A stretch of 64,000 bases of DNA, taken from Arthrobacter sp. FW306-07-I (GTDB lineage: Bacteria > Actinomycetota > Actinomycetes > Actinomycetales > Micrococcaceae). This document shows, one piece after another, positions 1 through 64,000 of this stretch (within the stretch, counting starts at the first letter, position 1; each line of letters starts with the position of its first letter). Below the pieces are notes generated by a model. That model made no database searches. It was given only the letters and a program-made list of their open reading frames with translations, and was not told the origin of the DNA. The stretch spans positions 1,116,001-1,180,000 of the forward strand of contig NZ_CP084550.1 of NCBI RefSeq assembly GCF_021800405.1, in the 5' to 3' direction. A program made the translations under genes and the position numbers.

Positions 1-155
1 AAAGCAGTCAGCGCTGACAGTCCGCCGACCTGCGTCCGGCCCAGCAGCACCGCACGAATCGCCGGTTCCACAGCCTTGATCCCGGAGTCCTGTCCGGAGG
101 ACTTCAACACCAAGCTCGGCCAGTGGTTGCCGAAGGCCAAACCCAGAATGGAGCG
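1..155 (-). CDS. Possible partial coding region at window edge, unidentified
   Basis: On the minus strand a frame stays open from about position 155 to the window edge. It reads sensibly with GC-rich third positions and includes the stretch GIKAVEPAIRAVLLGRTQ. I do not recognise a family. It would lie just downstream of, and codirectional with, the HTH gene that ends at 193. The start is not determined; ATT, TTG and GTG codons near 109-155 are candidates. It could equally be a gene remnant, since no good ribosome binding site is visible. Confidence 0.25.
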
Positions 156-192
156 GCCTCTTAAGCGATGTGAGCGGTCGCGGGTCTTTAAT

Positions 193-1908
193 TTAAGGCC
201 GAGAGTCTACTTCTGCACGAAGAACGCCTTCTGCCGCCACCATTGCCTTCCAAACCTCAGGCATCACCATTGCAACTTTGCTAAGTCGTTTGGCCGAAGC
301 AGCAGCAAGCCAGCGGATTAGGCTGACCTGGGTGAGTGGCTGGTTAAAGCGGAAGTCGGAATCTAGGTCTCCTGCCGCGCTAAGGGCCTCGGTCATGCGC
401 AGCCGCGCTTCACTTGAGTCATGAGTGAAGTAGTTTCGAGCCGCCCGAAGCACGCCATATAGGAGATTTGCTGAATTCGGTAGTGCATCTAGCTCTGCCT
501 GTACATCCGGCGACAGCCATCCATCAGCATTCGTTAGGCCGCCATCCGATAACGTCCTGTCCAAGTACATGTCGGTTAGAACCGAGTCCCAATCTACCGG
601 TGATGACGTCAACGCTGCTCGCTGTCGCCTTCCTAGAGTTGGTGCAGTGGGATCGAGGCGGCGATCAAGTGAGGACGGATCTGTGAAGATCATTTCCCGT
701 AGCCATTCGCGTCGATTGATCTCGAAGGCGCCAGCGTAGTTAACAAGGAAACTACGAATTAGCGGGTCGCGCACATCAGCCGTCGGCGAGCTTGAAATCT
801 CTTTCATTTTGTCCGTCATATCTCGTCGCGTGATATGTAGGAGTTCCGCGCTGATATTTTGTGCTCGTCGTCCGTTTTGGGGTTTGCTCAGTTCTTCTGT
901 TGGAGTTGTCCCCGCGCGCATGGCAGCCGCCCAAGAACCATATTTGTTACGGATCGAAACCCCCGCTGGCCAGGTTCGTCCCGCACGATATTCCCGCTGG
1001 CGCCACACATCGTAATCCGATGCGCTTGTGCGATTATCAATTGCGCTGCTAGCGGCAATGTAACTGCGGAGGGCTTGGGGGTAGGCATTCTCCTGAAACA
1101 ACAGCAGGCCTCTCGCCCGACCGCGCTTCCCGGGTGAAATACCAAGAGCGGTCATCGCATCACCCCAGTAACCTTTGCCTATACGCTTCATGACTGTTTG
1201 CGCGTCGGCAGGCCAGGCATGCTGAGCGCTTCCTAAATTTTGTGACTTTATGAAGGGGGCGCGAACTGAAGTGTAGCGGACTTTCGTGAGTTCTAGCTCA
1301 CGTGCTAGGGAGAGCTCTTTGGTCACTACACATATAGCGATAACCTTTGAAATCTCATCTTCTGATACTCCGCGTTCCTCAAGCGCGAGGCGCAAACCAG
1401 AAGCTTCCTCCACATCGACCCCGATCAAGGCGGCGCCGGGGTCAGGGGACAAACCGAGACTAAGGCCACAGATATACCAGACGCCACTTTCAATTACAGA
1501 ATCTGAAAAGTGGTGCGGGTCCTTCTTCCGTGAAAAAGAAATTCCACTGTTGTCGAGCGCGTATCGCACCGTTTCTTCCGGGACGCGGGGATAGAGGAGA
1601 GAGAATCGGTCAACTATGTCTTGTTTAGAAGCTCCATCAGCAGCAAGCGCAAGTATGCTTGCCGAATGCTCGGACCAAAAAGCCGATGCCTTGGCTGATC
1701 CCGCCTCTAGCCGCATCTGGGCTCGCGCAGCGCGTGCCTCGGAAGCCTCCACTTCACCACGCGAAGCGAGAATTTGCTGGACACGCCCTTTCGACAATCC
1801 TATGTCGTCGGCGATGCTTTGCATGGTTTGTCCTGCACGGTACTGTGCTGCAATAGCGTCATCGCGACCGAGATTCACGGCCTCGGCGTTAGCTTCGAAT
1901 GGCGCCAA
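193..1908 (-). CDS. HTH protein with homing-endonuclease-associated-repeat-like segment, function unknown
   Basis: A 571-residue protein. I chose the TTG start because GAGGTAAG lies at good spacing before it. Residues about 20-52 form a sigma-region-4-like helix-turn-helix (AAQYRAGQTMQSIADDIGLS). Around residues 250-350 it has aromatic patches such as KGYWGDAMTALGI and IRNKYGSWAAAMRAG, which resemble the repeats found beside actinobacterial HNH nucleases. No HNH or other catalytic motif is visible. The C-terminal half is helical and unrecognised. It is divergent from the helicase gene at 2157, with 248 bp between them that hold an inverted repeat. This fits a DNA-binding regulator or a specificity partner of the helicase, which is inference. 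Base composition is lower in GC than the metabolic genes at the right end. Confidence 0.6.
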   Translation of the reverse strand: MAPFEANAEAVNLGRDDAIAAQYRAGQTMQSIADDIGLSKGRVQQILASRGEVEASEARAARAQMRLEAGSAKASAFWSEHSASILALAADGASKQDIVDRFSLLYPRVPEETVRYALDNSGISFSRKKDPHHFSDSVIESGVWYICGLSLGLSPDPGAALIGVDVEEASGLRLALEERGVSEDEISKVIAICVVTKELSLARELELTKVRYTSVRAPFIKSQNLGSAQHAWPADAQTVMKRIGKGYWGDAMTALGISPGKRGRARGLLLFQENAYPQALRSYIAASSAIDNRTSASDYDVWRQREYRAGRTWPAGVSIRNKYGSWAAAMRAGTTPTEELSKPQNGRRAQNISAELLHITRRDMTDKMKEISSSPTADVRDPLIRSFLVNYAGAFEINRREWLREMIFTDPSSLDRRLDPTAPTLGRRQRAALTSSPVDWDSVLTDMYLDRTLSDGGLTNADGWLSPDVQAELDALPNSANLLYGVLRAARNYFTHDSSEARLRMTEALSAAGDLDSDFRFNQPLTQVSLIRWLAAASAKRLSKVAMVMPEVWKAMVAAEGVLRAEVDSRP

Positions 1909-2063
1909 TTGCTTACCTCGGTCCCAGAAGTGCGATGGAGTCTTTGTTGTGTGACGAACCCACGCTGCTGAAGTTTGGGCCGCGATCGAACAGTACCATT
2001 CTGCAGCCCTTGTCGCCGAGAATCCCCTTTAGGAATCTGTCGGCAGACTAGGGCTGCACGGAC

Positions 2064-2097
2064 GTGATAGACGATTAGAAGCTGACTCGTCTATCAC
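2064..2097. promoter_or_regulatory. Perfect 11-bp inverted repeat upstream of the helicase gene
   Basis: GTGATAGACGA at 2064-2074 is followed by a 12-nt spacer and its exact reverse complement at 2087-2097. It lies 60 bp before the GTG start at 2157, in the region shared by two divergent genes. The symmetry suits an operator for a dimeric regulator; the HTH protein encoded at 193-1908 is the obvious candidate. A transcribed hairpin is the alternative, but there is no T-run after it on either strand. Confidence 0.5.
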
Positions 2098-2156
2098 ATC
2101 TGAACTTGGTTCAAGCAGGACTTTGAATCATTTTCAGGATCCAATAGCCTGACACA

Positions 2157-5100
2157 GTGAATAATTCCATTGGGGGAAGGGCGGCGGAGCGGCTGTCTGA
2201 GGGGTTATATGAACTGCTCAACACGGACGCACTCGGGAATGTGCTAGGCAGTGAGTTGGAACTTCAGCCCATCTTCGCGAACATTGAAGACCAAGACGTA
2301 CCCGACAGTCTCTCTCGCTACGTCGCAGACGCTGTCCGCCAAGCTCTCATTGCGGCCAAGCCAGCCGAGAGAGTCGGAATGGCCAACCGACTCCTTCAAG
2401 AATTGAAGACATCGGATCGCATCGCGGAAGGTCCCACTCAACTCACGTCCCTTCACCGCCTTGACGCGCTCAAACGCCGTCAGCTTCGTCGGCCCACCAC
2501 CAGGCTCAGCGATTCTGCGCTTCTCACTAACAGCAAGGACGATCCGAATCTCGCAGCCGAGCTCAGGGCGGAAATGGAGTCCGCCAACACGGTCGACCTC
2601 CTATGCGCCTTCATTCGCTGGACCGGTCTGAGGCTCCTGCAGCCAGCCCTCGAACAGCTCAAGGATCGTGGTGCGAAGCTCCGAGTAGTCACCACCACCT
2701 ATATGGGTGCCACTGAACGCCGGGCCATTGACGAGCTCGTCAACCGGTACGGAGCCGAGGTGAAGATCAGCTACCAAACACAGGCAACCCGGCTTCACGC
2801 CAAAGCCTGGCTATTTCGCCGCAACACGGGCTTCGACACCGCCTACGTCGGCAGCTCCAACCTGAGTCAGGCTGCCCTACTTGATGGGCTTGAATGGAAC
2901 GTCCGGCTCAGTTCCGTCGCAACGCCGGCCCTCCTACAGAAGTTCGAGGTCACCTTCGACAGTTATTGGGAGCAGCGGGCCTTCCAGAGCTACGACCCGG
3001 ATCGCGACGGCGAAAAGCTGGACGCCGCACTGGAACGCAACGGCGGCCGGCGCACCGCGGCATCTGATGCCGCCACTGGTCTTGAGGTCCAGCCGTTCCT
3101 CCATCAGGAGGAGATGCTGGAGGACCTGGAAGCAGAGCGCCTCAAGGGCTTCAACCACAACCTGCTGGTCGCCGCCACGGGCACCGGAAAAACCGTCATC
3201 GCAGCGCTGGACTACAAACGGCTAAGCCAAGCTGCCGGCAGAAGCTTGAAGCTACTCTTCGTAGCCCACCGGCAGGAGATCCTGAAACAGGCGATGCGCA
3301 CCTACCGCGACGTCATGCAGGATGGCGCCTTCGGCGAACTCTACGTGGGGGAGCACAAGCCGCAAGAGTGGAAGCACATCTTCGCCTCGGTCCAGTCACT
3401 TTCCTCGCTCGGGGTCGAGCAGCTGAAACCGGACTTCTTCGACGTCGTGGTCATCGACGAGTTCCACCACGCTATGGCACCCACTTACCGTCGCCTGCTG
3501 GACCACCTGAAACCGCAGCAGCTTCTAGGGCTTACGGCGACACCGGAACGCGGCGACGGAGTTGACGTCGCCAAGCAGTTCTTCGATGGCCGCACCGCCA
3601 GTGAACTGCGGCTTTGGGACGCCCTGGATGCCGACTTGCTAGTGCCGTTCCACTACTTCGGGGTCTCGGACGACATCGACCTGAGCCGGTTGGAATGGAA
3701 GCGCGGCAACTACGACACTGCCCAGCTGAGTGCCCTCTACACCGGAAACGACGCCCGCGCTGCCAAGGTGATTCGCGAACTCAGGGACAAGGTCACCAGC
3801 ACTGAGCAGATGCGGGCTATCGGCTTCTGCGTCTCGGTGCAGCACGCGCACTACATGGCTGGGGTCTTCAACCGGGCGGGCATTGCCTCCGTGGCCGTCG
3901 ACGGCACCACAGACAATGTTGACCGCGAGGAAGCCCTGCGGCGCCTGGGCAAGCGGGAGCTCAACTGCATCTTCGCCGTCGACCTTTTCAATGAAGGCCT
4001 GGACCTGCCGCAGGTGGACACCATCCTGCTGCTCCGGCCCACGCAGAGTGCCACGGTCTTCCTCCAGCAGCTGGGACGTGGGCTGCGTCGTGCTGAGGGC
4101 AAAGCGGTGCTGACGGTCCTGGACTTCATCGGTCAGCAGCGCCGTGAGTTCCGCTTTGATCTGCGCTACCGGGCGCTGACCGGCTATGGACGCAAGGAGC
4201 TGGAAAAGGCTGTCGAGGACGAATTCCCGTACCTGCCGTCCGGCTCCCAGATCCTGCTGGACCGGGTGGCGCAGAAGGTGGTCCTGGACAACATCAAGGC
4301 ACAGCTGCGGTTCAACCGGGCACAGCTGGTCCGGGACATCGCTTCGTACGCGGAGACGGAGCTGGAAGCTTATCTGGAGCGGTCGGGGAACGATGTGAAG
4401 TCGATTTACCGTTCGACCAGGGACTCGTGGACCGGCTATCTCCGGCAGGCAGGGCTGATTGAAGGGTTCTCACCGTTGGAGACCGTGCTGCGCGGGAAGA
4501 TCGAGGAGCTGTCGGACGCGGAGGAAAAGAAGCTGCTGGGCCGCATGGCCGCGCTGATTCACGTGGACGATCCGGAACGCGCCGCTGCGTATTCCATGCT
4601 CGTTGCTCCCGACGCACCCCGCTACAAGGAGCTGGGCATGCGCGAACAGGCTTTTGCACGCATGCTTTTTTACACACTGTGGGATGACGGCGGCGGATGC
4701 AAAACGTACGACGACGGACTGGACCTTCTGCGCGGCTACCAGTTTGTGTGCCGCGAGATCCGCCAGATCTTGAAGCTTGGAGTTGCTGCATCGAAACATG
4801 CAGCAAAGAGCCTTGGCTCGGGACTGCAGCACATCCCGCTGCTCTCGCACGCCACCTACCGGCGCGAGGAGGTGCTGGCGGCGCTGCAGTACGGCTCGCT
4901 GGAGCAGGGAAGGAACGTCCAGCACCGCGAGGGCGTTGCGTGGTGTCCAGCGACGTCTACCGACGCTTTCTTTGTCACCCTGAACAAGGATGACAAGAAG
5001 CACTCGGCGACCACGATGTACAAGGACTACGCCATCAGCCCGGAGCTGTTCCACTGGGAATCACAGAATGCGACGTCTCCGACGAGCCCGACCGGTCGGC

Positions 5101-5312
5101 GCTACCTAAACAGACTGAAGCACGAGTCCCATATCCTGCTCTTCACCCGGAACAGCGCCGAGGACGAGACCGGCTTGACCGTGCCATACACGTGCCTTGG
5201 CCCGGTCGACTACGTTCAGCACTCAGGGGGCAAGCCCATTGCCATCACGTGGAAGCTCTATAGGCCGATGCCGGCTGATGTGTTTGCGACGGCGGCCGCC
5301 GTGGCGCAGTAG
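2157..5312 (+). CDS. PLD-nuclease/SF2 helicase/DUF3427 protein, probable defence protein
   Basis: A 1051-residue three-part protein. The N-terminal third is a phospholipase-D-like nuclease domain with an HKD-type motif (LHAKAWLF near residue 214, followed by GSSNLSQAALL). The centre is a superfamily 2 helicase: Walker A ATGTGKTV near 343, DEFHHA near 431, LTATPERGDG near 460, and the C-terminal helicase motif QQLGRGLRR near 636. The last 350 residues match the DUF3427 type seen after such helicases. This architecture is known from restriction-like proteins in defence islands; it probably acts on DNA in an ATP-dependent way. The GTG start at 2157 is the first of the frame, with weak Shine-Dalgarno support. 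The protein looks complete. The partner is unclear; the small gene at 5361 follows by 48 bp. Confidence 0.85.
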   Translation: MNNSIGGRAAERLSEGLYELLNTDALGNVLGSELELQPIFANIEDQDVPDSLSRYVADAVRQALIAAKPAERVGMANRLLQELKTSDRIAEGPTQLTSLHRLDALKRRQLRRPTTRLSDSALLTNSKDDPNLAAELRAEMESANTVDLLCAFIRWTGLRLLQPALEQLKDRGAKLRVVTTTYMGATERRAIDELVNRYGAEVKISYQTQATRLHAKAWLFRRNTGFDTAYVGSSNLSQAALLDGLEWNVRLSSVATPALLQKFEVTFDSYWEQRAFQSYDPDRDGEKLDAALERNGGRRTAASDAATGLEVQPFLHQEEMLEDLEAERLKGFNHNLLVAATGTGKTVIAALDYKRLSQAAGRSLKLLFVAHRQEILKQAMRTYRDVMQDGAFGELYVGEHKPQEWKHIFASVQSLSSLGVEQLKPDFFDVVVIDEFHHAMAPTYRRLLDHLKPQQLLGLTATPERGDGVDVAKQFFDGRTASELRLWDALDADLLVPFHYFGVSDDIDLSRLEWKRGNYDTAQLSALYTGNDARAAKVIRELRDKVTSTEQMRAIGFCVSVQHAHYMAGVFNRAGIASVAVDGTTDNVDREEALRRLGKRELNCIFAVDLFNEGLDLPQVDTILLLRPTQSATVFLQQLGRGLRRAEGKAVLTVLDFIGQQRREFRFDLRYRALTGYGRKELEKAVEDEFPYLPSGSQILLDRVAQKVVLDNIKAQLRFNRAQLVRDIASYAETELEAYLERSGNDVKSIYRSTRDSWTGYLRQAGLIEGFSPLETVLRGKIEELSDAEEKKLLGRMAALIHVDDPERAAAYSMLVAPDAPRYKELGMREQAFARMLFYTLWDDGGGCKTYDDGLDLLRGYQFVCREIRQILKLGVAASKHAAKSLGSGLQHIPLLSHATYRREEVLAALQYGSLEQGRNVQHREGVAWCPATSTDAFFVTLNKDDKKHSATTMYKDYAISPELFHWESQNATSPTSPTGRRYLNRLKHESHILLFTRNSAEDETGLTVPYTCLGPVDYVQHSGGKPIAITWKLYRPMPADVFATAAAVAQ

Positions 5313-5360
5313 TGGGGCGACCGCCATGAAGGGATCACTGGAGGGATCACATTAGGCGCA

Positions 5361-5912
5361 GTGCCGCCTAAGATTCGGATAGAACTGGAAGTCCCAGTCC
5401 TTCTTATCCCAGTGGGGGCAATAATGCCGTATTTTTTCAATCACCCGAGATACGAATACCTATTCTCGGGCCTAAGCGCATCAGGTTTCTCGGGAACGTG
5501 GATTGAATCTGATAAACACATATGCCAAAAGTTCGTGTCTCAGATCGAGAACAAGCGCTTCATGTGGGAGGGGTTAGTGCGTGAAGATTACTCTCACGTG
5601 TTTGCATCGACACAAAACCTCCGAGATATTGCCGTAGCAACCCAGGACGGCCCATCTAGCCCCGGTGCGCGCCGTCGAATCAAAGAGGTCGGAGTTGCTT
5701 GCAAGAGCTTCGCAACCGCATACGGAAAGCTCAAGGACGAGTCGCTGGAGCTTTCCTTCCTCTCGCTTAGGGCGGTCATCGGAAGAAATACTGCGGCCCT
5801 AGTTGGGCGCTATGAACTTGATTTTGGGGAAGATCTTGGACCATTCGAAGAGGCAGCAAGTGAGTTGATTCAACAATGGATTAAAGAAGAAAAAATCTTC
5901 GGTACGTCTTAG
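5361..5912 (+). CDS. Hypothetical protein downstream of the DUF3427 helicase
   Basis: A protein of up to 183 residues from the GTG at 5361. An ATG at 5424, preceded by GTGGGGGC, would give 162 residues and has the better ribosome binding site. No transmembrane segment or catalytic motif is evident. The C-terminal half is helical and charged (ASELIQQWIKEEKIF). It lies 48 bp after the helicase gene on the same strand, so cotranscription is likely. I do not recognise the family. Its G+C content is visibly lower than that of the helicase, which hints at a separate origin. Confidence 0.5.
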   Translation: MPPKIRIELEVPVLLIPVGAIMPYFFNHPRYEYLFSGLSASGFSGTWIESDKHICQKFVSQIENKRFMWEGLVREDYSHVFASTQNLRDIAVATQDGPSSPGARRRIKEVGVACKSFATAYGKLKDESLELSFLSLRAVIGRNTAALVGRYELDFGEDLGPFEEAASELIQQWIKEEKIFGTS

Positions 5913-6339
5913 CATTCTCCCAGCATTTAGACCCGGACGACCTCTTTGCAGTTGGGCTGCCGACGCCCACAAGGGTCGGTGCTAGCTTCCGGCAGGTCGG
6001 GTCTTCTGTTTGTATCTCTACCGTTTCTTCCCACCGTATCGTCTGCACGTGAACGTCTGAGCTTGCTACTAGCGCGGGACAGGGCGGCGGGAAGTGGCTC
6101 GTGGTGCACAACGACGAGTTCAAACCTCGCCGGGTTGATATCTATGCTCACAGGGTTGGGGTTCACACACGTCTTAGGAAAGGTGGCGAAGGCGCATGGG
6201 TGAACATGCCGGGAGACTGTAATAAGAGGAACGTGCATCTCTCGGAGAACCTCCGATTGATGAAAATTTGCAAATTCTATCTTGCTTCTTCGAACCCTGG
6301 AATCCTAGGGCCTCTCCGTTACTCTCCAAGTTCCACCCC
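5913..6339. other. Gene-poor stretch before the IS21 element
   Basis: There are 427 bp between the hypothetical gene and the left end of the IS21 element. Short open frames exist on both strands, but they have poor composition and no ribosome binding sites. I see no convincing gene, RNA or hairpin here. The stretch ends at the CACCCC target duplication of the insertion sequence. Confidence 0.5.
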
Positions 6340-6438
6340 TGTCAATGGCCCGTTGTTTCTGCCCACGGGCGGCCACTAAAAGTGCCCGCTGGTGGCCAGT
6401 AAAACTGCCCGGTTATGGCCAATAGATCTGCCCACTGA
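6340..6438. repeat. Multiple terminal repeats of IS21 copy 1, mirrored at about 8908-9004
   Basis: Each end carries several spaced copies of the unit TGGCC followed about 9-12 nt later by CTGCCC (or GTGCCC). Read inward, the two ends align over roughly 97 bp, for example GGCGGCCAC in one spacing register and AGATCTGCCCACT at the inner edge of both. Such arrays are typical binding sites for an IS21-type transposase. They could be mistaken for a small direct-repeat array. Confidence 0.75.
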
Positions 6439-6471
6439 TTGGTTCGGCGGGATTGGCCATCGTTGGGTTGG

Positions 6472-7260
6472 TCAGTTCAGTCGGGTGACTCCTTTTCCGG
6501 CGAGGGCTTGGGTGAGGCGGATGGAATCGCCGCTGGTTTGGCAGACGTGGGCGTGGTGAAGCAGCCGGTCAACGGTGGCGGTGGCGAGGGTTTTGGGCAT
6601 GAGCTCGTCGAACCCGGCGGGGTGGAGGTTGGAGCTGATCGCGACGGACCGTTTTTCGTAGGCGGCGTCCACGACCCGGTAGAGGCCTTCGGCGGCGTCG
6701 GTGGCCACGGGCAGCAGGCCAATGTCGTCGATGACCACGAGTTCGGCGCGGAGGATCCGGGCGACGGCCCGGGTGACACTGTCATCGGTGCGGTGGGCGC
6801 GGATAAGGACACCGAGGTCCTCGAGCCTGAACCACGCGACCCGCATCCCGGCTTCGACGGCCTGCTGACCGAGGGCTTCGAGGAAGAACGTCTTCCCCGT
6901 CCCCGAGGGCCCGCAGACGACCAGGTTTTCCCGCCGGCTGATCCATTCCAAGGTCCGGAGGGCTTGCTGGGTCGGGGCGGGGATGGAGGACGCTGCCTGG
7001 TCCCACGCCTCGAAGGTTTTTCCGGTCGGGAACCCAGCTGCTTTGCGGCGGGAAGCGAGCATGGACCGGGCCCGGCCAGCGGCTTCCTCGGTGAAGAGGG
7101 CTCTGATGACCTCGGCCGGTTCCCAGCGCTGGGCGCGGGCGGTCGCGATCAGGTCCGGTGCCAGCGCCCGGGCGTGGGGCATTTTCAGGGACCGCATCAA
7201 CGCTTCCAGGTCTGCCGGTAGCGGAGGGGCGGCGGTGTTGGGCGTGGTGACGGGGTTCAT
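6472..7260 (-). CDS. istB: IS21 helper ATPase IstB, copy 1
   Basis: A 262-residue AAA+ ATPase that helps the IS21 transposase select target DNA. Walker A is seen as CGPSGTGKTFFLEAL (about residues 98-112), with a Walker B-like ELVVIDDIGLL further on. The length is normal for IstB. It overlaps istA by 4 nt (7257-7260), indicating translational coupling, as usual in this family. The frame is intact and nothing suggests decay. Confidence 0.93.
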   Translation of the reverse strand: MNPVTTPNTAAPPLPADLEALMRSLKMPHARALAPDLIATARAQRWEPAEVIRALFTEEAAGRARSMLASRRKAAGFPTGKTFEAWDQAASSIPAPTQQALRTLEWISRRENLVVCGPSGTGKTFFLEALGQQAVEAGMRVAWFRLEDLGVLIRAHRTDDSVTRAVARILRAELVVIDDIGLLPVATDAAEGLYRVVDAAYEKRSVAISSNLHPAGFDELMPKTLATATVDRLLHHAHVCQTSGDSIRLTQALAGKGVTRLN

Positions 7261-8858
7261 CGGGCCTCCTCCGGGGTGATCTTGGTCGTGGTGTTGGTTG
7301 CGGTGTTCAGAGCGGGGTTACCGATCGCGGCCCACGCACCTGTTCCCTGGGTCAGCGAGCTCGCTTCGTTGGCCGCGTGAGTGGTGGTGCGGCGGATGTT
7401 GGCGTTCAGGATCGAGGCGAGGTCCTGGTGTGCGAACCGGCCATGCAGGGCGGCGTCGCCAAGGGCGCGGTCGACCTGGTTGGTGCCGGCGATTTTGGCC
7501 AGCGTGACGGCTTCGGCCATTTTCACGTTCATCCGTGCCGTTCCGGCCGCGGCGGCCTCGATCAGCCAGGTCCTGGCGCCTTCGCCGATGGCCAGGAACG
7601 CGGCCTCGTCCGCGCTGCGGGCCCTGACCTCGTAATCGCCGGGGACCTTTGTCCGGGTTCCGGGGAAGTGTCCGTCGTTGATGGCGGGGCTACCGGGCCG
7701 GGCCCGGTCGTGGCGGGCGACTTCGACCGGACCACCGGCGCCGTGGTGGACGATGATGACCTGCTCGCCGGGCCCGGTCCCGTGGGTTCGGACGAACACC
7801 CGGGCCCCGAGCAGGTGGGCCGGGACGGAGTACTGGGCGTTTTCGAAGGTGACCATCGGGGTGTTCTCCGGAACCATGCGGGCCAGACCGAACGCGACCG
7901 TATGAGCAGTATCCGGGATCCGGTGCAACCGCGGGGCTTCCTCGGCGAGCATGGCCGCGGGTTTCCGCCGCGTCGTCCGGTGCTCACGGTGATTGACCTC
8001 GTCCATGAACGCCTGGCAAGCGGCCTCGAGTTCGGCGAAGGAAGAATACTCTTCGCGGAGGTTGGTGTCTTTGGGCACAAGATCAGCCTTGGCGAGCTTC
8101 ACGGACGCTTCCACTCCGCCTTTGGTTGCCGGGTCCGCGGGCTGGCAGGTCAGCACGGTCACCCCGTAGTGCCGGGCGAAGTCCAGGGTCTGATGGTTCC
8201 GCACCGGGACCCCGGCAACATGGGCGGTGGTCACGGTCTTCTCGTTGTCCGTGAGTACATACGTTGGTGCTCCGCCGAAGATCCGGAAGCACCGGTCCAG
8301 CGCCGCGAAGACGCTCGGCGCCGTCCGGTCTTTGAGCGGGATCACGACGCGGAAGCGGGAGAACGCCAGCCACGCCACGAACAGGATGGTCTTCACCCCG
8401 CCGATCCGGGGCCCGTCGCCGAAGTCGTACTGCAGCCACATGCCCGGTTCGGTGATCCAGGGCCGGTGGACGCGGGTGTGACCCAGCCGCCATGCCGCCT
8501 TGACCTGAGCGATCGCCCGTCGGGTGGAGCGTTCCGAACCCGTATAGCCCAGCGCGAGGAGCTTTGCGTGGGCCTTATCGGCCCGGATCCGGCCCTTGGA
8601 GGCCTCCACCCATTCTTCGATCTTGGGCAGGTACGGGTCGGTGACCCGGCCCCGGGCCGTTGGTTCCCCGATTGGCCGGCCGGCGTCCCGGGCGGCGACG
8701 TGTTTGGCAACGGTGTGGTGCGAGCAGCCCGTGAGTTCCGCGGTCGCGCGCAACGATCCGGTCAAATCGTAGGCAGCAAGAATTTCCATGATTTCTCCGT
8801 CAGACTTCATACAGGGCCTCTTCCTGGTTCGCTTGGTGCGCTTAGACACCGTCATCAA
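7257..8858 (-). CDS. istA: IS21 transposase IstA, copy 1
   Basis: A 533-residue DDE transposase. An N-terminal helix-turn-helix (about residues 35-60, GSLRATAELTGCSHHTVAKH) is followed by an integrase core with the first acidic residue in LQYDFGDGP, the second in VLTDNEKTV and the glutamate in KGGVEASVKLAKAD. It lies upstream of istB and overlaps it by 4 nt. The sequence differs clearly from the second IS21 copy at 19964-21577, so the two are separate members of the family rather than recent duplicates. Confidence 0.93.
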   Translation of the reverse strand: MMTVSKRTKRTRKRPCMKSDGEIMEILAAYDLTGSLRATAELTGCSHHTVAKHVAARDAGRPIGEPTARGRVTDPYLPKIEEWVEASKGRIRADKAHAKLLALGYTGSERSTRRAIAQVKAAWRLGHTRVHRPWITEPGMWLQYDFGDGPRIGGVKTILFVAWLAFSRFRVVIPLKDRTAPSVFAALDRCFRIFGGAPTYVLTDNEKTVTTAHVAGVPVRNHQTLDFARHYGVTVLTCQPADPATKGGVEASVKLAKADLVPKDTNLREEYSSFAELEAACQAFMDEVNHREHRTTRRKPAAMLAEEAPRLHRIPDTAHTVAFGLARMVPENTPMVTFENAQYSVPAHLLGARVFVRTHGTGPGEQVIIVHHGAGGPVEVARHDRARPGSPAINDGHFPGTRTKVPGDYEVRARSADEAAFLAIGEGARTWLIEAAAAGTARMNVKMAEAVTLAKIAGTNQVDRALGDAALHGRFAHQDLASILNANIRRTTTHAANEASSLTQGTGAWAAIGNPALNTATNTTTKITPEEAR

Positions 8859-9080
8859 ACCCCAGGGAGAGGCTCCCGCCGCTTAAGGCGCGGTCGGTTC
8901 AGTAAGGAAGTGGGCAGATCTCATGGCCACCATCGGGCAGTATTACTGGCCGTCAGTGGGCACTTTCGTGGCCGCCTATGGGCAGTTTTTCATGGCCCCT
9001 AACACACCCCCATACTCGAGGTCTGAATGCGCGCGCTGTGACAGCTGCAGCTATGCACATGGCGGACGTGCCAGGGCCGA

Positions 9081-11159
9081 TTAACGGACAACGACAAGCG
9101 CTTCGCATATACGCTTGGCACCCGGTAGGTCAGCCAAGCGGGCAGCGAGAGTGCGGGTCGCTAACGCCGTCGGTAGGGCAGCAGAGAATTTCAAATCTTG
9201 AATCATCTGCAGAGGGACGAAGGGCAATGCGACTTCTACTCGGTGCGCAGCGGCGCGAATATCCGCGATAGTGACCTGCGCAGGCAAGCGGATCATTGCG
9301 TTGTCTGCACGAGCATCGTCCATTCCCATAGCAGCAAGCAGAGTGAGGTTCGCTTTCAACCCAGCCCAGGTCCAGAACACTTGGCCAGCCTCGGAACGGT
9401 GGAGGACAAGTCCCGACTGCTCTACGGTCTCCGACTGGCTGGCACGGAGCTGGGGCAAATGTTCTTGTGCGCGCTTGGATATCTGGACGTCCGGAGTTGC
9501 ACCGAGGAGGATCTCACGCATGGCTCGCATAATCGCGTAGGATTCAGCAACGCTGCCGCTCTGCCACCGCGAAGATCCCTTTTCTGCCATTTCGCTCGCG
9601 CGAACAACATGCCGGTCCCAGTCCACCGCCTCCACGAGCCAAGAACGGCCAGAAAGCAGCAGCTTACGGGCGGCACCGGTTGGACCACTCCCGACCAAAC
9701 TTATCGGCGCCACAGAGCCAATTTCTCGCTGACCAGCGATCACGGTCAATTCGGGCGCGGCGGTAAAGGCACTCAACAAGTCCATGAAGTAGCGACGGCC
9801 AAACTTCTTTTCAGCCCGGGGTCCGATGAAAAGTAGACCACTGTCCTCTGCTAGGAACTCTTCGTCCCGGAGGAAGTCCAGAATCTCGCCCACATTGTCC
9901 ATAACGGAGAGATCGCCCCACCAGTGTGGCAACGATTCTGGCGAGAATTGCCCCTCCTGCAGAGCCAAGGCCAATATCTGTTGGGCACATATATGGTTGG
10001 GCGCCGTAGGCGGTTCAACAGCCTCGACGAAACCGCGTTTCCAGAGCAACAAGACAGCGGCGGCCCGAAGTAACGTTTCGTAGTTGGTGGTGAGGAAGAG
10101 CGCATTACGCCGCGATCCAGGTCGCCGCCCAGTACGTCCCAATCGCTGTAGGAATGAAGAGACAGACCAGGTTGAGTCGATTTGAATTACCCGATCCAGA
10201 TCGCCGACGTCGATGCCGAGCTCAAGGGTGGACGTAGCAACGATTACGCAGTCACGGCTCTCTGCAAATGCTTGTTCGCTTAGCCTTCGTTCGTCAGCAG
10301 ACAGAGATGCGTGCGAGACGAATGCGGTCACTCCACGCTGGCGTAATGCGTAGGCGAGTTCTTCGCAGTCTGATCGCGACACGCAGAATGCAAGCCTCTT
10401 TTCTCCGCGATGCAGCTTGGAAAGGACTTGGGCTGCGTTGTCGATTGATCCGACGTAGTCGAGCACAACTTCCACGTCAGTAGCCTGGGCGGCTTCCTCC
10501 GAGACCACTACCGACGGCTTTCCGTTGAGCAGGGCCGACCCCTGCAACCAATCGAGTATCTGCTGCGGATTGCCTACGGTCGCGGACAACCCGATGCGCT
10601 GAATAGGTCTACCCGCAATTCGTTGCACTCGTTCCAGGACAGATAAAAGATGCCAGCCGCGGTCATCACCAGCGAAAGCGTGGACTTCGTCAACAACTAT
10701 TGCCCTAACGTTGGCGAAGAAGGCGTCGTGGTCCACGCGCCGAGAAACCAGCATCGATTCAAGGGATTCCGGCGTCGTCAGGAGAATTTCTGGAGGATCA
10801 CTAAGGATGCGCTTGCGCTCCGACGGCCCGACATCGCCGTGCCAGAGTTCGGCCCGCCGGCCGACCCACGAAGCATATGAGTTAATGCGGGGCTGCAGAT
10901 TATTCAGAAGAGCTCGGAGAGGTGTGACATACAGGACGGACAAGCCATACCATCCACCTTCGACCAGCTCGGAGAGTATCGGGAAGACTGCCGCCTCTGT
11001 CTTGCCACCAGCAGTGGGAGCCAGCAAAAGACAGTCCGAACCTGAACGAATAGGCAGGACGGCGGCCCGCTGGAGCGGGCGCAAAGTAGACCATCCCAGC
11101 GAATTCACGATGTGGTATTCGACGGCCTCGTTCAACCCTGGCTGGGCGCTCAAACTCAA
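9081..11159 (-). CDS. brxHI: BREX type 2 helicase BrxHI (Lhr-like)
   Basis: A 692-residue superfamily 2 DNA helicase, the last gene of the Pgl/BREX type 2 operon. Visible motifs are Walker A LAPTAGGKTEAA near residue 48, DEVHAF near 156, GLSATVGNP near 195, ATSTLELGIDVGDL near 300 and QRLGRTGRR near 336. These are the Lhr-type helicase signatures found in BrxHI. The TTG start overlaps the brxD stop (TTGA), matching the coupling seen through the operon. The gene looks intact and full length. Its 3' end lies 76 bp from the right end of IS21 copy 1, which therefore did not damage it. Its exact role in the system is not established. Confidence 0.9.
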   Translation of the reverse strand: MSLSAQPGLNEAVEYHIVNSLGWSTLRPLQRAAVLPIRSGSDCLLLAPTAGGKTEAAVFPILSELVEGGWYGLSVLYVTPLRALLNNLQPRINSYASWVGRRAELWHGDVGPSERKRILSDPPEILLTTPESLESMLVSRRVDHDAFFANVRAIVVDEVHAFAGDDRGWHLLSVLERVQRIAGRPIQRIGLSATVGNPQQILDWLQGSALLNGKPSVVVSEEAAQATDVEVVLDYVGSIDNAAQVLSKLHRGEKRLAFCVSRSDCEELAYALRQRGVTAFVSHASLSADERRLSEQAFAESRDCVIVATSTLELGIDVGDLDRVIQIDSTWSVSSFLQRLGRTGRRPGSRRNALFLTTNYETLLRAAAVLLLWKRGFVEAVEPPTAPNHICAQQILALALQEGQFSPESLPHWWGDLSVMDNVGEILDFLRDEEFLAEDSGLLFIGPRAEKKFGRRYFMDLLSAFTAAPELTVIAGQREIGSVAPISLVGSGPTGAARKLLLSGRSWLVEAVDWDRHVVRASEMAEKGSSRWQSGSVAESYAIMRAMREILLGATPDVQISKRAQEHLPQLRASQSETVEQSGLVLHRSEAGQVFWTWAGLKANLTLLAAMGMDDARADNAMIRLPAQVTIADIRAAAHRVEVALPFVPLQMIQDLKFSAALPTALATRTLAARLADLPGAKRICEALVVVR

Positions 11160-12493
11160 ATCTCGAGATCAACGTCGTCGACGGATCGGCCGCGTCTGTC
11201 GCCCAACCTCGAAGCAGCTAGTTCGGACTCGGTGAGCTCCCCATCCTCGACGGTGAGTGCGTAATCCTTGCGTGGATCGAAATCTGGAAACTGATCCACG
11301 CGGTCCAGAACATCGCCCACGAGTTTCTTGACAAATAATCTTGGGGCGACGCCGGTACGGCCTCCCAACTCCCCAGAGATGGCACGAGCTAGTACCCCAA
11401 CATACGAGTCATCCACGATGGACACAATCCGATTCGACGTGTCACTGCCAGAAGCGTAGATGTCCCGCACCCTACAGCCCAACTCCATCAGAGATTCGTG
11501 GCTAAACCCTGCAAGTCTGATTTGGGCTGCGCGGGGGTTGTCGAACCGGCTGTCTGTGCTGAAGTCAACGGCTAAACGCTGGGCTAGTGGTTGAAGCCGC
11601 TGCATCCCTTGAGAACCGTCATAGAAGGCCGGTGTTCCAGTAATCAAAATGTAAAGGCCAGGGAAGCGCCCGGCATCCACCTCGTCAACCAACTGGCGGA
11701 GTGCATTCAACGACTTCTCTCGAACGTCAGAGCGGACGCGCTGGAGTGTTTCCACTTCATCCAGAACGATGACAAGTCCCTTGTACTCGCTGTCCCGGAG
11801 GATCGTGAGTAGCCCCTGCAGCGAGCCAAGAGCGCCGAAATGGTCGAGCTCGCCCCTAATACCTGCCGTTCGTCGGATCGAGGCCGCCACATGAGGCTGC
11901 CCTCCCAGCCACGCAAGAAGTCCCTCCGCCTGACTGATGTGAGCATCTCGAAGGGCCTCACGGTAGCCGCGAAGCACCGCCGAGAAGGCAGGCGCTGTAC
12001 GTGTTACGGCCTCTAACCTGCGTTCCATAAGAGCCACGACAGCAGTGTCAAATGCTTCAGGATGCTCACGGGACGCGGAACCGGCAGCAATTACGTCCTG
12101 TTCTAGGGCAAAGAACCAGCCGTCAACTATCTCTCGTAGCGCGCTCGGCGCGAACTCGGAAGTCGCAAGATTCTCAGTTACGCGACGATATACGGTTTCC
12201 AGCCGGTGTAGGGGTGTTTCCGTTTCTGAAACTTGTATCTCGGCAGTAGCGAATCCACGCTTCTTGGCTGCCTCGACGAGCCAGCGGGCGAAGAAGGTCT
12301 TACCCGATCCGTATTCGCCGCGGACCGCTTTGAAAACTGCACCACCCATCGCAACAGATTCGAGCTCCTGGGAAATGGCCGGATCGAACTTGTCGAGCCC
12401 AACTGCCAGAACATCAAGGCCTTGCTGCGGTACCGTTCCCCTACGCAGGGCGTCGATAACTTCACGGCGTCTGCGCGGGCTAATTTCTATCAT
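11156..12493 (-). CDS. brxD: BREX type 2 ATP-binding protein BrxD
   Basis: A 445-residue P-loop ATPase of the BrxD type. Walker A is RGEYGSGKTFFARWL near residue 60 and Walker B is GLVIVLDEVETLQ near 243. The length fits the family, and its position between pglZ and brxHI is diagnostic of BREX type 2. The ATG overlaps the pglZ stop (ATGA) and its own stop overlaps the brxHI start, so translation is coupled on both sides. It appears intact. Transcription from the upstream promoter must pass through at least two insertion sequences to reach it, so expression may be reduced or driven from an IS. Confidence 0.9.
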   Translation of the reverse strand: MIEISPRRRREVIDALRRGTVPQQGLDVLAVGLDKFDPAISQELESVAMGGAVFKAVRGEYGSGKTFFARWLVEAAKKRGFATAEIQVSETETPLHRLETVYRRVTENLATSEFAPSALREIVDGWFFALEQDVIAAGSASREHPEAFDTAVVALMERRLEAVTRTAPAFSAVLRGYREALRDAHISQAEGLLAWLGGQPHVAASIRRTAGIRGELDHFGALGSLQGLLTILRDSEYKGLVIVLDEVETLQRVRSDVREKSLNALRQLVDEVDAGRFPGLYILITGTPAFYDGSQGMQRLQPLAQRLAVDFSTDSRFDNPRAAQIRLAGFSHESLMELGCRVRDIYASGSDTSNRIVSIVDDSYVGVLARAISGELGGRTGVAPRLFVKKLVGDVLDRVDQFPDFDPRKDYALTVEDGELTESELAASRLGDRRGRSVDDVDLEI

Positions 12494-14906
12494 CGGACCG
12501 CTCCGAGACTGAACTGTTCAGTCATCAGGCCAATATCTAGGACGACTGTTACACCATCGCTGTCCTGAGTCAGGACTTGGTAGCCCTCTACGTTCAGAAG
12601 GCGTCTCAGCGCCGCCAATTCACTGGTCAGTTCCGCCACAGACACACCACCCGCCCTTGCAAGAGAGTCCCTGTGGATCCGCCCCCCGTGTTGCGCAAGC
12701 ACAGTCAGAAGTTCGTCTACGCGGGAATCCGAGAGGGCTCGCCGTCCTGCCCGGGTTCGTTGATCCTGATACATGCTGCTCTGCATCAGTTCCGGAATCC
12801 ATGAGACTGCAACAGCAGCCGCCGGTTCCGTAACTGGTTCCGGACCGAACTGGAAGAGAGGCTGTTCGCGGCGTGGTTCTGTTGACTTCGCCTTCCTTGT
12901 GGCTCTCGGCCGGGTCTGAACATTATCTGCGGGGTGGATGCGTACCGGATCGTTCCACCAGCCGGGCGTTTGGGGCGGTGCAACTCGCCACCCCTTGGGC
13001 GCCGGCGCCCCAGCCCTGTTGAGAACGACGACCGGCACTATCATTTCCGCCAACGTGCAGCCCCCGTGGTACCCAGCTTGCTTCTGCGAATATCTGAGGT
13101 TCTCAACCACTGGCACTACTGCAGAGCCGCCTGGCGCCAGGACCCGTCTTCCTGACAGTTCCACTTCGTCAGATGCCGCAGGGCCCGAGCTAGTCGGGCG
13201 CCACCGGGCGGCGGCCCCCGCCACCGGCCGGTGTTCAGATCCACGTTCGACGACATGCCCGTGATCGGACGTCAAAATGATCGTCCGGCCTGCCAATGCG
13301 GCGGCTTGGAGAAGGTCCGCCAGATGCTGAATGTTATTCAGCGTCCATGTCGTTCCACCTGGATCGTGTTTGGCAAGGGCGTCGTCTATCGTGTTGAGAA
13401 CGACGCCGATGAGCGGCTTTCGCGGGTCGTTGAGGCCCGCAACTAGGTCTCCGGGCAAACGGGCACCGGCCGGGGCGCGAAGATCGTCTTTATGAAACAA
13501 GGGCGCTCCGAAAGAGCGCTTCTCGTCGGCTTGCTGGCCTGCAGCGAGACGACCAGCAAATAAAGACGTTCTGGAAAAGGTCGTTAGGGATGGAATTGCA
13601 GAGAGAACACCACGACGGGAGCGACCTAATCCCTCGAGATCTTCTACAAGTTCCTGCCATCCGCTATTTACTACATCTTCGACAATTGAGTTTGCCGTAG
13701 CTGCACTCATGCCATCTAGGACTATCAGCAGACAACCAGTCACACCGGTAAGGGGCTTCACAACGTGAGGCAGGATGTCCTCCGTTCCAGACACAGTGTC
13801 GACAGGCGGACCTGCGAGCTCTTCCGAGATTTTTTTGGCAAACTGCCGATCACGCAGACTCCGTCGCACCTGAACCAAATTCAGGACACGGGCATAGGCG
13901 GCAGCATTCGACTCGAAGTTGGATCCAGTCCAGACGGTGGCCGCCGCACGGTCCACCCAGCTGCCGTCAGCCATGTGGAGGGAAACGCAATCGCTCAACG
14001 ACTGTGGAGCTGATTCCTCCGAAGCTAGCCAACGGACAAGCCTGACCACCATGCGGGCTGCCTCGGCTTCCCCCGACGGACCTGCTGCAAGCTGGTGATC
14101 CAAGAGATCATTAAGCACGCCTTCGATCCGCGGCAAATCCACGGAGGCTAGATTCGCAATCATGAGGGCCTCGGCCAACTGCACGGCACGTGCAGCAAAT
14201 CCTGCCGGCAAGAGGTCGGACCTGGACGCGCCTTCAGTCCACCCGATGTCTGCGAGCCACGTTTCAGCTTGTTGCATCACAGCGGGGACCAAAGAGTCAC
14301 CTGCGAGGCTCATTCGCAGCAACGCTTGCCTGGAAGCAGACGCAAGTGCACGTGCTTCCCTAGGACTAATCGGCGCGCTGCCAAAATAGCGTTCGGCTCG
14401 GGTCCTCGCGGCTATTTGTTCGGTGGCTGGGCTTCTCGCATCGGAGGAATCCGGCCACAACACGTCTAGCGCGACTCCAAAGGCCAGGACCGAAATCTTG
14501 CTCGCAGATGAGGCTGCCAGGGCGAGCCTAGCGGCCTCGCCGAAGCTTCGGCCCACCCACGTAGTAAGCGCGGTTCGAAGCTCCGGGCTAACCACGGCCC
14601 ATCGGGTTCGGATTTCTGGAACATCCAATGCCACCAGAAGGTGTGTTTCGTCGATCGAATCGTTGACACTCATACCCAGCACAGACGTAAGCAGGCCGCT
14701 CATCGCCAGATCCGCAGTAACAATGCCAGAGGGTGCCTTTGGCCAACCTCCTGGTGGACGGTGTGCGATAAGGCTCTGCGGGAGCCAATTGCCGTAGTCC
14801 CGTAGCTGTGGATCATAGCTCACAGCACTAAAGAGCTCAGGAATAGTCGACCACTCGTCCAAGAAGTTGACCCGCTGTCCACGGGACGGAATGGTGACAG
14901 CATCGC

Positions 14907-15899
14907 CTAGCTGTACTGCCCAGGCAGGTTGGTTAAGCGGCTGATGGGCGGGTGGCCTCCGATTGCGGTGTGGGGCCTGTGGTGATTGTAGTGGTGCAGC
15001 CATGCCGGGAGGGCGTTTCTGCGGGCTGATTCCGTAGCGTAGAAGCGTTTGAATGCCCACCCGTCGGCAAGGGTTCGGTGGAAACGTTCAATCTTGCCGT
15101 TGGTCTGCGGCCGGTAGGGTCGGGTCTTCTTTGCCCTGATGTCCAGCTCCCGGCAGGCGTCGCGCCAGAGATGTGATTTGTAGGCCGCCCCGTTGTCAGA
15201 GAGAACCCGTTCCACGGTGACGCCGCGGGCAGCGAACCAGGACACAGCCCTTTGCAGGACTGCTACTGCGGTGGCTGCCGTTTCATCGCCGTGGATCTCG
15301 GCGTAGGCGACCCTGGAATGGTCGTCGATGACCGTGTGCACGTAGGCGGTCCCGATCAGCGGGTTGCGGTGTTTGCTGCGGGGCTTTGAGGGAGTCGCAG
15401 CACGGTTCTGTTTGCCTTGCTGCCGGCCGACGTAGCGCCAGCCGCCGCCGTCGGGGATGTTGCCGAGCTTCTTCACATCGACGTGGATCATCGCTCCGGG
15501 AGTCTCGTGTTCGTAGCGGCGGATGACTTCTCCGGTGCGCTTGTCCACGTGATGAAGGCGGTTCAGCCGGCACCGGACCAGGACCGCGTGCACGGTCGAG
15601 GCCGGCATGGCCAGCTTCGCCCCGATCGCGACCGGTCCCAGCCGTTGCTTCCAGCGCAGGTGCACGACTTTGCGCACCAGCTGCTGCGGCGTCCGGTTGG
15701 CCACCCGGTACGGGCGGGAGGACCTCTCAGCCATACCGGCCTCACCCATCGCGGCGTAACGGGCCGCCCACCGTTTCGCGGTCGGCCAGGAGCAGTTGAA
15801 CTGCTCGGCAGCCCGGGATACTGGCCAGCCGTGGTCCACGATCAGACGCGCGACGCGCAAACGTTGGCGCGGAGTCAAAGCGGCATTAGCGTGGGACAT
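14907..15899 (-). CDS. IS481-family transposase, copy 2
   Basis: A 330-residue DDE transposase with an intact frame. The N-terminal helix-turn-helix (RLIVDHGWPVSRAAEQF) is followed by the integrase core: MIHVDVKKLG and HTVIDDHSRVAYAE, then LSDNGAAYKS, then RPQTNGKIERFHRTL with the glutamate. The start follows AGGAGGTCCTC. The final codons are GGG CAG TAC AGC TAG. The element itself ends within the AGC codon, so the TAG stop comes from the CTAG target site. The same arrangement is seen in the other IS481 copy. Confidence 0.93.
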   Translation of the reverse strand: MSHANAALTPRQRLRVARLIVDHGWPVSRAAEQFNCSWPTAKRWAARYAAMGEAGMAERSSRPYRVANRTPQQLVRKVVHLRWKQRLGPVAIGAKLAMPASTVHAVLVRCRLNRLHHVDKRTGEVIRRYEHETPGAMIHVDVKKLGNIPDGGGWRYVGRQQGKQNRAATPSKPRSKHRNPLIGTAYVHTVIDDHSRVAYAEIHGDETAATAVAVLQRAVSWFAARGVTVERVLSDNGAAYKSHLWRDACRELDIRAKKTRPYRPQTNGKIERFHRTLADGWAFKRFYATESARRNALPAWLHHYNHHRPHTAIGGHPPISRLTNLPGQYS

Positions 15900-15974
15900 G
15901 AGGACCTCCTGGTCGCTGCAGCGGTTGTCTAAGCAACTCCACTGTGCAACCGGAGGTCCTCACCTTTGGGTCAA
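14912..15974 (-). mobile_element. IS481-family element inside pglZ (copy 2)
   Basis: About 1.06 kb. The outer end at 14912 begins TGTACTGCCC and abuts CTAG, the usual IS481 target. The other end reads inward from TTGACCCAAAGG and lacks both the expected TGTA terminus and a second CTAG copy, so roughly 10 bp appear to be lost at that junction. One complete transposase gene is present. The damaged end suggests that the copy is now fixed and that pglZ cannot be restored by simple excision. Confidence 0.88.
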
Positions 15975-18900
15975 CGACTCCAGCGAGTCATCACATTCAC
16001 CCAACCAACGTCCCTGGGTAGTACACCTAGCTCCTCCTCCGGGACGTCAGTCAAGATGATCAGGAGATCACCAGCAGGAAGGTCCGTGACAGCCTCCAGA
16101 GCGGCAAGCTGCGACACTGCCGTTCTGACCCATACCGTTATACCTTGGGCAGCATACGATGACGGACCGTTCCAGATGGGCCGGGCGGCTAAGAGCATAA
16201 TTCGGCCGGCTTCGGGGGACTGCGCTATCCGATGCGCGTACTCCTCGATGATCTGCGGTGACGCTACCCTAAGCGTTGACCCAACTTCCGAAACGGTCAC
16301 TCGATCCACCACTTCACATGGACTGTCTTTCCAGGATTATCAACCATCGCGCGTTTGAGCTGCATTTCGAATTGGCTCAGGTCCACTTCCGGCCCGTTCA
16401 GTATGAGGTCGACGGCGTTAAGCCTGTCGAGTGTCCCCGCTTGCTTGGGCTCGTCTGAAGGCTCCACTGAACTTGGGAGGTCCCGTGCTTTCGTCGGAAC
16501 GTCCGGGGGAGTGGTTTCCTTCCCCCTAGTCGGGGTCTCGACCTCCTCAGGCGGAGTTGTCGGAGGTAGTGAAGGCTGGCGCATGAGGATGCTGAGGGCG
16601 GCCTCTTTGGCAGCAGCGATTGCGGGAGCGAGCGGTGAATGGAACTCGTCAGCGATCGCAGCTGTCTGCAGTGAGTCCAGCACCTGGATCCATTCGGGCT
16701 CTGATCGTGCTGTGAGCTGGTTCAGGACCTTCCACTCCGCGTTGCGGAGTGTGGAAACAACGGCTGGTGCACTGGCGATAGACTTGCCTAACGCCTGAGG
16801 TTCGGCTGGAATGTCGGCAATGGCGAGGGCCCTTAGCAGCGATGTGTCGTTCACTTCGCTAGCCAACGCAGCTGTCAAACTTGAAGCCTCTGTTGCTGTT
16901 TTGAGTCGGTTGCCGTTGGCGGTCGATTCATGCATCTCGCTGTTAAGCCCTAGAACCACAGCGTGCCGTTGAAGTTCTTGGACAAGCTGGTGAGCGGACG
17001 TCTGGGCCACTGATGCGGCCTGCCGAACCAGCCGTGCCAGTCTGCTGACTCCTTGGGCGCTCAGACGGGGTTCTGCTGGAATACCAAACACCGTCGCTGC
17101 GCGGTGGTTTGCAATCGTCCAATCATCCGCGGAAGGAAGCTCTGGTGTTCTGAGCGACATGTCGGATGTGATGCCACCAACCGTTGGAGTTGCTGAAAGG
17201 GGCGCTTGAGCGCGGAACCATTGCCGGTCTTCGAGCAGGGTCCAAGCGAGGATTAGTAGATCACCCACTTCGGTGGATACCCCGTAGTCCTCCAGATGCG
17301 CCCGAAGGGTGGATATCTTGAGGTCGAGTGCTTCGGCGGCAGCCCACTTGGTGAAATTTTCCATCCACCCAAAGTTGGACGAATTAAGGGAAAATACGGT
17401 CTCTCGTGGCTCACCCAGCTGGAGGGGGATAGCAATGCGGCGAAGTGTCGCTGCCTTGGACCTTTCTATTCCGTCCAGCCGGCCGCCCTTGGATACACAT
17501 TCTTCAACCAGAGAGGCAATGGCGGAGAGCTCAGCCTTTCTAATTTCCGTTTCGCTGGGCTCAAACAGCGGGTGTTTGGGATAGAGGTAAGTCAGCGCTG
17601 TCGCCAAGGCAGAGTTGAGACCGGCCCTCAAATCAGCTGCCACCGGTGGTCGAAGCTCAAGGCCGGGCAGGAGACTTGTGAGGACTGAATCGCCGGCGAT
17701 GACCGCGTCCACATCGTCGGCAGTGGCGGTATCAATTCCGTAAGCCTGAAGAAGCGCGCTCTTGAGGCGCTCCCTGATGTTGGAGCGCTGGCTTTCAAGC
17801 TGGCGTTTTGCAATCGGCCGGTCAGAGACGGGCAGGTTGCTCGCGTTCGCCTCGAATTGCTCTCCAGATCCTTTGAGGAGGTGCTCGAGAAGGACCAGCC
17901 GGCCGACGTCGTTGAGACGGGCCGCGGAGAGGAAATGCGGAACCCAGGCGATGGTTCGTGATTCAAGGCCGGCATCCCGCAATTGTGCAAGGCGGTTCAG
18001 GTCTTCCTGCGCACTGTGGTTACCGGAGTCAAAGGGGACGTCGATGACGACCTTCCATCGGTCGCCCTCAGCGCGGAGAGCATCGTCCGGGAGAGACGAT
18101 GCATCACGGATGTTCCCGAAAATAACATCAACAACCCGTTTGGTTCCTCGCCACACGTGAGTGAACTCGCGCGTCGACATCAACCCCACCGCCGCTGGGA
18201 GGCCTAGGTGTATTGACCACGGAGGTTAGGAACATGCGGCGTGGTTAGGTGACAAAAAGAAGACCTCCAAGTGGAGTGGGGCTTGTCTAAGAGTCCGATC
18301 CACAAGGAGGTCTTCAATGTCCCATGCTAACGCGCTTCTGACGCCGAAGGGACGGCTCCGGCTGGCCCGGTGCATCGTCGATGACGGGTGGCCGCTGCGC
18401 CGTGCTGCTGAGCGGTTCCAGGTGTCGGTGACGACCGCAGCGCGGTGGGCGGCCCGTTACCGGGAGCACGGGGAGCACGGGACGGGTGATCGTTCCAGCC
18501 GGCCCATCAACTCCCCGCGTCGGACCTCCACGCGGCGGGAGCGGCGGATCGTCGCGATCAGAGTCAACCGGCGCTGGGGCCCGGCACGGATCGGCTATCT
18601 GCTGGGCATTCACCCCTCCACGGTGCACCGGGTGCTGTCCCGGTTTGGGCTGGCGAGGCTGGCGTGGATGGACCGGGCCACGGGCCGGGTGATTCGCCGG
18701 TACGAGCACCACAGCCCCGGGGACCTGGTCCACGTCGACATCAAGAAACTTGGACGGATCCCTGACGGCGGCGGACACCGCAGTGTCGGCAGGGCCGCCG
18801 GAAACCGGAACAAGACCGGTACCGCGGCGAACCGGAGACCGGGTCACGCCTTCTTGCACAACGCCGTCGATGATCACTCCAGGCTCGCCTACACGGAGAT

Positions 18901-19196
18901 CCTGACCGATGAGAAAAAGGACACTGCGGCCGGATTCTGGGAACGCGCCAATGCCTACTTCGAGTCCCACGGGATCACTGTCAAACGGGTCCTGACCGAT
19001 AACGGATCCTGCTACCGCTCCTACGCATTCAAAGACGCTCTGGGCCCGGACATCAAGCACAAACGCACCCGCCCCTACAGTGGCAGATAGCTTTTGTTGG
19101 AACTGCTGGTCTGGGTAGTTGGTACTGGGGTTCCGGGAAATTGGTACCGGCCCTTCGCTTGTCCGCTCGGGGCCGGCACCATGTCCTGGTTGGGGT

Positions 19197-19964
19197 CTAT
19201 TCCCAGTGGCCCGGTTGCGCTCGGGCCGTATCGTCGCGGAGTCGTCGCATGTCCACGTCGCCGAGGTTGAGTTGGCGTGCATTGTTTGCCAGCCGGTTCA
19301 CGATCGAGTCCGCGGCCACCCGGTCCGGCAGGGCCTCGACCCAGTAGGCCGGGCCGGATTGGGAAGCGATGAGCGTGGGCAGGCGGTGTTCCCGGTTGGC
19401 CAGGACCGCGAAGAGGTCGTTGGCCGCTTCGGGGTCGATGCCCACGGTAAGGAAGTCATCGATGACCAGCAGGTCCACGTCCGAGAGCTCGTTGAGCAGC
19501 TTTTGGTGGCCGATGCCGTCACCGCGGGCGATGACCAGCCGGCGGGCGAGGTCGTCCATCCGGGTGTAGGCGACGGTGTGTCCGCTTTGGCAGGCGGCGA
19601 TCCCGATCGCGCAGGCCAGGTAGGTCTTGCCTCCACCGGTTGGTGAGATGACCAGGAGGTTCGTGGGGTCCTGGCGCCATTGGTGGGCGGCGTAGCGCTT
19701 CATCCGCACCGGGGTGATCCCGCGTCCTTCCTGGTAGTTGATCTCGGCGACCGATGCTTGCGGGATCGGGAACCTGGCGGCCCGGATGAGCTTGTCGATC
19801 CTGTGGGCCCGGCGCTGGTGGAGGGCGTCGTCCACTGCGGTGAGGAAGATCTGCTCGGGAGTGAGCTCGTCATTGGCCTCGTCGGTGATTAGTTCCTCGA
19901 ACCGCAAGGCCAGGTGCGCGATGCGCAGGGTCCGGAATTTCTCGTGGTCCTCGCTGGTGAACAT
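19197..19964 (-). CDS. istB: IS21 helper ATPase IstB, copy 2
   Basis: A 255-residue AAA+ ATPase with Walker A ISPTGGGKTYLACAI and the Walker B-like VDLLVIDDFLTVG. Length and position downstream of istA fit the IS21 helper. The start overlaps the istA stop by one base. The protein differs substantially from the IstB at 6472-7260, so the window holds two different IS21 lineages. The frame is intact. Confidence 0.93.
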   Translation of the reverse strand: MFTSEDHEKFRTLRIAHLALRFEELITDEANDELTPEQIFLTAVDDALHQRRAHRIDKLIRAARFPIPQASVAEINYQEGRGITPVRMKRYAAHQWRQDPTNLLVISPTGGGKTYLACAIGIAACQSGHTVAYTRMDDLARRLVIARGDGIGHQKLLNELSDVDLLVIDDFLTVGIDPEAANDLFAVLANREHRLPTLIASQSGPAYWVEALPDRVAADSIVNRLANNARQLNLGDVDMRRLRDDTARAQPGHWE

Positions 19965-21577
19965 CAGCCCTGGCCTCCCTGTCCGTCGCGCCGGTAGTGC
20001 TCGGCCGAGCGCACGTGCACCGCCGCCTGGATGCCTGCGCCGGGGTCGGCACCGCCGGCGGGTTTGCGGGTGGCCGCCGCCGGTGTGATTGTTTTGGGTT
20101 TTTTAGTGTCGGAGTCGATGGTGGCCATGATCCGTTTGATCGTGCTGTAAGTTCCTGGGCCCTGACCGGTGTCGAGCAGGACCTGGCAGGCGGCCTCCAG
20201 GCGGGCCTTGTTCCGCTTGCCCAGGGACTCCAGGATGTTCTGGCAGTCCAGGTACCCTTGGGCCTCCACGGTGTGCCGGTCGATGATCCCGGCGATGACC
20301 GCCTCGGTGGCTGGCCCGAAGCCCCGGGCGCGGTCCGTGAACCACCGCTTGGACCACAGCCCGTCGATACCCCGGTGCCGGGTAGGGGCATGCGCGACAT
20401 CGGTCGAATACTGGCCCTTCCGGCCCAGCCGCCGGACATGCTCGCAGATGACCTGGTCCCCGTCGAAGACGGTCACTGTCGTGGAGGTGACCCGGACCCG
20501 CAGCAGCTGCCCGGCGTAGGTGTAGGGCACCGAGTAATGCTGGGAATCGCAGCTGACGTGGTAATTCCGTCCGACCTTGAGCTGCTTCCATTCCACCGAG
20601 TCGAACCCGTCGGCCGGCAGCGCCTGGAGCAGGCCGGACTCATCGGCGGTGAACCGTTCCCACCGGGTGCTGCCATCGGCCCGGGGAATCCGCTCGTTGA
20701 TCTCCACCAGCCGGGCCCCGATCGCCTCGTTCAGGGCCTGCACCGTGGTGAAGACCTCCTCGGCCAGATAGCCGATCACCCGCTTGTTCACCACGTTCAC
20801 CGCCGACTCGGCCGCAGCCTTATCGCGGGGCCGTTTCGCCCTGGCCGGCACGATCCCCGTCGAATAATGCTCGGCCAGCTGCTGATACCGGGCGTTGAGC
20901 ACCCGGGCCGACTCGCCCCGCTTCGGCCGGTGAGTCGAGGTCGCCGGATTGTCCGGGACCACCAGCTGCGGGACCCCGCCATAGAACGAGAAAGCCGCCA
21001 CATGGGCGGCAATCCAGGACGCCGATGTCATGTCCGTATACCCATGGCAGAACACCGCCCCGGAATACGGCAGCACAGCCACGAACAGATAGACCCCGGT
21101 CACCTCCCCGGTGACCGCATCCACAACCCCCAGGGTGTCCCCGGCCCAGTCCACCAGCATCGCCCGGCCCGGCTCGTGGTGCAGCGTCGCCACGACATCG
21201 GTCACGCGGGCATGCTCGGCGAACAGGGCGCAAAACTGCGAATACCCGTACTTCTTCCCGCCGTTCGCGGCACTCGAGACCAAGTACCTGCTCCAGGCCT
21301 GCTGGAGAGTGAAGTGCCGGTTCTCCCGCATCGAAGCCAGCACCCGATCAAAATCCGGGCGTTCGTATAACTCCGTGACCCTCTTACGACCATCCGGAAA
21401 CAACCGGGCGATCTCCTGCGGGGACATCGCCCCGATCTGCCCTGCGGTAAAACCGTAAGCCGCAATCGTCTTCTTCGCCGCGGCCACGTCACGGCGGGAA
21501 CACCCCGCCACCGCGACGATCTCGTCATAGCTCCGACCAGCAACAGCCAAGGTCATAATGGCCTTGAAATCGGCCAT
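19964..21577 (-). CDS. istA: IS21 transposase IstA, copy 2
   Basis: A 537-residue DDE transposase with an N-terminal helix-turn-helix (SYDEIVAVAGCSRRDVAAAK) and catalytic acidic residues in MLVDWAGDTL, LVVPDNPATS and RDKAAAESAVNVVNK. Length is normal for IstA. It is transcribed against the IS481 transposase it interrupts and in the same direction as the pgl operon. An outward-reading promoter on this strand could help to express the 3' half of pglY and the genes beyond, which is inference only. Confidence 0.93.
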   Translation of the reverse strand: MADFKAIMTLAVAGRSYDEIVAVAGCSRRDVAAAKKTIAAYGFTAGQIGAMSPQEIARLFPDGRKRVTELYERPDFDRVLASMRENRHFTLQQAWSRYLVSSAANGGKKYGYSQFCALFAEHARVTDVVATLHHEPGRAMLVDWAGDTLGVVDAVTGEVTGVYLFVAVLPYSGAVFCHGYTDMTSASWIAAHVAAFSFYGGVPQLVVPDNPATSTHRPKRGESARVLNARYQQLAEHYSTGIVPARAKRPRDKAAAESAVNVVNKRVIGYLAEEVFTTVQALNEAIGARLVEINERIPRADGSTRWERFTADESGLLQALPADGFDSVEWKQLKVGRNYHVSCDSQHYSVPYTYAGQLLRVRVTSTTVTVFDGDQVICEHVRRLGRKGQYSTDVAHAPTRHRGIDGLWSKRWFTDRARGFGPATEAVIAGIIDRHTVEAQGYLDCQNILESLGKRNKARLEAACQVLLDTGQGPGTYSTIKRIMATIDSDTKKPKTITPAAATRKPAGGADPGAGIQAAVHVRSAEHYRRDGQGGQG

Positions 21578-23774
21578 GCTGCCTCCTCACATAGGAAAAG
21601 GCGGCGCCCAGTGCACCGCCTCACCCACAGCGCAGCACCCACAAACCACGACAGTACCAACTCACCGGAACAGCAATACCAACAACCCGGAACACGAGTA
21701 CCAACTCACGCTATCTGCCATACAGGCCTCAGACAAACGGCAAAGTCGAGCGCTACAACCGCACCATGCTCGACGAATGGGCCTACGCCCGTCCCTACGC
21801 CTCCGAGGCCGAGCGTGTTGCCGCTTTCGCCGACTGGCTCCATCATTACAATCATCATCGAGGCCACACCTCACTCAACGGTCAGCCACCGGCCAGCCGC
21901 GTCACCAACCTCTCAGGTCAATACACCTAGGAATTCACTGACCAGGTTGCGTAGAACCGACTGCCGCGCGCCTTCGGTGTCCTCGTTCTGGACTCTCTCT
22001 ACGATGGAGTCATAATCGACCCCCGAGAGGCTTACGCTCAAAATCGGGTCCGAGGAGGAACCGGAGATGCTGATTTCGCCGAACTCCCCGGACCAGTCCC
22101 GGACCTTTTCCAGCACGGCAAATGCTTCCTGGCCGGGGATAAAGCTCTTGATAGTGCCGTAGTTCAGTGCTGCCAGTTTTGCCGCCGTGAGGTTCTGCAA
22201 GGACGGGGTACCCGGGACGATCTCGGCCACCAGGAGTGTTTTGGCCAGCCGGTCTTCGGCAACGAATGCGTGAGTTCGAGGCAGCGCCGCGGCATCAGCT
22301 TCGCTAATCCCGTGCTTCGACAGCAGGTAGGGTCGCAGCTTGTTGAGGTAGAAGTCGGCAGCGATTCGAAAGAGCTTCTCGATATCCGAGCTGAGAGGCT
22401 TTTTGTCGCTCAACACGACAGCCTCGAACAGGTCGCCGACGGGGATAACATCTGTTACCAGCAGCTGTTCGCGTCCTGAGCTGAGCAGCTCACCCATCAC
22501 CTTCAGAGCCGTCCGCTCGCGTTGAAGGAGCGAGGACAATGCGACTAGGGCGTCTATGAGCGCCGGGGAAAACGGGTAAACCAGTTCGAAGTCCACGGCA
22601 CTTGAGCCAGCCTCATCGGAGAGCAGGTGGCGCATGGCTCCGGGGTTGGCTTTGACACTGGCCGTAGCTTGGGCGAGGGCACGGGACCCTTCAGCGGAAG
22701 TGGGCTGGAGGAGTCTTTGATTGACGATGCGGGGGAGGTCTGCGGCCTTTAGTGTTATAGCCTCAAATCGGTCTTCCCACCACGAAAAGCTTTGACCAAT
22801 GGCTTCACGTTCGGCGCCAATGGCGGTACTTCCGAGGAAGTCTTTCAGGTCTCGCTGCCTCGCCACAAAGGAGATCAGTGGAATGCTGAGGGAGCCGGTG
22901 CCTGTCTCGACGAGTTTGGCCACTTTGGACGTTTCCGACTGGATAAAGTCGTTGTTGCCCAGGTGTTGGGCAAGCCACAAGACGAGTTCATCCAGGAACA
23001 GAACGACGCCGTCGTAACCGAGGCCATGTGCATGGTCAGTCATCGCTCGGAGCCCACTGGATATATCGAGCCATTGGCCGGTGTTCTCGTAGCTTCGGTA
23101 AAGCGTTGCGGTTAGTGCCCGGGCCAGTTGGTCTCGTTCCGAGCTGCCGACTGGCTCCAGCAGAGCTGCGTCGAATCTGTCACCATTCCAGCTGGTTGTC
23201 AGCTCACCCCACCCGCTACTTTGCGAATCCCCGTTAAGGATGCGGAAGAAGGCCTCATCTTGGAGTTCCTTCCGCATGTTTGCAGCATCTCTAAACAGCT
23301 CGTCACTGCGGTGCAGAACGGCCGTGGGTGAATTGGGGTACAGCTTTCGCGTCTGGTCCAGGTAGCCCCGGAACAGGGCGCTTTCGAAACTTTCCGCGCC
23401 GAGCAAGTGGTAGTCGACCGCCAGGAGTTTTTTCGACAAGAGTCCCTCGTGCGCGGCAACGCTCGACTGGAGATTTGTCAGCTGCCGGGCGTGGAGGTTT
23501 CCTGCAAGCAAGAGGTGCAGGACGGCCATGAAGTGGCTCTTACCGGCACCGAATGAACCGTGGACAAAGGCACCGTTACTGCGCCCGTTCTCCAGAGATC
23601 GCTCGACAAGTCCCAGGGCCTCATCAAAAGACTTGGCCAGCGAATCAGTGACGACATATTCACCCAGGGTTTTCTCAGCGGCTTCCACCCCACTGTGAAG
23701 TTGAAGAACGAAGTCCGCTGCGTCCACGTGCTCCGGAATATCAATGACGTCTTTCAGGAGGCCGAAATTCGCGT

Positions 23775-26700
23775 TCATACAAGGGTCTCCGTATCCTCGA
23801 CGCTGGCGTTATTACGACGGCGACCTCGCACGGTGGATGCAGCGGGCCGCCAATTGGTTAGATCAGCTCGAGTCAGCGCCAACCGTGAAAGATAGCTGTC
23901 CAACATCCCTGTGATAGCTGCGGCAGGGCTTGAGCCCATCGCCGGGTCGACGTCTGAATGCCACTGGATTACCCATGGTTCGAGCTCGTGGAGCCCTGCC
24001 AGCATCGGTTTCAGCTGTTCAGGCGTTGCGCCTTCGGCGTCAAGCTCGACAGTAGCCCGCGCCAATGCCAAGGCAGCAGTCGCGTGATCCCAGCCCGCCC
24101 AACCGAAAACGGGGGTGGTGTCGCCACTGCGCAGGAGTCCAGGGAAGGAGATGAACCGTTCCTTAGGGACATCCAACTTGCCCCGTGCTTGCCAATAGCT
24201 TGTCTTCTGGAAATCGACAGGTTTGTATTTGGGCGGGACTGGGACGTCGACTTTTTCGCCGGAGTCTTCGCGCCGTTGCAGATCCCAAACAGCCTGCCAG
24301 CCGCGGTACTTGGTGAGGCCTGATTCCTTGTACCGGTGCTGTGCGAGGTACGGCACCGCCTCCTCCGATAGAAGAGACGTCAACGCCGGCACCAGCTCAA
24401 CATGCGTTGATCCGGCCAGCACTTGAAGAGCCTCGACCAAGACCGCATCGTGGCGTGCAGCATCGGCCAGTTGGGCCACGGACTTACAGGATGCGCCTTG
24501 TGGGTCCGACCAGAGCGAGGCATCTTCCAGCCGGTCCAGGACGAGCTCGCGCAGCGCGCGTTGCTGCTGAAGGTCCCATGGTTCGGTCGCCCATCGGCGC
24601 TTGAACTCCGGTCGTTCGAGCAGCTGGATGTGAGGATTGTCTTCGATTGCCTGGAGACGACGTTGCACCAAGTCTTTGTAGTCGTCCGGCCAGCTCGAAG
24701 GGATTGAGGTCTGAGGAACGGTTTTATGACGTTCAAACCAAGCAGATTTCGCAAGGCCGAGTTCGATCTGCCGGGCCAAATGGATCTCGAAGGCACGCTC
24801 ACCAAGGTTCAACACACCTAAGTCCTCGGAAGAACCATAGGTATAGGTTTGGTCCAGCAGTCCATAGGCCGCGTAACTTGCCCAGTCGAGTTCTTCCTGC
24901 TCAAAAATCATGTGTTCCCAAGTGGCTGTCCACTTCGCATGTGCAACCTTCAACGAGGCCGCCAGCGATTCGGAGGGCTCAGTGGCCGCGAAGACGTGGA
25001 CGGACCGACTTGGGGACACCTCGCTCAAGGTTGTTGCCAAGGAGTCGAGCAGTGCGCCACGGTCAGCAGGCAGTTCAGCCGGAAGCGGGAACTCTTGCAG
25101 TTTGGTTGAGGTGAATTCGTAGCGGTCGTCCCAAGATTCAGCGCTTACGCGAGCGCCATCACCGCCGACCGGATCACCCCCCCTTCGGATAGCTGACCTG
25201 CTTAAGCCAGAAGCACGCAGTTGACGAGTTCAGAATGGCCATTAGGCCCAGATGCTGTTCTTCTGTCGCGTCGGCAGGCAATTTGATCACGGGTGCAGAC
25301 TGCTTGAAGACCTTTCCACCACGGTCCAGCACAAAGTGATTGTGCGTCGCGACGAAAGCGAAGGCTATTGACATCGGGACTTTGACTTTGGATTTTGCGA
25401 GCATCCCATACTCAAACCACTCCATACCCCGCTCTTGGCGGGTCTTTCCAAACATTAAATAGCCGGAAACCGTTCGTCGAGTCCGCCACATCCAAGGAGA
25501 TTTGTGAGCGTGGGGAGAGATTGCCAGTGTCGAAGTGTAGGGCCAGAAGCGTGGCTTTGAACGAAGGCCAAAGTCTCGGAGCATGTCGCCTTCAACAACC
25601 TCCTTCGTTGCCTCTCTGGTCCAAGTGGGCACTTCAAACGCATCTTCCTCGCCGAGCACAGCCACGATGCCAATTTCTGTCACAGTAGATCCGAGCGTGG
25701 ACTTTGAATTTGTCTCGATATATTCCTTGAGTTGCCCTGCGCCACCTCCCGACAGCGACCAAGGGTGAGTAGCAAACTCCTCTCGTGCAGGTGTCACCAC
25801 AGTTACATACCTGCCATTGAAGGATTCGTCATTGACGTGGTTATGAATCTCGTTCCAGACCAAGCCTTGGTTAGGATTCTTTGGCTGGGCAGGCTCTCCA
25901 CGGACGCCCAAGACTGCCCGAACAGTACTACCGACAGGCGCTCGCCTTCGTCCGATGAGAATCACAGTGGGGGTGCCATGACCCGGAATGTACGCGCCAG
26001 ATGTGTCGATGATGTGTGTGAGATCTACTGGATTGGAGATCGTTTTGCCCGAAAGTAGATCCTGAATAAGCTTCTTGCCGAATTCCCGTTTCATGAAGGA
26101 ATTCGACGTGATTTGTCCTACGTGCCCGGCAGCGGTGTCGGCGGATCCCCTGATCGCGAGGCGGAAAAAGAGCTCCATGAACGGGACGGAGAGGGCGTAC
26201 TTGCCGGCACAGGTCTCGTAGGCCCGGCGGTACCACTCGTTGAGAGCCTTGTCCTTGACGGTGATGTAGGGCGGGTTTCCAACTACGACGTGGTAAGTAC
26301 CAGGCTCCAGTATCCCCTTGTAGTCTCCTATGTCCTCAGAAGTGTAGGAGTAGGCATCTTCTCCGTCTTCAAAGAGGTCTCCCTGACGGCCTTGTTGGCC
26401 GATGAGTGAGTCGCCCACCGCCAAGTGGTAGGAGAACGCTGGTGCCGTGACCAGAGATGACTCCCCGCAGGCGCGAAGGGCGGCCACGGTGAGCCTGAAT
26501 CTCGCGATGGCCACCGCAAACGGGTTCAAATCAACACCATGGATGGAGTCCAGAGCGTTCTGCACCCTCTGGCGTTTGGAAAGGCCTGGGCTCTCGGCCT
26601 CCCATTCGCGGTGAAGCCGTTCAAAGGCTCCAAGCAGGAAGTGGCCGCTTCCGCAGGTTGGGTCAATCATTTTCAATTCAGCGATGCCGAACTCGTGGAT

Positions 26701-27372
26701 GGCTGGAGTGAGTGTCTGATCGAGGATGAATTCCTCGATGAAGTCGGGCGTCTGCAGGAGCGCGAAGGTCTTCTTGGCGTAGTCTGAAAGGTCTTGGTAA
26801 AGGTCTCCGAGGAACCGGGTCCCGTAGTCGGGGTCGGTGAAATCGTGGCGGAGTGCGCCGCCGTCGTCGGTCTGTCGCCAGAACTTGAGCAGAGCGCTGG
26901 CTGACTCGGCGCTGATGGGCGCCCGCCACACCAGATTGTGTTTTCGGTCGACAAGCGCCCGGCCCGCGGGCAGATCCGCGAGGGCGCCGAAAGCTGTCTT
27001 TAGCCAGTCGCGGGCATTGTCGGTGGGTAGTTTCGCGTAGTGGGCCATCTCGGCCTCAGAGGCCCGTTGGGTACGGTCGGCTGGCCCCGCGATCCAGAGA
27101 TCATTTAGGAGGGCGTTGTCTTCACAAAAGCGGATGAAGACGGTGGCGACGATCCAGGCGACAGCGGCCTGGGAGATCTCTCCCTCGAGCCAGTCATCGA
27201 AGGTGCGTGCTGTGCGGTCGTGGTCGCGGGCATGCTGGTGCTCTTCGCGGAGCTCCTTTGCCCACCTTTCGGATTCTTCACCCGAAGGGCGCTTGGCTTC
27301 ACTTCGTAGATCGGATTCTAGAAGCTTCAGCTGTTTCTTGAGATCTGCGAGAAGAAGCTTGGAATCGATCAC
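23775..27372 (-). pseudogene. pglX: pglX, BREX adenine methyltransferase, frameshifted in a G-tract (possibly phase-off)
   Basis: PglX is the N6-adenine DNA methyltransferase of BREX. The 5' part shows the SAM motif DPTCGSGHFLLGAF near residue 235 and the catalytic NPPY in VVVGNPPYITV near 362, then stops at residue 732 in SYPKGG. The 3' part (from about 25170) continues the conserved region in another frame (GARVSAESWDDRYEFTSTKL). The shift lies at seven consecutive G on the coding strand (25177-25183). Six G, or nine, would give one frame of about 1198 residues, the normal size. The GTG start overlaps the pglW stop (GTGA). The 421-residue downstream frame from a TTG at 25040 is probably not translated on its own. 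Sequencing error is the main alternative to phase variation. Confidence 0.92.
25177..25183 (-). repeat. G7 homopolymer tract in pglX, candidate phase-variation site
   Basis: Seven consecutive C on the plus strand, read as G7 in pglX, are followed directly by the in-frame TGA at 25174-25176. Loss of one G restores the full reading frame; gain of one gives a different early stop (TAA) 13 codons later. In Streptomyces coelicolor, pglX is known to phase-vary through length change of a G-tract, so the same mechanism is plausible here. Confidence 0.75.
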
Positions 27373-30300
27373 AGGATGTCCTTTCCGGACGATATGGTGC
27401 TTTCACGTTTGCTGAGGGCCAAGGCGAGCCCGGGCGAAATATCAACGAATCCATCGGGACCCATGGGAGGGACGCGTCCGTCTGAGGACGGGGTATTTGC
27501 CGAACCACGTTTCGGGGCTACGACCCAGCGTGCCGCAGGCCTCGGGACGGACATATCAAAGAGTGTGGCCACTTCGCTGCCGAACCCAAACTTAAGGAGA
27601 GGACCGATATTGGTGAGCAGCAAGGGATTCTGATCCTCTACCACCTCCACCCACAAGGGTTGGACTGCCATCCGCACCAGCTGAGCCAGATTGGCGTGGT
27701 CTGACGGTGAAGCGGACTTGGCATCTGCCCGCAGAACCACGTCCCAATCAACATTTTTGGACTGTGCGGTGGCGCGGACTGCTTTGACCACTTCGGCTGA
27801 GACGTCCACTAGCTTCAGTCCGAAGACCTGGGTCAGTGCCTTCGAAGTCCTGATGAAGTCCTTGGGGCGAACAGCGAGTGTAACGGCCGATTTCCGGGTC
27901 AGCGACTGGGCTAGCTGCCGTTCGATCTCAAGTATCTGTGTGGAAGACAGCTTTGTATGCGTGGTCGACCCTGCGACGGAAGCGAATTCGGACCGCTCGA
28001 CTCGGGTGTAGCTTCCGTCCCGCCACCTCATGCCGGGCATTGCTGCTTCGATGAGGCCGTCAAGCTCTGGCCGTGAAGGCAGTTCCCTCACCGTGGGAAA
28101 ACGCGACGTCACCCGTTTCTGTGCGCTCGACTCGCTAAGCTCCCGCACCACGACGTCCCGGAGCGTAAACTCGAGGGCCTTCTCTGCCGGGAGTGTCTTA
28201 GCGTACAACTCACCGCGGCCCGATAGGGCCGCAGTGTGTGAGGCCGCAACGGCCAGACGCAGTATCCTGTCGTCGTGCAGGATCGCGGCTTTGTCCAGTT
28301 CCCGTAGGACCGGCCTTACCGTCGCCGCGGGCAGCAGCATGAATGATCCGTCCCTCGAGTCCACAAGGCTGTCGACCTTGGCGGCCAACTCTTGCGCCAG
28401 CACCAGCAACGATTCCGGATCACCGGGTTGGGCGTCGTCCTGGCCAATCTGTGCTGCTACGAGGATTCGTCCGGTGGAGCTGAGCCGTCGTTGAGCCAAA
28501 CGCGCGTTTGATGAGCGTGCGTCTACTTCGACGACCGCTCTGACCAGTCCCTGAGCCAGTCTTAACCGGTCGTCTCCCGTGGAGGATGAGCCATGGGAGA
28601 TCAGGAGCGCGGATGCAACCTCGGCCAGCTCTGCTACGCCTCCCTCGGCCGCTAGGATGCTCTGTACCTCGTCCTGGGCCTCAACTAGAACACGGCTTCG
28701 CTGCCATCGGACGGCCGCGGCGGTAACAATTTGCGAGACCCTGCCGCTGCTGACTCCGCTCAGCTCAGCCACCTGAGATGTTGTCGGCCAAGCTGCACTC
28801 GACGCGATGAGTTCTGCAGGGTCGCCCCCGGGCCGTGGGGTTCGAATGCCCAAAAGCAGGCGCAGAACGAAGACCTCTGTACCGTTCGCCTTGTTTGGTA
28901 CAGGGACCAGACCCCCGAGCAGGGTGTCAATACTCTTGTCGAGGTTGCCGAGCGGGCGGGGAGCGGCAGTTGTGCCGCCAGTCAGCAGCCTGGACTTCCA
29001 GTCCCGAATGCGTCGTTGAATTTCCTTTCGTGTCTTCTCGCCCTGGCCGCGGATCGAATTGACCTGCATCGGTGAGGTGCCGAGCAACTCGCCCACGGTC
29101 GCGACGCCGAGTCTGTTGACGGCGGAAATAGCCCTCGCTGTTAGCCCCGCTTCAGCGAGCAGCGTGTCAAGGGTTGCGGCATCCGCCGCAGCATCGCGGA
29201 GGGCCTCGTCTGCGTCGTCTCCACCCGGTGCCTCGTCCAAGGAACGAAAGACAGCGGCCCAGCCAGCAGCCAGGGCGTGCACATCCGAGAAACGGGTGGA
29301 CGCATCAGGGGACAATGCAACCCTGAAGAAGGTGATCAATGAATCGGCAATGGCCGATTCGAAAGACTGTGGCACCAGCACCACTTCGTCGGCAGGGCTG
29401 CTGGGCCCTGCATCGCCGTCCCGCCACCAAGGGAGCGAGCCGGTGGCCATCTCGAAGAGGGTGACGGCGACGGCGTAGAGCTCGGCAGCTTTATCGTATT
29501 GCCTGCGCCTCGGAGGGCCGAGGTACGGGTCCAGGTATCCACGCGTTCCGGATCCAATCATGGCGAGAGGTTCGCGTGCCAACGACAGGTCGAAGAGGAC
29601 CAGCCGGGGTTTCCGTGTAGATGAGTCCCGAACGATTCCTAGGTTGGCCGGCTTGATGTCCCGGTGGTAAACGCCCACTGAATCCAAATAGGCCACGGCG
29701 GCGAATAGATCAGCTCCATAGCTTTCAAGCTGTTCGATCGTGGCTGGGCCCTCTGACTGAATTCGGAGGGCAAGAGTTTCGTCGCCGGCATCAGTCAACA
29801 GCAGAGCGGTTTGCCCGTCGACGTTAAGCGGTCCTTCGACAAGCCGTACAAGCCTCGTATGATCCAGCGCAGCGAGGATGTCAGCTTCGTCACGAAGACG
29901 GAGCGCTGCGGCGTCGTCTCTTGCAACCTTTAAGATGAGGCCTTCTCTGCCCGTCTCGTAATCGTCGACCTCAAAAACGGTTCCTGTGGATCCGCTCCCG
30001 CGACGTCCCTTGACCTCGAATCGGTCGCCAATCATCTGACCGGTGGATGCTTCTTGCGGAGTGCTGGCCTTTGGACGGTTGTTGGGATCAGGCCGGGTCA
30101 GCTTTTCAACTGCGGCATCCAGTTCTTTGAGGAAGGCATCAATGCTCGCCGTGCGATCGGCCTCCGACTGCCGAGTCGCGTTCAGAACCAGTTCAACGAA
30201 AGGCCCTTGTAGGTCACCGATGGCACCAAGATCTAGGCCGGAGTGGTTGGCGAAGATCTCCTGAAGTTCGGCCAAGGTGTTGGCGGGCGCCCGCCCGCTA

Positions 30301-31595
30301 AGGATGAAAAAGGATAGGGCGCCGAGACCGTAGACGTCCAGAGGTATCGGGGGCAGCTCGGAGCGGGCCGTCAGTGTCTCGGGGGCGAGATAAACCCAGT
30401 TTTCAGCACTGATGAGGTTTTGAGGCTCTGCGGCGCCGAAGGAAGTTCTCGACTGGGAGGGGCCGGCCGATGTTGAGCTGAGCGACTTCGTTCCTGTGAA
30501 CCAGTCACGTATTGATACATGAAGACCAGACTTGGATTCGCGGACGAATACCTGCCGGGGCGTTAGAGCTCGATGAGCTAGCCGCCTCGAATGAGCGAAC
30601 TGGAGGATTTCGCCGATTTCCCTGATGAGACTGATTTTTTCGTCGATTCCAAGGTCGGCCCAGCGTCGGTGGATGAACTCGCCCAAGGCGAGCTCCTCGT
30701 CGTCGTGATCAAAGACCAAGGCGGGACCGGAATCCGTAGCAAGGTAGTCCAGCGGCGTCGTTATGCCACTGTGGGATATCCCGTGCGTGAGTGCGTACTC
30801 GCGCTTCGCGGAGATCTCGATTTCCTTGCGGACCTCCGCCGATGCGCCCGGTGGAAGGTCGAACAATCGTATGCGGCGCACCGCCTTAATAGCCGGGTGC
30901 ACGGCTCGCACGTCTTGCCAATCCGGGCCTTCGCCCAGGGGATCGGCCTTCTCCAGGGAGTACTGGCCAACGAAGCGGGATTTTGGGGTGGGCTTGAGCC
31001 CGGCCGCTTGGATGAGCGTCCGAATCTTGTTGGCGCGAGGGACGTCTACGAGGTCATGGTGGTTAGGCACCGGAGACCTAAGGAAATCACTGACGGAACG
31101 GTTTTTCAGTCCGGAGACTTTGTATCCATCGAGGGCCCAGACTCCAGTTGCGCCTAGTTCGTCCAGCTTGACGACTGAGTCCTGTCCGTGCAGGACGACC
31201 ATGGGCCTGATGAAGGGGACGTTCTTGGCTGCTGCTGTATTGGGGGCCTTCAGTTTCAAGAGGCCCGCCAAACGCTTGGCTTTGCTGTCCGTCAATATGT
31301 ACGGATTCGGGCGCACGCTGCTGCTGCCAGTCGGACTGGTCAGAGTCCAGCTCTGCTGGTCTCCAGTCAGCGTTCCGTGCCAGCCCTTGAGCTCGACGAT
31401 GAAGAGGCCTTGCTGCGTCAGCAGCAGGACATCCACTTCATTGGTGCGGCCACTAGCGTCAATGAACGTCAGATTCGACCACGCGTAGGTGACTGAATCG
31501 TTGGGCAGGAGCGCCTTGAACTTTTCCAAGGCCTGACGCTCCGCAGGGGTCGCTGCATCGCCGAGTTCAAACCAATGGTTGGAATCCGGATCCAA
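27369..31595 (-). CDS. pglW: BREX type 2 serine/threonine kinase PglW with NERD domain
   Basis: A 1408-residue protein heading the Pgl operon. Residues about 18-130 form a nuclease-related NERD domain (TNEVDVLLLTQQGLFIVELKGW). Residues about 230-500 look like a degenerate kinase (HRALTPRQV in place of HRD). Residues about 520-800 are a typical Ser/Thr kinase: glycine loop GSGSTGTVFEV, lysine in LILKVAR, HRDIKPANLG near 644, and DLSLARE in place of DFG. A helix-hairpin-helix-like segment follows near 830-870. The TTG start is preceded by CCAGGGGGTAAATA. It appears intact. The 166 bp upstream should hold the operon promoter; I found no clear -35/-10 pair. PglW is required for phage resistance in the Streptomyces system. 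Confidence 0.93.
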   Translation of the reverse strand: MDPDSNHWFELGDAATPAERQALEKFKALLPNDSVTYAWSNLTFIDASGRTNEVDVLLLTQQGLFIVELKGWHGTLTGDQQSWTLTSPTGSSSVRPNPYILTDSKAKRLAGLLKLKAPNTAAAKNVPFIRPMVVLHGQDSVVKLDELGATGVWALDGYKVSGLKNRSVSDFLRSPVPNHHDLVDVPRANKIRTLIQAAGLKPTPKSRFVGQYSLEKADPLGEGPDWQDVRAVHPAIKAVRRIRLFDLPPGASAEVRKEIEISAKREYALTHGISHSGITTPLDYLATDSGPALVFDHDDEELALGEFIHRRWADLGIDEKISLIREIGEILQFAHSRRLAHRALTPRQVFVRESKSGLHVSIRDWFTGTKSLSSTSAGPSQSRTSFGAAEPQNLISAENWVYLAPETLTARSELPPIPLDVYGLGALSFFILSGRAPANTLAELQEIFANHSGLDLGAIGDLQGPFVELVLNATRQSEADRTASIDAFLKELDAAVEKLTRPDPNNRPKASTPQEASTGQMIGDRFEVKGRRGSGSTGTVFEVDDYETGREGLILKVARDDAAALRLRDEADILAALDHTRLVRLVEGPLNVDGQTALLLTDAGDETLALRIQSEGPATIEQLESYGADLFAAVAYLDSVGVYHRDIKPANLGIVRDSSTRKPRLVLFDLSLAREPLAMIGSGTRGYLDPYLGPPRRRQYDKAAELYAVAVTLFEMATGSLPWWRDGDAGPSSPADEVVLVPQSFESAIADSLITFFRVALSPDASTRFSDVHALAAGWAAVFRSLDEAPGGDDADEALRDAAADAATLDTLLAEAGLTARAISAVNRLGVATVGELLGTSPMQVNSIRGQGEKTRKEIQRRIRDWKSRLLTGGTTAAPRPLGNLDKSIDTLLGGLVPVPNKANGTEVFVLRLLLGIRTPRPGGDPAELIASSAAWPTTSQVAELSGVSSGRVSQIVTAAAVRWQRSRVLVEAQDEVQSILAAEGGVAELAEVASALLISHGSSSTGDDRLRLAQGLVRAVVEVDARSSNARLAQRRLSSTGRILVAAQIGQDDAQPGDPESLLVLAQELAAKVDSLVDSRDGSFMLLPAATVRPVLRELDKAAILHDDRILRLAVAASHTAALSGRGELYAKTLPAEKALEFTLRDVVVRELSESSAQKRVTSRFPTVRELPSRPELDGLIEAAMPGMRWRDGSYTRVERSEFASVAGSTTHTKLSSTQILEIERQLAQSLTRKSAVTLAVRPKDFIRTSKALTQVFGLKLVDVSAEVVKAVRATAQSKNVDWDVVLRADAKSASPSDHANLAQLVRMAVQPLWVEVVEDQNPLLLTNIGPLLKFGFGSEVATLFDMSVPRPAARWVVAPKRGSANTPSSDGRVPPMGPDGFVDISPGLALALSKRESTISSGKDIL

Positions 31596-31761
31596 TATTT
31601 ACCCCCTGGAGCACTACCAAGCCGACTGCTTTGTCCCATACAACGATGGATAGGAGGCGGCTCTGTTACTTGAAGCTGCTTTGATCCTAGCGAACCTTTG
31701 ACTGGTAGCCGGCAACGACGCCGTGTTACTGAGCCCGTCCGGTGCTACAGAATGATTCCGG

Positions 31762-32079
31762 CTAGAGCTTGTCGATCCAGGTGTCCTCTTCGCGGTTGTC
31801 CCATGCCGAGCCCGATATCTGTTTGGCCGGGAGACGGCGCTCTTCGATGCGGCGGAGGATCGGCCGTACGTCCTTTGCGAGAAGGTCCCTTATGGAGTCG
31901 ACCTGGCGAATTGTGCAGCTTTCGATGATCGCACGGCGATCGTCCATGGAATCGATGCCGGCTGCGGCGAACGCTTCTCTGAGCTGTTGTACTTGACGTT
32001 CACGGATAGGCAAGTCCTCTAGTACCTGCGATGGTGCCTGGTCTGCCTTTAGAAAAAGGTCAAACGTGTTCTCGTCCAA
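31762..32079 (-). CDS. Small acidic protein of 105 residues upstream of pglW, unknown
   Basis: Starts at a TTG preceded by AAAAGGAAG. The protein is charged and helical (RERQVQQLREAFAAAGIDSM, then LLAKDVRPILRRIEERRLP), with no membrane segment or known motif. It sits 166 bp upstream of pglW on the same strand and 94 bp after the PLD gene. It may belong to the PLD module or be an accessory of the Pgl operon. An antitoxin- or regulator-like size is suggestive only. Confidence 0.6.
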   Translation of the reverse strand: MDENTFDLFLKADQAPSQVLEDLPIRERQVQQLREAFAAAGIDSMDDRRAIIESCTIRQVDSIRDLLAKDVRPILRRIEERRLPAKQISGSAWDNREEDTWIDKL

Positions 32080-32173
32080 GGTGCTTCCTTTTCGTTCCCG
32101 CGGGCTTCAATTCTGCCATGAAGTGCAATCTGCAGAAGTAACAGGAAACGGCCCCGGAGGCTTGGCGAACGCT

Positions 32174-34807
32174 TTACGGCATCCGTGGAGACGCCTGAGG
32201 ACTCTCCATCAGTGGGACCGGCCCGGCCAAGCTCCATCGCTCTAGTGCTTGCTTGGCCTCGGGGAATGGCTGCCAAGGTCGACTTACTCGCTGCTTGCCG
32301 TTGGAGTACGAGTCGTCAGACCTTCGCTGATTGGCAAAAGCAGCGGGTGACATATGGGGGGCGAGCCGGAAATGCTTCCAAATCGGCCTAGGACCCTTGC
32401 CGTCCGCAATGATGAGGTTGGGTCGCTCCCAGATACACATACACCAGCCTCCATTCGGGTTAATTGCCCAGACCGGAGGAGGATCGTCCCGATTAATCCA
32501 ACCCGCCACTGTGATGGCAGCCAGCTCCGGATTCGAGAATTTGCCGTGTACAAACACCCTGGTTCCACCCTGGCTTAGGAACTCCCACCCGGCTTGCTCT
32601 GCGGCAGCACGAGCATCTTTGAACTCATCACCGGTCAGATCACTCTCGATCAAATGCTGCACATGGTCAAGACGCAGTGTCTGAGAATCATGACCGACCA
32701 ATGTTCGACAGTATTCCGTAGCCAGGTCTTCATCGAAGTACCCGAGCTGAGTCGCCGCACTCTCCAGAATGCTTCTATATATCACCGTTGCCTCGCTTGT
32801 GGTCCGGAGGTCGGTTGCGCCCCGCATTACTGCGGAACTTACAAGAGTCATGCTGGAAACGGAGGCCTGCAGTTCGTCCGGAATCGGTTCGTTGGCCAAG
32901 TGCCGGATGAGGGTACTTATGAGCCGCAGAGGCTCTACATCGGACCTATCCCAATTGCCCGCGCTAAAAAAACTCGTGACGATGCGAAGCATGGCAAGCT
33001 GAATGAACGGGGGTTGATCATCCAGGCTCGCCACCCATTGGGCACATCGTTTTCTACGTCGTCGTCGATCTGCTTCCGGAGATTTGGAATGGTCAGGGGC
33101 TAACGCCTCCGTATCTGAAACCTTCGGGATGACACTTGCCACCGCATCATCGTGTTCGTCATCGAGGACGGCCTCGTTGTCGTCCACTAGGACGTCAGCC
33201 CATCGGGGTGGTGCTACCACTTCGTTACTCGAAGCGGGCGCAGGAGGTAAACCCAGCACGAAGGCAGTCAAGAGCGGGCCTTGAATCCGAGATGCCGCTT
33301 CAAGATCCCATAGCCACGGGCTTTCGACGTTCACTTTGGCTTCAGAGGGGACAGGCCGCTGCCTGGGCTGCGCGCCTTCTCCAACCGCCGTCGCCCTCGG
33401 ACCGATAGTGCGCAGGGATACTTCCCGAAGCGCCGCGAAATCTTTGTCCAATGAATCGAGGGCGCGTCCGGCATCCTGCCATAGCTCACCCGGTGTGGGC
33501 GATTTGTACGACTTTACTCTCGACGGGGTTCTGGGTGCGGCGCTGATCCTGAGTGGGTCCATTACGAACATGATCGGTCCGACGTGTTTGATCTCAGCGT
33601 CACACCAAGACAGCCGGACCCTACTGACAGCGCTCATTGCACAGGCGGTCCGGAGTTCAATCTGCCCCTCTTGAAACGATCCGAGCAGACTCCATTGTTC
33701 TGGAGGGTCTCTGAACTCGGAAGCTTCCAATTCTAAGAGCATCGACGCCGGGCTTGAAAGTGTGATCGTCAAGTCACCATCAACGATACGGGCCGACCTG
33801 ATTGACGGTCCGGTGCGCGACGATGGATAGGCGGTTCCCGTAGTTGCTGGACTTATGCTCGAAGCATCGATGGGCCGTCCGTCTGGAACGGTGAGGACGG
33901 AAGCAGGTCCCACAACCGCAGTCTCATAGTTCCCACCAGATGACCAAGCTCTCAAGAGCGCAGCCCCCGAAAGGTTAGGACTCCCGACCAGGGCTCGCGA
34001 AGTACCGTTAGATTTCCACCAGATCACCTTTCCATGACGGTACTTGTTCTTCCGGTCCGATTCTTGTGCCTCAATGTGAATTCCATACTTGTCGGCGCAC
34101 TCCTGTACTTGGACTGGGTCGAAGACCGTCAACCTTGGTTGGAGGAGCAGAGATGCTTTCTGGGGTCTCAATCTTTCTATTAACCTGGATGTTGCAGCCA
34201 TGGAGCTGTCGAGGAATGGCGCGTGTAAGCGTAGTTCTGTTACTGGCTCCGAAGGAAGTCTGCCTAGAATCGCTTCCTCGGCGGAAGTAATGAAGGTGTG
34301 CCCGGTATCTACAGGCTCGCTCTGCTCAAGGAGCCGTCGTATGAGCGCATACGTTCTGCGAACTGAATCGCTAGAATCTGCGTCGAGCCATCGAAAAGAG
34401 GCGAAACCGCGAAGCCATTCACCTATGTCATGGAATATCGCCGGATAGGACGTCTTGTCTCCGGTGAACTGGATCCAGACCTCATCGTTATATTGCCATC
34501 CGCCCAACGTCAGGTTGCCAGAACCGATGGCTACCTGAACCCTCTCCTCGCCCGCAACAATAACCACCTTAGGGTGAAACGCCGTGCGTCCTGTGACGAG
34601 GCCAACGTTGTACGAGCGTCCAGCATGTCGCACGGCTCGCGGGTCCGGAGACCAGACATTTCCGTCGGCGATAATCGATACGCGAGCACCCATAGCCAGA
34701 CAGGTACCGAGGACTTGGGCCTCGAAGAAGGCAAGATCCACGTTGAACGTTAAGAAGAGAGCCTCCCTTGCCTGGACTTGCCGGGTTCGTTCCTCGTCCA
34801 GAAGCAT
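32174..34807 (-). CDS. Large phospholipase-D-like protein with two HKD motifs, probable defence nuclease
   Basis: About 877 residues from the ATG at 34807 (MLLDEERTRQ). The frame is open further upstream, but that would overlap the preceding gene by 130 bp. Two HxK motifs are visible: AFHPKVVIV with GSGNLTLGG (H near 78) and YRHGKVIWWK with GSPNLSGAALL (H near 258), as in PLD-superfamily nucleases that form one active site from two halves. The C-terminal 550 residues are unrecognised. It lies 31 bp after the 488-residue gene on the same strand. The protein is much longer than DISARM DrmC. An activity on phage DNA is plausible but unproven. Confidence 0.75.
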   Translation of the reverse strand: MLLDEERTRQVQAREALFLTFNVDLAFFEAQVLGTCLAMGARVSIIADGNVWSPDPRAVRHAGRSYNVGLVTGRTAFHPKVVIVAGEERVQVAIGSGNLTLGGWQYNDEVWIQFTGDKTSYPAIFHDIGEWLRGFASFRWLDADSSDSVRRTYALIRRLLEQSEPVDTGHTFITSAEEAILGRLPSEPVTELRLHAPFLDSSMAATSRLIERLRPQKASLLLQPRLTVFDPVQVQECADKYGIHIEAQESDRKNKYRHGKVIWWKSNGTSRALVGSPNLSGAALLRAWSSGGNYETAVVGPASVLTVPDGRPIDASSISPATTGTAYPSSRTGPSIRSARIVDGDLTITLSSPASMLLELEASEFRDPPEQWSLLGSFQEGQIELRTACAMSAVSRVRLSWCDAEIKHVGPIMFVMDPLRISAAPRTPSRVKSYKSPTPGELWQDAGRALDSLDKDFAALREVSLRTIGPRATAVGEGAQPRQRPVPSEAKVNVESPWLWDLEAASRIQGPLLTAFVLGLPPAPASSNEVVAPPRWADVLVDDNEAVLDDEHDDAVASVIPKVSDTEALAPDHSKSPEADRRRRRKRCAQWVASLDDQPPFIQLAMLRIVTSFFSAGNWDRSDVEPLRLISTLIRHLANEPIPDELQASVSSMTLVSSAVMRGATDLRTTSEATVIYRSILESAATQLGYFDEDLATEYCRTLVGHDSQTLRLDHVQHLIESDLTGDEFKDARAAAEQAGWEFLSQGGTRVFVHGKFSNPELAAITVAGWINRDDPPPVWAINPNGGWCMCIWERPNLIIADGKGPRPIWKHFRLAPHMSPAAFANQRRSDDSYSNGKQRVSRPWQPFPEAKQALERWSLAGPVPLMESPQASPRMP

Positions 34808-34838
34808 CGGGAATGGATTTGGAATCTGTTGATGATCA

Positions 34839-36305
34839 CTAGGCAAGTGCCTCGGCTCCTTGATCGGTGATCTGCCATTTTTCATTTTCGTCTCGGACGA
34901 GCAAATCGATGCCGGAGAGAACGTGCACAAGTGGCGCCCAGCGAAGGGACACGCTGCCGCCACCTTCATTCGAGTCTTTGAATACCAGATCGTCCCTGAA
35001 AAATATCCGCGTTGGAATTTTGATCGTTCCCGTTGACGAGTCGAACCTAGCTTTTCTCATTGAGAGCCTGTTCGCCCTGCGAAGGAGTAGCTCGACGATA
35101 TGACGCGCGAAATCCTTCAGCGCGCGCCCGTCCCACTCGTGAATTTGGTTCAACAACCAACTCGGCGACATCTCCTGGAGGGAATCACCCTTTGACTCGA
35201 AATAGGGTCGGACACGATCGGGAATCCTCGCAAGCCGAAGCGAGCCGAGCAGAATCGTTGCCATGAATGCTTCCATGTCTGACTCACATGCAGCCGACTG
35301 CTCCAGCTCAGCGGGGTACGCAGTTCCGTCAGGCGCCCACACCTTCGGTAACGAGCGAAGGTATTGACCGACTGAAATGCTGGGCAAGACATCGGTCAAC
35401 GGAGCTGAAAACTCGGATCGATGGCATAGCCCTGGTACGGCCGCCACGAGACCGGCCCAGATTCCCCTCCACGCGCCAACGGAACGGTTTCGAAGGGTCA
35501 CGCCCTGCCACGCTGGAACGGCATCCAGTTGTGAAAGTACGTCGTCATCACGGACGGCGGGGGAGTAATTAAGCGTGTCAACGAGCTCGGTGTTGATGCT
35601 AGCCGGCGCGCGCAGTTGTACGAGGCGGAGTACCATCCGTACTGTTTGTCGGCGCTTGTCATGATCAGTGTCCGGATCCGCTCCTTGCGCCAATAGCAAC
35701 TCCCGAAGCACCGCCCCATCGGATTCGGTTCGGGAGCCACAAACGCAGAGGTGGCAGTTCGTCCGCAACTGTTCTTCACTTACATGTTCCTCACGCGTCA
35801 GCTCGTAAAGGCCACGAAATCCATCGTTTAACCGGCTTGTATCGAAAGCCGTGATTTGGCTGTTGCTAGTCGGCAGCAGCCCCAGAAGCATTTCGGACGC
35901 TTGATATTGACCTTTATAGCCAATGGAACGGCCGGCGTAGGCGCCTGGTCTGGAGAGCTGTCCAAGGTTCAGTCCGTCCTTGATTCTGCTTTCCAAATAC
36001 TCCGCTCCATGCGGTCGGGGGAGCCACGCATGTTGGCCCTCATGAAGTATGGAGATCGCTCCAACTAGCGTTTCCGATCGGCGAAGAAATTCGAGTGATT
36101 CAGACGCAGTCATTCCGCGAGCTTTGGCCTGAAACGCTGTATAGGAGTGCAGGCTGTAGTAGCGCGCATTCCTTGTCACGGTTGTCACCCCAGGCAACAG
36201 CTCGCCAACCGACCTAAGAACGTGGCGCTCGACAGATAAGGGGTACCGTCCGGGATAGCGACCGTCGAGCCCTCCGCCCCAGGATGGGCCTTTTACTAGT
36301 TGCAT
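34839..36305 (-). CDS. Conserved-looking protein of 488 residues, perhaps DUF6361-like
   Basis: I chose the ATG at 36305 because AAGGAAC lies just upstream; the open frame extends further but with poor composition. The N-terminal part (VGELLPGVTTVTRNARYYSL, about residues 34-53) recalls the LFPG-type segment followed by an aromatic-rich stretch that I associate with DUF6361 proteins; this link is weak. A cysteine cluster CHLCVCG lies near residue 180. There are no membrane segments. It is the first gene of a likely two- or three-gene unit with the PLD protein and possibly the 105-residue protein, and it is divergent from the OLD-like gene at 36697. Confidence 0.65.
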   Translation of the reverse strand: MQLVKGPSWGGGLDGRYPGRYPLSVERHVLRSVGELLPGVTTVTRNARYYSLHSYTAFQAKARGMTASESLEFLRRSETLVGAISILHEGQHAWLPRPHGAEYLESRIKDGLNLGQLSRPGAYAGRSIGYKGQYQASEMLLGLLPTSNSQITAFDTSRLNDGFRGLYELTREEHVSEEQLRTNCHLCVCGSRTESDGAVLRELLLAQGADPDTDHDKRRQTVRMVLRLVQLRAPASINTELVDTLNYSPAVRDDDVLSQLDAVPAWQGVTLRNRSVGAWRGIWAGLVAAVPGLCHRSEFSAPLTDVLPSISVGQYLRSLPKVWAPDGTAYPAELEQSAACESDMEAFMATILLGSLRLARIPDRVRPYFESKGDSLQEMSPSWLLNQIHEWDGRALKDFARHIVELLLRRANRLSMRKARFDSSTGTIKIPTRIFFRDDLVFKDSNEGGGSVSLRWAPLVHVLSGIDLLVRDENEKWQITDQGAEALA

Positions 36306-36696
36306 AGAGTTCCTTGGCTCATCCCAACCAGTGGAACCTCCCAGCGATGGATGTCGACTGCAGGCGGGCAGAAAGCGCGGTTGGTCTCGTCTCGAAACCA
36401 GCCGCCGCCGGCGCAACCGGTGTTTCGACGGGACGAAGTAGCGTAGTTCCGTTCCGCATCCAGAACCGTATAGTGAACTTGAACTGCCATTAGGCAATGC
36501 CTTCGCGTCCCGGTAGACATACCACCACTCTTCCTCCAGTCTTCAGCGACACTGAGAATAGTCTTCTCGAGTGGGAGACACGAGACATCGTATCGGGAAA
36601 CATCTGTAGTAAACCGTTGTCCGAGTGGTCGGCTTACGGATGGACGAGTAGGTTTTCCTAGTAGATGCATTAGTTGGCGCCTGTCACAATGATGCA
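36306..36696. other. Intergenic region between divergent defence genes
   Basis: A stretch of 391 bp between the start of the 488-residue gene (minus) and the OLD-like gene (plus). It is less GC-rich than the flanks and must carry both promoters. A minus-strand frame runs across it, but its composition is unlike a gene. No strong inverted repeat was found by eye. Confidence 0.5.
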
Positions 36697-38838
36697 ATGG
36701 AAAACTCGCCCCTGATGCCGATTAAGGCTCCGCTTTTTGCAATGCGGTCCAACGCCGGGCCCTTGGATAACCTTGCAATCGTTCTTGGCCCTGGCGTCAC
36801 GGCGTTATACGGGCAAAACGGGGCAGGTAAGACTTGGATCCTGAATTCCCTTAGGCGTGCTATGAGGGGAATTTCAACAGGTTCTACACAACTTATCTAC
36901 AAGTTTGAGGTTGGATCAGCGGGGTATGAGTGGACTCTAAATCAAGTAGCAGAAGCTGCCCGCGAGACACGGTACGATGCAACGGCCGACCACGATAGGG
37001 AGTGGCTGCAACAAGCCATCAAAACCTGGTTCTATGAGGGCGGCCGGTACCTGAAACCTTTTAACCTAACCGACGACATCCCGTCCGGGCTCGTTGAGGA
37101 ACTTGCGTCAGCGACGGAGTTTGCAATCATTCCCACGGGCACTGCAGCGCCCGAATGGGACGTTTGGCTCTGCATGCCACGCGACAGTTCGCGCTTCCCA
37201 GCTTGTGCCCGAGCGATCGAGGACTTTACCCGGATGCGCGAAGAAGCATATCGTCTGGAGGATGAGCATTTGCAAAGAGTTGCGGAACTAGAGTCCAAAG
37301 TCTTATGGGTGAGGGAAGAACTTGGGCGGGAGTTGGAGCAGCGCTACGAAGAGGAAGTTGAGCCGCTGCTTTTAGCTCCGCTTTTTCAGCCTTTAGCGGC
37401 GTTGCTTTGGGAGTATACCTACATGCCGGAACCAGAAACAGTCGACCAATGGCTTGATCCTATGATTTCCGATTCGCTCCCCATTCCCGTCGTCAAACTT
37501 TTTGCTACTCGCGAGATTCCTCTGGTGCTGGAATCAGACGAAGATGAAACAGACATAAACTCTGCTACCTCAAAGGTATTTCTAGACGTATTCCAGAAGA
37601 ACCTTGACAACTCCGACGAAAGCCTTGATTTTACTCCTGCAATGAGGACTTGGGTGAACGACCTAAATATTGCAGCGAACAGCCTGTATGCCTCGTTGCT
37701 CCAAGATGCTCCGCCTCTAACTCTGGAGGTGCGCAAGTTGGGCCGGTGGGCTGTCGAAGGTGCTTTGCATTGGTATGTGGCCTACGGCGACAAAGGGAAT
37801 AGCCGCGTCCCTGTAACGGAGTTATCCCGAGCAGAGAGCAGATGGGCACGCATCGCCATCCGCCGCGCACTAGATCTCACTGGTGCGACTACCACGGTAA
37901 TCATAGACGAACCCGAGGCCGCACTTCACCGCAGCGCCGAACGCCACATGGCTCAGGGCCTCGACGGTCTGACAGCAATGGGACCGCAGGTTGTGGTTGC
38001 CACCCATTCTCCAGAAGTTTTAAATGCACAGACCACCGGTTGCGTTCATGTTGCTAAGCACGACGGTCGAACACATGTTGGCCAGATGCCGCCAATGGGA
38101 CAAGAAACTCTGGCGGAGCTGGGTCTATTACCCTCGGACTTGCTTGGCCTGTACCGCATATTTCTCCTCGTGGAGGGAGAACACGACGAGATTGTAATCC
38201 AAACTCTGTGCAGTGACTTCCTCGACGCCGCAAGGGTGAAGATAATACCCATGCGTGGAGGACGGAATCTTCCAGGCACCTTGGAAAGCCAGCTGCTGTT
38301 TGATCTAAGCGACGCACATCTCGTGGCTGTTCTCGACAGTGTTCGGGCAGAGGACATTACGTCCGCCTGGATGGAAGCTCAAACGCGCTACTTATCCGAA
38401 GATGCGGAAAGTGCCATTGATTATCTTGCGGAAGCATTCAATTCGAAAAGGGTGATGGAGCACGAGTGGATCGTGAACTGGCTTAGTCGTGCAATCAAGA
38501 AGGGCGTTCACTCGCGTTTGAACCCTTACGGCTTGGCTGCGCGTGACATTATCGAATATCTTCCTGTCGAAGTCCTCGTCCCGAAAGCCGGCAAGTCATG
38601 GGAAGAGCTGCGAAGAGAGCATGACACAGCACTGCCAAAGTTAGATAGAGCGAAAGGCCTTCATGTTTATAAAACCTGGCTCAAGCATGCTTACAAAGCC
38701 GATACAACCGTTCCCAATATTCGAATAGCAGCCGAATCCGTTAAGGAGGTTCCAGAGGACCTCTGGAACCTCGGATACCACCTCCGAGAGATCAGTTTCC
38801 GGCCGCGTACCCTCGGCGTTGTTTCCCCAAAGAGCTGA
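36697..38838 (+). CDS. OLD-like AAA ATPase with TOPRIM-like C-terminal domain
   Basis: A 713-residue protein. Walker A is LYGQNGAGKTWIL near residue 38, followed by a long helical insertion, a signature-like LSRAESRWARIA near 375, Walker B TVIIDEPEAALH near 400 and a switch histidine in VVVATHSPEVL near 434. After residue 485 a TOPRIM-like domain begins with IFLLVEGEHDE. The place of the second TOPRIM acidic pair reads LVAVLDSVRAED, so the usual DxD is degenerate. OLD-family proteins are ATP-regulated nucleases common in phage defence. G+C content is lower than in the metabolic genes. It is divergent from the PLD unit, and the ATG at 36697 has little Shine-Dalgarno support. Confidence 0.8.
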   Translation: MENSPLMPIKAPLFAMRSNAGPLDNLAIVLGPGVTALYGQNGAGKTWILNSLRRAMRGISTGSTQLIYKFEVGSAGYEWTLNQVAEAARETRYDATADHDREWLQQAIKTWFYEGGRYLKPFNLTDDIPSGLVEELASATEFAIIPTGTAAPEWDVWLCMPRDSSRFPACARAIEDFTRMREEAYRLEDEHLQRVAELESKVLWVREELGRELEQRYEEEVEPLLLAPLFQPLAALLWEYTYMPEPETVDQWLDPMISDSLPIPVVKLFATREIPLVLESDEDETDINSATSKVFLDVFQKNLDNSDESLDFTPAMRTWVNDLNIAANSLYASLLQDAPPLTLEVRKLGRWAVEGALHWYVAYGDKGNSRVPVTELSRAESRWARIAIRRALDLTGATTTVIIDEPEAALHRSAERHMAQGLDGLTAMGPQVVVATHSPEVLNAQTTGCVHVAKHDGRTHVGQMPPMGQETLAELGLLPSDLLGLYRIFLLVEGEHDEIVIQTLCSDFLDAARVKIIPMRGGRNLPGTLESQLLFDLSDAHLVAVLDSVRAEDITSAWMEAQTRYLSEDAESAIDYLAEAFNSKRVMEHEWIVNWLSRAIKKGVHSRLNPYGLAARDIIEYLPVEVLVPKAGKSWEELRREHDTALPKLDRAKGLHVYKTWLKHAYKADTTVPNIRIAAESVKEVPEDLWNLGYHLREISFRPRTLGVVSPKS

Positions 38839-38935
38839 CGGGATCAAGAATGGCTACGACGGTCGGAAAAGGAATTGTATGCCAGCAGGTACTGCCGGGG
38901 ACTGTGCTGGTCCGGGCTGATGTCCAGCGCAGGGA

Positions 38936-39435
38936 CTACAGCCCCAGCCGGAACACCCACAGCAGCACGTCCTCGGCCGGCACATACCAGTCCCGCTCCG
39001 GGGCGCGGCGGAAGCCTTGTGGCTCATACAGGGCGTGCGCACGCTCCATGAACGTGGCGCTGGTGATGCTGATCGCCTCAATGCCTGACAGCAGCCGGGC
39101 GTGCTCCACGATCAGGGCCACGGCCCGGCCGACGCCGCCGCCCTGGTGCGCCGGGTCGACAGCCAACATCCGGAACTCCAGTTCCCCATCTCGTGCTATC
39201 TCGCTGTACGGCTGGCCGGTGAACGTCAGCGTCACCGCCGCCACCACGTTCCCGGTGGTCTCCGCGACCCACATCTCGGCGTGCTCGGCTCGGTGCTCCA
39301 CGTCCTCCAGCACGCTCGTTCACGGGTGGTCGGCCGCGAAATGCCCGGCCTGCAGGTAGGCGTCGCGGGTGATCCGCCGGACTTAGGAAAGTCGGCCGGC
39401 ACCGCCCAGCGCAACGTCAGTCGCCGGTAGTGCAA
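38936..39435 (-). pseudogene. Decayed GNAT-family acetyltransferase
   Basis: The C-terminal frame (39313 to 38936) carries the acetyl-CoA binding segment VDPAHQGGGVGRAV and a typical GNAT end. Upstream, the same frame has an in-frame TGA at about 39328, after FAADHP. Further up, LRWAVPADFPK lies in a different frame, implying a second lesion near 39385. The N-terminus may begin at a TTG near 39435. The gene is therefore probably non-functional. It is the first of three decayed genes in a row. Confidence 0.75.
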
Positions 39436-39438
39436 CGC

Positions 39439-40103
39439 TCAGTGGGCGTCCGTCGCCGGAGGAGTCCGCTCCACAAAGTGGCCCAGCTGTGCCAAATCCG
39501 GATGGGACGACGGACCGCTCACGGCATCGGCCCCCACCCCGTTCGCCACGGCCAGGGCTGGGGGTGTAGTCCAACCGCTACGCAGTGCCAGGACCAGGGC
39601 GGCGCAGAAGGCGCTGCCCTGCCCATTGTATTCGCCACAAGCACAGCCTCGGACGGCGCCTCGGCCACCCTCTGGCCGTGCTCGAACATCGCCGAGCCCT
39701 CGCCACCGTATGTCACCGCCACCAGCTTCGCGTCAGCGAGGGCCGGGATTAGGGCGTACTCGCTCTCGTTGACGATCACCAGGTCGCACCGTTCCAGCAG
39801 CTCCGGCGGCAGGTCCATGGCAGGCGCCGCGTTCAGCACGAAGAACCCCTGCGTCTTACGGGCTGCCTCTAGCACCACGTCCAGGCCCACCTCAAGCTGG
39901 CACAGGACCGCCTCCTCCGGACCGAACTCAACCGCGTCCAGCGACAGGTGCGAGTTGGCGCCCGGGCACACCACAATCTGGTTCTCGCCCTCGCGGTCCA
40001 CCACGATCAGCGCGGTCCCGGTCGGCTCCGGCAGGATGGCCACGTCGGAGGTGTCCACGCCGACAGCGGCCAGAGCGTCCAGCATTGTCCGCCCCTGCGC
40101 GTC
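39439..40103 (-). pseudogene. 5'-truncated and frameshifted PfkB-family sugar kinase (ribokinase-like)
   Basis: The remaining sequence starts abruptly at DAQGRTMLDALAAVGVDTS, which matches the middle of the N-terminal half of ribokinases, so the first third is missing. The substrate and ATP regions follow (VVCPGANSHLS, VIVNESE). Near 39625 the frame shifts; the continuation reads SAFCAALVLALRSGW and ends TPPATDAH at the TGA 39439-39441. The catalytic GAGD motif appears as GQGS, so the catalytic Asp is also lost. The 5' break coincides with the IS481 relic at 40103-40124. Confidence 0.8.
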
Positions 40104-40124
40104 CTAGCTGTACTCAGTCAGGTT
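40103..40124 (-). repeat. Relic of an IS481-family terminus
   Basis: Plus-strand CTAGCTGTACTCAGTCAGGT resembles the terminus of IS481 copy 2 (CTAG, then CTGTACTGCCCAGGCAGG). Read on the minus strand it encodes VNLTEYS followed by TAG, the same kind of transposase C-terminus as NLPGQYS and NLSGQYT in the two copies. Nothing else of the element remains. It sits exactly where a truncated sugar kinase and a truncated monooxygenase meet head to head. Confidence 0.65.
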
Positions 40125-40125
40125 C

Positions 40126-41635
40126 ACGTTTCGAGACCGGCGCCGCCCGCGGCTACGGCCACCTCCGGCTGCGGAACGGCAAATGCTGGACACTGCTCAC
40201 CACCATGCAGGAGCTGAAGGGCTTCGAGGAGAAGAAAGGCCCGCGCCGCGAGCAGGGCGTGGCGCACGAGATCATCCGCGGCCGCCGCTCCTGGAAGGAA
40301 CTCAAGGAGGAACAGGAGGCGCGGCTCGGCTACGAGGAGCAGCCCTAGCGTGTGATCATCGGCGGCGAGCAGGGCGGCATCGGCCTTGCGGCGCGGCTGA
40401 AGCGGCTGGGCGTGCCCACCATCGTGATCGAGAAGAACCAGAACCCGGGCGACTCCTGGCGCAACCGCTATAAGTCCCTGCACCTGCATGATCCCGTCTG
40501 GTACGACCACCTGCCCTACCTGAAGTTCCCGGACGACTGGCCCGTCTTCGCCGCCAAGGACAAGATCGGCGACTGGCTGGAGCACTACACCCGCATTATG
40601 GAGCTGAACTACTGGTCCGGCACCGAGTGCGTGGGCGCGGAGTACGACGACGGCACGCAGGAATGGGCGGTCAGCGTCCTCCGCAACGGGTCACCAGTGA
40701 CGTTGCGGCCCAACCAGCTCGTCTTCGCCCTGGGCGTCTCCGGCTACCCGAACATCCCCGCGTTCGACGGCGCGCAGTCCTTCCTGGGCGAGCAGCCAGC
40801 ACCCCGGCGGCGGGGACTGGACCGGGAAGAAGGCCGTGGTGATCGGCTCCAACAACTCCGCGCACGATATCTGCGCGGACCTGTGGGAGCACGGCGCCGA
40901 CGTCACCATGGTGCAGCGGTCCTCCACTCACATCGCCCGCAGCGAATCGCTGATGGACCTGGCGCTGGGAGACCTGTACTCGGAGAAGGCGCTCGCCAAC
41001 GGCGTCACCACCGAGAAGGCCGACCTGCTGTTCGCGTCCCTGCCGTACCGGATCCTGCCCGAGGCCCAGGTGCCCGTGTACCAGGAGATGGCCCGGCGGG
41101 ACGCGGACTTCTATTCGCAGCTGGAGGCTGCCGGGTTCGAGCTGGACTTCGGCGTGGACGGGTCGGGCCTGTTCCTGAAGTACCTGCGGCGCGGCTCAGG
41201 CTACTACATCGACGTCGCGCCTCCCAGCTGATCATCGACGGCCGGGTGAAGCTGAAGTCCGGTCAGGTCTCCAAGATCACCGGCAACGCCGTGGTCATGG
41301 CGGACGGGACCGAGCTGGAGGCCGACCTAATTGTCTACGCCACGGGGTACGGGTCCATGAACGGCTGGCTGGCGGACCTGGTCTCGCCGGAAATCGCGGA
41401 TCGGGTGGGCAAGTGCTGGGGCTACGGCTCAGACACGCCGAAAGACCCTGGTCCCTGGGAGGGGGAGCTGCGCAATATGTGGAAACCAACCAACGTCCCC
41501 AACCTCTGGATCCACGGCGGCAACCTGCACCAGAGCCGGCACTACTCCTCCTACCTGGCGCTGCAGCTCAAGGCCCGGATGGAGGGGCTGGAGACGCCGG
41601 TGTACGAACTACAGCCCAGCCACCACACCCGCTAA
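40126..41635 (+). pseudogene. Decayed flavin-containing monooxygenase
   Basis: The sequence lacks its 5' end and begins in RFETGAARGYGHLRLRNGK. An in-frame TAG interrupts it at 40346. The FAD motif follows as VIIGGEQGGIGLAARL, with Glu where Gly is expected (GGGQGG). Frameshifts lie near 40790 (resuming WTGKKAVVIGSNNSAHD, the NADP motif) and near 41215 (resuming SQLIIDGRVKLKSG). It ends at 41635, 14 bp before bdhA. At least four lesions make it a clear pseudogene. Confidence 0.88.
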
Positions 41636-41649
41636 AGGAAGAGCCCATC

Positions 41650-42705
41650 ATGAAAGCAGCCCGATTCCACGCCCGCAAGGACATCCGCATCGAGGACATC
41701 CCGGAGCCGGAACTCCGTCCCGGGGCGGTGAAGATCGACGTCGCGTGGTGCGGCATCTGCGGCACGGACCTGCACGAGTACCTTGAAGGGCCCATCTTCT
41801 GCCCGGCACCGGGGCATCCGCACCCGCTCTCGCACGAGGAATCCCCGGTGACCCTGGGGCACGAATTCTCCGGGACTGTCTCCGAGGTGGGCGAAGGGGT
41901 GACGGGCCTGGCGAAGGGGGACAACGTCGTCGTCGAACCCTATTTTGTGGACGGGAGCTGCGACATGTGCCAGGCCGGCAGCTACCACCTGTGCCGGCAG
42001 ATGGGCTTCATCGGGCTGTCCGGCGGCGGGGGAGGGCTGAGCGAGAAGATCGTGGTGGACCAGCGGTGGGTGCACCCCGTCGGGGACATTCCGCTGGACG
42101 AGGCGGCGCTGATCGAACCGCTGTCCGTGGCGCACCACGCGGTGGCGCGCAGCGGCGTGAAGGCGGGCGACACGGCGTTGGTGGGCGGCTCGGGGCCCAT
42201 TGGCCTGCTTACCGCCGCCGTCCTGAAGGGCATGGGGGTGACCACGATCATCAGCGAGCTCACCCAGGCCCGGAAGGAAAAGGCCACCTCCAGCGGTGTG
42301 GCGGACCATGTCCTGGACCCCAGCCAGGAAAACGTGCCGGAGCGGGTGCGGGAACTCACCGGCGGGACGGGGGCCGACGTCGCGTTCGAATGCGCCGGCG
42401 TGAACGCGGTGCTGGACACCATGCTCGACGCCGTCCGGCCCGGCGCCGTGGTGGTCAACGTGTCCATCTGGGGCGCTCCCGCCACCATCGACATGCAGAA
42501 GCTGGTTCTCAAGGAGATCGACCTGCGCGGCACCATCGCCTACGTCCGCGACCACCCCGCGGTGATCAAAATGGTGCAGGAGGGCAAGGTGGACCTCAAG
42601 CCGTTCATCACCGGCCGGATCGCGCTGGAGGACCTGGTGGAGCAGGGCTTCGACACCCTCATCCACCACAAGGACACGGCGGTGAAGGTGCTGGTGCACC
42701 CGTAG
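41650..42705 (+). CDS. bdhA: 2,3-butanediol dehydrogenase (zinc-dependent MDR family)
   Basis: A 351-residue zinc-dependent medium-chain dehydrogenase of the (R,R)-butanediol dehydrogenase type, interconverting acetoin and 2,3-butanediol with NAD. The catalytic zinc region is CGICGTDLHEY near residue 33 and GHEFSG near 70. The cysteine loop is SCDMCQAGSYHLC. The nucleotide motif is VGGSGPIGLL near 178. The ATG at 41650 follows AAAGGAAGAG. The open frame extends upstream into the pseudogene, but this start is clear. The gene is intact and followed by a strong terminator. Its 3' end has a second, divergent copy at about 49908-49955. Confidence 0.92.
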   Translation: MKAARFHARKDIRIEDIPEPELRPGAVKIDVAWCGICGTDLHEYLEGPIFCPAPGHPHPLSHEESPVTLGHEFSGTVSEVGEGVTGLAKGDNVVVEPYFVDGSCDMCQAGSYHLCRQMGFIGLSGGGGGLSEKIVVDQRWVHPVGDIPLDEAALIEPLSVAHHAVARSGVKAGDTALVGGSGPIGLLTAAVLKGMGVTTIISELTQARKEKATSSGVADHVLDPSQENVPERVRELTGGTGADVAFECAGVNAVLDTMLDAVRPGAVVVNVSIWGAPATIDMQKLVLKEIDLRGTIAYVRDHPAVIKMVQEGKVDLKPFITGRIALEDLVEQGFDTLIHHKDTAVKVLVHP

Positions 42706-42780
42706 AGGCCGGCGGGCGGGTGCCCGGCATGGGAGGAAGGACGACGGCGGGACGCAAGTGCCGCCGTCGTCCTTCCCCTT
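42657..42780 (+). repeat. bdhA 3' end plus terminator, direct repeat with 49908-50006 and 51518-51550
   Basis: The last codons of bdhA (TLIHHKDTAVKVLVHP), the stop, the spacer and the hairpin are repeated in the same orientation at 49908-50006, continuing at 51518 after the IS30 element. The second copy reads TLINHKDTAVNMPVHP. The copies differ at many positions, so the duplication is old or came from another strain. Together they bracket the jet operon. Confidence 0.85.
42735..42776. terminator. Bidirectional terminator between bdhA and jetD
   Basis: A perfect 16-bp stem, GGAAGGACGACGGCGG paired with CCGCCGTCGTCCTTCC, encloses the 10-nt loop GACGCAAGTG. It lies between the convergent ends of bdhA (42705) and jetD (42986) and can serve both. 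The same hairpin sequence recurs next to the second bdhA-end copy, where its loop is occupied by an IS30 element. Confidence 0.85.
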
Positions 42781-42985
42781 CGCTCTGGTGGAAGGCCCCG
42801 TGCTCCAACCCAGCGCCAGGCGCGCGCCGTCGCAGCCACCGACCGCATTACAGACGACCAGGATTTCGTCGAGCAGATTCAGAAGACTGGCCGGCGTGAG
42901 CCGCTACGAATTCGGAAACGATGGTGGCTGTGGAGCAGTCGCTCGCTGTCTTTTCTCGGCGTGGCCCGGTAATCGGGATAAGGAC

Positions 42986-44224
42986 TCAGGCCCTCAGCTC
43001 TTTGAGCGCCCAGGACCAGTTGATCAGCTCCTGCTCCAGGCGAATATTCGAGCCATAGGTGCTCTTCCCTAGGGATTCGTACAGCGCCGATTCTGCCGCC
43101 GTCAGCCTCGCAAGCGCCGCCCGCGAGGGCGATTCTTCTCTACCCCAAGCATCCCTGTGTGCAAGCAGGGTTCGCTCATCCATCAGGACACTCTCCACAT
43201 GCGGATGGGCGGCCCGGAGCTGGTCGAGGATCCGGAAGCCGTGGGTGTCAATGTCGCCCCAGTAGAGGACACGGCAGTCACGGAGCCATGCGGCGTCCCG
43301 CAGGGAAGAGAATCCGTACCCGCCCCCATAAAGTGCCAGCGTCCCAGGGCGGTCGGGAAGCGCCAGGAAATTGACCTGGTTCTCCGTTGCGATGACGGTA
43401 TCCACGGGCAGCCGCAACCCGCCGAACGCTTCGGCCGTCAATGTGATGTCCCGCGCCCCACCGAACTGGTCAATTACAGGATCCAACAGACGAAACCTCA
43501 CTAACTCCGGAGGGTGCAGGAACCCGTGCCGGCGGGCAAATCTCGCCGCGGGTGTCCTTCCCGCGCTGTCTTCGAGCCCCGCATCACGGCCCGAGGACTC
43601 CAGCTCGTCGTCACCCGCGGACATTTCCTGGTCGCGCGAAGAAGGCTCGAGGGTGACCAGCATTTGGTCAATAACCTGCCGGTGCCGCTCGATGAACTTC
43701 GTGTGCACCCCGGGCAGGCCCAACTGGCGGACGTAAATACCGGGCGCAGGGCTGTCCCGCAGCCACAACGCTACGCGCGCCGCAGTCACGGCCGCCGGGC
43801 CCAGTTCGAGAAGCTTCATCGGCCGCCTCGCTGCCCAGTCCACCAGCTGGGGATCCAGTCCGGCCAGGCCCTCAGTCAGGGACCGGAAGACGCCGACCTC
43901 CCGCGCCTTCCCAACAAAGCCGATCTCGTCCTCAACAGTGGCAAATACAGCCGCGCCGGGAAGGGAATTGGCCCCCACAGTCCGCCGCCCGGTCTCTACC
44001 GTCTCCAAAGAGTAGGCACCTGCCCCGGAAAAAAGCTCAGCTGCCCACGCGCGGACCGCCGCGTAATCGCTGAGCAGCTCGGCCGCCGTCGGACGCTTCA
44101 ACGGACGACGCCGGGGGTACAGCCCGGTGGGTTCCAGCAGCTCCCGGAGGAGCGAACCGCTGCTCCACGCCTTCAGCGACAGGGCCCTCAAGTCCGCCAG
44201 CGTGGTCCACGCCTTAGTGGCCAC
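42986..44224 (-). CDS. jetD: Wadjet nuclease subunit JetD (TOPRIM-like, DUF3322/DUF2220)
   Basis: A 412-residue protein, last of the Wadjet operon. JetD is the nuclease that cleaves circular plasmid DNA extruded by the JetABC complex. The TOPRIM-like domain is visible as VIATENQVNFLAL near residue 278 and LYWGDIDTHGFRILDQL near 325, holding the expected acidic residues. The GTG start overlaps the end of jetC by 11 bp. The protein looks complete. Its 3' end converges on bdhA across a bidirectional terminator. Confidence 0.92.
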   Translation of the reverse strand: MATKAWTTLADLRALSLKAWSSGSLLRELLEPTGLYPRRRPLKRPTAAELLSDYAAVRAWAAELFSGAGAYSLETVETGRRTVGANSLPGAAVFATVEDEIGFVGKAREVGVFRSLTEGLAGLDPQLVDWAARRPMKLLELGPAAVTAARVALWLRDSPAPGIYVRQLGLPGVHTKFIERHRQVIDQMLVTLEPSSRDQEMSAGDDELESSGRDAGLEDSAGRTPAARFARRHGFLHPPELVRFRLLDPVIDQFGGARDITLTAEAFGGLRLPVDTVIATENQVNFLALPDRPGTLALYGGGYGFSSLRDAAWLRDCRVLYWGDIDTHGFRILDQLRAAHPHVESVLMDERTLLAHRDAWGREESPSRAALARLTAAESALYESLGKSTYGSNIRLEQELINWSWALKELRA

Positions 44225-47200
44225 GCCGGTCCTTCTCCTCGCGGTACTCCTGGATGGTCATGTTGCGCAGCTGGGAATCATCACCGTTGATGTTCGCGAC
44301 GAAACCCACGTGCGAGACGAAGGGCTCGATGACGTGGATCTTCTGCAGGGGAGTGACAATCAGCAGCTGCAGCTTCATCCGCTGGAACAGCTCCAGCCCA
44401 TACCGGGCGGATTCGTCCGAGCCACGGCCGAACGCCTCGTCAATCACCACGAACCGGAAGCTCCTGCCGCTGCCGGCATTCCTGCCCGCTCCCTTGCCGG
44501 ACCCCAGCCCGAACTGGAACGCCAGGGCCGCCGCCAGGATGGTGTACGCCAGCTTCTCCTTCTGACCGCCGGACTTGCCGCCCGAATCCGTGAAGTGCTC
44601 GTATTCCTCGCCAGTCTCCGTCCACTTCTCCGACGCCGAGAACGTGAACCAGTTCCGCACATCGGTCACCTTCGCCGTCCATTTCCGGTCGAGGTCCGTC
44701 AGTCCTTCCCGGCCACGGAATCTGTCGATTAGCCGCTCCACCTGCAGGTACTTCTGCTCCGAGTACTGGTCCGTCTCGCCGATTGTCCCCTCCGAGCACG
44801 CACGCAGGTCGCTGCCGAACTCGCGGACGTCCTGGTCTGAGGTGGCCTGGTGCTCCAGCTGGATATGCCGGCCCGTGTTGTAAGGAATACCTGACAGGGA
44901 CTGGTTGATCTCGCCGATCCGGTCAATGATGTTCTGCCGCCGGCTGTCCAGGAACGCATTGAACGCCACCACCTCGCGGATGGTGTTCTGGTTCAGCAGG
45001 TCCTTAAACTGGTTCTCGAACCGGGGCAGGTCGTTGCCCACCAGCTGCTCCAGCAGCCGGTTGTAGTCCGCCGCGGCTTCCAGTGAGGCGTCGACGTCAG
45101 TGGTTTCGTTCGGGTACTTGTTGCGGAAGTCCGCCATCTGCCGGACGGTGCTCTCCGCTGCACGGGCGATCCTCTTGGACAGCGCGTCGATGGTGTCCGT
45201 CAGCCCGTTCCGCACAGTGCTTTCCACGGCGGCAGTGTTCTTGTAGGTGAGGGGTTTGTCCCCCAGCGTTGTTGCGGTGAGGCGTTCGACGGCGGCCAGC
45301 ACCCCGGCGTCGTCCGTTACCGGCGTGTCAACCAGGATGGCCCGGCACTCCTCGATTGCCTCGGCGATGTCCCTGGCGTCCTTCTCGTTCGCGCCGAGCC
45401 GCTCGCGGAGCTTGCCTGCCTTCTCCTCCTGCCGCTCCAGCTCCGCCGTGACCTGTTGTTGCTTGGTCATGAGCTGCTGCAGGACGTCGCTGGCGGTTTC
45501 CAAGGCCCGCTTTTCCGCCTTTAGGTCTTCGATGCTGCGGGCCGTGGCCTGCCAGCTGATCTCGCCGAATTCCGTGACGGACCCCACCACACCGAGCTGC
45601 CGGTTCCTCCGGCCCAGCGCCCCCAGCTCCCCATTGACCCGGTCAAGCTGCCCGGCCACAACCTTCAGCTGGCCCTGCACTTCGTCCAGGTCGGCGCGGA
45701 ACCCGGCGATCTTGTCGTGGTTGTCCCAGCCCAGCACGTAGTTGCGCCGGTCCGCCAGGTCCTTGCGGTCGTCCTTCTCATGCCGGCCCCGCCCGCCTTT
45801 GAGCTGGCCGTTGGCCGTCAGCGCCTTCGGGTAGCGGCGGAAATCGGCCAGGTTCTCGCAGCAGAAGTAATCGAACCGGCTGCTGAGCTCGTCCTGCAGG
45901 AAGTCCCGGAAGGGGGTGCCCTGTTTGATGGCGATCTTCGCCGCCAGCGTGCCCGCTTCGGCGGCCCTGGGCGAGTAGGACTCCCCGATTCTCAGGTACA
46001 CCAGCCGGCCCCGCAGGTTGTTTGCGTCCACCCAGCTGCTGACCGCGGCGTAGTGCTCCGCGGGGACCAGGAGCGAGAGGGCGAACCCGTGGAGGGTCCG
46101 TTCCGCGGCGCCCTCCCACGCGGCTTCGCCCTCGCGGACCTTGAGCAGCTCGCCCACGAACGGCAGGTCGCTGTCCGTGATTTCGGTGCCTTCGCAGAGC
46201 CGACGGCGGATGTCCAGCTGGGGTAGGGGGATCAGGTTGCGGCGGGCCTGCAGGCTGGTGAGCTCGGCCTTGATCTCCGCTGACTTGGAGGTGAGTTCCG
46301 CTTGCCTGATGGACAGCGTTGTCCGCTCTTCGTGCAACACGTTGGACCGGTCCGCCAACTCCTGTTCCACGGTGGCGAGGCGGGCCCGGTTCGCGTCAAA
46401 GAGGACACGGTCCTCCGGGGCCTGCAGGCCAAGCTCCGCGGCTGCATCCGAGTAGGCCTCGAACCGCTGCCGCTGCTCGGCGGACTTGGCGGCCAAAGCA
46501 GCAAGTTCGGCGTCGATTGCTGCGAGACGTCCGCCGCCGTTGGTGCGGATGTCCTCATCCACTCCGGCCAGGTCCCGGCGCAGCTGCTTGACTTCGCCGT
46601 TCAGCCGAGTCCAGTCCTCCTGCAGCCGCACGCCGGTGCGCTCCAGCTCGGCCTGGTGCTCCAGGCTCAGCTGCAGTTTCCGGTCCGTGAACCACGGATG
46701 CAGCTGGTCACGCTGTTTCCGGGCCCGCTCGTCGTCGGCGGTCAGCCCGGCATGGAGGGCGGCGCCTTCCTTGATGGGTGTCAGCAGGGCGATCTGGTCC
46801 TTGGCCCGGAGGACTGCGTCGTGGGCTTTCTTCAGGTCGTCGAAGTGGTGGATCAGGTTAGTGATCCGGACGGCGACGTCGTCCTCCTCCAGCATGTTGC
46901 CGCGGACGAACGAGGTGATGTTCTCCACCTGCTTCATGGACACCGTGCGGTGGAACAGCTCCATGGCCTGGTTACCGCTGATCCCGAACTGGCGCTTGAA
47001 AGCTGCGGAGTACGGTTCGAAGGCGTCGTGAACCGATACGCCGGCCGCACGCAGCTTCTTCTTTAGCTTCAGAGGGTCCTGGCCAAAATTGCTGAAGTCC
47101 GCTGCAATCGTCTGGTCCGCTTCCGCGAGCGAGTAGAACCGGTTGGGCTGCCCCGCCTCCTGGGTAGCCCACAACGTGATGCCCAGCGTGACCCACTTGC

Positions 47201-47621
47201 CGAGCACGGCGTTGTGGAAAACGCCCAGCACCACAGTCAGCTGGCCGGTGGCGCGCAAAGGTACCGGCTTGGAGTACTCTCCACCGGCGCTCCGGGCACT
47301 CTTGTGGAAGCCCCGGACGTACGACATCAGGGAGCGTTCCTTCTTCTGCGCCCCCGCGGCCTTGTTGTACTCGATTTTGTGCGCCGGAAGCAGCAACGTG
47401 GTGATCGCATCCACCACCGTGGACTTCCCCGAACCGATGTCGCCGGTGAGCAGGCTGTTGGCCCCGTCCAGCCGGAACGTGCGCACCCCCTGGTGGAAGG
47501 TGCCCCAGTTGAGCAGCTCCAGGCGGTGCAGCCGGAAGCCCGGGGGAGTCCCGCCGTCGGCAGCTGTTTCATCCAGACTGAACAAGCTCTCCTGCAAGTC
47601 CGTACCCAAATCCGCGGTCAC
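44214..47621 (-). CDS. jetC: Wadjet SMC-like ATPase JetC
   Basis: A 1135-residue SMC/MukB-like ATPase, the DNA loop extruder of the Wadjet complex. Walker A is LTGDIGSGKSTVVDAI near residue 62. The signature motif is SGGKSGGQKEKLAY near 1020 and Walker B is FVVIDEAFGRGSDE near 1060. The middle is rich in heptad-like segments consistent with a long coiled coil. It overlaps jetB by 4 nt and jetD by 11 bp. Length and motif order are those of type I Wadjet. No lesion is seen. Confidence 0.94.
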   Translation of the reverse strand: MTADLGTDLQESLFSLDETAADGGTPPGFRLHRLELLNWGTFHQGVRTFRLDGANSLLTGDIGSGKSTVVDAITTLLLPAHKIEYNKAAGAQKKERSLMSYVRGFHKSARSAGGEYSKPVPLRATGQLTVVLGVFHNAVLGKWVTLGITLWATQEAGQPNRFYSLAEADQTIAADFSNFGQDPLKLKKKLRAAGVSVHDAFEPYSAAFKRQFGISGNQAMELFHRTVSMKQVENITSFVRGNMLEEDDVAVRITNLIHHFDDLKKAHDAVLRAKDQIALLTPIKEGAALHAGLTADDERARKQRDQLHPWFTDRKLQLSLEHQAELERTGVRLQEDWTRLNGEVKQLRRDLAGVDEDIRTNGGGRLAAIDAELAALAAKSAEQRQRFEAYSDAAAELGLQAPEDRVLFDANRARLATVEQELADRSNVLHEERTTLSIRQAELTSKSAEIKAELTSLQARRNLIPLPQLDIRRRLCEGTEITDSDLPFVGELLKVREGEAAWEGAAERTLHGFALSLLVPAEHYAAVSSWVDANNLRGRLVYLRIGESYSPRAAEAGTLAAKIAIKQGTPFRDFLQDELSSRFDYFCCENLADFRRYPKALTANGQLKGGRGRHEKDDRKDLADRRNYVLGWDNHDKIAGFRADLDEVQGQLKVVAGQLDRVNGELGALGRRNRQLGVVGSVTEFGEISWQATARSIEDLKAEKRALETASDVLQQLMTKQQQVTAELERQEEKAGKLRERLGANEKDARDIAEAIEECRAILVDTPVTDDAGVLAAVERLTATTLGDKPLTYKNTAAVESTVRNGLTDTIDALSKRIARAAESTVRQMADFRNKYPNETTDVDASLEAAADYNRLLEQLVGNDLPRFENQFKDLLNQNTIREVVAFNAFLDSRRQNIIDRIGEINQSLSGIPYNTGRHIQLEHQATSDQDVREFGSDLRACSEGTIGETDQYSEQKYLQVERLIDRFRGREGLTDLDRKWTAKVTDVRNWFTFSASEKWTETGEEYEHFTDSGGKSGGQKEKLAYTILAAALAFQFGLGSGKGAGRNAGSGRSFRFVVIDEAFGRGSDESARYGLELFQRMKLQLLIVTPLQKIHVIEPFVSHVGFVANINGDDSQLRNMTIQEYREEKDRRGH

Positions 47622-48283
47622 TGGTCCTCCCCGGTTTCTGCAGTTCCTGCGGTCCCGCGCCCGGCGGGCACCGCTGTGGCGGGCGGCTCCCCGGCGAGCG
47701 TCCGGCGATAGTCATCCAGCCGTGCGTCGAACTCTTCCAGCCACTGCGCATCCACATACGCCTTCAGGATCCGGGCCACCTCGTACGTATCTGCCTGCCC
47801 CCTGAGCTTGCGCAGGAAACCGAGCTCCACCACCTTCTTGATGTCCGTTCCCAGCCGGTCAAGGACCCGGGCCTCGTTGCTGGATTCGGGCAGGAACACC
47901 GAGACCATGTCCGCGATCTCCTGTTCGGTCATGATGAGCCGGACCTCGCTGCTGTTGATGTCGAACTCCATCATGCGCCGGCGGAGCAGTGCCAGCAGCA
48001 GGCTGACGTTGAAGGTCAGGGAGCGGCGGGCGATGAGCCGGGGGAGCGTGCCCTCCGGATCATTCTTGGACCGCAGGAACGCGTAGCCTTCGGACTCGTC
48101 CAGGAACAGGTCCAGGCCCAGCACCGAGACGTAGTCGCGCACGTGCGAGGTCAGCCCGAGCAGGGACTGCCACAGCTTCTCGTCGTTCTCCGCGTACAGC
48201 ACGCCCTTGAAGAGCCGGGTGACGACGGCGGGAAGCTCCTCGGGCGTGCGGGCTTCAGTGTCAGCTGTGGCGGGGACGTTCAT
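47618..48283 (-). CDS. jetB: Wadjet KITE subunit JetB (DUF4194)
   Basis: A 221-residue protein of the DUF4194 type, the winged-helix KITE-like (MukE-like) subunit that binds the JetA kleisin. Conserved features include FLDESEGYAFLRSK and SLTFNVSLLLALLRRRMMEF. The C-terminal 30 residues are low complexity. It overlaps jetA and jetC by 4 nt each, so the three are translationally coupled and probably made in fixed ratio. Confidence 0.92.
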   Translation of the reverse strand: MNVPATADTEARTPEELPAVVTRLFKGVLYAENDEKLWQSLLGLTSHVRDYVSVLGLDLFLDESEGYAFLRSKNDPEGTLPRLIARRSLTFNVSLLLALLRRRMMEFDINSSEVRLIMTEQEIADMVSVFLPESSNEARVLDRLGTDIKKVVELGFLRKLRGQADTYEVARILKAYVDAQWLEEFDARLDDYRRTLAGEPPATAVPAGRGTAGTAETGEDQ

Positions 48284-49722
48284 GCCGGCCTTCCGAAGAT
48301 GATCTGTTCGATGGTGGCTTCGCGGATGGAGCCGTCCGGCAGCTGCCAGGACAGGCGCTGGGACTGTTCCGGGTTGATGGTGGCCCAGTCCGATTCGGTG
48401 GCCAGCTGGTAATACGCCACCACCTCCGCCAAGCCTTGGGAAAGGGGGTACGCTGCCGTGACTTCGGCGAGGGTGGCCTGCTCCGCCTCGGCCAGAATGG
48501 CGTCAATGTTGGCCTGCAGGCGTTCCTTGTCCACGAAGAACTGGCCGAACAGGGCCGAGGCGTCCACGCCGGCGTCGTCGGCCGTTTCGACGGCGTCGTC
48601 CACCAGCACTTTGCGGCTGGGCTCATAAAGGGGCCGTTCAAAGGGCAGCACCACGTCCACGGATGATGCGTCAATCTCCATAAAAACGCCCGACGGCGGC
48701 GCCTCCCGGGTGCCCAATGCACCGGATTCAATGCGGCGGATCAGCTGCATGATGCGTTTGTTCTCCAGGAACACCTTGTCGTCCAGGAGCCGGCGCATCT
48801 GCTGGGAAAGCTGGCGGACCGTGGCCTGGGTCTGTTCAACGGCGGGAAGCCAGTCCTGGTGGAGGTTGGCCAGCGCGTGCAGGCTGTCCGCGTTGGCCAG
48901 GGCTTCGATCCGGGTGGCGCGCTGAAGCAGGTCCTGCAGCTCGGTGCGGAGCTGGGGCGACATCAGGTAGTCCCAGAACCCCTGGAACGTGCGCCCCTGT
49001 AGGGAGCTGCTGATGTCCTGCTGGTTGTCGAAAATCGACTCCAACAGTTCACCCTGCGTACCGTCCCACGTAGCGATCTGCTCGCGGACTTGCCGATCCA
49101 GCTTGCGGAAGTTCTGCTCCACCTCGCGGAAATCGGAAAGCAGGTCCTTGGCCAGGGCCGTGAGCTGCTGGAAGTGGTCCAATGCCTCCGGGCCGGTCAT
49201 AACGCGGATGTTGCCCTCGCGGATCCGCTGCATCTCGGCATCGATCCCGTCCCGCTGGCGCTGCAATTCTCCGAGCCGCACCTCCGGGTCCGTCTCGGAC
49301 TGCTGCACCAGCTGCTTCAGGACCGCGAAGATGCTGGTGAGCCTGGATTGGGTTGCGACGAAGTCCCGCCCGCGCAGGTTCTCCACCCAGCGGACCACAT
49401 CCTCCGCAGCCGCCGTGAGATCGTAATGCGGTTCGTCCTCGCCGGGGAGGTAGTATTTGCGGAGCCATTGGCGGCCGTCGGCCGACCAGTCATCAAGGTA
49501 TTCACCGGCAGGACGCGGGAACCTGTCCTCGCCTTCGCTGTCGCGGAGGCCGAACAGTACGTCGTCCAGGACGTCGATCAGCTCCTGCCGCCCCAGGTTA
49601 CGCCGGTTGGGACCGGTGAACGCAGCCATGAAGAACGTCAGAGCCAGGGGCGCGTTCTGGGCGCGGAGCAGTGACCAACCTGCGTGGTTCTCCCGCAGGG
49701 AATTGATGGCGTAGAAGTCCAT
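48280..49722 (-). CDS. jetA: Wadjet kleisin subunit JetA (DUF3375)
   Basis: A 480-residue DUF3375 protein, the kleisin-like (MukF-like) subunit and first gene of the operon. The N-terminus FYAINSLRENHAGWSLLRAQ is typical, and the centre is helical and charged. The ATG at 49722 lies 185 bp from the bdhA-end relic. That gap should hold the operon promoter, though no clear promoter boxes were identified. The Shine-Dalgarno sequence is weak (ACGGGACC). Unlike the Pgl genes, the whole jet operon is free of insertions. Confidence 0.93.
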   Translation of the reverse strand: MDFYAINSLRENHAGWSLLRAQNAPLALTFFMAAFTGPNRRNLGRQELIDVLDDVLFGLRDSEGEDRFPRPAGEYLDDWSADGRQWLRKYYLPGEDEPHYDLTAAAEDVVRWVENLRGRDFVATQSRLTSIFAVLKQLVQQSETDPEVRLGELQRQRDGIDAEMQRIREGNIRVMTGPEALDHFQQLTALAKDLLSDFREVEQNFRKLDRQVREQIATWDGTQGELLESIFDNQQDISSSLQGRTFQGFWDYLMSPQLRTELQDLLQRATRIEALANADSLHALANLHQDWLPAVEQTQATVRQLSQQMRRLLDDKVFLENKRIMQLIRRIESGALGTREAPPSGVFMEIDASSVDVVLPFERPLYEPSRKVLVDDAVETADDAGVDASALFGQFFVDKERLQANIDAILAEAEQATLAEVTAAYPLSQGLAEVVAYYQLATESDWATINPEQSQRLSWQLPDGSIREATIEQIIFGRPA

Positions 49723-49907
49723 TGCGGTCCCGTGTTTGGTGCGTCACGTCGTCGAAATCACTCTAGGCGATGGCTACGACATTGTTCACCCACCGTTTCC
49801 ACCTCAGACGCTCTGTCACTTAATGCAGGTTTCGACGAACGCTCTGGCACTTTGCAGTGCCCGGTAGCCGCCGCTATTCCGACGTCTCGTATTGGTCCAT
49901 TTGGCAC

Positions 49908-50006
49908 CCTGATCAACCACAAGGACACGGCGGTGAACATGCCGGTGCATCCGTAGGACGCCTGCCGTTCCCCGGCAGGGAAGGAACGACGACGGCGGGA
50001 CGCAAG
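49908..50006 (+). repeat. Second copy of the bdhA 3' end and terminator arm
   Basis: The sequence encodes TLINHKDTAV and ends in a TAG, followed by a spacer and GACGACGGCGGGACGCAAG, the left arm and loop of the bdhA terminator. The matching right arm TGCCGCCGTCGTCC resumes at about 51521 after the IS30 element. There is no start or body of a dehydrogenase gene upstream, so this is a relic and not a gene. Confidence 0.85.
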
Positions 50007-51517
50007 CTTGAGTTCTAGCGGTCGTTGCAACGCCCAATGATTTTGGAGTTGCAACGACCGTGCCACATCGAAGTGAGGCTTTGTCTACGCCCCGGAAGTT
50101 TGCGAGAGCGTCTGCTCAGCAAAAGGAACAGTTCTTCCGGGTCTTTCAGCGATTGGGGAGCGCTACAGAGGCCGCCGCCCAGCTCGGGCTGAACCGGAAT
50201 ACCTGTTACCGCTGGATTCAGAAGGCGGGGCTGGCCCGCACGCGCGCCGGCCAGCCCGGCCGGGAGGACTTCCGCAGGTTGCGTGAGTCCGGCCTTTCGC
50301 GCAGGGATGCGGGCAGGGCCTTGGGTATCCACCGCACGACCGCCGCTGAGTGGGACACGGGGATCCGCAGGACTAAAACGGCCGGATTTACCCCGACGGC
50401 CAGATGGTGGATTACAACAAGGAAGTGACCACCACAATCCCGGCCAGCGGAACTGGCATGGTTCCGCTGCCTGCGCTGGAGCAGGCCATTGATGAACGCT
50501 ACCTCTCGATCAAGGAACGCGAAACGATCCGTGACATGCTTCAAACCGGGACGTCGCAGCAGGAGATCGCTAAGGCCCTGGGCCGTTCGCCCTCGACGAT
50601 CAGCCGTGAAATAGCCCGCACAGCGACCCGGAGCGCGGGTACCAACCGTACGCGGCCCACCGGGCTGCAGCCTCACGCCGGCCTCGGCCCAAAGACAGCA
50701 AACTGGCAGTCGAAGGACAGCTGCGCAAATACGTGAAGGAGAAGCTGGCCATACGCTGGTCACCGGAGCAAATCAGCCACACCCTGATCAAAGAATTCCC
50801 CGATGACCCGGAGATGCGCGTGAGCCACGAGACGATCTATCAATCCGTTTACCTCCAAGCACGCGGTGGACTCAAATGCGAGGTTCAAGCGGCTCTGCGC
50901 ACCGGCCGGGCACGCCGGAAAACACGTAGCAGCAGCGACCAACGCACTCCCAGGTTCGCGGACCCGACGATCAACATCTCCGAACGGCCCCCGGAGATAG
51001 AAGACCGGGCCGTGCCCGGCCACTGGGAAGGCGACCTCATCACCGGCGCCTACAACCAGTCAGCAATCGCAACCCTCGTCGAACGCACCACACGCTACGT
51101 GATGCTCGTTCACCTGCCCGGAAACCACACCGCCGACACAGTCCGTGACGGACTCATCACAGCCATGAGCACCTTGCCCGAGCACCTGCGCGGCTCACTG
51201 ACCTGGGACCAGGGCTCGGAAATGGCCGGCCACAAATCGTTCAGCATGGCCACAAATATGGACGTCTACTTCTGCGACCCCGCCAGCCCCTGGCAGCGAG
51301 GCTCCAACGAAAACATCAACGGGCTGCTGCGTCAGTACTTCCCCAAAGGCACAGACTTGTCCGTTTACGGACCCGAAGACCTCGAACACGTCGCCCAGGA
51401 ACTCAACGGGCGACCACGCAAAACGCTCGGCTGGGATACCCCAGCCGAGCGTTTTGCGTGACCTACTCTTGACGAACTAACCACCTACGGCGTTGCGACG
51501 ACCCCCTGAATTCGCCC
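50007..51517 (+). mobile_element. IS30-like element inserted in a terminator loop
   Basis: The imperfect inverted ends GGTCGTTGCAACGCC (50020-50034) and GGCGTTGCGACGACC (51489-51503) lie inside a longer, weaker similarity. The exact borders are uncertain by a few bases; AAG occurs on both sides and could be the short target duplication. The element splits the second copy of the bdhA terminator in its loop. Its transposase gene is broken. Confidence 0.8.
50060..51461 (+). pseudogene. IS30-family transposase with two frameshifts
   Basis: Three frames together make one IS30 transposase. The first (50060-50428) has helix-turn-helix segments such as ATEAAAQLGLNRNTCYRW. The second starts at about 50380 with RIYPDGQMVDYNKE and contains QEIAKALGRSPSTISREIAR. 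The third, from about 50610, reads SDPERGYQPYAAHRAA and continues with the DDE core (PGHWEGDLITG, SLTWDQGSEMAGHK, RGSNENINGLLRQYFP). The first shift lies at ACTAAAACG. The second needs one added base near 50610, so a programmed frameshift does not explain both. Confidence 0.85.
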
Positions 51518-51576
51518 AAGTGCCGCCGTCGTCCTGCCTCTTCCTTCGCTGTGGAGCGCCGTTGTAGGGTCAGGGC

Positions 51577-52425
51577 GTGATCGTCCCCGATATTTCCCAG
51601 AACGCCGTGGCGGTGGCGGATCACTACGACGAGCTCGATCCCATCTATCGCCGGGTGTGGGGCGAGCATGTCCATCACGGGCTCTGGGCGACGGGCCGCG
51701 AGACACCCGGCGAGGCCGTCGAGGCGCTGGTGGACGCGGTCGGCGACCGGCTGGAGCTCATGCCCGGCCAGGCGTGCGTCGACATCGGCTGCGGCTACGG
51801 CTCCACCGCACGGCGGCTTGCGGTGTCACGCGGGGTCCGCGTCACCGGCTTCACGCTGTCCGCCGAGCAGGCCCGCTACGCAGCCGCGCATCCTGTCCCC
51901 GGCGTTGATACCGAGGTCAGCGACTGGCTCGACAACGGGCTGGCCGACGCCTCGGCCGATGCGGCCTGGGCGATCGAGTCGAGCGAGCACATGGTGGACA
52001 AGCCCCGGTTCTTCGCCGAGGCGCATCGCGTGCTGTCGCCCGGCGGCCGCCTCGTCATCTGCGCCTGGCTCGCCGGGAACGGTGCCAGCGGCTGGAAGGT
52101 CCGCCACCTGCTCGAGCCGATCTGCCGCGAGGGGCGCCTGCCCTCGATGGGCACGCGCGAGGAGTATGAGGCGATGGCAACGGCGGCGGGCTTTACGGTC
52201 ACCGGCTATGAGGATGTCAGCCGCCGCGTCGCCCGGACCTGGCCGATCTGCGCCGGCCGGCTCATGAAGGCCTTGCTCACCGATCGCGAGACCCGCCGCC
52301 TCGCCCTGGGCGCGCGCAACCGCAGCTCCTTTCTGGGCATTCCCCGCCTGATCCTGGCCTACCGCACCGGTGCGATGCGGTATGGCATATTCACGCTCTC
52401 GAAGGCTGGAGACGGCGAGCGGTAA
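51577..52425 (+). CDS. SAM-dependent methyltransferase
   Basis: A 282-residue class I methyltransferase. The SAM-binding motif is ACVDIGCGYGSTARRLA near residue 70, followed by post-I VTGFTLSAEQ and the motif near AWAIESSEHMVDKPRFFAEA. It resembles the tocopherol/cyclopropane-synthase-like small-molecule methyltransferases; the substrate is unknown. The GTG start has only a weak ribosome binding site (AGGGTCAGGGC). It begins soon after the right arm of the duplicated terminator, so in an ancestral layout it probably followed bdhA directly. The gene is intact. Confidence 0.85.
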   Translation: MIVPDISQNAVAVADHYDELDPIYRRVWGEHVHHGLWATGRETPGEAVEALVDAVGDRLELMPGQACVDIGCGYGSTARRLAVSRGVRVTGFTLSAEQARYAAAHPVPGVDTEVSDWLDNGLADASADAAWAIESSEHMVDKPRFFAEAHRVLSPGGRLVICAWLAGNGASGWKVRHLLEPICREGRLPSMGTREEYEAMATAAGFTVTGYEDVSRRVARTWPICAGRLMKALLTDRETRRLALGARNRSSFLGIPRLILAYRTGAMRYGIFTLSKAGDGER

Positions 52426-52486
52426 GCCGGCGCCATTCAACGCAGCGGAAGCCGACTGACCGCAAGTTTCAGTTCAAGACACTGCC

Positions 52487-53063
52487 TCAGGGCACGGGCT
52501 GCCGTTCGCCCACGCTGAGGGAGGCCGACGGCGGCAGGTACTCCCGCCGTCGTCGTTCCATCCGTTGCTGCTGGCCCGGCGACGGGATTCTGGCACGCTT
52601 GGCGCGGTTGCATCTGGCACAGGCTGCGACGAAGTTCTGCAGGCTGGTGGAGCCGCCCTTGGACCACGGGTAAAAGTGGTCGCCGTGCTCGGCCTGTCGG
52701 CCGCAACGGCGCCCGAAGCCGACTTCCATTTCACACACACGGGCAGCCCGGGCCATCCCTTCACGGCGCTGCTGGCGCGTGAAACGGCGCACCGGATCCC
52801 GGCGCCGGACGTCCCGGCGGGTGATGACGGCGGCGGCAATACCCAGAACGACGGCGGCCACGCCGGGGAGTGCAACCGCGGCGACGACGTTCTCCACCAT
52901 GCCGCGCAGAAACCCCCGCGGCGGCGGACGGCCCCGCTCCGGTGGCCGGTGTTGTCTTCGACATGAGCGCCGACATCACCGCGACAGCGAGCCAAACCAT
53001 CACCGCTGAGTACGCCAGGCGAAGCCCCTGCCGGGTCCAGTAGATACGGCCGAGTTCCGGCAT
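52487..53063 (-). pseudogene. Membrane-anchored HNH endonuclease, frameshifted
   Basis: The 3' frame (52900 to 52487) has a hydrophobic segment (VALPGVAAVVLGIAAAVI) and an HNH-type zinc site: CEMEVGFGRRC, EHGDHFYPWSKGG, LQNFVAACARCNRAKR. Upstream, an ATG at 53063 with GGGGGTAATCA before it starts another frame with a first hydrophobic segment (LAYSAVMVWLAVAVMSALM). The two join if the run of five G at 52913-52917 had four, giving SAAAGFLRGMVENVV. I therefore read one gene of about 192 residues with a one-base expansion. It may still express from the internal ATG at 52900, or this may be a sequencing error. Confidence 0.65.
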
Positions 53064-53367
53064 TGATTACCCCCAATTTTCAGTTCGCCGGAGGCCCGTG
53101 GCCCCGGATGACTAGGGAATCCTATAGGCCGGACGCCGGGCGGTGTCCCAGGTTTAGCTCAGTTTTTGCCGAGGCTCCGCGTCCACTCTCGGCGGGAGGA
53201 GACGAACGTGGCTCCCGGCCCCGGCCTCCAGTGCGTCTCGCCCGGGAAGGTCAGCACCCCGGTGGAGGAACCGTGACCAGGGGCTTGCGGGGTTTTGCTC
53301 GGCCGCGCACAAAAGGACGTCCCGTGTCGAATAGACGCAGGTCACTAGCAGGTGCAAGGGTGGACGC

Positions 53368-54642
53368 GTGGATGCCGACATCAACTTCTATTTCGACCCC
53401 GTCTGCCCTTTCGCCTGGATGACAAGCAAGTGGGTGCGGCAGGTGCAGGCACAGCGCGAGTACACCGTGGACTGGCGGTTTATTTCGTTGCGCCTTATCA
53501 ACGCCCACGTTGACTATGACGCGCAGTTCCCGCCTGAGTACGAGGCCGGACACACGGCCGGGCTCCGGCTCCTGCGGGTGGCGGCCCGGGCACGTGCTGA
53601 GCATGGCCGCGAGTCGATCGCCCGGCTGTACGAGGCGTTCGGCACCCAGATTTTCGAAGCTGCCCCGGACACGGCCGGCCAGCGCAGCGAGGCCGAGGTG
53701 CGTGAGGAACGGGGGACGCGAGAGTTCGTGGAGCCGGTCCTGGCCCAGGCCGGCCTGCCCCCGGAGCTTGCGGAGGCTCTCGACGACGACTCCTGGGACT
53801 GGGAGATCCGGCAGGAGACGGATGAGGCGTTGGGGCTGACGGGCAAGGACGTGGGCACGCCCATCATCCACTTCGAACCACCCGCCGGCGTGGCATTCTT
53901 CGGGCCGGTGATCAGCCGGCTGCCGGACGACCAGTCGGCCGCCGAGCTGTGGGACCACGTGGTGGGGCTGGCACGGTTCCCTGGTTTCGCGGAGCTCAAG
54001 CGAAGCCTGCGAGAGCGGCCACAGCTTCCGGCCCTCGGGGTCACCTCCGGTGCAGTCGGTGAGCAGGAGGACTGGCACGGCGGCAGCCGGCGGCAGCCGG
54101 CGGCAGAAGAAGTGACCGTCTGTAAGGATGGACCCATGAACCAGAACAGCATCCGCCACCACCAGGAGTCGGTCACGGTCAAGGCATCAGCAGAGGCGCT
54201 GTACGACCTGGTCTCCGACATCACCCGCACCGGTGAGTGGAGCCCGGTTTGCACGTCGTGCTGGTGGGACGACGAGGACAGTGCCGGCCAGCCCGGTGCC
54301 TGGTTCACCGGCCGTAACGAGCTCCCGCACCGGTCCTGGGAGACCCGCTCGCAGGTGGTGGCTGCCGAGCGCGGCCGCGAGTTCGCCTGGGTGGTGGGCG
54401 GCAGGTTTGTCCGCTGGGGCTTCGCCCTCACCCCGGCAGACGACGGAACCATCCTGAGCGAGTCCTGGGAATTCCTGCCGGAGGGCATAGCCATGTTCGA
54501 GGAGAAGTTTGGTGATGGGGCTGACACCCAGATCGCCGACCGCACCCGGCAGGCGCTGGACGGCATTCCGAAAACTCTCACAGCAATCAAACGGATCGCC
54601 GAGTCCGCGGCTGGCGGGGATGCCCGGGTGGCGAAGGGCTGA
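53368..54642 (+). CDS. Fusion of DsbA-family (HCCA isomerase-like) protein and SRPBCC protein
   Basis: One 424-residue frame. Residues 1 to about 235 are a DsbA-like thioredoxin fold (INFYFDPVCPFAWMTSKWVR, with GTPIIHFEP near the cis-Pro region), as in mycothiol-dependent or 2-hydroxychromene isomerase-like enzymes. From residue 257 (MNQNSIRHHQESVTVK) an SRPBCC/polyketide-cyclase domain follows (ADALYDL-type start, RTGEWSPVC, FAWVVGGRFVRWGF). The second domain has its own ATG at 54136 with AAGGATGG before it. The linker holds two tandem copies of CGGCAGCCGG (54081-54100). With one copy the first protein would stop at TGA 54113. The fusion is thus probably recent; separate translation of the second part remains likely. 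Confidence 0.8.
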   Translation: MDADINFYFDPVCPFAWMTSKWVRQVQAQREYTVDWRFISLRLINAHVDYDAQFPPEYEAGHTAGLRLLRVAARARAEHGRESIARLYEAFGTQIFEAAPDTAGQRSEAEVREERGTREFVEPVLAQAGLPPELAEALDDDSWDWEIRQETDEALGLTGKDVGTPIIHFEPPAGVAFFGPVISRLPDDQSAAELWDHVVGLARFPGFAELKRSLRERPQLPALGVTSGAVGEQEDWHGGSRRQPAAEEVTVCKDGPMNQNSIRHHQESVTVKASAEALYDLVSDITRTGEWSPVCTSCWWDDEDSAGQPGAWFTGRNELPHRSWETRSQVVAAERGREFAWVVGGRFVRWGFALTPADDGTILSESWEFLPEGIAMFEEKFGDGADTQIADRTRQALDGIPKTLTAIKRIAESAAGGDARVAKG

Positions 54643-54744
54643 CGGACCGCAGCGGGAGCCGGCCGAAGCGGCAGGGTCCCCGTGGCACGCCTACGAGCGC
54701 CGATTGTACGCAACGGGCAGCCTGCACCAGCTGTCAGGGGGCTG

Positions 54745-55164
54745 CTAATACGCCCCGGCTCCGGCCAGCGCAACCTCCTGGTCCTGCTCAATGGTCCCGG
54801 TGGACACCCCGATTGCCCCCATGATCCGCCCGTCCCGCACCAACGGAATGCCGCCGGGGAACACCACCAGCCGTCCGCCGTGGGCGTCACTGAGCCCGTG
54901 GATGGGGCCGTCCGGGCGGGTGGCTTCCTGCAAATCGCCGGTCTCGCACTGGAACGCAATGGCCGTGTAGGCCTTGTTGATCGAGATGGTGATGGAGCCG
55001 ATGTTCGCGCCGTCCATCCGGGCGTGTGCCTTGAGGTTGCCGCCGGCGTCAACGACGGCGATGTCCATCGGCTGGCCTATCTCGGCGGCCTTCTTCGCGG
55101 CGGCGTCGATGACCTGCTGCGCTTCTTCGAGGGTGATGGTTTCCAAAACGCTTCCGTTAGCCAT
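54745..55164 (-). CDS. GlcG/HbpS-family heme-binding-like protein
   Basis: A 139-residue protein from the ATG at 55164, preceded by AAAAGGACTGCC. The GlcG/HbpS fold is recognised from ITLEEAQQVIDAAAKKAAEI, MDIAVVDAGGNLKAHARMDG, INKAYTAIAF and the C-terminal GGIPLVRDGRIMGAIGVSTG. Members bind heme or small ligands or serve in degradation pathways of glycols and glycolate. It is divergent from the aldolase operon at 55340, and a hairpin sits between them, which suggests coordinated control. The frame continues upstream without a plausible start. Confidence 0.88.
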   Translation of the reverse strand: MANGSVLETITLEEAQQVIDAAAKKAAEIGQPMDIAVVDAGGNLKAHARMDGANIGSITISINKAYTAIAFQCETGDLQEATRPDGPIHGLSDAHGGRLVVFPGGIPLVRDGRIMGAIGVSTGTIEQDQEVALAGAGAY

Positions 55165-55224
55165 GGCGGCAGTCCTTTTCGCTGGGGGAGTTGTTGTGAT
55201 TCCGTGACACCACTTGAGCACGAG

Positions 55225-55273
55225 ACCCGCACCCCGCAACAGGTGGGGATGACCCCCAAGCCGGGGTGCGGGT
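55225..55273. promoter_or_regulatory. Hairpin in the divergent control region of the aldolase operon
   Basis: ACCCGCACCCCG (55225-55236) and CGGGGTGCGGGT (55262-55273) form a perfect 12-bp stem around a 25-nt loop. It lies between the divergent GlcG-like gene and the aldolase gene, 67 bp before the aldolase start. An operator or a leader structure is possible. A T-run suitable for termination is weak. Confidence 0.45.
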
Positions 55274-55339
55274 TTCCCCCCGTACCCGGAAAAGGAAAGT
55301 CCGCTTAGCGTTGAAGGCAGCCAAACAAGGAGGTTTCCC

Positions 55340-56203
55340 ATGGGTGTTGTGCCCCTAAAGGACATAGTCGATCCGGCCTTTCACGCCCGCTACGGCGTTC
55401 CGGCCATCAACATTTTCAATGACCTGACCATGGAAGCGGTCCTCGCCGCGGCCGAGGAAGCAAACTCCCCGGTCATCCTGCAGACCTCCGTGAAGACGGT
55501 CCGCAGCATCGGCTCCCGCCAGCTGTTCGATATGTGGAAGTCGCTGACCGCCGGCATCCAGGTCCCCGTCACCCTGCACCTGGACCACTGCCCGGACCGG
55601 GAGGTGCTCACCGAATGCCTCAAAGCCGGTTGGAACTCCGTGCTGTTTGACGCCTCCAGCCTGCCGGTGGAGGAAAACCAGCGCCAGACCATCGAGGTGG
55701 TTGCCGAGGCCCGGCAGTACGGCGCCCAAGTGGAAGGCGAGATCGAAGCGATCACCGGCGTCGAGGATGACCACGGCTCGGACGACGTCGCCCCCCAGCA
55801 GAGCCTGGAGACGGCACTGAACTTCATCGACGCCACGGGCATCGACGTCTTTGCACCCTCGATCGGCAACGCGCACGGCTCCTACAAGGCCGCCCCGGTG
55901 CTCGACGTCGGCCGGGTCACCGAGATCGTCGAGGCCCGGCACATCCCCATCGCCCTGCACGGCGGATCCGGCCTGAGCCAGGAGCAGTTCGCGGACCTGA
56001 TCGCCCGCGGCTGCGCGAAGGTCAACATCTCCACCGCCTTGAAGGAAACGTTCATGCAGTCCTCCCTGTCTTTCCTCAAACAGGCCGAGCAGGACAACAA
56101 GTGGGACCCGCCGTCGCTGTTCAAGCACACGCGCGGGGAGGTCATGGCGATGGTCAAGGAGCTGACCGAGCAGTTCGGCAGCGCCGGCAAGGGCGGCCGC
56201 TGA
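55340..56203 (+). CDS. Class II ketose-bisphosphate aldolase
   Basis: A 287-residue zinc-dependent aldolase that cleaves a ketose (bis)phosphate, giving dihydroxyacetone phosphate. Motifs: LHLDHCPDREVL with the catalytic Asp and zinc His near residue 80, VEGEIEAITGVED, PSIGNAHGSYK and PIALHGGSGL. The ATG follows CAAGGAGGTTTCCC, an excellent ribosome binding site. The stop overlaps the next start (TGATG). The sequence does not decide between fructose-1,6-bisphosphate, tagatose-1,6-bisphosphate and other substrates. The neighbouring DhaKL-type kinase suggests a dedicated ketose pathway rather than central glycolysis. Confidence 0.9.
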   Translation: MGVVPLKDIVDPAFHARYGVPAINIFNDLTMEAVLAAAEEANSPVILQTSVKTVRSIGSRQLFDMWKSLTAGIQVPVTLHLDHCPDREVLTECLKAGWNSVLFDASSLPVEENQRQTIEVVAEARQYGAQVEGEIEAITGVEDDHGSDDVAPQQSLETALNFIDATGIDVFAPSIGNAHGSYKAAPVLDVGRVTEIVEARHIPIALHGGSGLSQEQFADLIARGCAKVNISTALKETFMQSSLSFLKQAEQDNKWDPPSLFKHTRGEVMAMVKELTEQFGSAGKGGR

Positions 56204-57030
56204 TGCCGGCCCTGATCTTCGACTGCGACGGCGTCCTCGCCGACACCGAACAGCATGGCCACCTGCCGGCCTTCAACCGTACCTTCACCGACTTCAACGT
56301 CCCGGTCCAGTGGAGCGTCGAAGAGTACGCGGAGAAGGTCAAGATCGGCGGCGGCAAGGAACGGATGCGCAGCATCCTCACCCCGGAACTCGCCCACAGC
56401 CTGGGCCTGAAGGACGACGCCGCCGTGGACGAGGCCATCCTGGCATGGCACCAGCGCAAGACCGCCGTTTACAAGGACATGGTGGCTTCCGGAGTCATGC
56501 CCGCCCGGCCCGGGATCGCCCGGATCGTCCAGGAAGCGCATGACGCCGGATGGACCCTCGCGGTGGCCTCCACCTCGGCGGAACCGGCCGTCCGCGCCGT
56601 CCTCACGCACGCCGTCGGCGAGGGCCTCGCGAAGCATTTCGCTGTGTTCGCCGGCGATGTCGTCCCGGCGAAGAAGCCCGCCCCGGACATTTACCTGCTA
56701 GCGCTCAGGGAGCTGAACCTTGACCCGGACGATGCGATCGTGGTTGAGGACAGCGCCAACGGCCTGCGCGCCGCCCTGGGCGCGGGACTGCGAACCCTGG
56801 TCACGGTCAGTGGCTACACCCGTGAGGAGGACTTCACCGGTGCCTCGCTCGTGGTGAGCTCGCTGGGCGACCCCGCCGGCGAGGCCGCCGAAGTCCTGGC
56901 CAACGACGCCGGCGTCGACGTTTCCGGCGTCGTGACCCTCGCGACGCTGCAGGCCATCCTGTCCACGCCCCGGCCCGGCAACGGCGCCGCAAACCCCGCC
57001 GCCCCTTCGACCCCGACGGAGACCCCATGA
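56203..57030 (+). CDS. HAD-family phosphatase (CbbY/beta-phosphoglucomutase-like)
   Basis: A 275-residue HAD hydrolase. The nucleophile motif is LIFDCDGVLADTEQ at residues 4-17, then VASTSAEPAV (motif II), KKPAPDIYLLAL (motif III) and VVEDSANGLRAA (motif IV). Start and stop are overlapped: ATG at 56203 shares the aldolase TGA, and its end overlaps dhaL by 4 nt. The CbbY-like form suggests a sugar-phosphate substrate. The C-terminal 25 residues are Pro/Ala-rich and probably unstructured. Confidence 0.9.
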   Translation: MPALIFDCDGVLADTEQHGHLPAFNRTFTDFNVPVQWSVEEYAEKVKIGGGKERMRSILTPELAHSLGLKDDAAVDEAILAWHQRKTAVYKDMVASGVMPARPGIARIVQEAHDAGWTLAVASTSAEPAVRAVLTHAVGEGLAKHFAVFAGDVVPAKKPAPDIYLLALRELNLDPDDAIVVEDSANGLRAALGAGLRTLVTVSGYTREEDFTGASLVVSSLGDPAGEAAEVLANDAGVDVSGVVTLATLQAILSTPRPGNGAANPAAPSTPTETP

Positions 57031-57665
57031 CCGCCACCGACCTCGCCGACGTCGAATACGTCGTCCGCACCCTCGCGCAGACTGCAGTCGATAAGGAAAA
57101 GGAGTTCGGCGACCTGGACGCCGTCGTGGGTGACGGCGACCTGGGCTACTCCCTGGCCCGCGGCTTCGAGAAGGTCCTGCAGGACTGGGACAGCTTCAAG
57201 CGCGACGACGTTCCCACATTCCTGCAGCAGATCGCCCTGGCGATCTCGAGCCGGATCGGCGGCACCTCCGGCCCGCTGTGGGGAACCGCGTTCCTGCGCG
57301 CCTCCGCCGCGGCGAAGACCGTGGACACCATCGACGGCGCCGCAGCAGTCTCCATGCTCCGCGCAGCCGCCGAGGGCATCATGGCCCGGGGCGGCGCGAG
57401 CCTGGGGGACAAGACCCTGCTGGACGCGCTCGTCCCGGCCACCGACGAGCTGGAACGCCAGCTCGCCGCCGGTGCCGGAGCCGCCGAATGCCGGGCCGCG
57501 TTCGCGAAAACCGTCAGGGAATGCGCGGACGCCACCAGCAAGCTCGAGGCCAGGCGGGGCCGGGCCAGCTACAGCGGCGAGCGTAGCATCGGCTCCCCGG
57601 ACGCCGGCGCGATAGCGATCGCCATCATCATTGAACGCATCACCGAGGGCTGGGACCAGCGCTAG
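57027..57665 (+). CDS. dhaL: Dihydroxyacetone kinase L subunit (DhaL-like)
   Basis: A 212-residue DhaL-type nucleotide-binding subunit. The metal/nucleotide motif DAVVGDGDLGYSLARG is near residue 34, and SRIGGTSGPLWGTAFLRA, GGASLGDKTLLDAL and GRASYSGERSIGSPDAGA follow as in the family. It overlaps the HAD gene by 4 nt (ATGA). With DhaK it phosphorylates a ketose such as dihydroxyacetone. No DhaM phosphotransferase subunit is present in this window, so the phosphate donor (ATP or a distant PTS partner) is open. Confidence 0.92.
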   Translation: MTATDLADVEYVVRTLAQTAVDKEKEFGDLDAVVGDGDLGYSLARGFEKVLQDWDSFKRDDVPTFLQQIALAISSRIGGTSGPLWGTAFLRASAAAKTVDTIDGAAAVSMLRAAAEGIMARGGASLGDKTLLDALVPATDELERQLAAGAGAAECRAAFAKTVRECADATSKLEARRGRASYSGERSIGSPDAGAIAIAIIIERITEGWDQR

Positions 57666-57715
57666 CCCTGTTTGTCTTTCCATCAACCTGACCAGCACAA
57701 CGACGTGGAGATCAC

Positions 57716-58711
57716 ATGAAAAAGTTCGTCAACGACCCCAAGCAGTTCGTCCCCGAGATGCTCGAAGGGCTGGCCCTGGCCAACCCCGAGACCCTCAAGT
57801 ACGTCCCCGAATACAACCTGATCATGCGCGCCGACGGCCCGGACCAGAACAAGGTCTCGATCGTGCAGGGCTCCGGCTCCGGCCATGAACCCGCGCACGT
57901 CATGATCGTGGGCAAGGGCATGCTTGACGCCGCCTGCCCGGGCGACGTGTTCGCCGCACCGCCGTTCGACTATGTCTACGAGACCACCAAAATGATGGCC
58001 TCGCCCAAAGGCGTGCTGCTGCTGGTGAACAACTACACCGGCGACAAGATGGTCTTCGACATGGCCCAGGAAATGTCCTCCGCCGAGGGCATCCAGGTCA
58101 GGACCCTCTTCATCAACGACGACGTCTCCGTGGAGGACTCCACCTACACGATTGGCCGCCGCGGCGTGGCCGGGAACTTCTTCGTCATCAAGGCCGTCGC
58201 CGCCGCGGCCGAACGCGGCGCGGACCTGGACGAGGTGATCCGGATCGGTGAGAAGGTCAACTCGGTCACCCGCAGCATGGGCGTCGCACTGACCGCCTGC
58301 ACCCCGCCGGCCAAGGGCAGCCCGCTGTTCGAACTCGGTGAGGACGAGATCGAGATCGGTGTGGGCATCCACGGTGAGCCGGGCCGGCGCCGGGCGGCCA
58401 TGATGAGCGCCAACGAGATCGTCGAGGAAATGCTCACTCCGATCGTCCAGGACCTGCCGTTCGGCGACGGGGACCGCGTGGCACTCATGATCAACGGCCT
58501 GGGCGGAACCCCCATCAGCGAGCTGTACCTGCTCTACGGCCAGGCCCACAAGCGCCTCGCCGAGCAGGGCATCAGCGTCGGCCGTAGCTACGTCGGCGAG
58601 TACTGCACCTCCCTGGACATGGCCGGAGCGTCCATCACCCTGGTCAAGCTCGACGACGAGATCGAGTCGCTGCTCAGGGACCCGGCCGAGATCCCGATCC
58701 GGGTGTTCTAA
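57716..58711 (+). CDS. dhaK: Dihydroxyacetone kinase K subunit (DhaK-like)
   Basis: A 331-residue DhaK-type substrate-binding subunit. The substrate region GSGSGHEPAHVMIVG is near residue 50, and the histidine that forms a hemiaminal with the ketose is His219 in VGIHGEPGRRRA. Length is standard. It follows dhaL by 50 bp with AACGACGTGGAGATC before the ATG. The order L before K is inverted relative to the classical dhaKLM operon. A strong hairpin terminator follows at 58753-58797. Confidence 0.93.
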   Translation: MKKFVNDPKQFVPEMLEGLALANPETLKYVPEYNLIMRADGPDQNKVSIVQGSGSGHEPAHVMIVGKGMLDAACPGDVFAAPPFDYVYETTKMMASPKGVLLLVNNYTGDKMVFDMAQEMSSAEGIQVRTLFINDDVSVEDSTYTIGRRGVAGNFFVIKAVAAAAERGADLDEVIRIGEKVNSVTRSMGVALTACTPPAKGSPLFELGEDEIEIGVGIHGEPGRRRAAMMSANEIVEEMLTPIVQDLPFGDGDRVALMINGLGGTPISELYLLYGQAHKRLAEQGISVGRSYVGEYCTSLDMAGASITLVKLDDEIESLLRDPAEIPIRVF

Positions 58712-58752
58712 AGGACCCTCCCAATCATTGGGGTGGCCAGGGAGTGAAGTAC

Positions 58753-58797
58753 GAAGCCGGAGCCGGCCACCCTTTTCGGGTAGCCGGCTCCGGCTTC
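58753..58797. terminator. Bidirectional terminator between dhaK and pfkA
   Basis: A perfect 15-bp stem, GAAGCCGGAGCCGGC and GCCGGCTCCGGCTTC, encloses a 15-nt loop that can itself pair partly (ACCC with GGGT). It lies between convergent dhaK and pfkA. T-rich stretches (CGCTTTTG) lie a little beyond. Confidence 0.8.
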
Positions 58798-58851
58798 TGT
58801 CCTGGCTCGCTTTTGTAGCCGCTCGTCGCAACGCCGGACGCACCGACTCGC

Positions 58852-59880
58852 TTAGCCGAACAGGTACGTCGCCTCGTCGTAGCGGTCCTGCGGCACCGTC
58901 TTGAGCTTGCCGATGGCTTCGGCCAGGCTCACCCGGACGATCTTGTCCCCCCGCGTGGCGACCATTTTGCCCCATGCCCTCTCGTGGATCGCGTCGACGG
59001 CGGCGAGGCCCAGCCGGGTGGCAAGGACCCGGTCCGTGGCGCTTGGGGCGCCGCCCCGCTGGATGTGGCCCAGCGTCGTCGAACGCGTCTCAATGCCGGT
59101 GCGGTCCTCGATCACCGGGGCGAGCCGCTCGCCGATCCCGCCGAGCCTGGGCCGATTGAAGCCGTCCAGGCCCCGGTCAGCGTGCGGTACCGACATGTCG
59201 GCGGACACGAACCCCTCGGCAACGACCACCAGCGGGGTGCGGCCGCGCCGGAACGGGCCTTCCACCCAGTCGCAGATTTCGTTCAGGGTGGCCGTCTGTT
59301 CGGGGATGAGGATCGCGTGCGCGCTGGTGGCCATACCGGCGTAAAGTGCGATCCAGCCGGCATGCCGGCCCATGACCTCCGCTATCATGCAGCGGTGATG
59401 GGACTGCCCGGTGGTCTTGAGCCGGTCGATTGCCTCTGTGGCGATTTCCACGGCCGTGTGGAAGCCGAATGAGAAGTCTGTGGCGGAGAGGTCGTTGTCC
59501 ACCGTCTTGGGCACGCCGACGATGGGGATCCCCGCGTCGCTCAGGATCTTCGCCGCAGCCATGGTGCCCTCGCCGCCGATCACAATCAGCGCGTCCACGC
59601 CCACGGAGCGCAAATTCGCTTGGATCCGTTCGACGCCGCCACCCTCACCGAGCGGGCTGAAGCGCGACGTGCCAAGGATGGTGCCGCCCAGGTTCGCGAT
59701 GCCGCGCACACTCATCCAGTCCAGGTTGATGGTGCTGCCCTCGACGAGGCCGCGCCAGCCGTCCGTGAAGCCAACAAACTCGTCGCCGTGGACGCGGATC
59801 CCGCGCAGCACGCACGAGCGGATAACCGTGTTAAGCCCCGGGCAGTCGCCGCCGCTGGTCAGGATTCCGATGCGGGCCAT
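58852..59880 (-). CDS. pfkA: 6-phosphofructokinase
   Basis: A 342-residue phosphofructokinase converting fructose 6-phosphate to fructose 1,6-bisphosphate. The start at 59880 follows GCGGAGGTAAGACTG. Motifs: ILTSGGDCPGLNTVIRS at the N-terminus, VIGGEGTMAAAK near residue 100 and GVPKTVDNDLSAT near 121, then MGRHAGWIALYAG. The Gly/Lys pair at the two donor-specificity positions (GGEG and PKTVDND) is the actinobacterial group pattern and is compatible with ATP use; the usual GGDG is GGEG. It is convergent with the Dha operon and divergent from the sensor kinase gene. Confidence 0.92.
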   Translation of the reverse strand: MARIGILTSGGDCPGLNTVIRSCVLRGIRVHGDEFVGFTDGWRGLVEGSTINLDWMSVRGIANLGGTILGTSRFSPLGEGGGVERIQANLRSVGVDALIVIGGEGTMAAAKILSDAGIPIVGVPKTVDNDLSATDFSFGFHTAVEIATEAIDRLKTTGQSHHRCMIAEVMGRHAGWIALYAGMATSAHAILIPEQTATLNEICDWVEGPFRRGRTPLVVVAEGFVSADMSVPHADRGLDGFNRPRLGGIGERLAPVIEDRTGIETRSTTLGHIQRGGAPSATDRVLATRLGLAAVDAIHERAWGKMVATRGDKIVRVSLAEAIGKLKTVPQDRYDEATYLFG

Positions 59881-60095
59881 CAGTCTTACCTCCGCCGTGA
59901 GAGCCGTCCCTGTTGTGATGTTTCGTGTCTTCCACGAAACCACCTATCCAGGAGCGGCGGTATGAGGACTTCCCCGCCGTCGGGATGCGGGTTATCCCGC
60001 ACGCAGACCGGCGTGGGAGGTGCCGTTATGCTGGGACAGATCACCAGTGCACCGCCGCAGGAGCTGCGGCGCACGGTTCGTCAAGGAGGACGAGA

Positions 60096-61970
60096 ATGAC
60101 AGACACCGAGACGGAACCTGACACCGTGATCCGCAGCCTGCACGACGCCGAAGACACGCAGGGCAAGCTGGACACGGTCGTCGCCCTCGCCCGGGACCTC
60201 GCCGGCCGGTTTGAGCTGCAGCCGTTGCTGGCCCGGATCCTGGGCCACGCTACCTCCCTGCTGGGGTGCGCATCGGGGTCGATCGCCCTGGTCAACGAGG
60301 CCAGCGGCACCTACACCAAAAAAGTGGACATCGGCGTCGGATGCCAGGAGGGGCAGACCTTTTCCCTGAAGGAGGGCTTCACCGGCCAGGTAGTCAGCAG
60401 CCGGTCCACCGTCATCCTCGACGCATACAGCAGCATTGAACGCGGGCATATCCCACCGACGGATCCGCGGTGGGACTGCGCCGTAATCGGTGTCCCGATC
60501 CAATGGGGCGAGCAGATCGTGGGCGCCTTCATTGTTTTCGGCCCGGAGCCGGGCCGGGTGTTCACTTCAGAGGAAGCCCGGCTGGCCGAACTCCTGGCCA
60601 ACCATGCCGCAATTGCCTTGGCCAACTCGGAACTGCACTCCAAAGCCTCCGCCCGTGAACTCGAGGCTGCCGTGGCCGCCGAACGCGAACGTGCGGTCCG
60701 CGACGTGCACGAGACCGTTGGCCGGGCCCTTGCTGCCCTGCTGCTCAGCCTGGACGAGGCTGAGAAAGCCAGCCGGCTCGACGGGGCGGAACATGCCATC
60801 ACTCCGCACCTCAGCAGAGCCCGGACCATTGCCCACGATGCCCTGGCCGAGACCCGCCGCACGGTCCTGGGCATGGGCCCGGCCGCGCTCGCCGGCCGGA
60901 CCCTTGATGACGCCATTGCCGCCGAACTGGTATGGGTGGAGTCGATGACCGGCGCCGGAACCCAGCTGAAAGTGATCGGCGAGCCCCGCCCGCTGGCGCC
61001 CGAGATTGCGCACCAGGCATTCAAGATTGTCCAGGAGGCACTGAACAACGTGGTGGTCCACGCGCGCGCCACGACGGTGCGCGCCGGACTGATCTACGAG
61101 CGCGGCGCGCTCGCCATCGTCGTGGAGGACAACGGTCAAGGCTTCGACCTCGCCGCAGCCCACGGTGACCACACCACGCGTCCGTCCGGATGCCTGGGGT
61201 TGCACGGCATGACGTCCCGGGCCGTGCACCTGGGCGGCGACCTGCACATCGAATCCACTTCGGGATGGGGGACCAAGGTGCGGGCCACCCTTCCGGACCG
61301 AGCCCCTGCGCCGGAGGCGTCCGGGCAGCCGCAGTGGAAGATCCTGATTGCCAATGACTATCCGATCATTAGCGCCGGCCTGGTCCGGTTGCTGGGCATC
61401 GCCGAGCCCGCTATTCAGGTCAGCGCTGAGGTGACCTCGGCCGAGCAGCTCTGCGACGCCTACGAATTGCTGCGCCCGGACGTGATTTTGATGGATCTGG
61501 ACATGGTCCACCAGAACACCACCGGGCTTCTTACCCGGATCCACGAGTTCGACCCTGGTGTCGCGGTTGTTGTGCTCACGGACAACCCCACTGTGGAGCA
61601 GGTGCGCTCCGCCCGGCAAGCAGGGGTGCGCGGCTTCATCAACCGGCGCGCGAATGGAGAGACCATGGCCCGCATTATCGTGGCCGCAGGCCAGGGCGAA
61701 GCCTCGATGGAAGGCGAAATCTTCGACCACCTCATCAGCGGCTCCGCTGCCGACGCCGGGTCCGTTCAATTCACGACGCGCGAACGCGAAGTCCACGACA
61801 TGGTCATCCGCGGCATGGCGGACAAGCAAATTGCCCGGGAGCTGGAGATTTCCGTGAAGACGGTTGAGAAGCACGTGGGCTCCATCCTCCGCAAGACCGG
61901 GGCACGCAACCGGACCATGCTGGTGAGCATCAACGCCCAGGAGGCGATTTCCCTGCAGCACTGGCGGTAG
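60096..61970 (+). CDS. One-polypeptide sensor kinase and LuxR-type response regulator with GAF domain
   Basis: A 624-residue protein from the ATG at 60096, preceded by GGAGGACGAGA. Order: GAF domain (about residues 25-185), HisKA_3-type dimerisation helix with the phospho-acceptor His205 in RDVHETVGRALAALLL, HATPase with VEDNGQGFDL near 344, a receiver domain (about 415-530) with Asp467 in VILMDLDMVH, and a LuxR-type helix-turn-helix near 560-612 (MADKQIARELEISVKTVEKH). The receiver lacks the usual conserved Lys; the place reads GFINRRANG. Fusion of NarL-type sensor and regulator in one chain is uncommon. The GAF signal and targets are unknown. It ends just before a strong terminator. Confidence 0.9.
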   Translation: MTDTETEPDTVIRSLHDAEDTQGKLDTVVALARDLAGRFELQPLLARILGHATSLLGCASGSIALVNEASGTYTKKVDIGVGCQEGQTFSLKEGFTGQVVSSRSTVILDAYSSIERGHIPPTDPRWDCAVIGVPIQWGEQIVGAFIVFGPEPGRVFTSEEARLAELLANHAAIALANSELHSKASARELEAAVAAERERAVRDVHETVGRALAALLLSLDEAEKASRLDGAEHAITPHLSRARTIAHDALAETRRTVLGMGPAALAGRTLDDAIAAELVWVESMTGAGTQLKVIGEPRPLAPEIAHQAFKIVQEALNNVVVHARATTVRAGLIYERGALAIVVEDNGQGFDLAAAHGDHTTRPSGCLGLHGMTSRAVHLGGDLHIESTSGWGTKVRATLPDRAPAPEASGQPQWKILIANDYPIISAGLVRLLGIAEPAIQVSAEVTSAEQLCDAYELLRPDVILMDLDMVHQNTTGLLTRIHEFDPGVAVVVLTDNPTVEQVRSARQAGVRGFINRRANGETMARIIVAAGQGEASMEGEIFDHLISGSAADAGSVQFTTREREVHDMVIRGMADKQIARELEISVKTVEKHVGSILRKTGARNRTMLVSINAQEAISLQHWR

Positions 61971-62010
61971 CCCTCCGGCCGCCGTCGGGACGAAATGCGT
62001 CCTGAAAACG

Positions 62011-62053
62011 ACGGTGGTCCGGATGGCAGCACCGCTGCCATCCGGACCACCGT
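62011..62053. terminator. Bidirectional terminator with 20-bp perfect stem
   Basis: ACGGTGGTCCGGATGGCAGC and its exact complement GCTGCCATCCGGACCACCGT flank the 3-nt loop ACC. It lies between the convergent ends of the sensor/regulator gene (61970) and the monooxygenase gene (62098). Confidence 0.88.
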
Positions 62054-62097
62054 GTGGGACACGCCGGTACGCGAGGAAGTCTGGCGTGCCGAAGGGC

Positions 62098-62415
62098 TTA
62101 CTTGACGGCCAGCTCCCCGAGTTCGGACCACCCGTCCACCTTGACGTTCACGATGTCCGGAGTCCGGGACAGGTACGCCGGCAGCTCAGCCGTGGCCTTC
62201 TTGAAGTGCTCCGACTTCACATGTTCGCCGCCGGCCTCGTCATCGCGGAACGCCTCGATCAGGACGTAGGTGTCGGGGTCGGCTAGGGAGCGGGCCCATT
62301 CGAAGAACAGGCAGCCCTCCTCGGCGTTCGTCTTCTCAGTGAAGTCCCTGGAAATCTTCGGCCACGCGTCGGCGTGCTCCGGCTTCACCGGGAATTTTGC
62401 GGTAATGAAAATCAT
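62098..62415 (-). CDS. Antibiotic-biosynthesis-monooxygenase (ABM) domain protein
   Basis: A 105-residue ferredoxin-like ABM protein from the ATG at 62415; a GTG at 62418 is the alternative, and GAGGACAAG precedes both. Features: MIFITAKFPVKPEHADAW at the N-terminus, EEGCLFFEWARSLADP, YVLIEAFRDDEAGGEHVKSE and HFKKATAELPAYL. Such small proteins include putative quinol monooxygenases. It follows the alcohol dehydrogenase gene by 48 bp on the same strand and is probably cotranscribed with it. Confidence 0.88.
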   Translation of the reverse strand: MIFITAKFPVKPEHADAWPKISRDFTEKTNAEEGCLFFEWARSLADPDTYVLIEAFRDDEAGGEHVKSEHFKKATAELPAYLSRTPDIVNVKVDGWSELGELAVK

Positions 62416-62463
62416 CACTTGTCCTCTAGATAAAGCTTCGTGCGGGCTGGTGCGAAACGGGTG

Positions 62464-63498
62464 TCAGGGCACCAGGATGGCGCGGCCACGGACCTTGCCG
62501 GCGTCCAGGTCGCTGATGGCCTGCTGGAAGTCGTCCAGCTTGTACTTCTGGGTGTGCAGCGTGACGGCCCCGCGGGCGGCGAGCGACATGAGGTCCTGCA
62601 GGTCGTTGTAGGAACCCACCAGGTTGCCGATGATGTTGATCTCGGAGGAAATGATGTCGATGGTGGGCACGCTGATGTTTTCGCCGTAACCCACCACGAA
62701 GTAGTCGCCGGCCTCCCGCAGCATCGCAATGCCCTCGGACGTCGCGCCGCCTTCGCCCACGAAGTCGATCAGCACCTCGGCGCCGTTGCCGCCGGTGAGG
62801 GCGCGCACCTGTTCCACCTGCGTGCCGTCGGCGAGGACCCCTTCGTCGGCCCCGATCGACTTTGCCAGCTCCAGGGCAGCCGGGTTGCGGTCCACCACGA
62901 TGATCCGGCTCGGCGTGAGGGCCTTCAGCACCTGGATCCCGATGTGGCCCAGCCCGCCGGCGCCAATCACTACGCAGTTGTCCCGCGGCGTCAGCCGCTT
63001 GGCCGCCTTCGCCGCGGCGTGGTAGGCCGTCAGGCCCGCGTCCGCCAGGGCCGCCACGTCCGCGGGTTCCAGTGAATCGTCGATCTTCACCACGGACCGG
63101 GCGGAGGTGAGGAGGTACTCGGCGTATCCGCCGTGGGTGTCGATGCCGGGGAACCTGCTGTTCTCGCAGTGCACGTCGTCGCCGGAGCGGCAGGCGCGGC
63201 ACAGGCCGCAGGTGATCAGCGGGTGCAGGATCACCTTGTCGCCTTCCTTGACGTTGGTGACGGCGCTGCCGACGGCGTGCACCCACCCCGCGTTTTCATG
63301 CCCGATGGTGTAGGGCAGCTGCACCTGGGACTTTTCCGCCCACTGTCCCTCGAGGATGTGCAGGTCTGTCCGGCACACGCCGGCTCCGCCGATCCTGACC
63401 ACGACGTCCCAGGCTCCGGCCACTTCCGGAATGGGCGCCTCGGTCATCTTCAGGCCTTCGTGGTAGCCGACCACCTGGACGGCTCGCATGGTGTTCAT
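62464..63498 (-). CDS. Zinc-dependent alcohol dehydrogenase
   Basis: A 344-residue medium-chain NAD(P)-dependent dehydrogenase. The catalytic zinc site includes GVCRTDLHILEG near residue 39 and IGHENAGWV near 67. Four structural-zinc cysteines lie in CGLCRACRSGDDVHC near 97. The Rossmann motif is VIGAGGLGHIGIQVL. The ATG at 63498 follows CAAGGAGATCCACCC and overlaps the stop of the upstream gene (ATGA). The protein is related to propanol-preferring and aryl alcohol dehydrogenases; the substrate is not determined. It is intact and differs from BdhA in this window. Confidence 0.92.
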   Translation of the reverse strand: MNTMRAVQVVGYHEGLKMTEAPIPEVAGAWDVVVRIGGAGVCRTDLHILEGQWAEKSQVQLPYTIGHENAGWVHAVGSAVTNVKEGDKVILHPLITCGLCRACRSGDDVHCENSRFPGIDTHGGYAEYLLTSARSVVKIDDSLEPADVAALADAGLTAYHAAAKAAKRLTPRDNCVVIGAGGLGHIGIQVLKALTPSRIIVVDRNPAALELAKSIGADEGVLADGTQVEQVRALTGGNGAEVLIDFVGEGGATSEGIAMLREAGDYFVVGYGENISVPTIDIISSEINIIGNLVGSYNDLQDLMSLAARGAVTLHTQKYKLDDFQQAISDLDAGKVRGRAILVP

Positions 63499-64000
63499 GG
63501 GTGGATCTCCTTGACTGTGAACGGAAGCTGGTGGTGTTGGTCGGCAGGCTCGGCTCCCTCGGGCCGGTCTGTCTGGTCGACGCCGGAGCCGGCGTAGCGT
63601 GTCCGCAGCAGGCCGCGGCAGAAGTGCGCATTGCCGTCGATGGAAATGCGGGTGGAGCGCGCCCGCCGCAGCGCCATCGGCACGTTGTCGGGCGGGTAGG
63701 GCGTGCCGTCATGGTCTACGAGGACGACGGCGGCAGGTTCCGTCGGCAGCCCAAGTGCCGTCCGCCGTCGTACTAAAGCGTCCTTGGTCCGGCCGGCCGG
63801 CAGGTCACCCAGCCGCACCGTCCCGACGCTTTCTTCCGCCAGCGTGGGATCGGCGCGCAGCAGTTCGGTGAGGCAGCGCTCCATCGCGGCGGTGTGGGCT
63901 TTGCGGCGGAAGGTCCACCGCAGCTCCTCCAGGCTGTGCTCGGCCTCGTGGCCGAAGGTGCCCTGGTATCCGGCGTCGGCCGCGAGGCCTGCGTTGATGA
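63495..64000 (-). CDS. Unidentified protein coupled to the alcohol dehydrogenase, 5' end outside the window
   Basis: The frame is open to the window edge and ends with TVKEIHP at a TGA that overlaps the dehydrogenase ATG by 4 nt, so the two are translationally coupled. The visible 168 residues include FGHEAEHSLEELRWTFRRKA, DALVRRRTALGLPTEP and STRISIDGNAHFCRGLLRTR. I do not recognise the family. An internal ATG at 63884 is unlikely to be the start, because good coding continues upstream of it. Confidence 0.7.
   Translation of the reverse strand, partial: INAGLAADAGYQGTFGHEAEHSLEELRWTFRRKAHTAAMERCLTELLRADPTLAEESVGTVRLGDLPAGRTKDALVRRRTALGLPTEPAAVVLVDHDGTPYPPDNVPMALRRARSTRISIDGNAHFCRGLLRTRYAGSGVDQTDRPEGAEPADQHHQLPFTVKEIHP

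Follow-up and report, generated by a model that had tools for sequence, protein, structure and literature searches.

A frame break at a seven-G run in pglX of an Arthrobacter type 2 BREX/Pgl operon that looks recently shut down

Among the closest known counterparts of the locus considered here is the Pgl system (pglWX/pglYZ) of Streptomyces coelicolor A3(2). Its pglX is reported to vary at a G run, from 8 to 7 (PMC4365076), which agrees with the phase variation by G-tract length named in the original prediction; eight G were present in a Pgl+ strain, and two out of the three strains deleted for pglZ had seven. According to the same paper, deletions of pglZ were obtained only very rarely, except where pglX was missing or a further pglZ had been supplied, and a C-terminally cut PglZ was thought to retain antitoxin activity. 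Disruption or phase variation of pglX is called frequent or common in PMC9122589 and PMC11341690. At the protein level, the closest described systems are the N6-adenine methyltransferases with a built-in recognition domain (TRD), namely CamA, BrxX and MmeI. In MmeI, bases are reported to be contacted by four residues towards the end of the TRD, Leu805, Glu806, Arg808 and Arg810 (PMC4833311), and variability of the TRD in type 1 BrxX has already been published (PMC11842806).

The window, by which we mean the whole stretch of 64,000 nucleotides analysed, contains one minus-strand cluster in which PADLOC profiles recognise pglW, pglX, pglY/brxC, pglZ, brxD and brxHI (Table 1). This cluster is a type 2 BREX/Pgl operon. 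Like the S. coelicolor system, it has all four pgl genes, and its pglX changes frame at a G run. In S. coelicolor, both states occur at known frequencies and the partner genes are present, whereas the window has an interrupted pglY and an interrupted pglZ, and a single state is seen in one assembly. All six components of type 2 BREX are recognisable, but three of the six are broken, pglX being out of frame and pglY and pglZ being interrupted.

Table 1. Features of the operon in window coordinates
Feature	Position	Strand	Basis
pglW, kinase with NERD domain, intact, 1408 aa	27369..31595	-	PADLOC PglW E=0; Pfam Pkinase, NERD
pglX upstream piece: methyltransferase and most of TRD, 732 aa, up to G7	25174..27372	-	PADLOC PglX 1-735; Pfam Eco57I methyltransferase
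G7 run at pglX frame break; TGA directly after, at 25176-25174	25177..25183	-	
pglX downstream piece, other frame: rest of loop and DUF7008	23775..25183	-	PADLOC PglX 791-1187
pglY/brxC N-terminal half	21913..23778	-	PADLOC BrxC 4-629
IS481-type element within pglY, itself holding an IS21-type element	18209..21925	.	
IS21-type element nested in the pglY IS481	about 19081-21720		istB 19197-19964, istA 19964-21577; istA/istB domains
pglY/brxC C-terminal half	16297..18189	-	PADLOC BrxC 639-1237 of 1240
pglZ 5' fragment, open frame of about first 94 codons; start inside end of pglY	16026..16312	-	
IS481-type element within 5' end of pglZ	14912..16025	.	rve and IS481 leucine-zipper, ORF 14907-15899
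pglZ remainder, from codon 95 of the 900-codon G035 gene; PglZ domain kept	12490..14911	-	PADLOC, Pfam PglZ
brxD	11156..12493	-	PADLOC BrxD E=3.3e-202
brxHI helicase	9081..11159	-	PADLOC BrxHI E=3.4e-280

Seven C on the plus strand (25177-25183) read as seven G in the coding direction of pglX, and the TGA abuts this run, as had been predicted. The start frame (27372..25174) closes with Lys-Gly-Gly-TGA, and the continuing frame is offset by one base and holds 469 open codons beyond the run. By coordinate arithmetic, 27372..23775 minus one base makes 1199 codons including the stop, that is, the 1198 residues foreseen for the deletion of one G. The two pieces lie end to end on the PglX profile PDLC02529 (1-735, then 791-1187, of 1189), and the proposed identity of the gene as pglX holds. 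The upstream piece has the N6-adenine methyltransferase motif NPPY (as GNPPYI) and matches Eco57I and MmeI methyltransferase profiles, while the downstream ORF, listed at 23775-25040, matches Pfam DUF7008 (E=2.7e-145). The run is inside the pglX reading frame and its length sets the frame in this one assembly. No other G/C run of at least seven lies within the window, and the 4.56-Mb genome has 28 distinct such runs in all. When about 500 codons were inspected on either side of each run, it alone among the 28 was flanked left and right by frames open for more than 400 codons, in different phases of the same strand.

Both pglY and pglZ are interrupted by IS481-type elements. Each insertion is flanked by a perfect 6-base target duplication, CCTAGG in pglY (18203-18208 and 21926-21931) and CCTAGC in pglZ (14906-14911 and 16026-16031), and DNA comparison finds both sites empty in G035, a genome of the same genus. 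IS481 elements favour NCTAGN targets. In the pglY element, a plus-strand ORF (18317-19090) encodes the IS481 leucine-zipper and rve domains; a minus-strand ORF (18314-19282) gave no Pfam match, the transposase being on the plus strand. The left part of this element, over about 880 bases, occurs seven times in the genome, and the pglZ element has five full-length copies, the resident copy included in each count and the identity being 100% (rounded) in both cases. Multiple copies at such identity point to recent transposition. A search of the genome with the intact PglZ of G035 returned one pglZ locus only, in two pieces; residues 1-119 match 15965-16312, a match that has one stop and extends into the IS element. 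Elsewhere in the window, a 12-base IS481 left end with a CCTAGC flank lies at 40103-40114, where none of the five full copies is located, and a second IS21-type istA/istB pair (6472-8858) sits beside brxHI.

The operon of G035 is open from end to end (pglW 1408, pglX 1206, pglY 1256, pglZ 900, brxD 445 and brxHI 701 codons), and its PglW is 97.9% identical in amino acids to that of the window. The outer parts of the two PglX proteins are alike and the TRD/loop part is not, with 48% identity over residues 541-732. The open pieces of pglY span G035 residues 0-619 and 622-1256 of 1256, the pglZ remainder spans 94-900 and the pglX downstream piece 785-1206, and these pieces were chosen as open frames, so that the absence of internal stops is by construction. 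The dN/dS values relative to G035 are 0.010/0.142 for pglW, 0.073/0.849 for pglX residues 1-540, 0.185/0.940 for the pglX downstream piece, 0.012/0.240 and 0.050/0.307 for the N- and C-terminal halves of pglY, 0.054/0.484 for pglZ, 0.042/0.781 for brxD and 0.065/0.903 for brxHI; wherever both values were obtained, dN is below dS, pglX residues 541-732 giving no dS. Since the open pieces span nearly whole G035 genes with dN below dS, the decay is young.

We therefore interpret the G7 allele, with moderate confidence, as belonging to a recently shut-down defence operon in which a pglX-off allele is tolerated or favoured, and not as a selected switch. The operon looks like such a shut-down system more than a working on/off switch because two partner genes have been cut by jumping elements. 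The sequence shows that IS481-type elements cut pglY and pglZ and that the one-base frame break at G7 ends translation after the methyltransferase/TRD part, ahead of the C-terminal DUF7008 part. According to this scenario, the slip would have occurred at this place because GGG codons specify the Lys-Gly-Gly of an exchangeable loop, and not through selection for a switch. The pglX-off allele would then most likely be tolerated or favoured since, by analogy with S. coelicolor, active PglX would be harmful where the PglZ antitoxin is gone. With pglZ damaged and pglX off, the window resembles a natural version of what was seen in that organism, and could provide an example from outside Streptomyces for the view of PglX as toxin and PglZ as antitoxin. 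Some points speak against this explanation. The pglX slip may have preceded the IS insertions, and the pglZ remainder, with 806 of 900 codons and its PglZ domain, might still be active if translated, as was supposed for the C-terminally cut PglZ of S. coelicolor. A homologue of type IV methyl-directed restriction enzymes (2157-5312, PDLC03659) is encoded by an open gene that adjoins the operon, and the toxicity of PglX could be due in part to a nuclease that depends on methylation.

The relation between the two genes was also surveyed in 30 genomes behind loci of a pattern scan (described below). An open pglZ was found in all 25 genomes in which pglX is not truncated within the locus, these controls having been hand-picked from 110; judged by name they all belong to Actinomycetota, and in several the locus ends before the pglX stop. 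Among the five genomes with a truncated pglX, two (L035 and L130) have an open pglZ, L047 has pglZ in two frames, and L061 and L092 have none at E up to 1e-10. The Fisher p of the association is 0.0025 for the 30 genomes and 0.0005 with the window added; leaving out L047 and L061, which are not Actinomycetota, it is 0.015 with the window counted and 0.11 with the window not counted. That broken pglX tracks broken pglZ is suggestive only, as general decay predicts the same trend.

Plain neutral decay is, in our view, a possible but less convincing account, in which the operon was killed by IS elements and pglX then slipped at its most mutable site under no selection. In its favour, homopolymer runs are ordinary indel hot spots, and the same operon has two further lesions, made by multi-copy IS elements. 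However, the pieces still span nearly whole G035 genes with dN below dS, so the decay is young, and the single small lesion hits the gene whose product, in S. coelicolor, is toxic without PglZ (PMC4365076).

A working phase-variation switch, with the sequenced clone caught in the OFF state, is improbable. The proposal that this pglX carries such a switch is supported as regards a pglX out of frame at G7 and is not supported as regards a working switch: switching of pglX would change the phenotype only in a system otherwise intact, and with pglY and pglZ cut by IS elements a slip in pglX alone could not restore defence. In its favour are the G-run switching known in S. coelicolor (PMC4365076) and the frequent or common disruption or phase variation of pglX noted in PMC9122589 and PMC11341690. 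Against it, seven G is short, and the nearest relatives of the window PglX are without the run. Within the genus, pglX was detected in 10 of 206 genomes (E up to 1e-60), as 11 copies with that of the window; the ten other copies are all open, at 1194-1414 codons stop to stop. Conservation of the run in the genus was ruled out, seven or more G occurring at this place only in the window (G7) and in one copy of the genome G598 (G8) among the 11. The original prediction had taken a non-repetitive in-frame sequence in all relatives as counting against a switch; nine of the ten other copies have one, and the G598 copy does not. That genome carries two pglX genes in tandem, both intact, whose loops differ (L197, 12609-16211 and 16281-19868; also L153), one of them with an in-frame G8 (Lys-Gly-Gly-Asp), which lends the switch reading some support. 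This G8 is one of four runs of at least eight G in G598 and is a better candidate for phase variation than the window. The same assembly has a 37-G run (G598:C1:857603-857639).

Beyond the genus, a contig scan for the pattern F-W-x-K-Q, four codons, K-G-G returned at least 120 loci, from which five non-PglX loci (L044, L073, L078, L110 and L122) were removed. Among the 115 K-G-G PglX relatives thus listed, none is broken at the run, which also argues against a switch; five (L035, L047, L061, L092 and L130) are truncated further downstream, and four (L034, L038, L087 and L109) have seven or more G, as compared with about 6.9 expected by a crude estimate. No run of this length was present here in 392 genomes of a presumed Streptomyces genus; three named Streptomyces contigs (L034, L038 and L087) do have one, in frame. 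An order-level draw of 396 genomes, a sample without G598, had it in the window's own genome only. In the listed loci, GGG at the Lys-Gly-Gly site was seen 29 times versus 54 expected from gene-wide codon use, and its share there (29/230, or 0.126) compares with 0.157 at 716 other Gly-Gly pairs of the same genes. By these codon counts GGG is not enriched at the site; we say "not enriched" and not "depleted" because the other Gly-Gly pairs have a similar share. In the genus, the order and the K-G-G loci listed, the run is thus neither kept in relatives nor enriched beyond codon use. The suggestion that the same type of switch operates in another genus therefore finds no backing in this one assembly, with its nearest relatives lacking the run and GGG not enriched. 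A G run in pglX is by itself no switch, and the partner genes must be examined too. We also considered programmed frameshifting or transcriptional slippage at G7, which might yield some full-length PglX.

Single-base homopolymer errors are typical of long-read sequencing, but an assembly error concealing an in-frame gene is improbable as well, given that only one of the 28 G/C runs of at least seven shows a clean frame break, so that homopolymers are not generally mis-called, and that the lesions in pglY and pglZ make a genuine loss plausible.

The Lys-Gly-Gly encoded by the G7 run stands early in a loop, a segment of ~20 residues that follows the conserved LNSSTACFWLKQV. Among the matches listed, the closest backbone relatives of the window protein (85-86% before the loop) carry a different loop, and its best loop matches are in proteins only 60-63% alike; the nearest named PglX proteins there are from Pseudarthrobacter and Arthrobacter. 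The alignment comprised 106 of 120 proteins listed among 7983 matches, 14 short or very similar ones being omitted, and the statistics were computed on 105, without the truncated PglX of the window. In the numbering of P0081 (Arthrobacter globiformis), the TRD occupies 561-680 and the loop 738-762. Identity in the loop hardly follows that of the backbone (rho 0.09, permutation p 0.02), and the same is true of the TRD (rho 0.10, p 0.015) and of loop against TRD (rho 0.02, p 0.24), whereas five control segments gave rho of 0.26-0.64. Among the matches listed, the loops fall into 12 recurrent classes and 5 single ones. In the pair P0030/P0032 the loop alone is exchanged (backbone 0.91, TRD 0.96, loop 0.32), and in P0050/P0085 the TRD alone (0.94, 0.29 and 0.96, respectively). 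Judged by these identities, PglX proteins exchange the loop as a cassette, with little regard to the backbone or to the main recognition domain. Among the titles and abstract openings covered, none describes a swapped loop in type 2 PglX. One further protein, P0053, is a 751-aa PglX that ends in the same loop, either at a contig end or as a second broken allele.

P0081 is predicted (mean pLDDT 87) to adopt the CamA/BrxX/MmeI fold, with residues 189-849 matching CamA 6-577, loop included; the loop itself is poorly predicted, pLDDT being under 50 at 749-751 and 753-759. Compared with these methyltransferases, PglX here adds a cassette-like loop of ~20 residues and the C-terminal DUF7008. The loop may read DNA. 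More tentatively, type 2 PglX might read DNA with two independently exchangeable modules, the TRD at about 561-680 and the ~20-residue loop at 738-762 in about a dozen recurrent cassettes. Since some cassettes encode Lys-Gly-Gly, the slippability of pglX, and with it phase variability, would come and go with the specificity cassette, and the toxin/antitoxin wiring would turn a slip into a survival event upon loss of pglZ. The comparison exposes in type 2 PglX a short loop with the exchange behaviour of a specificity cassette, and it makes recognition by type 2 BREX testable through the methylomes of natural pairs that differ in one module only.

Elsewhere in the window, an OLD/GajA-like AAA ATPase (36697-38838) is encoded on the pglW side of the cluster, and a Wadjet-type (JetABCD-like) cluster with JetD_C, an SbcC-like ATPase, an MksE-like protein and DUF3375 occupies 42986-49722.
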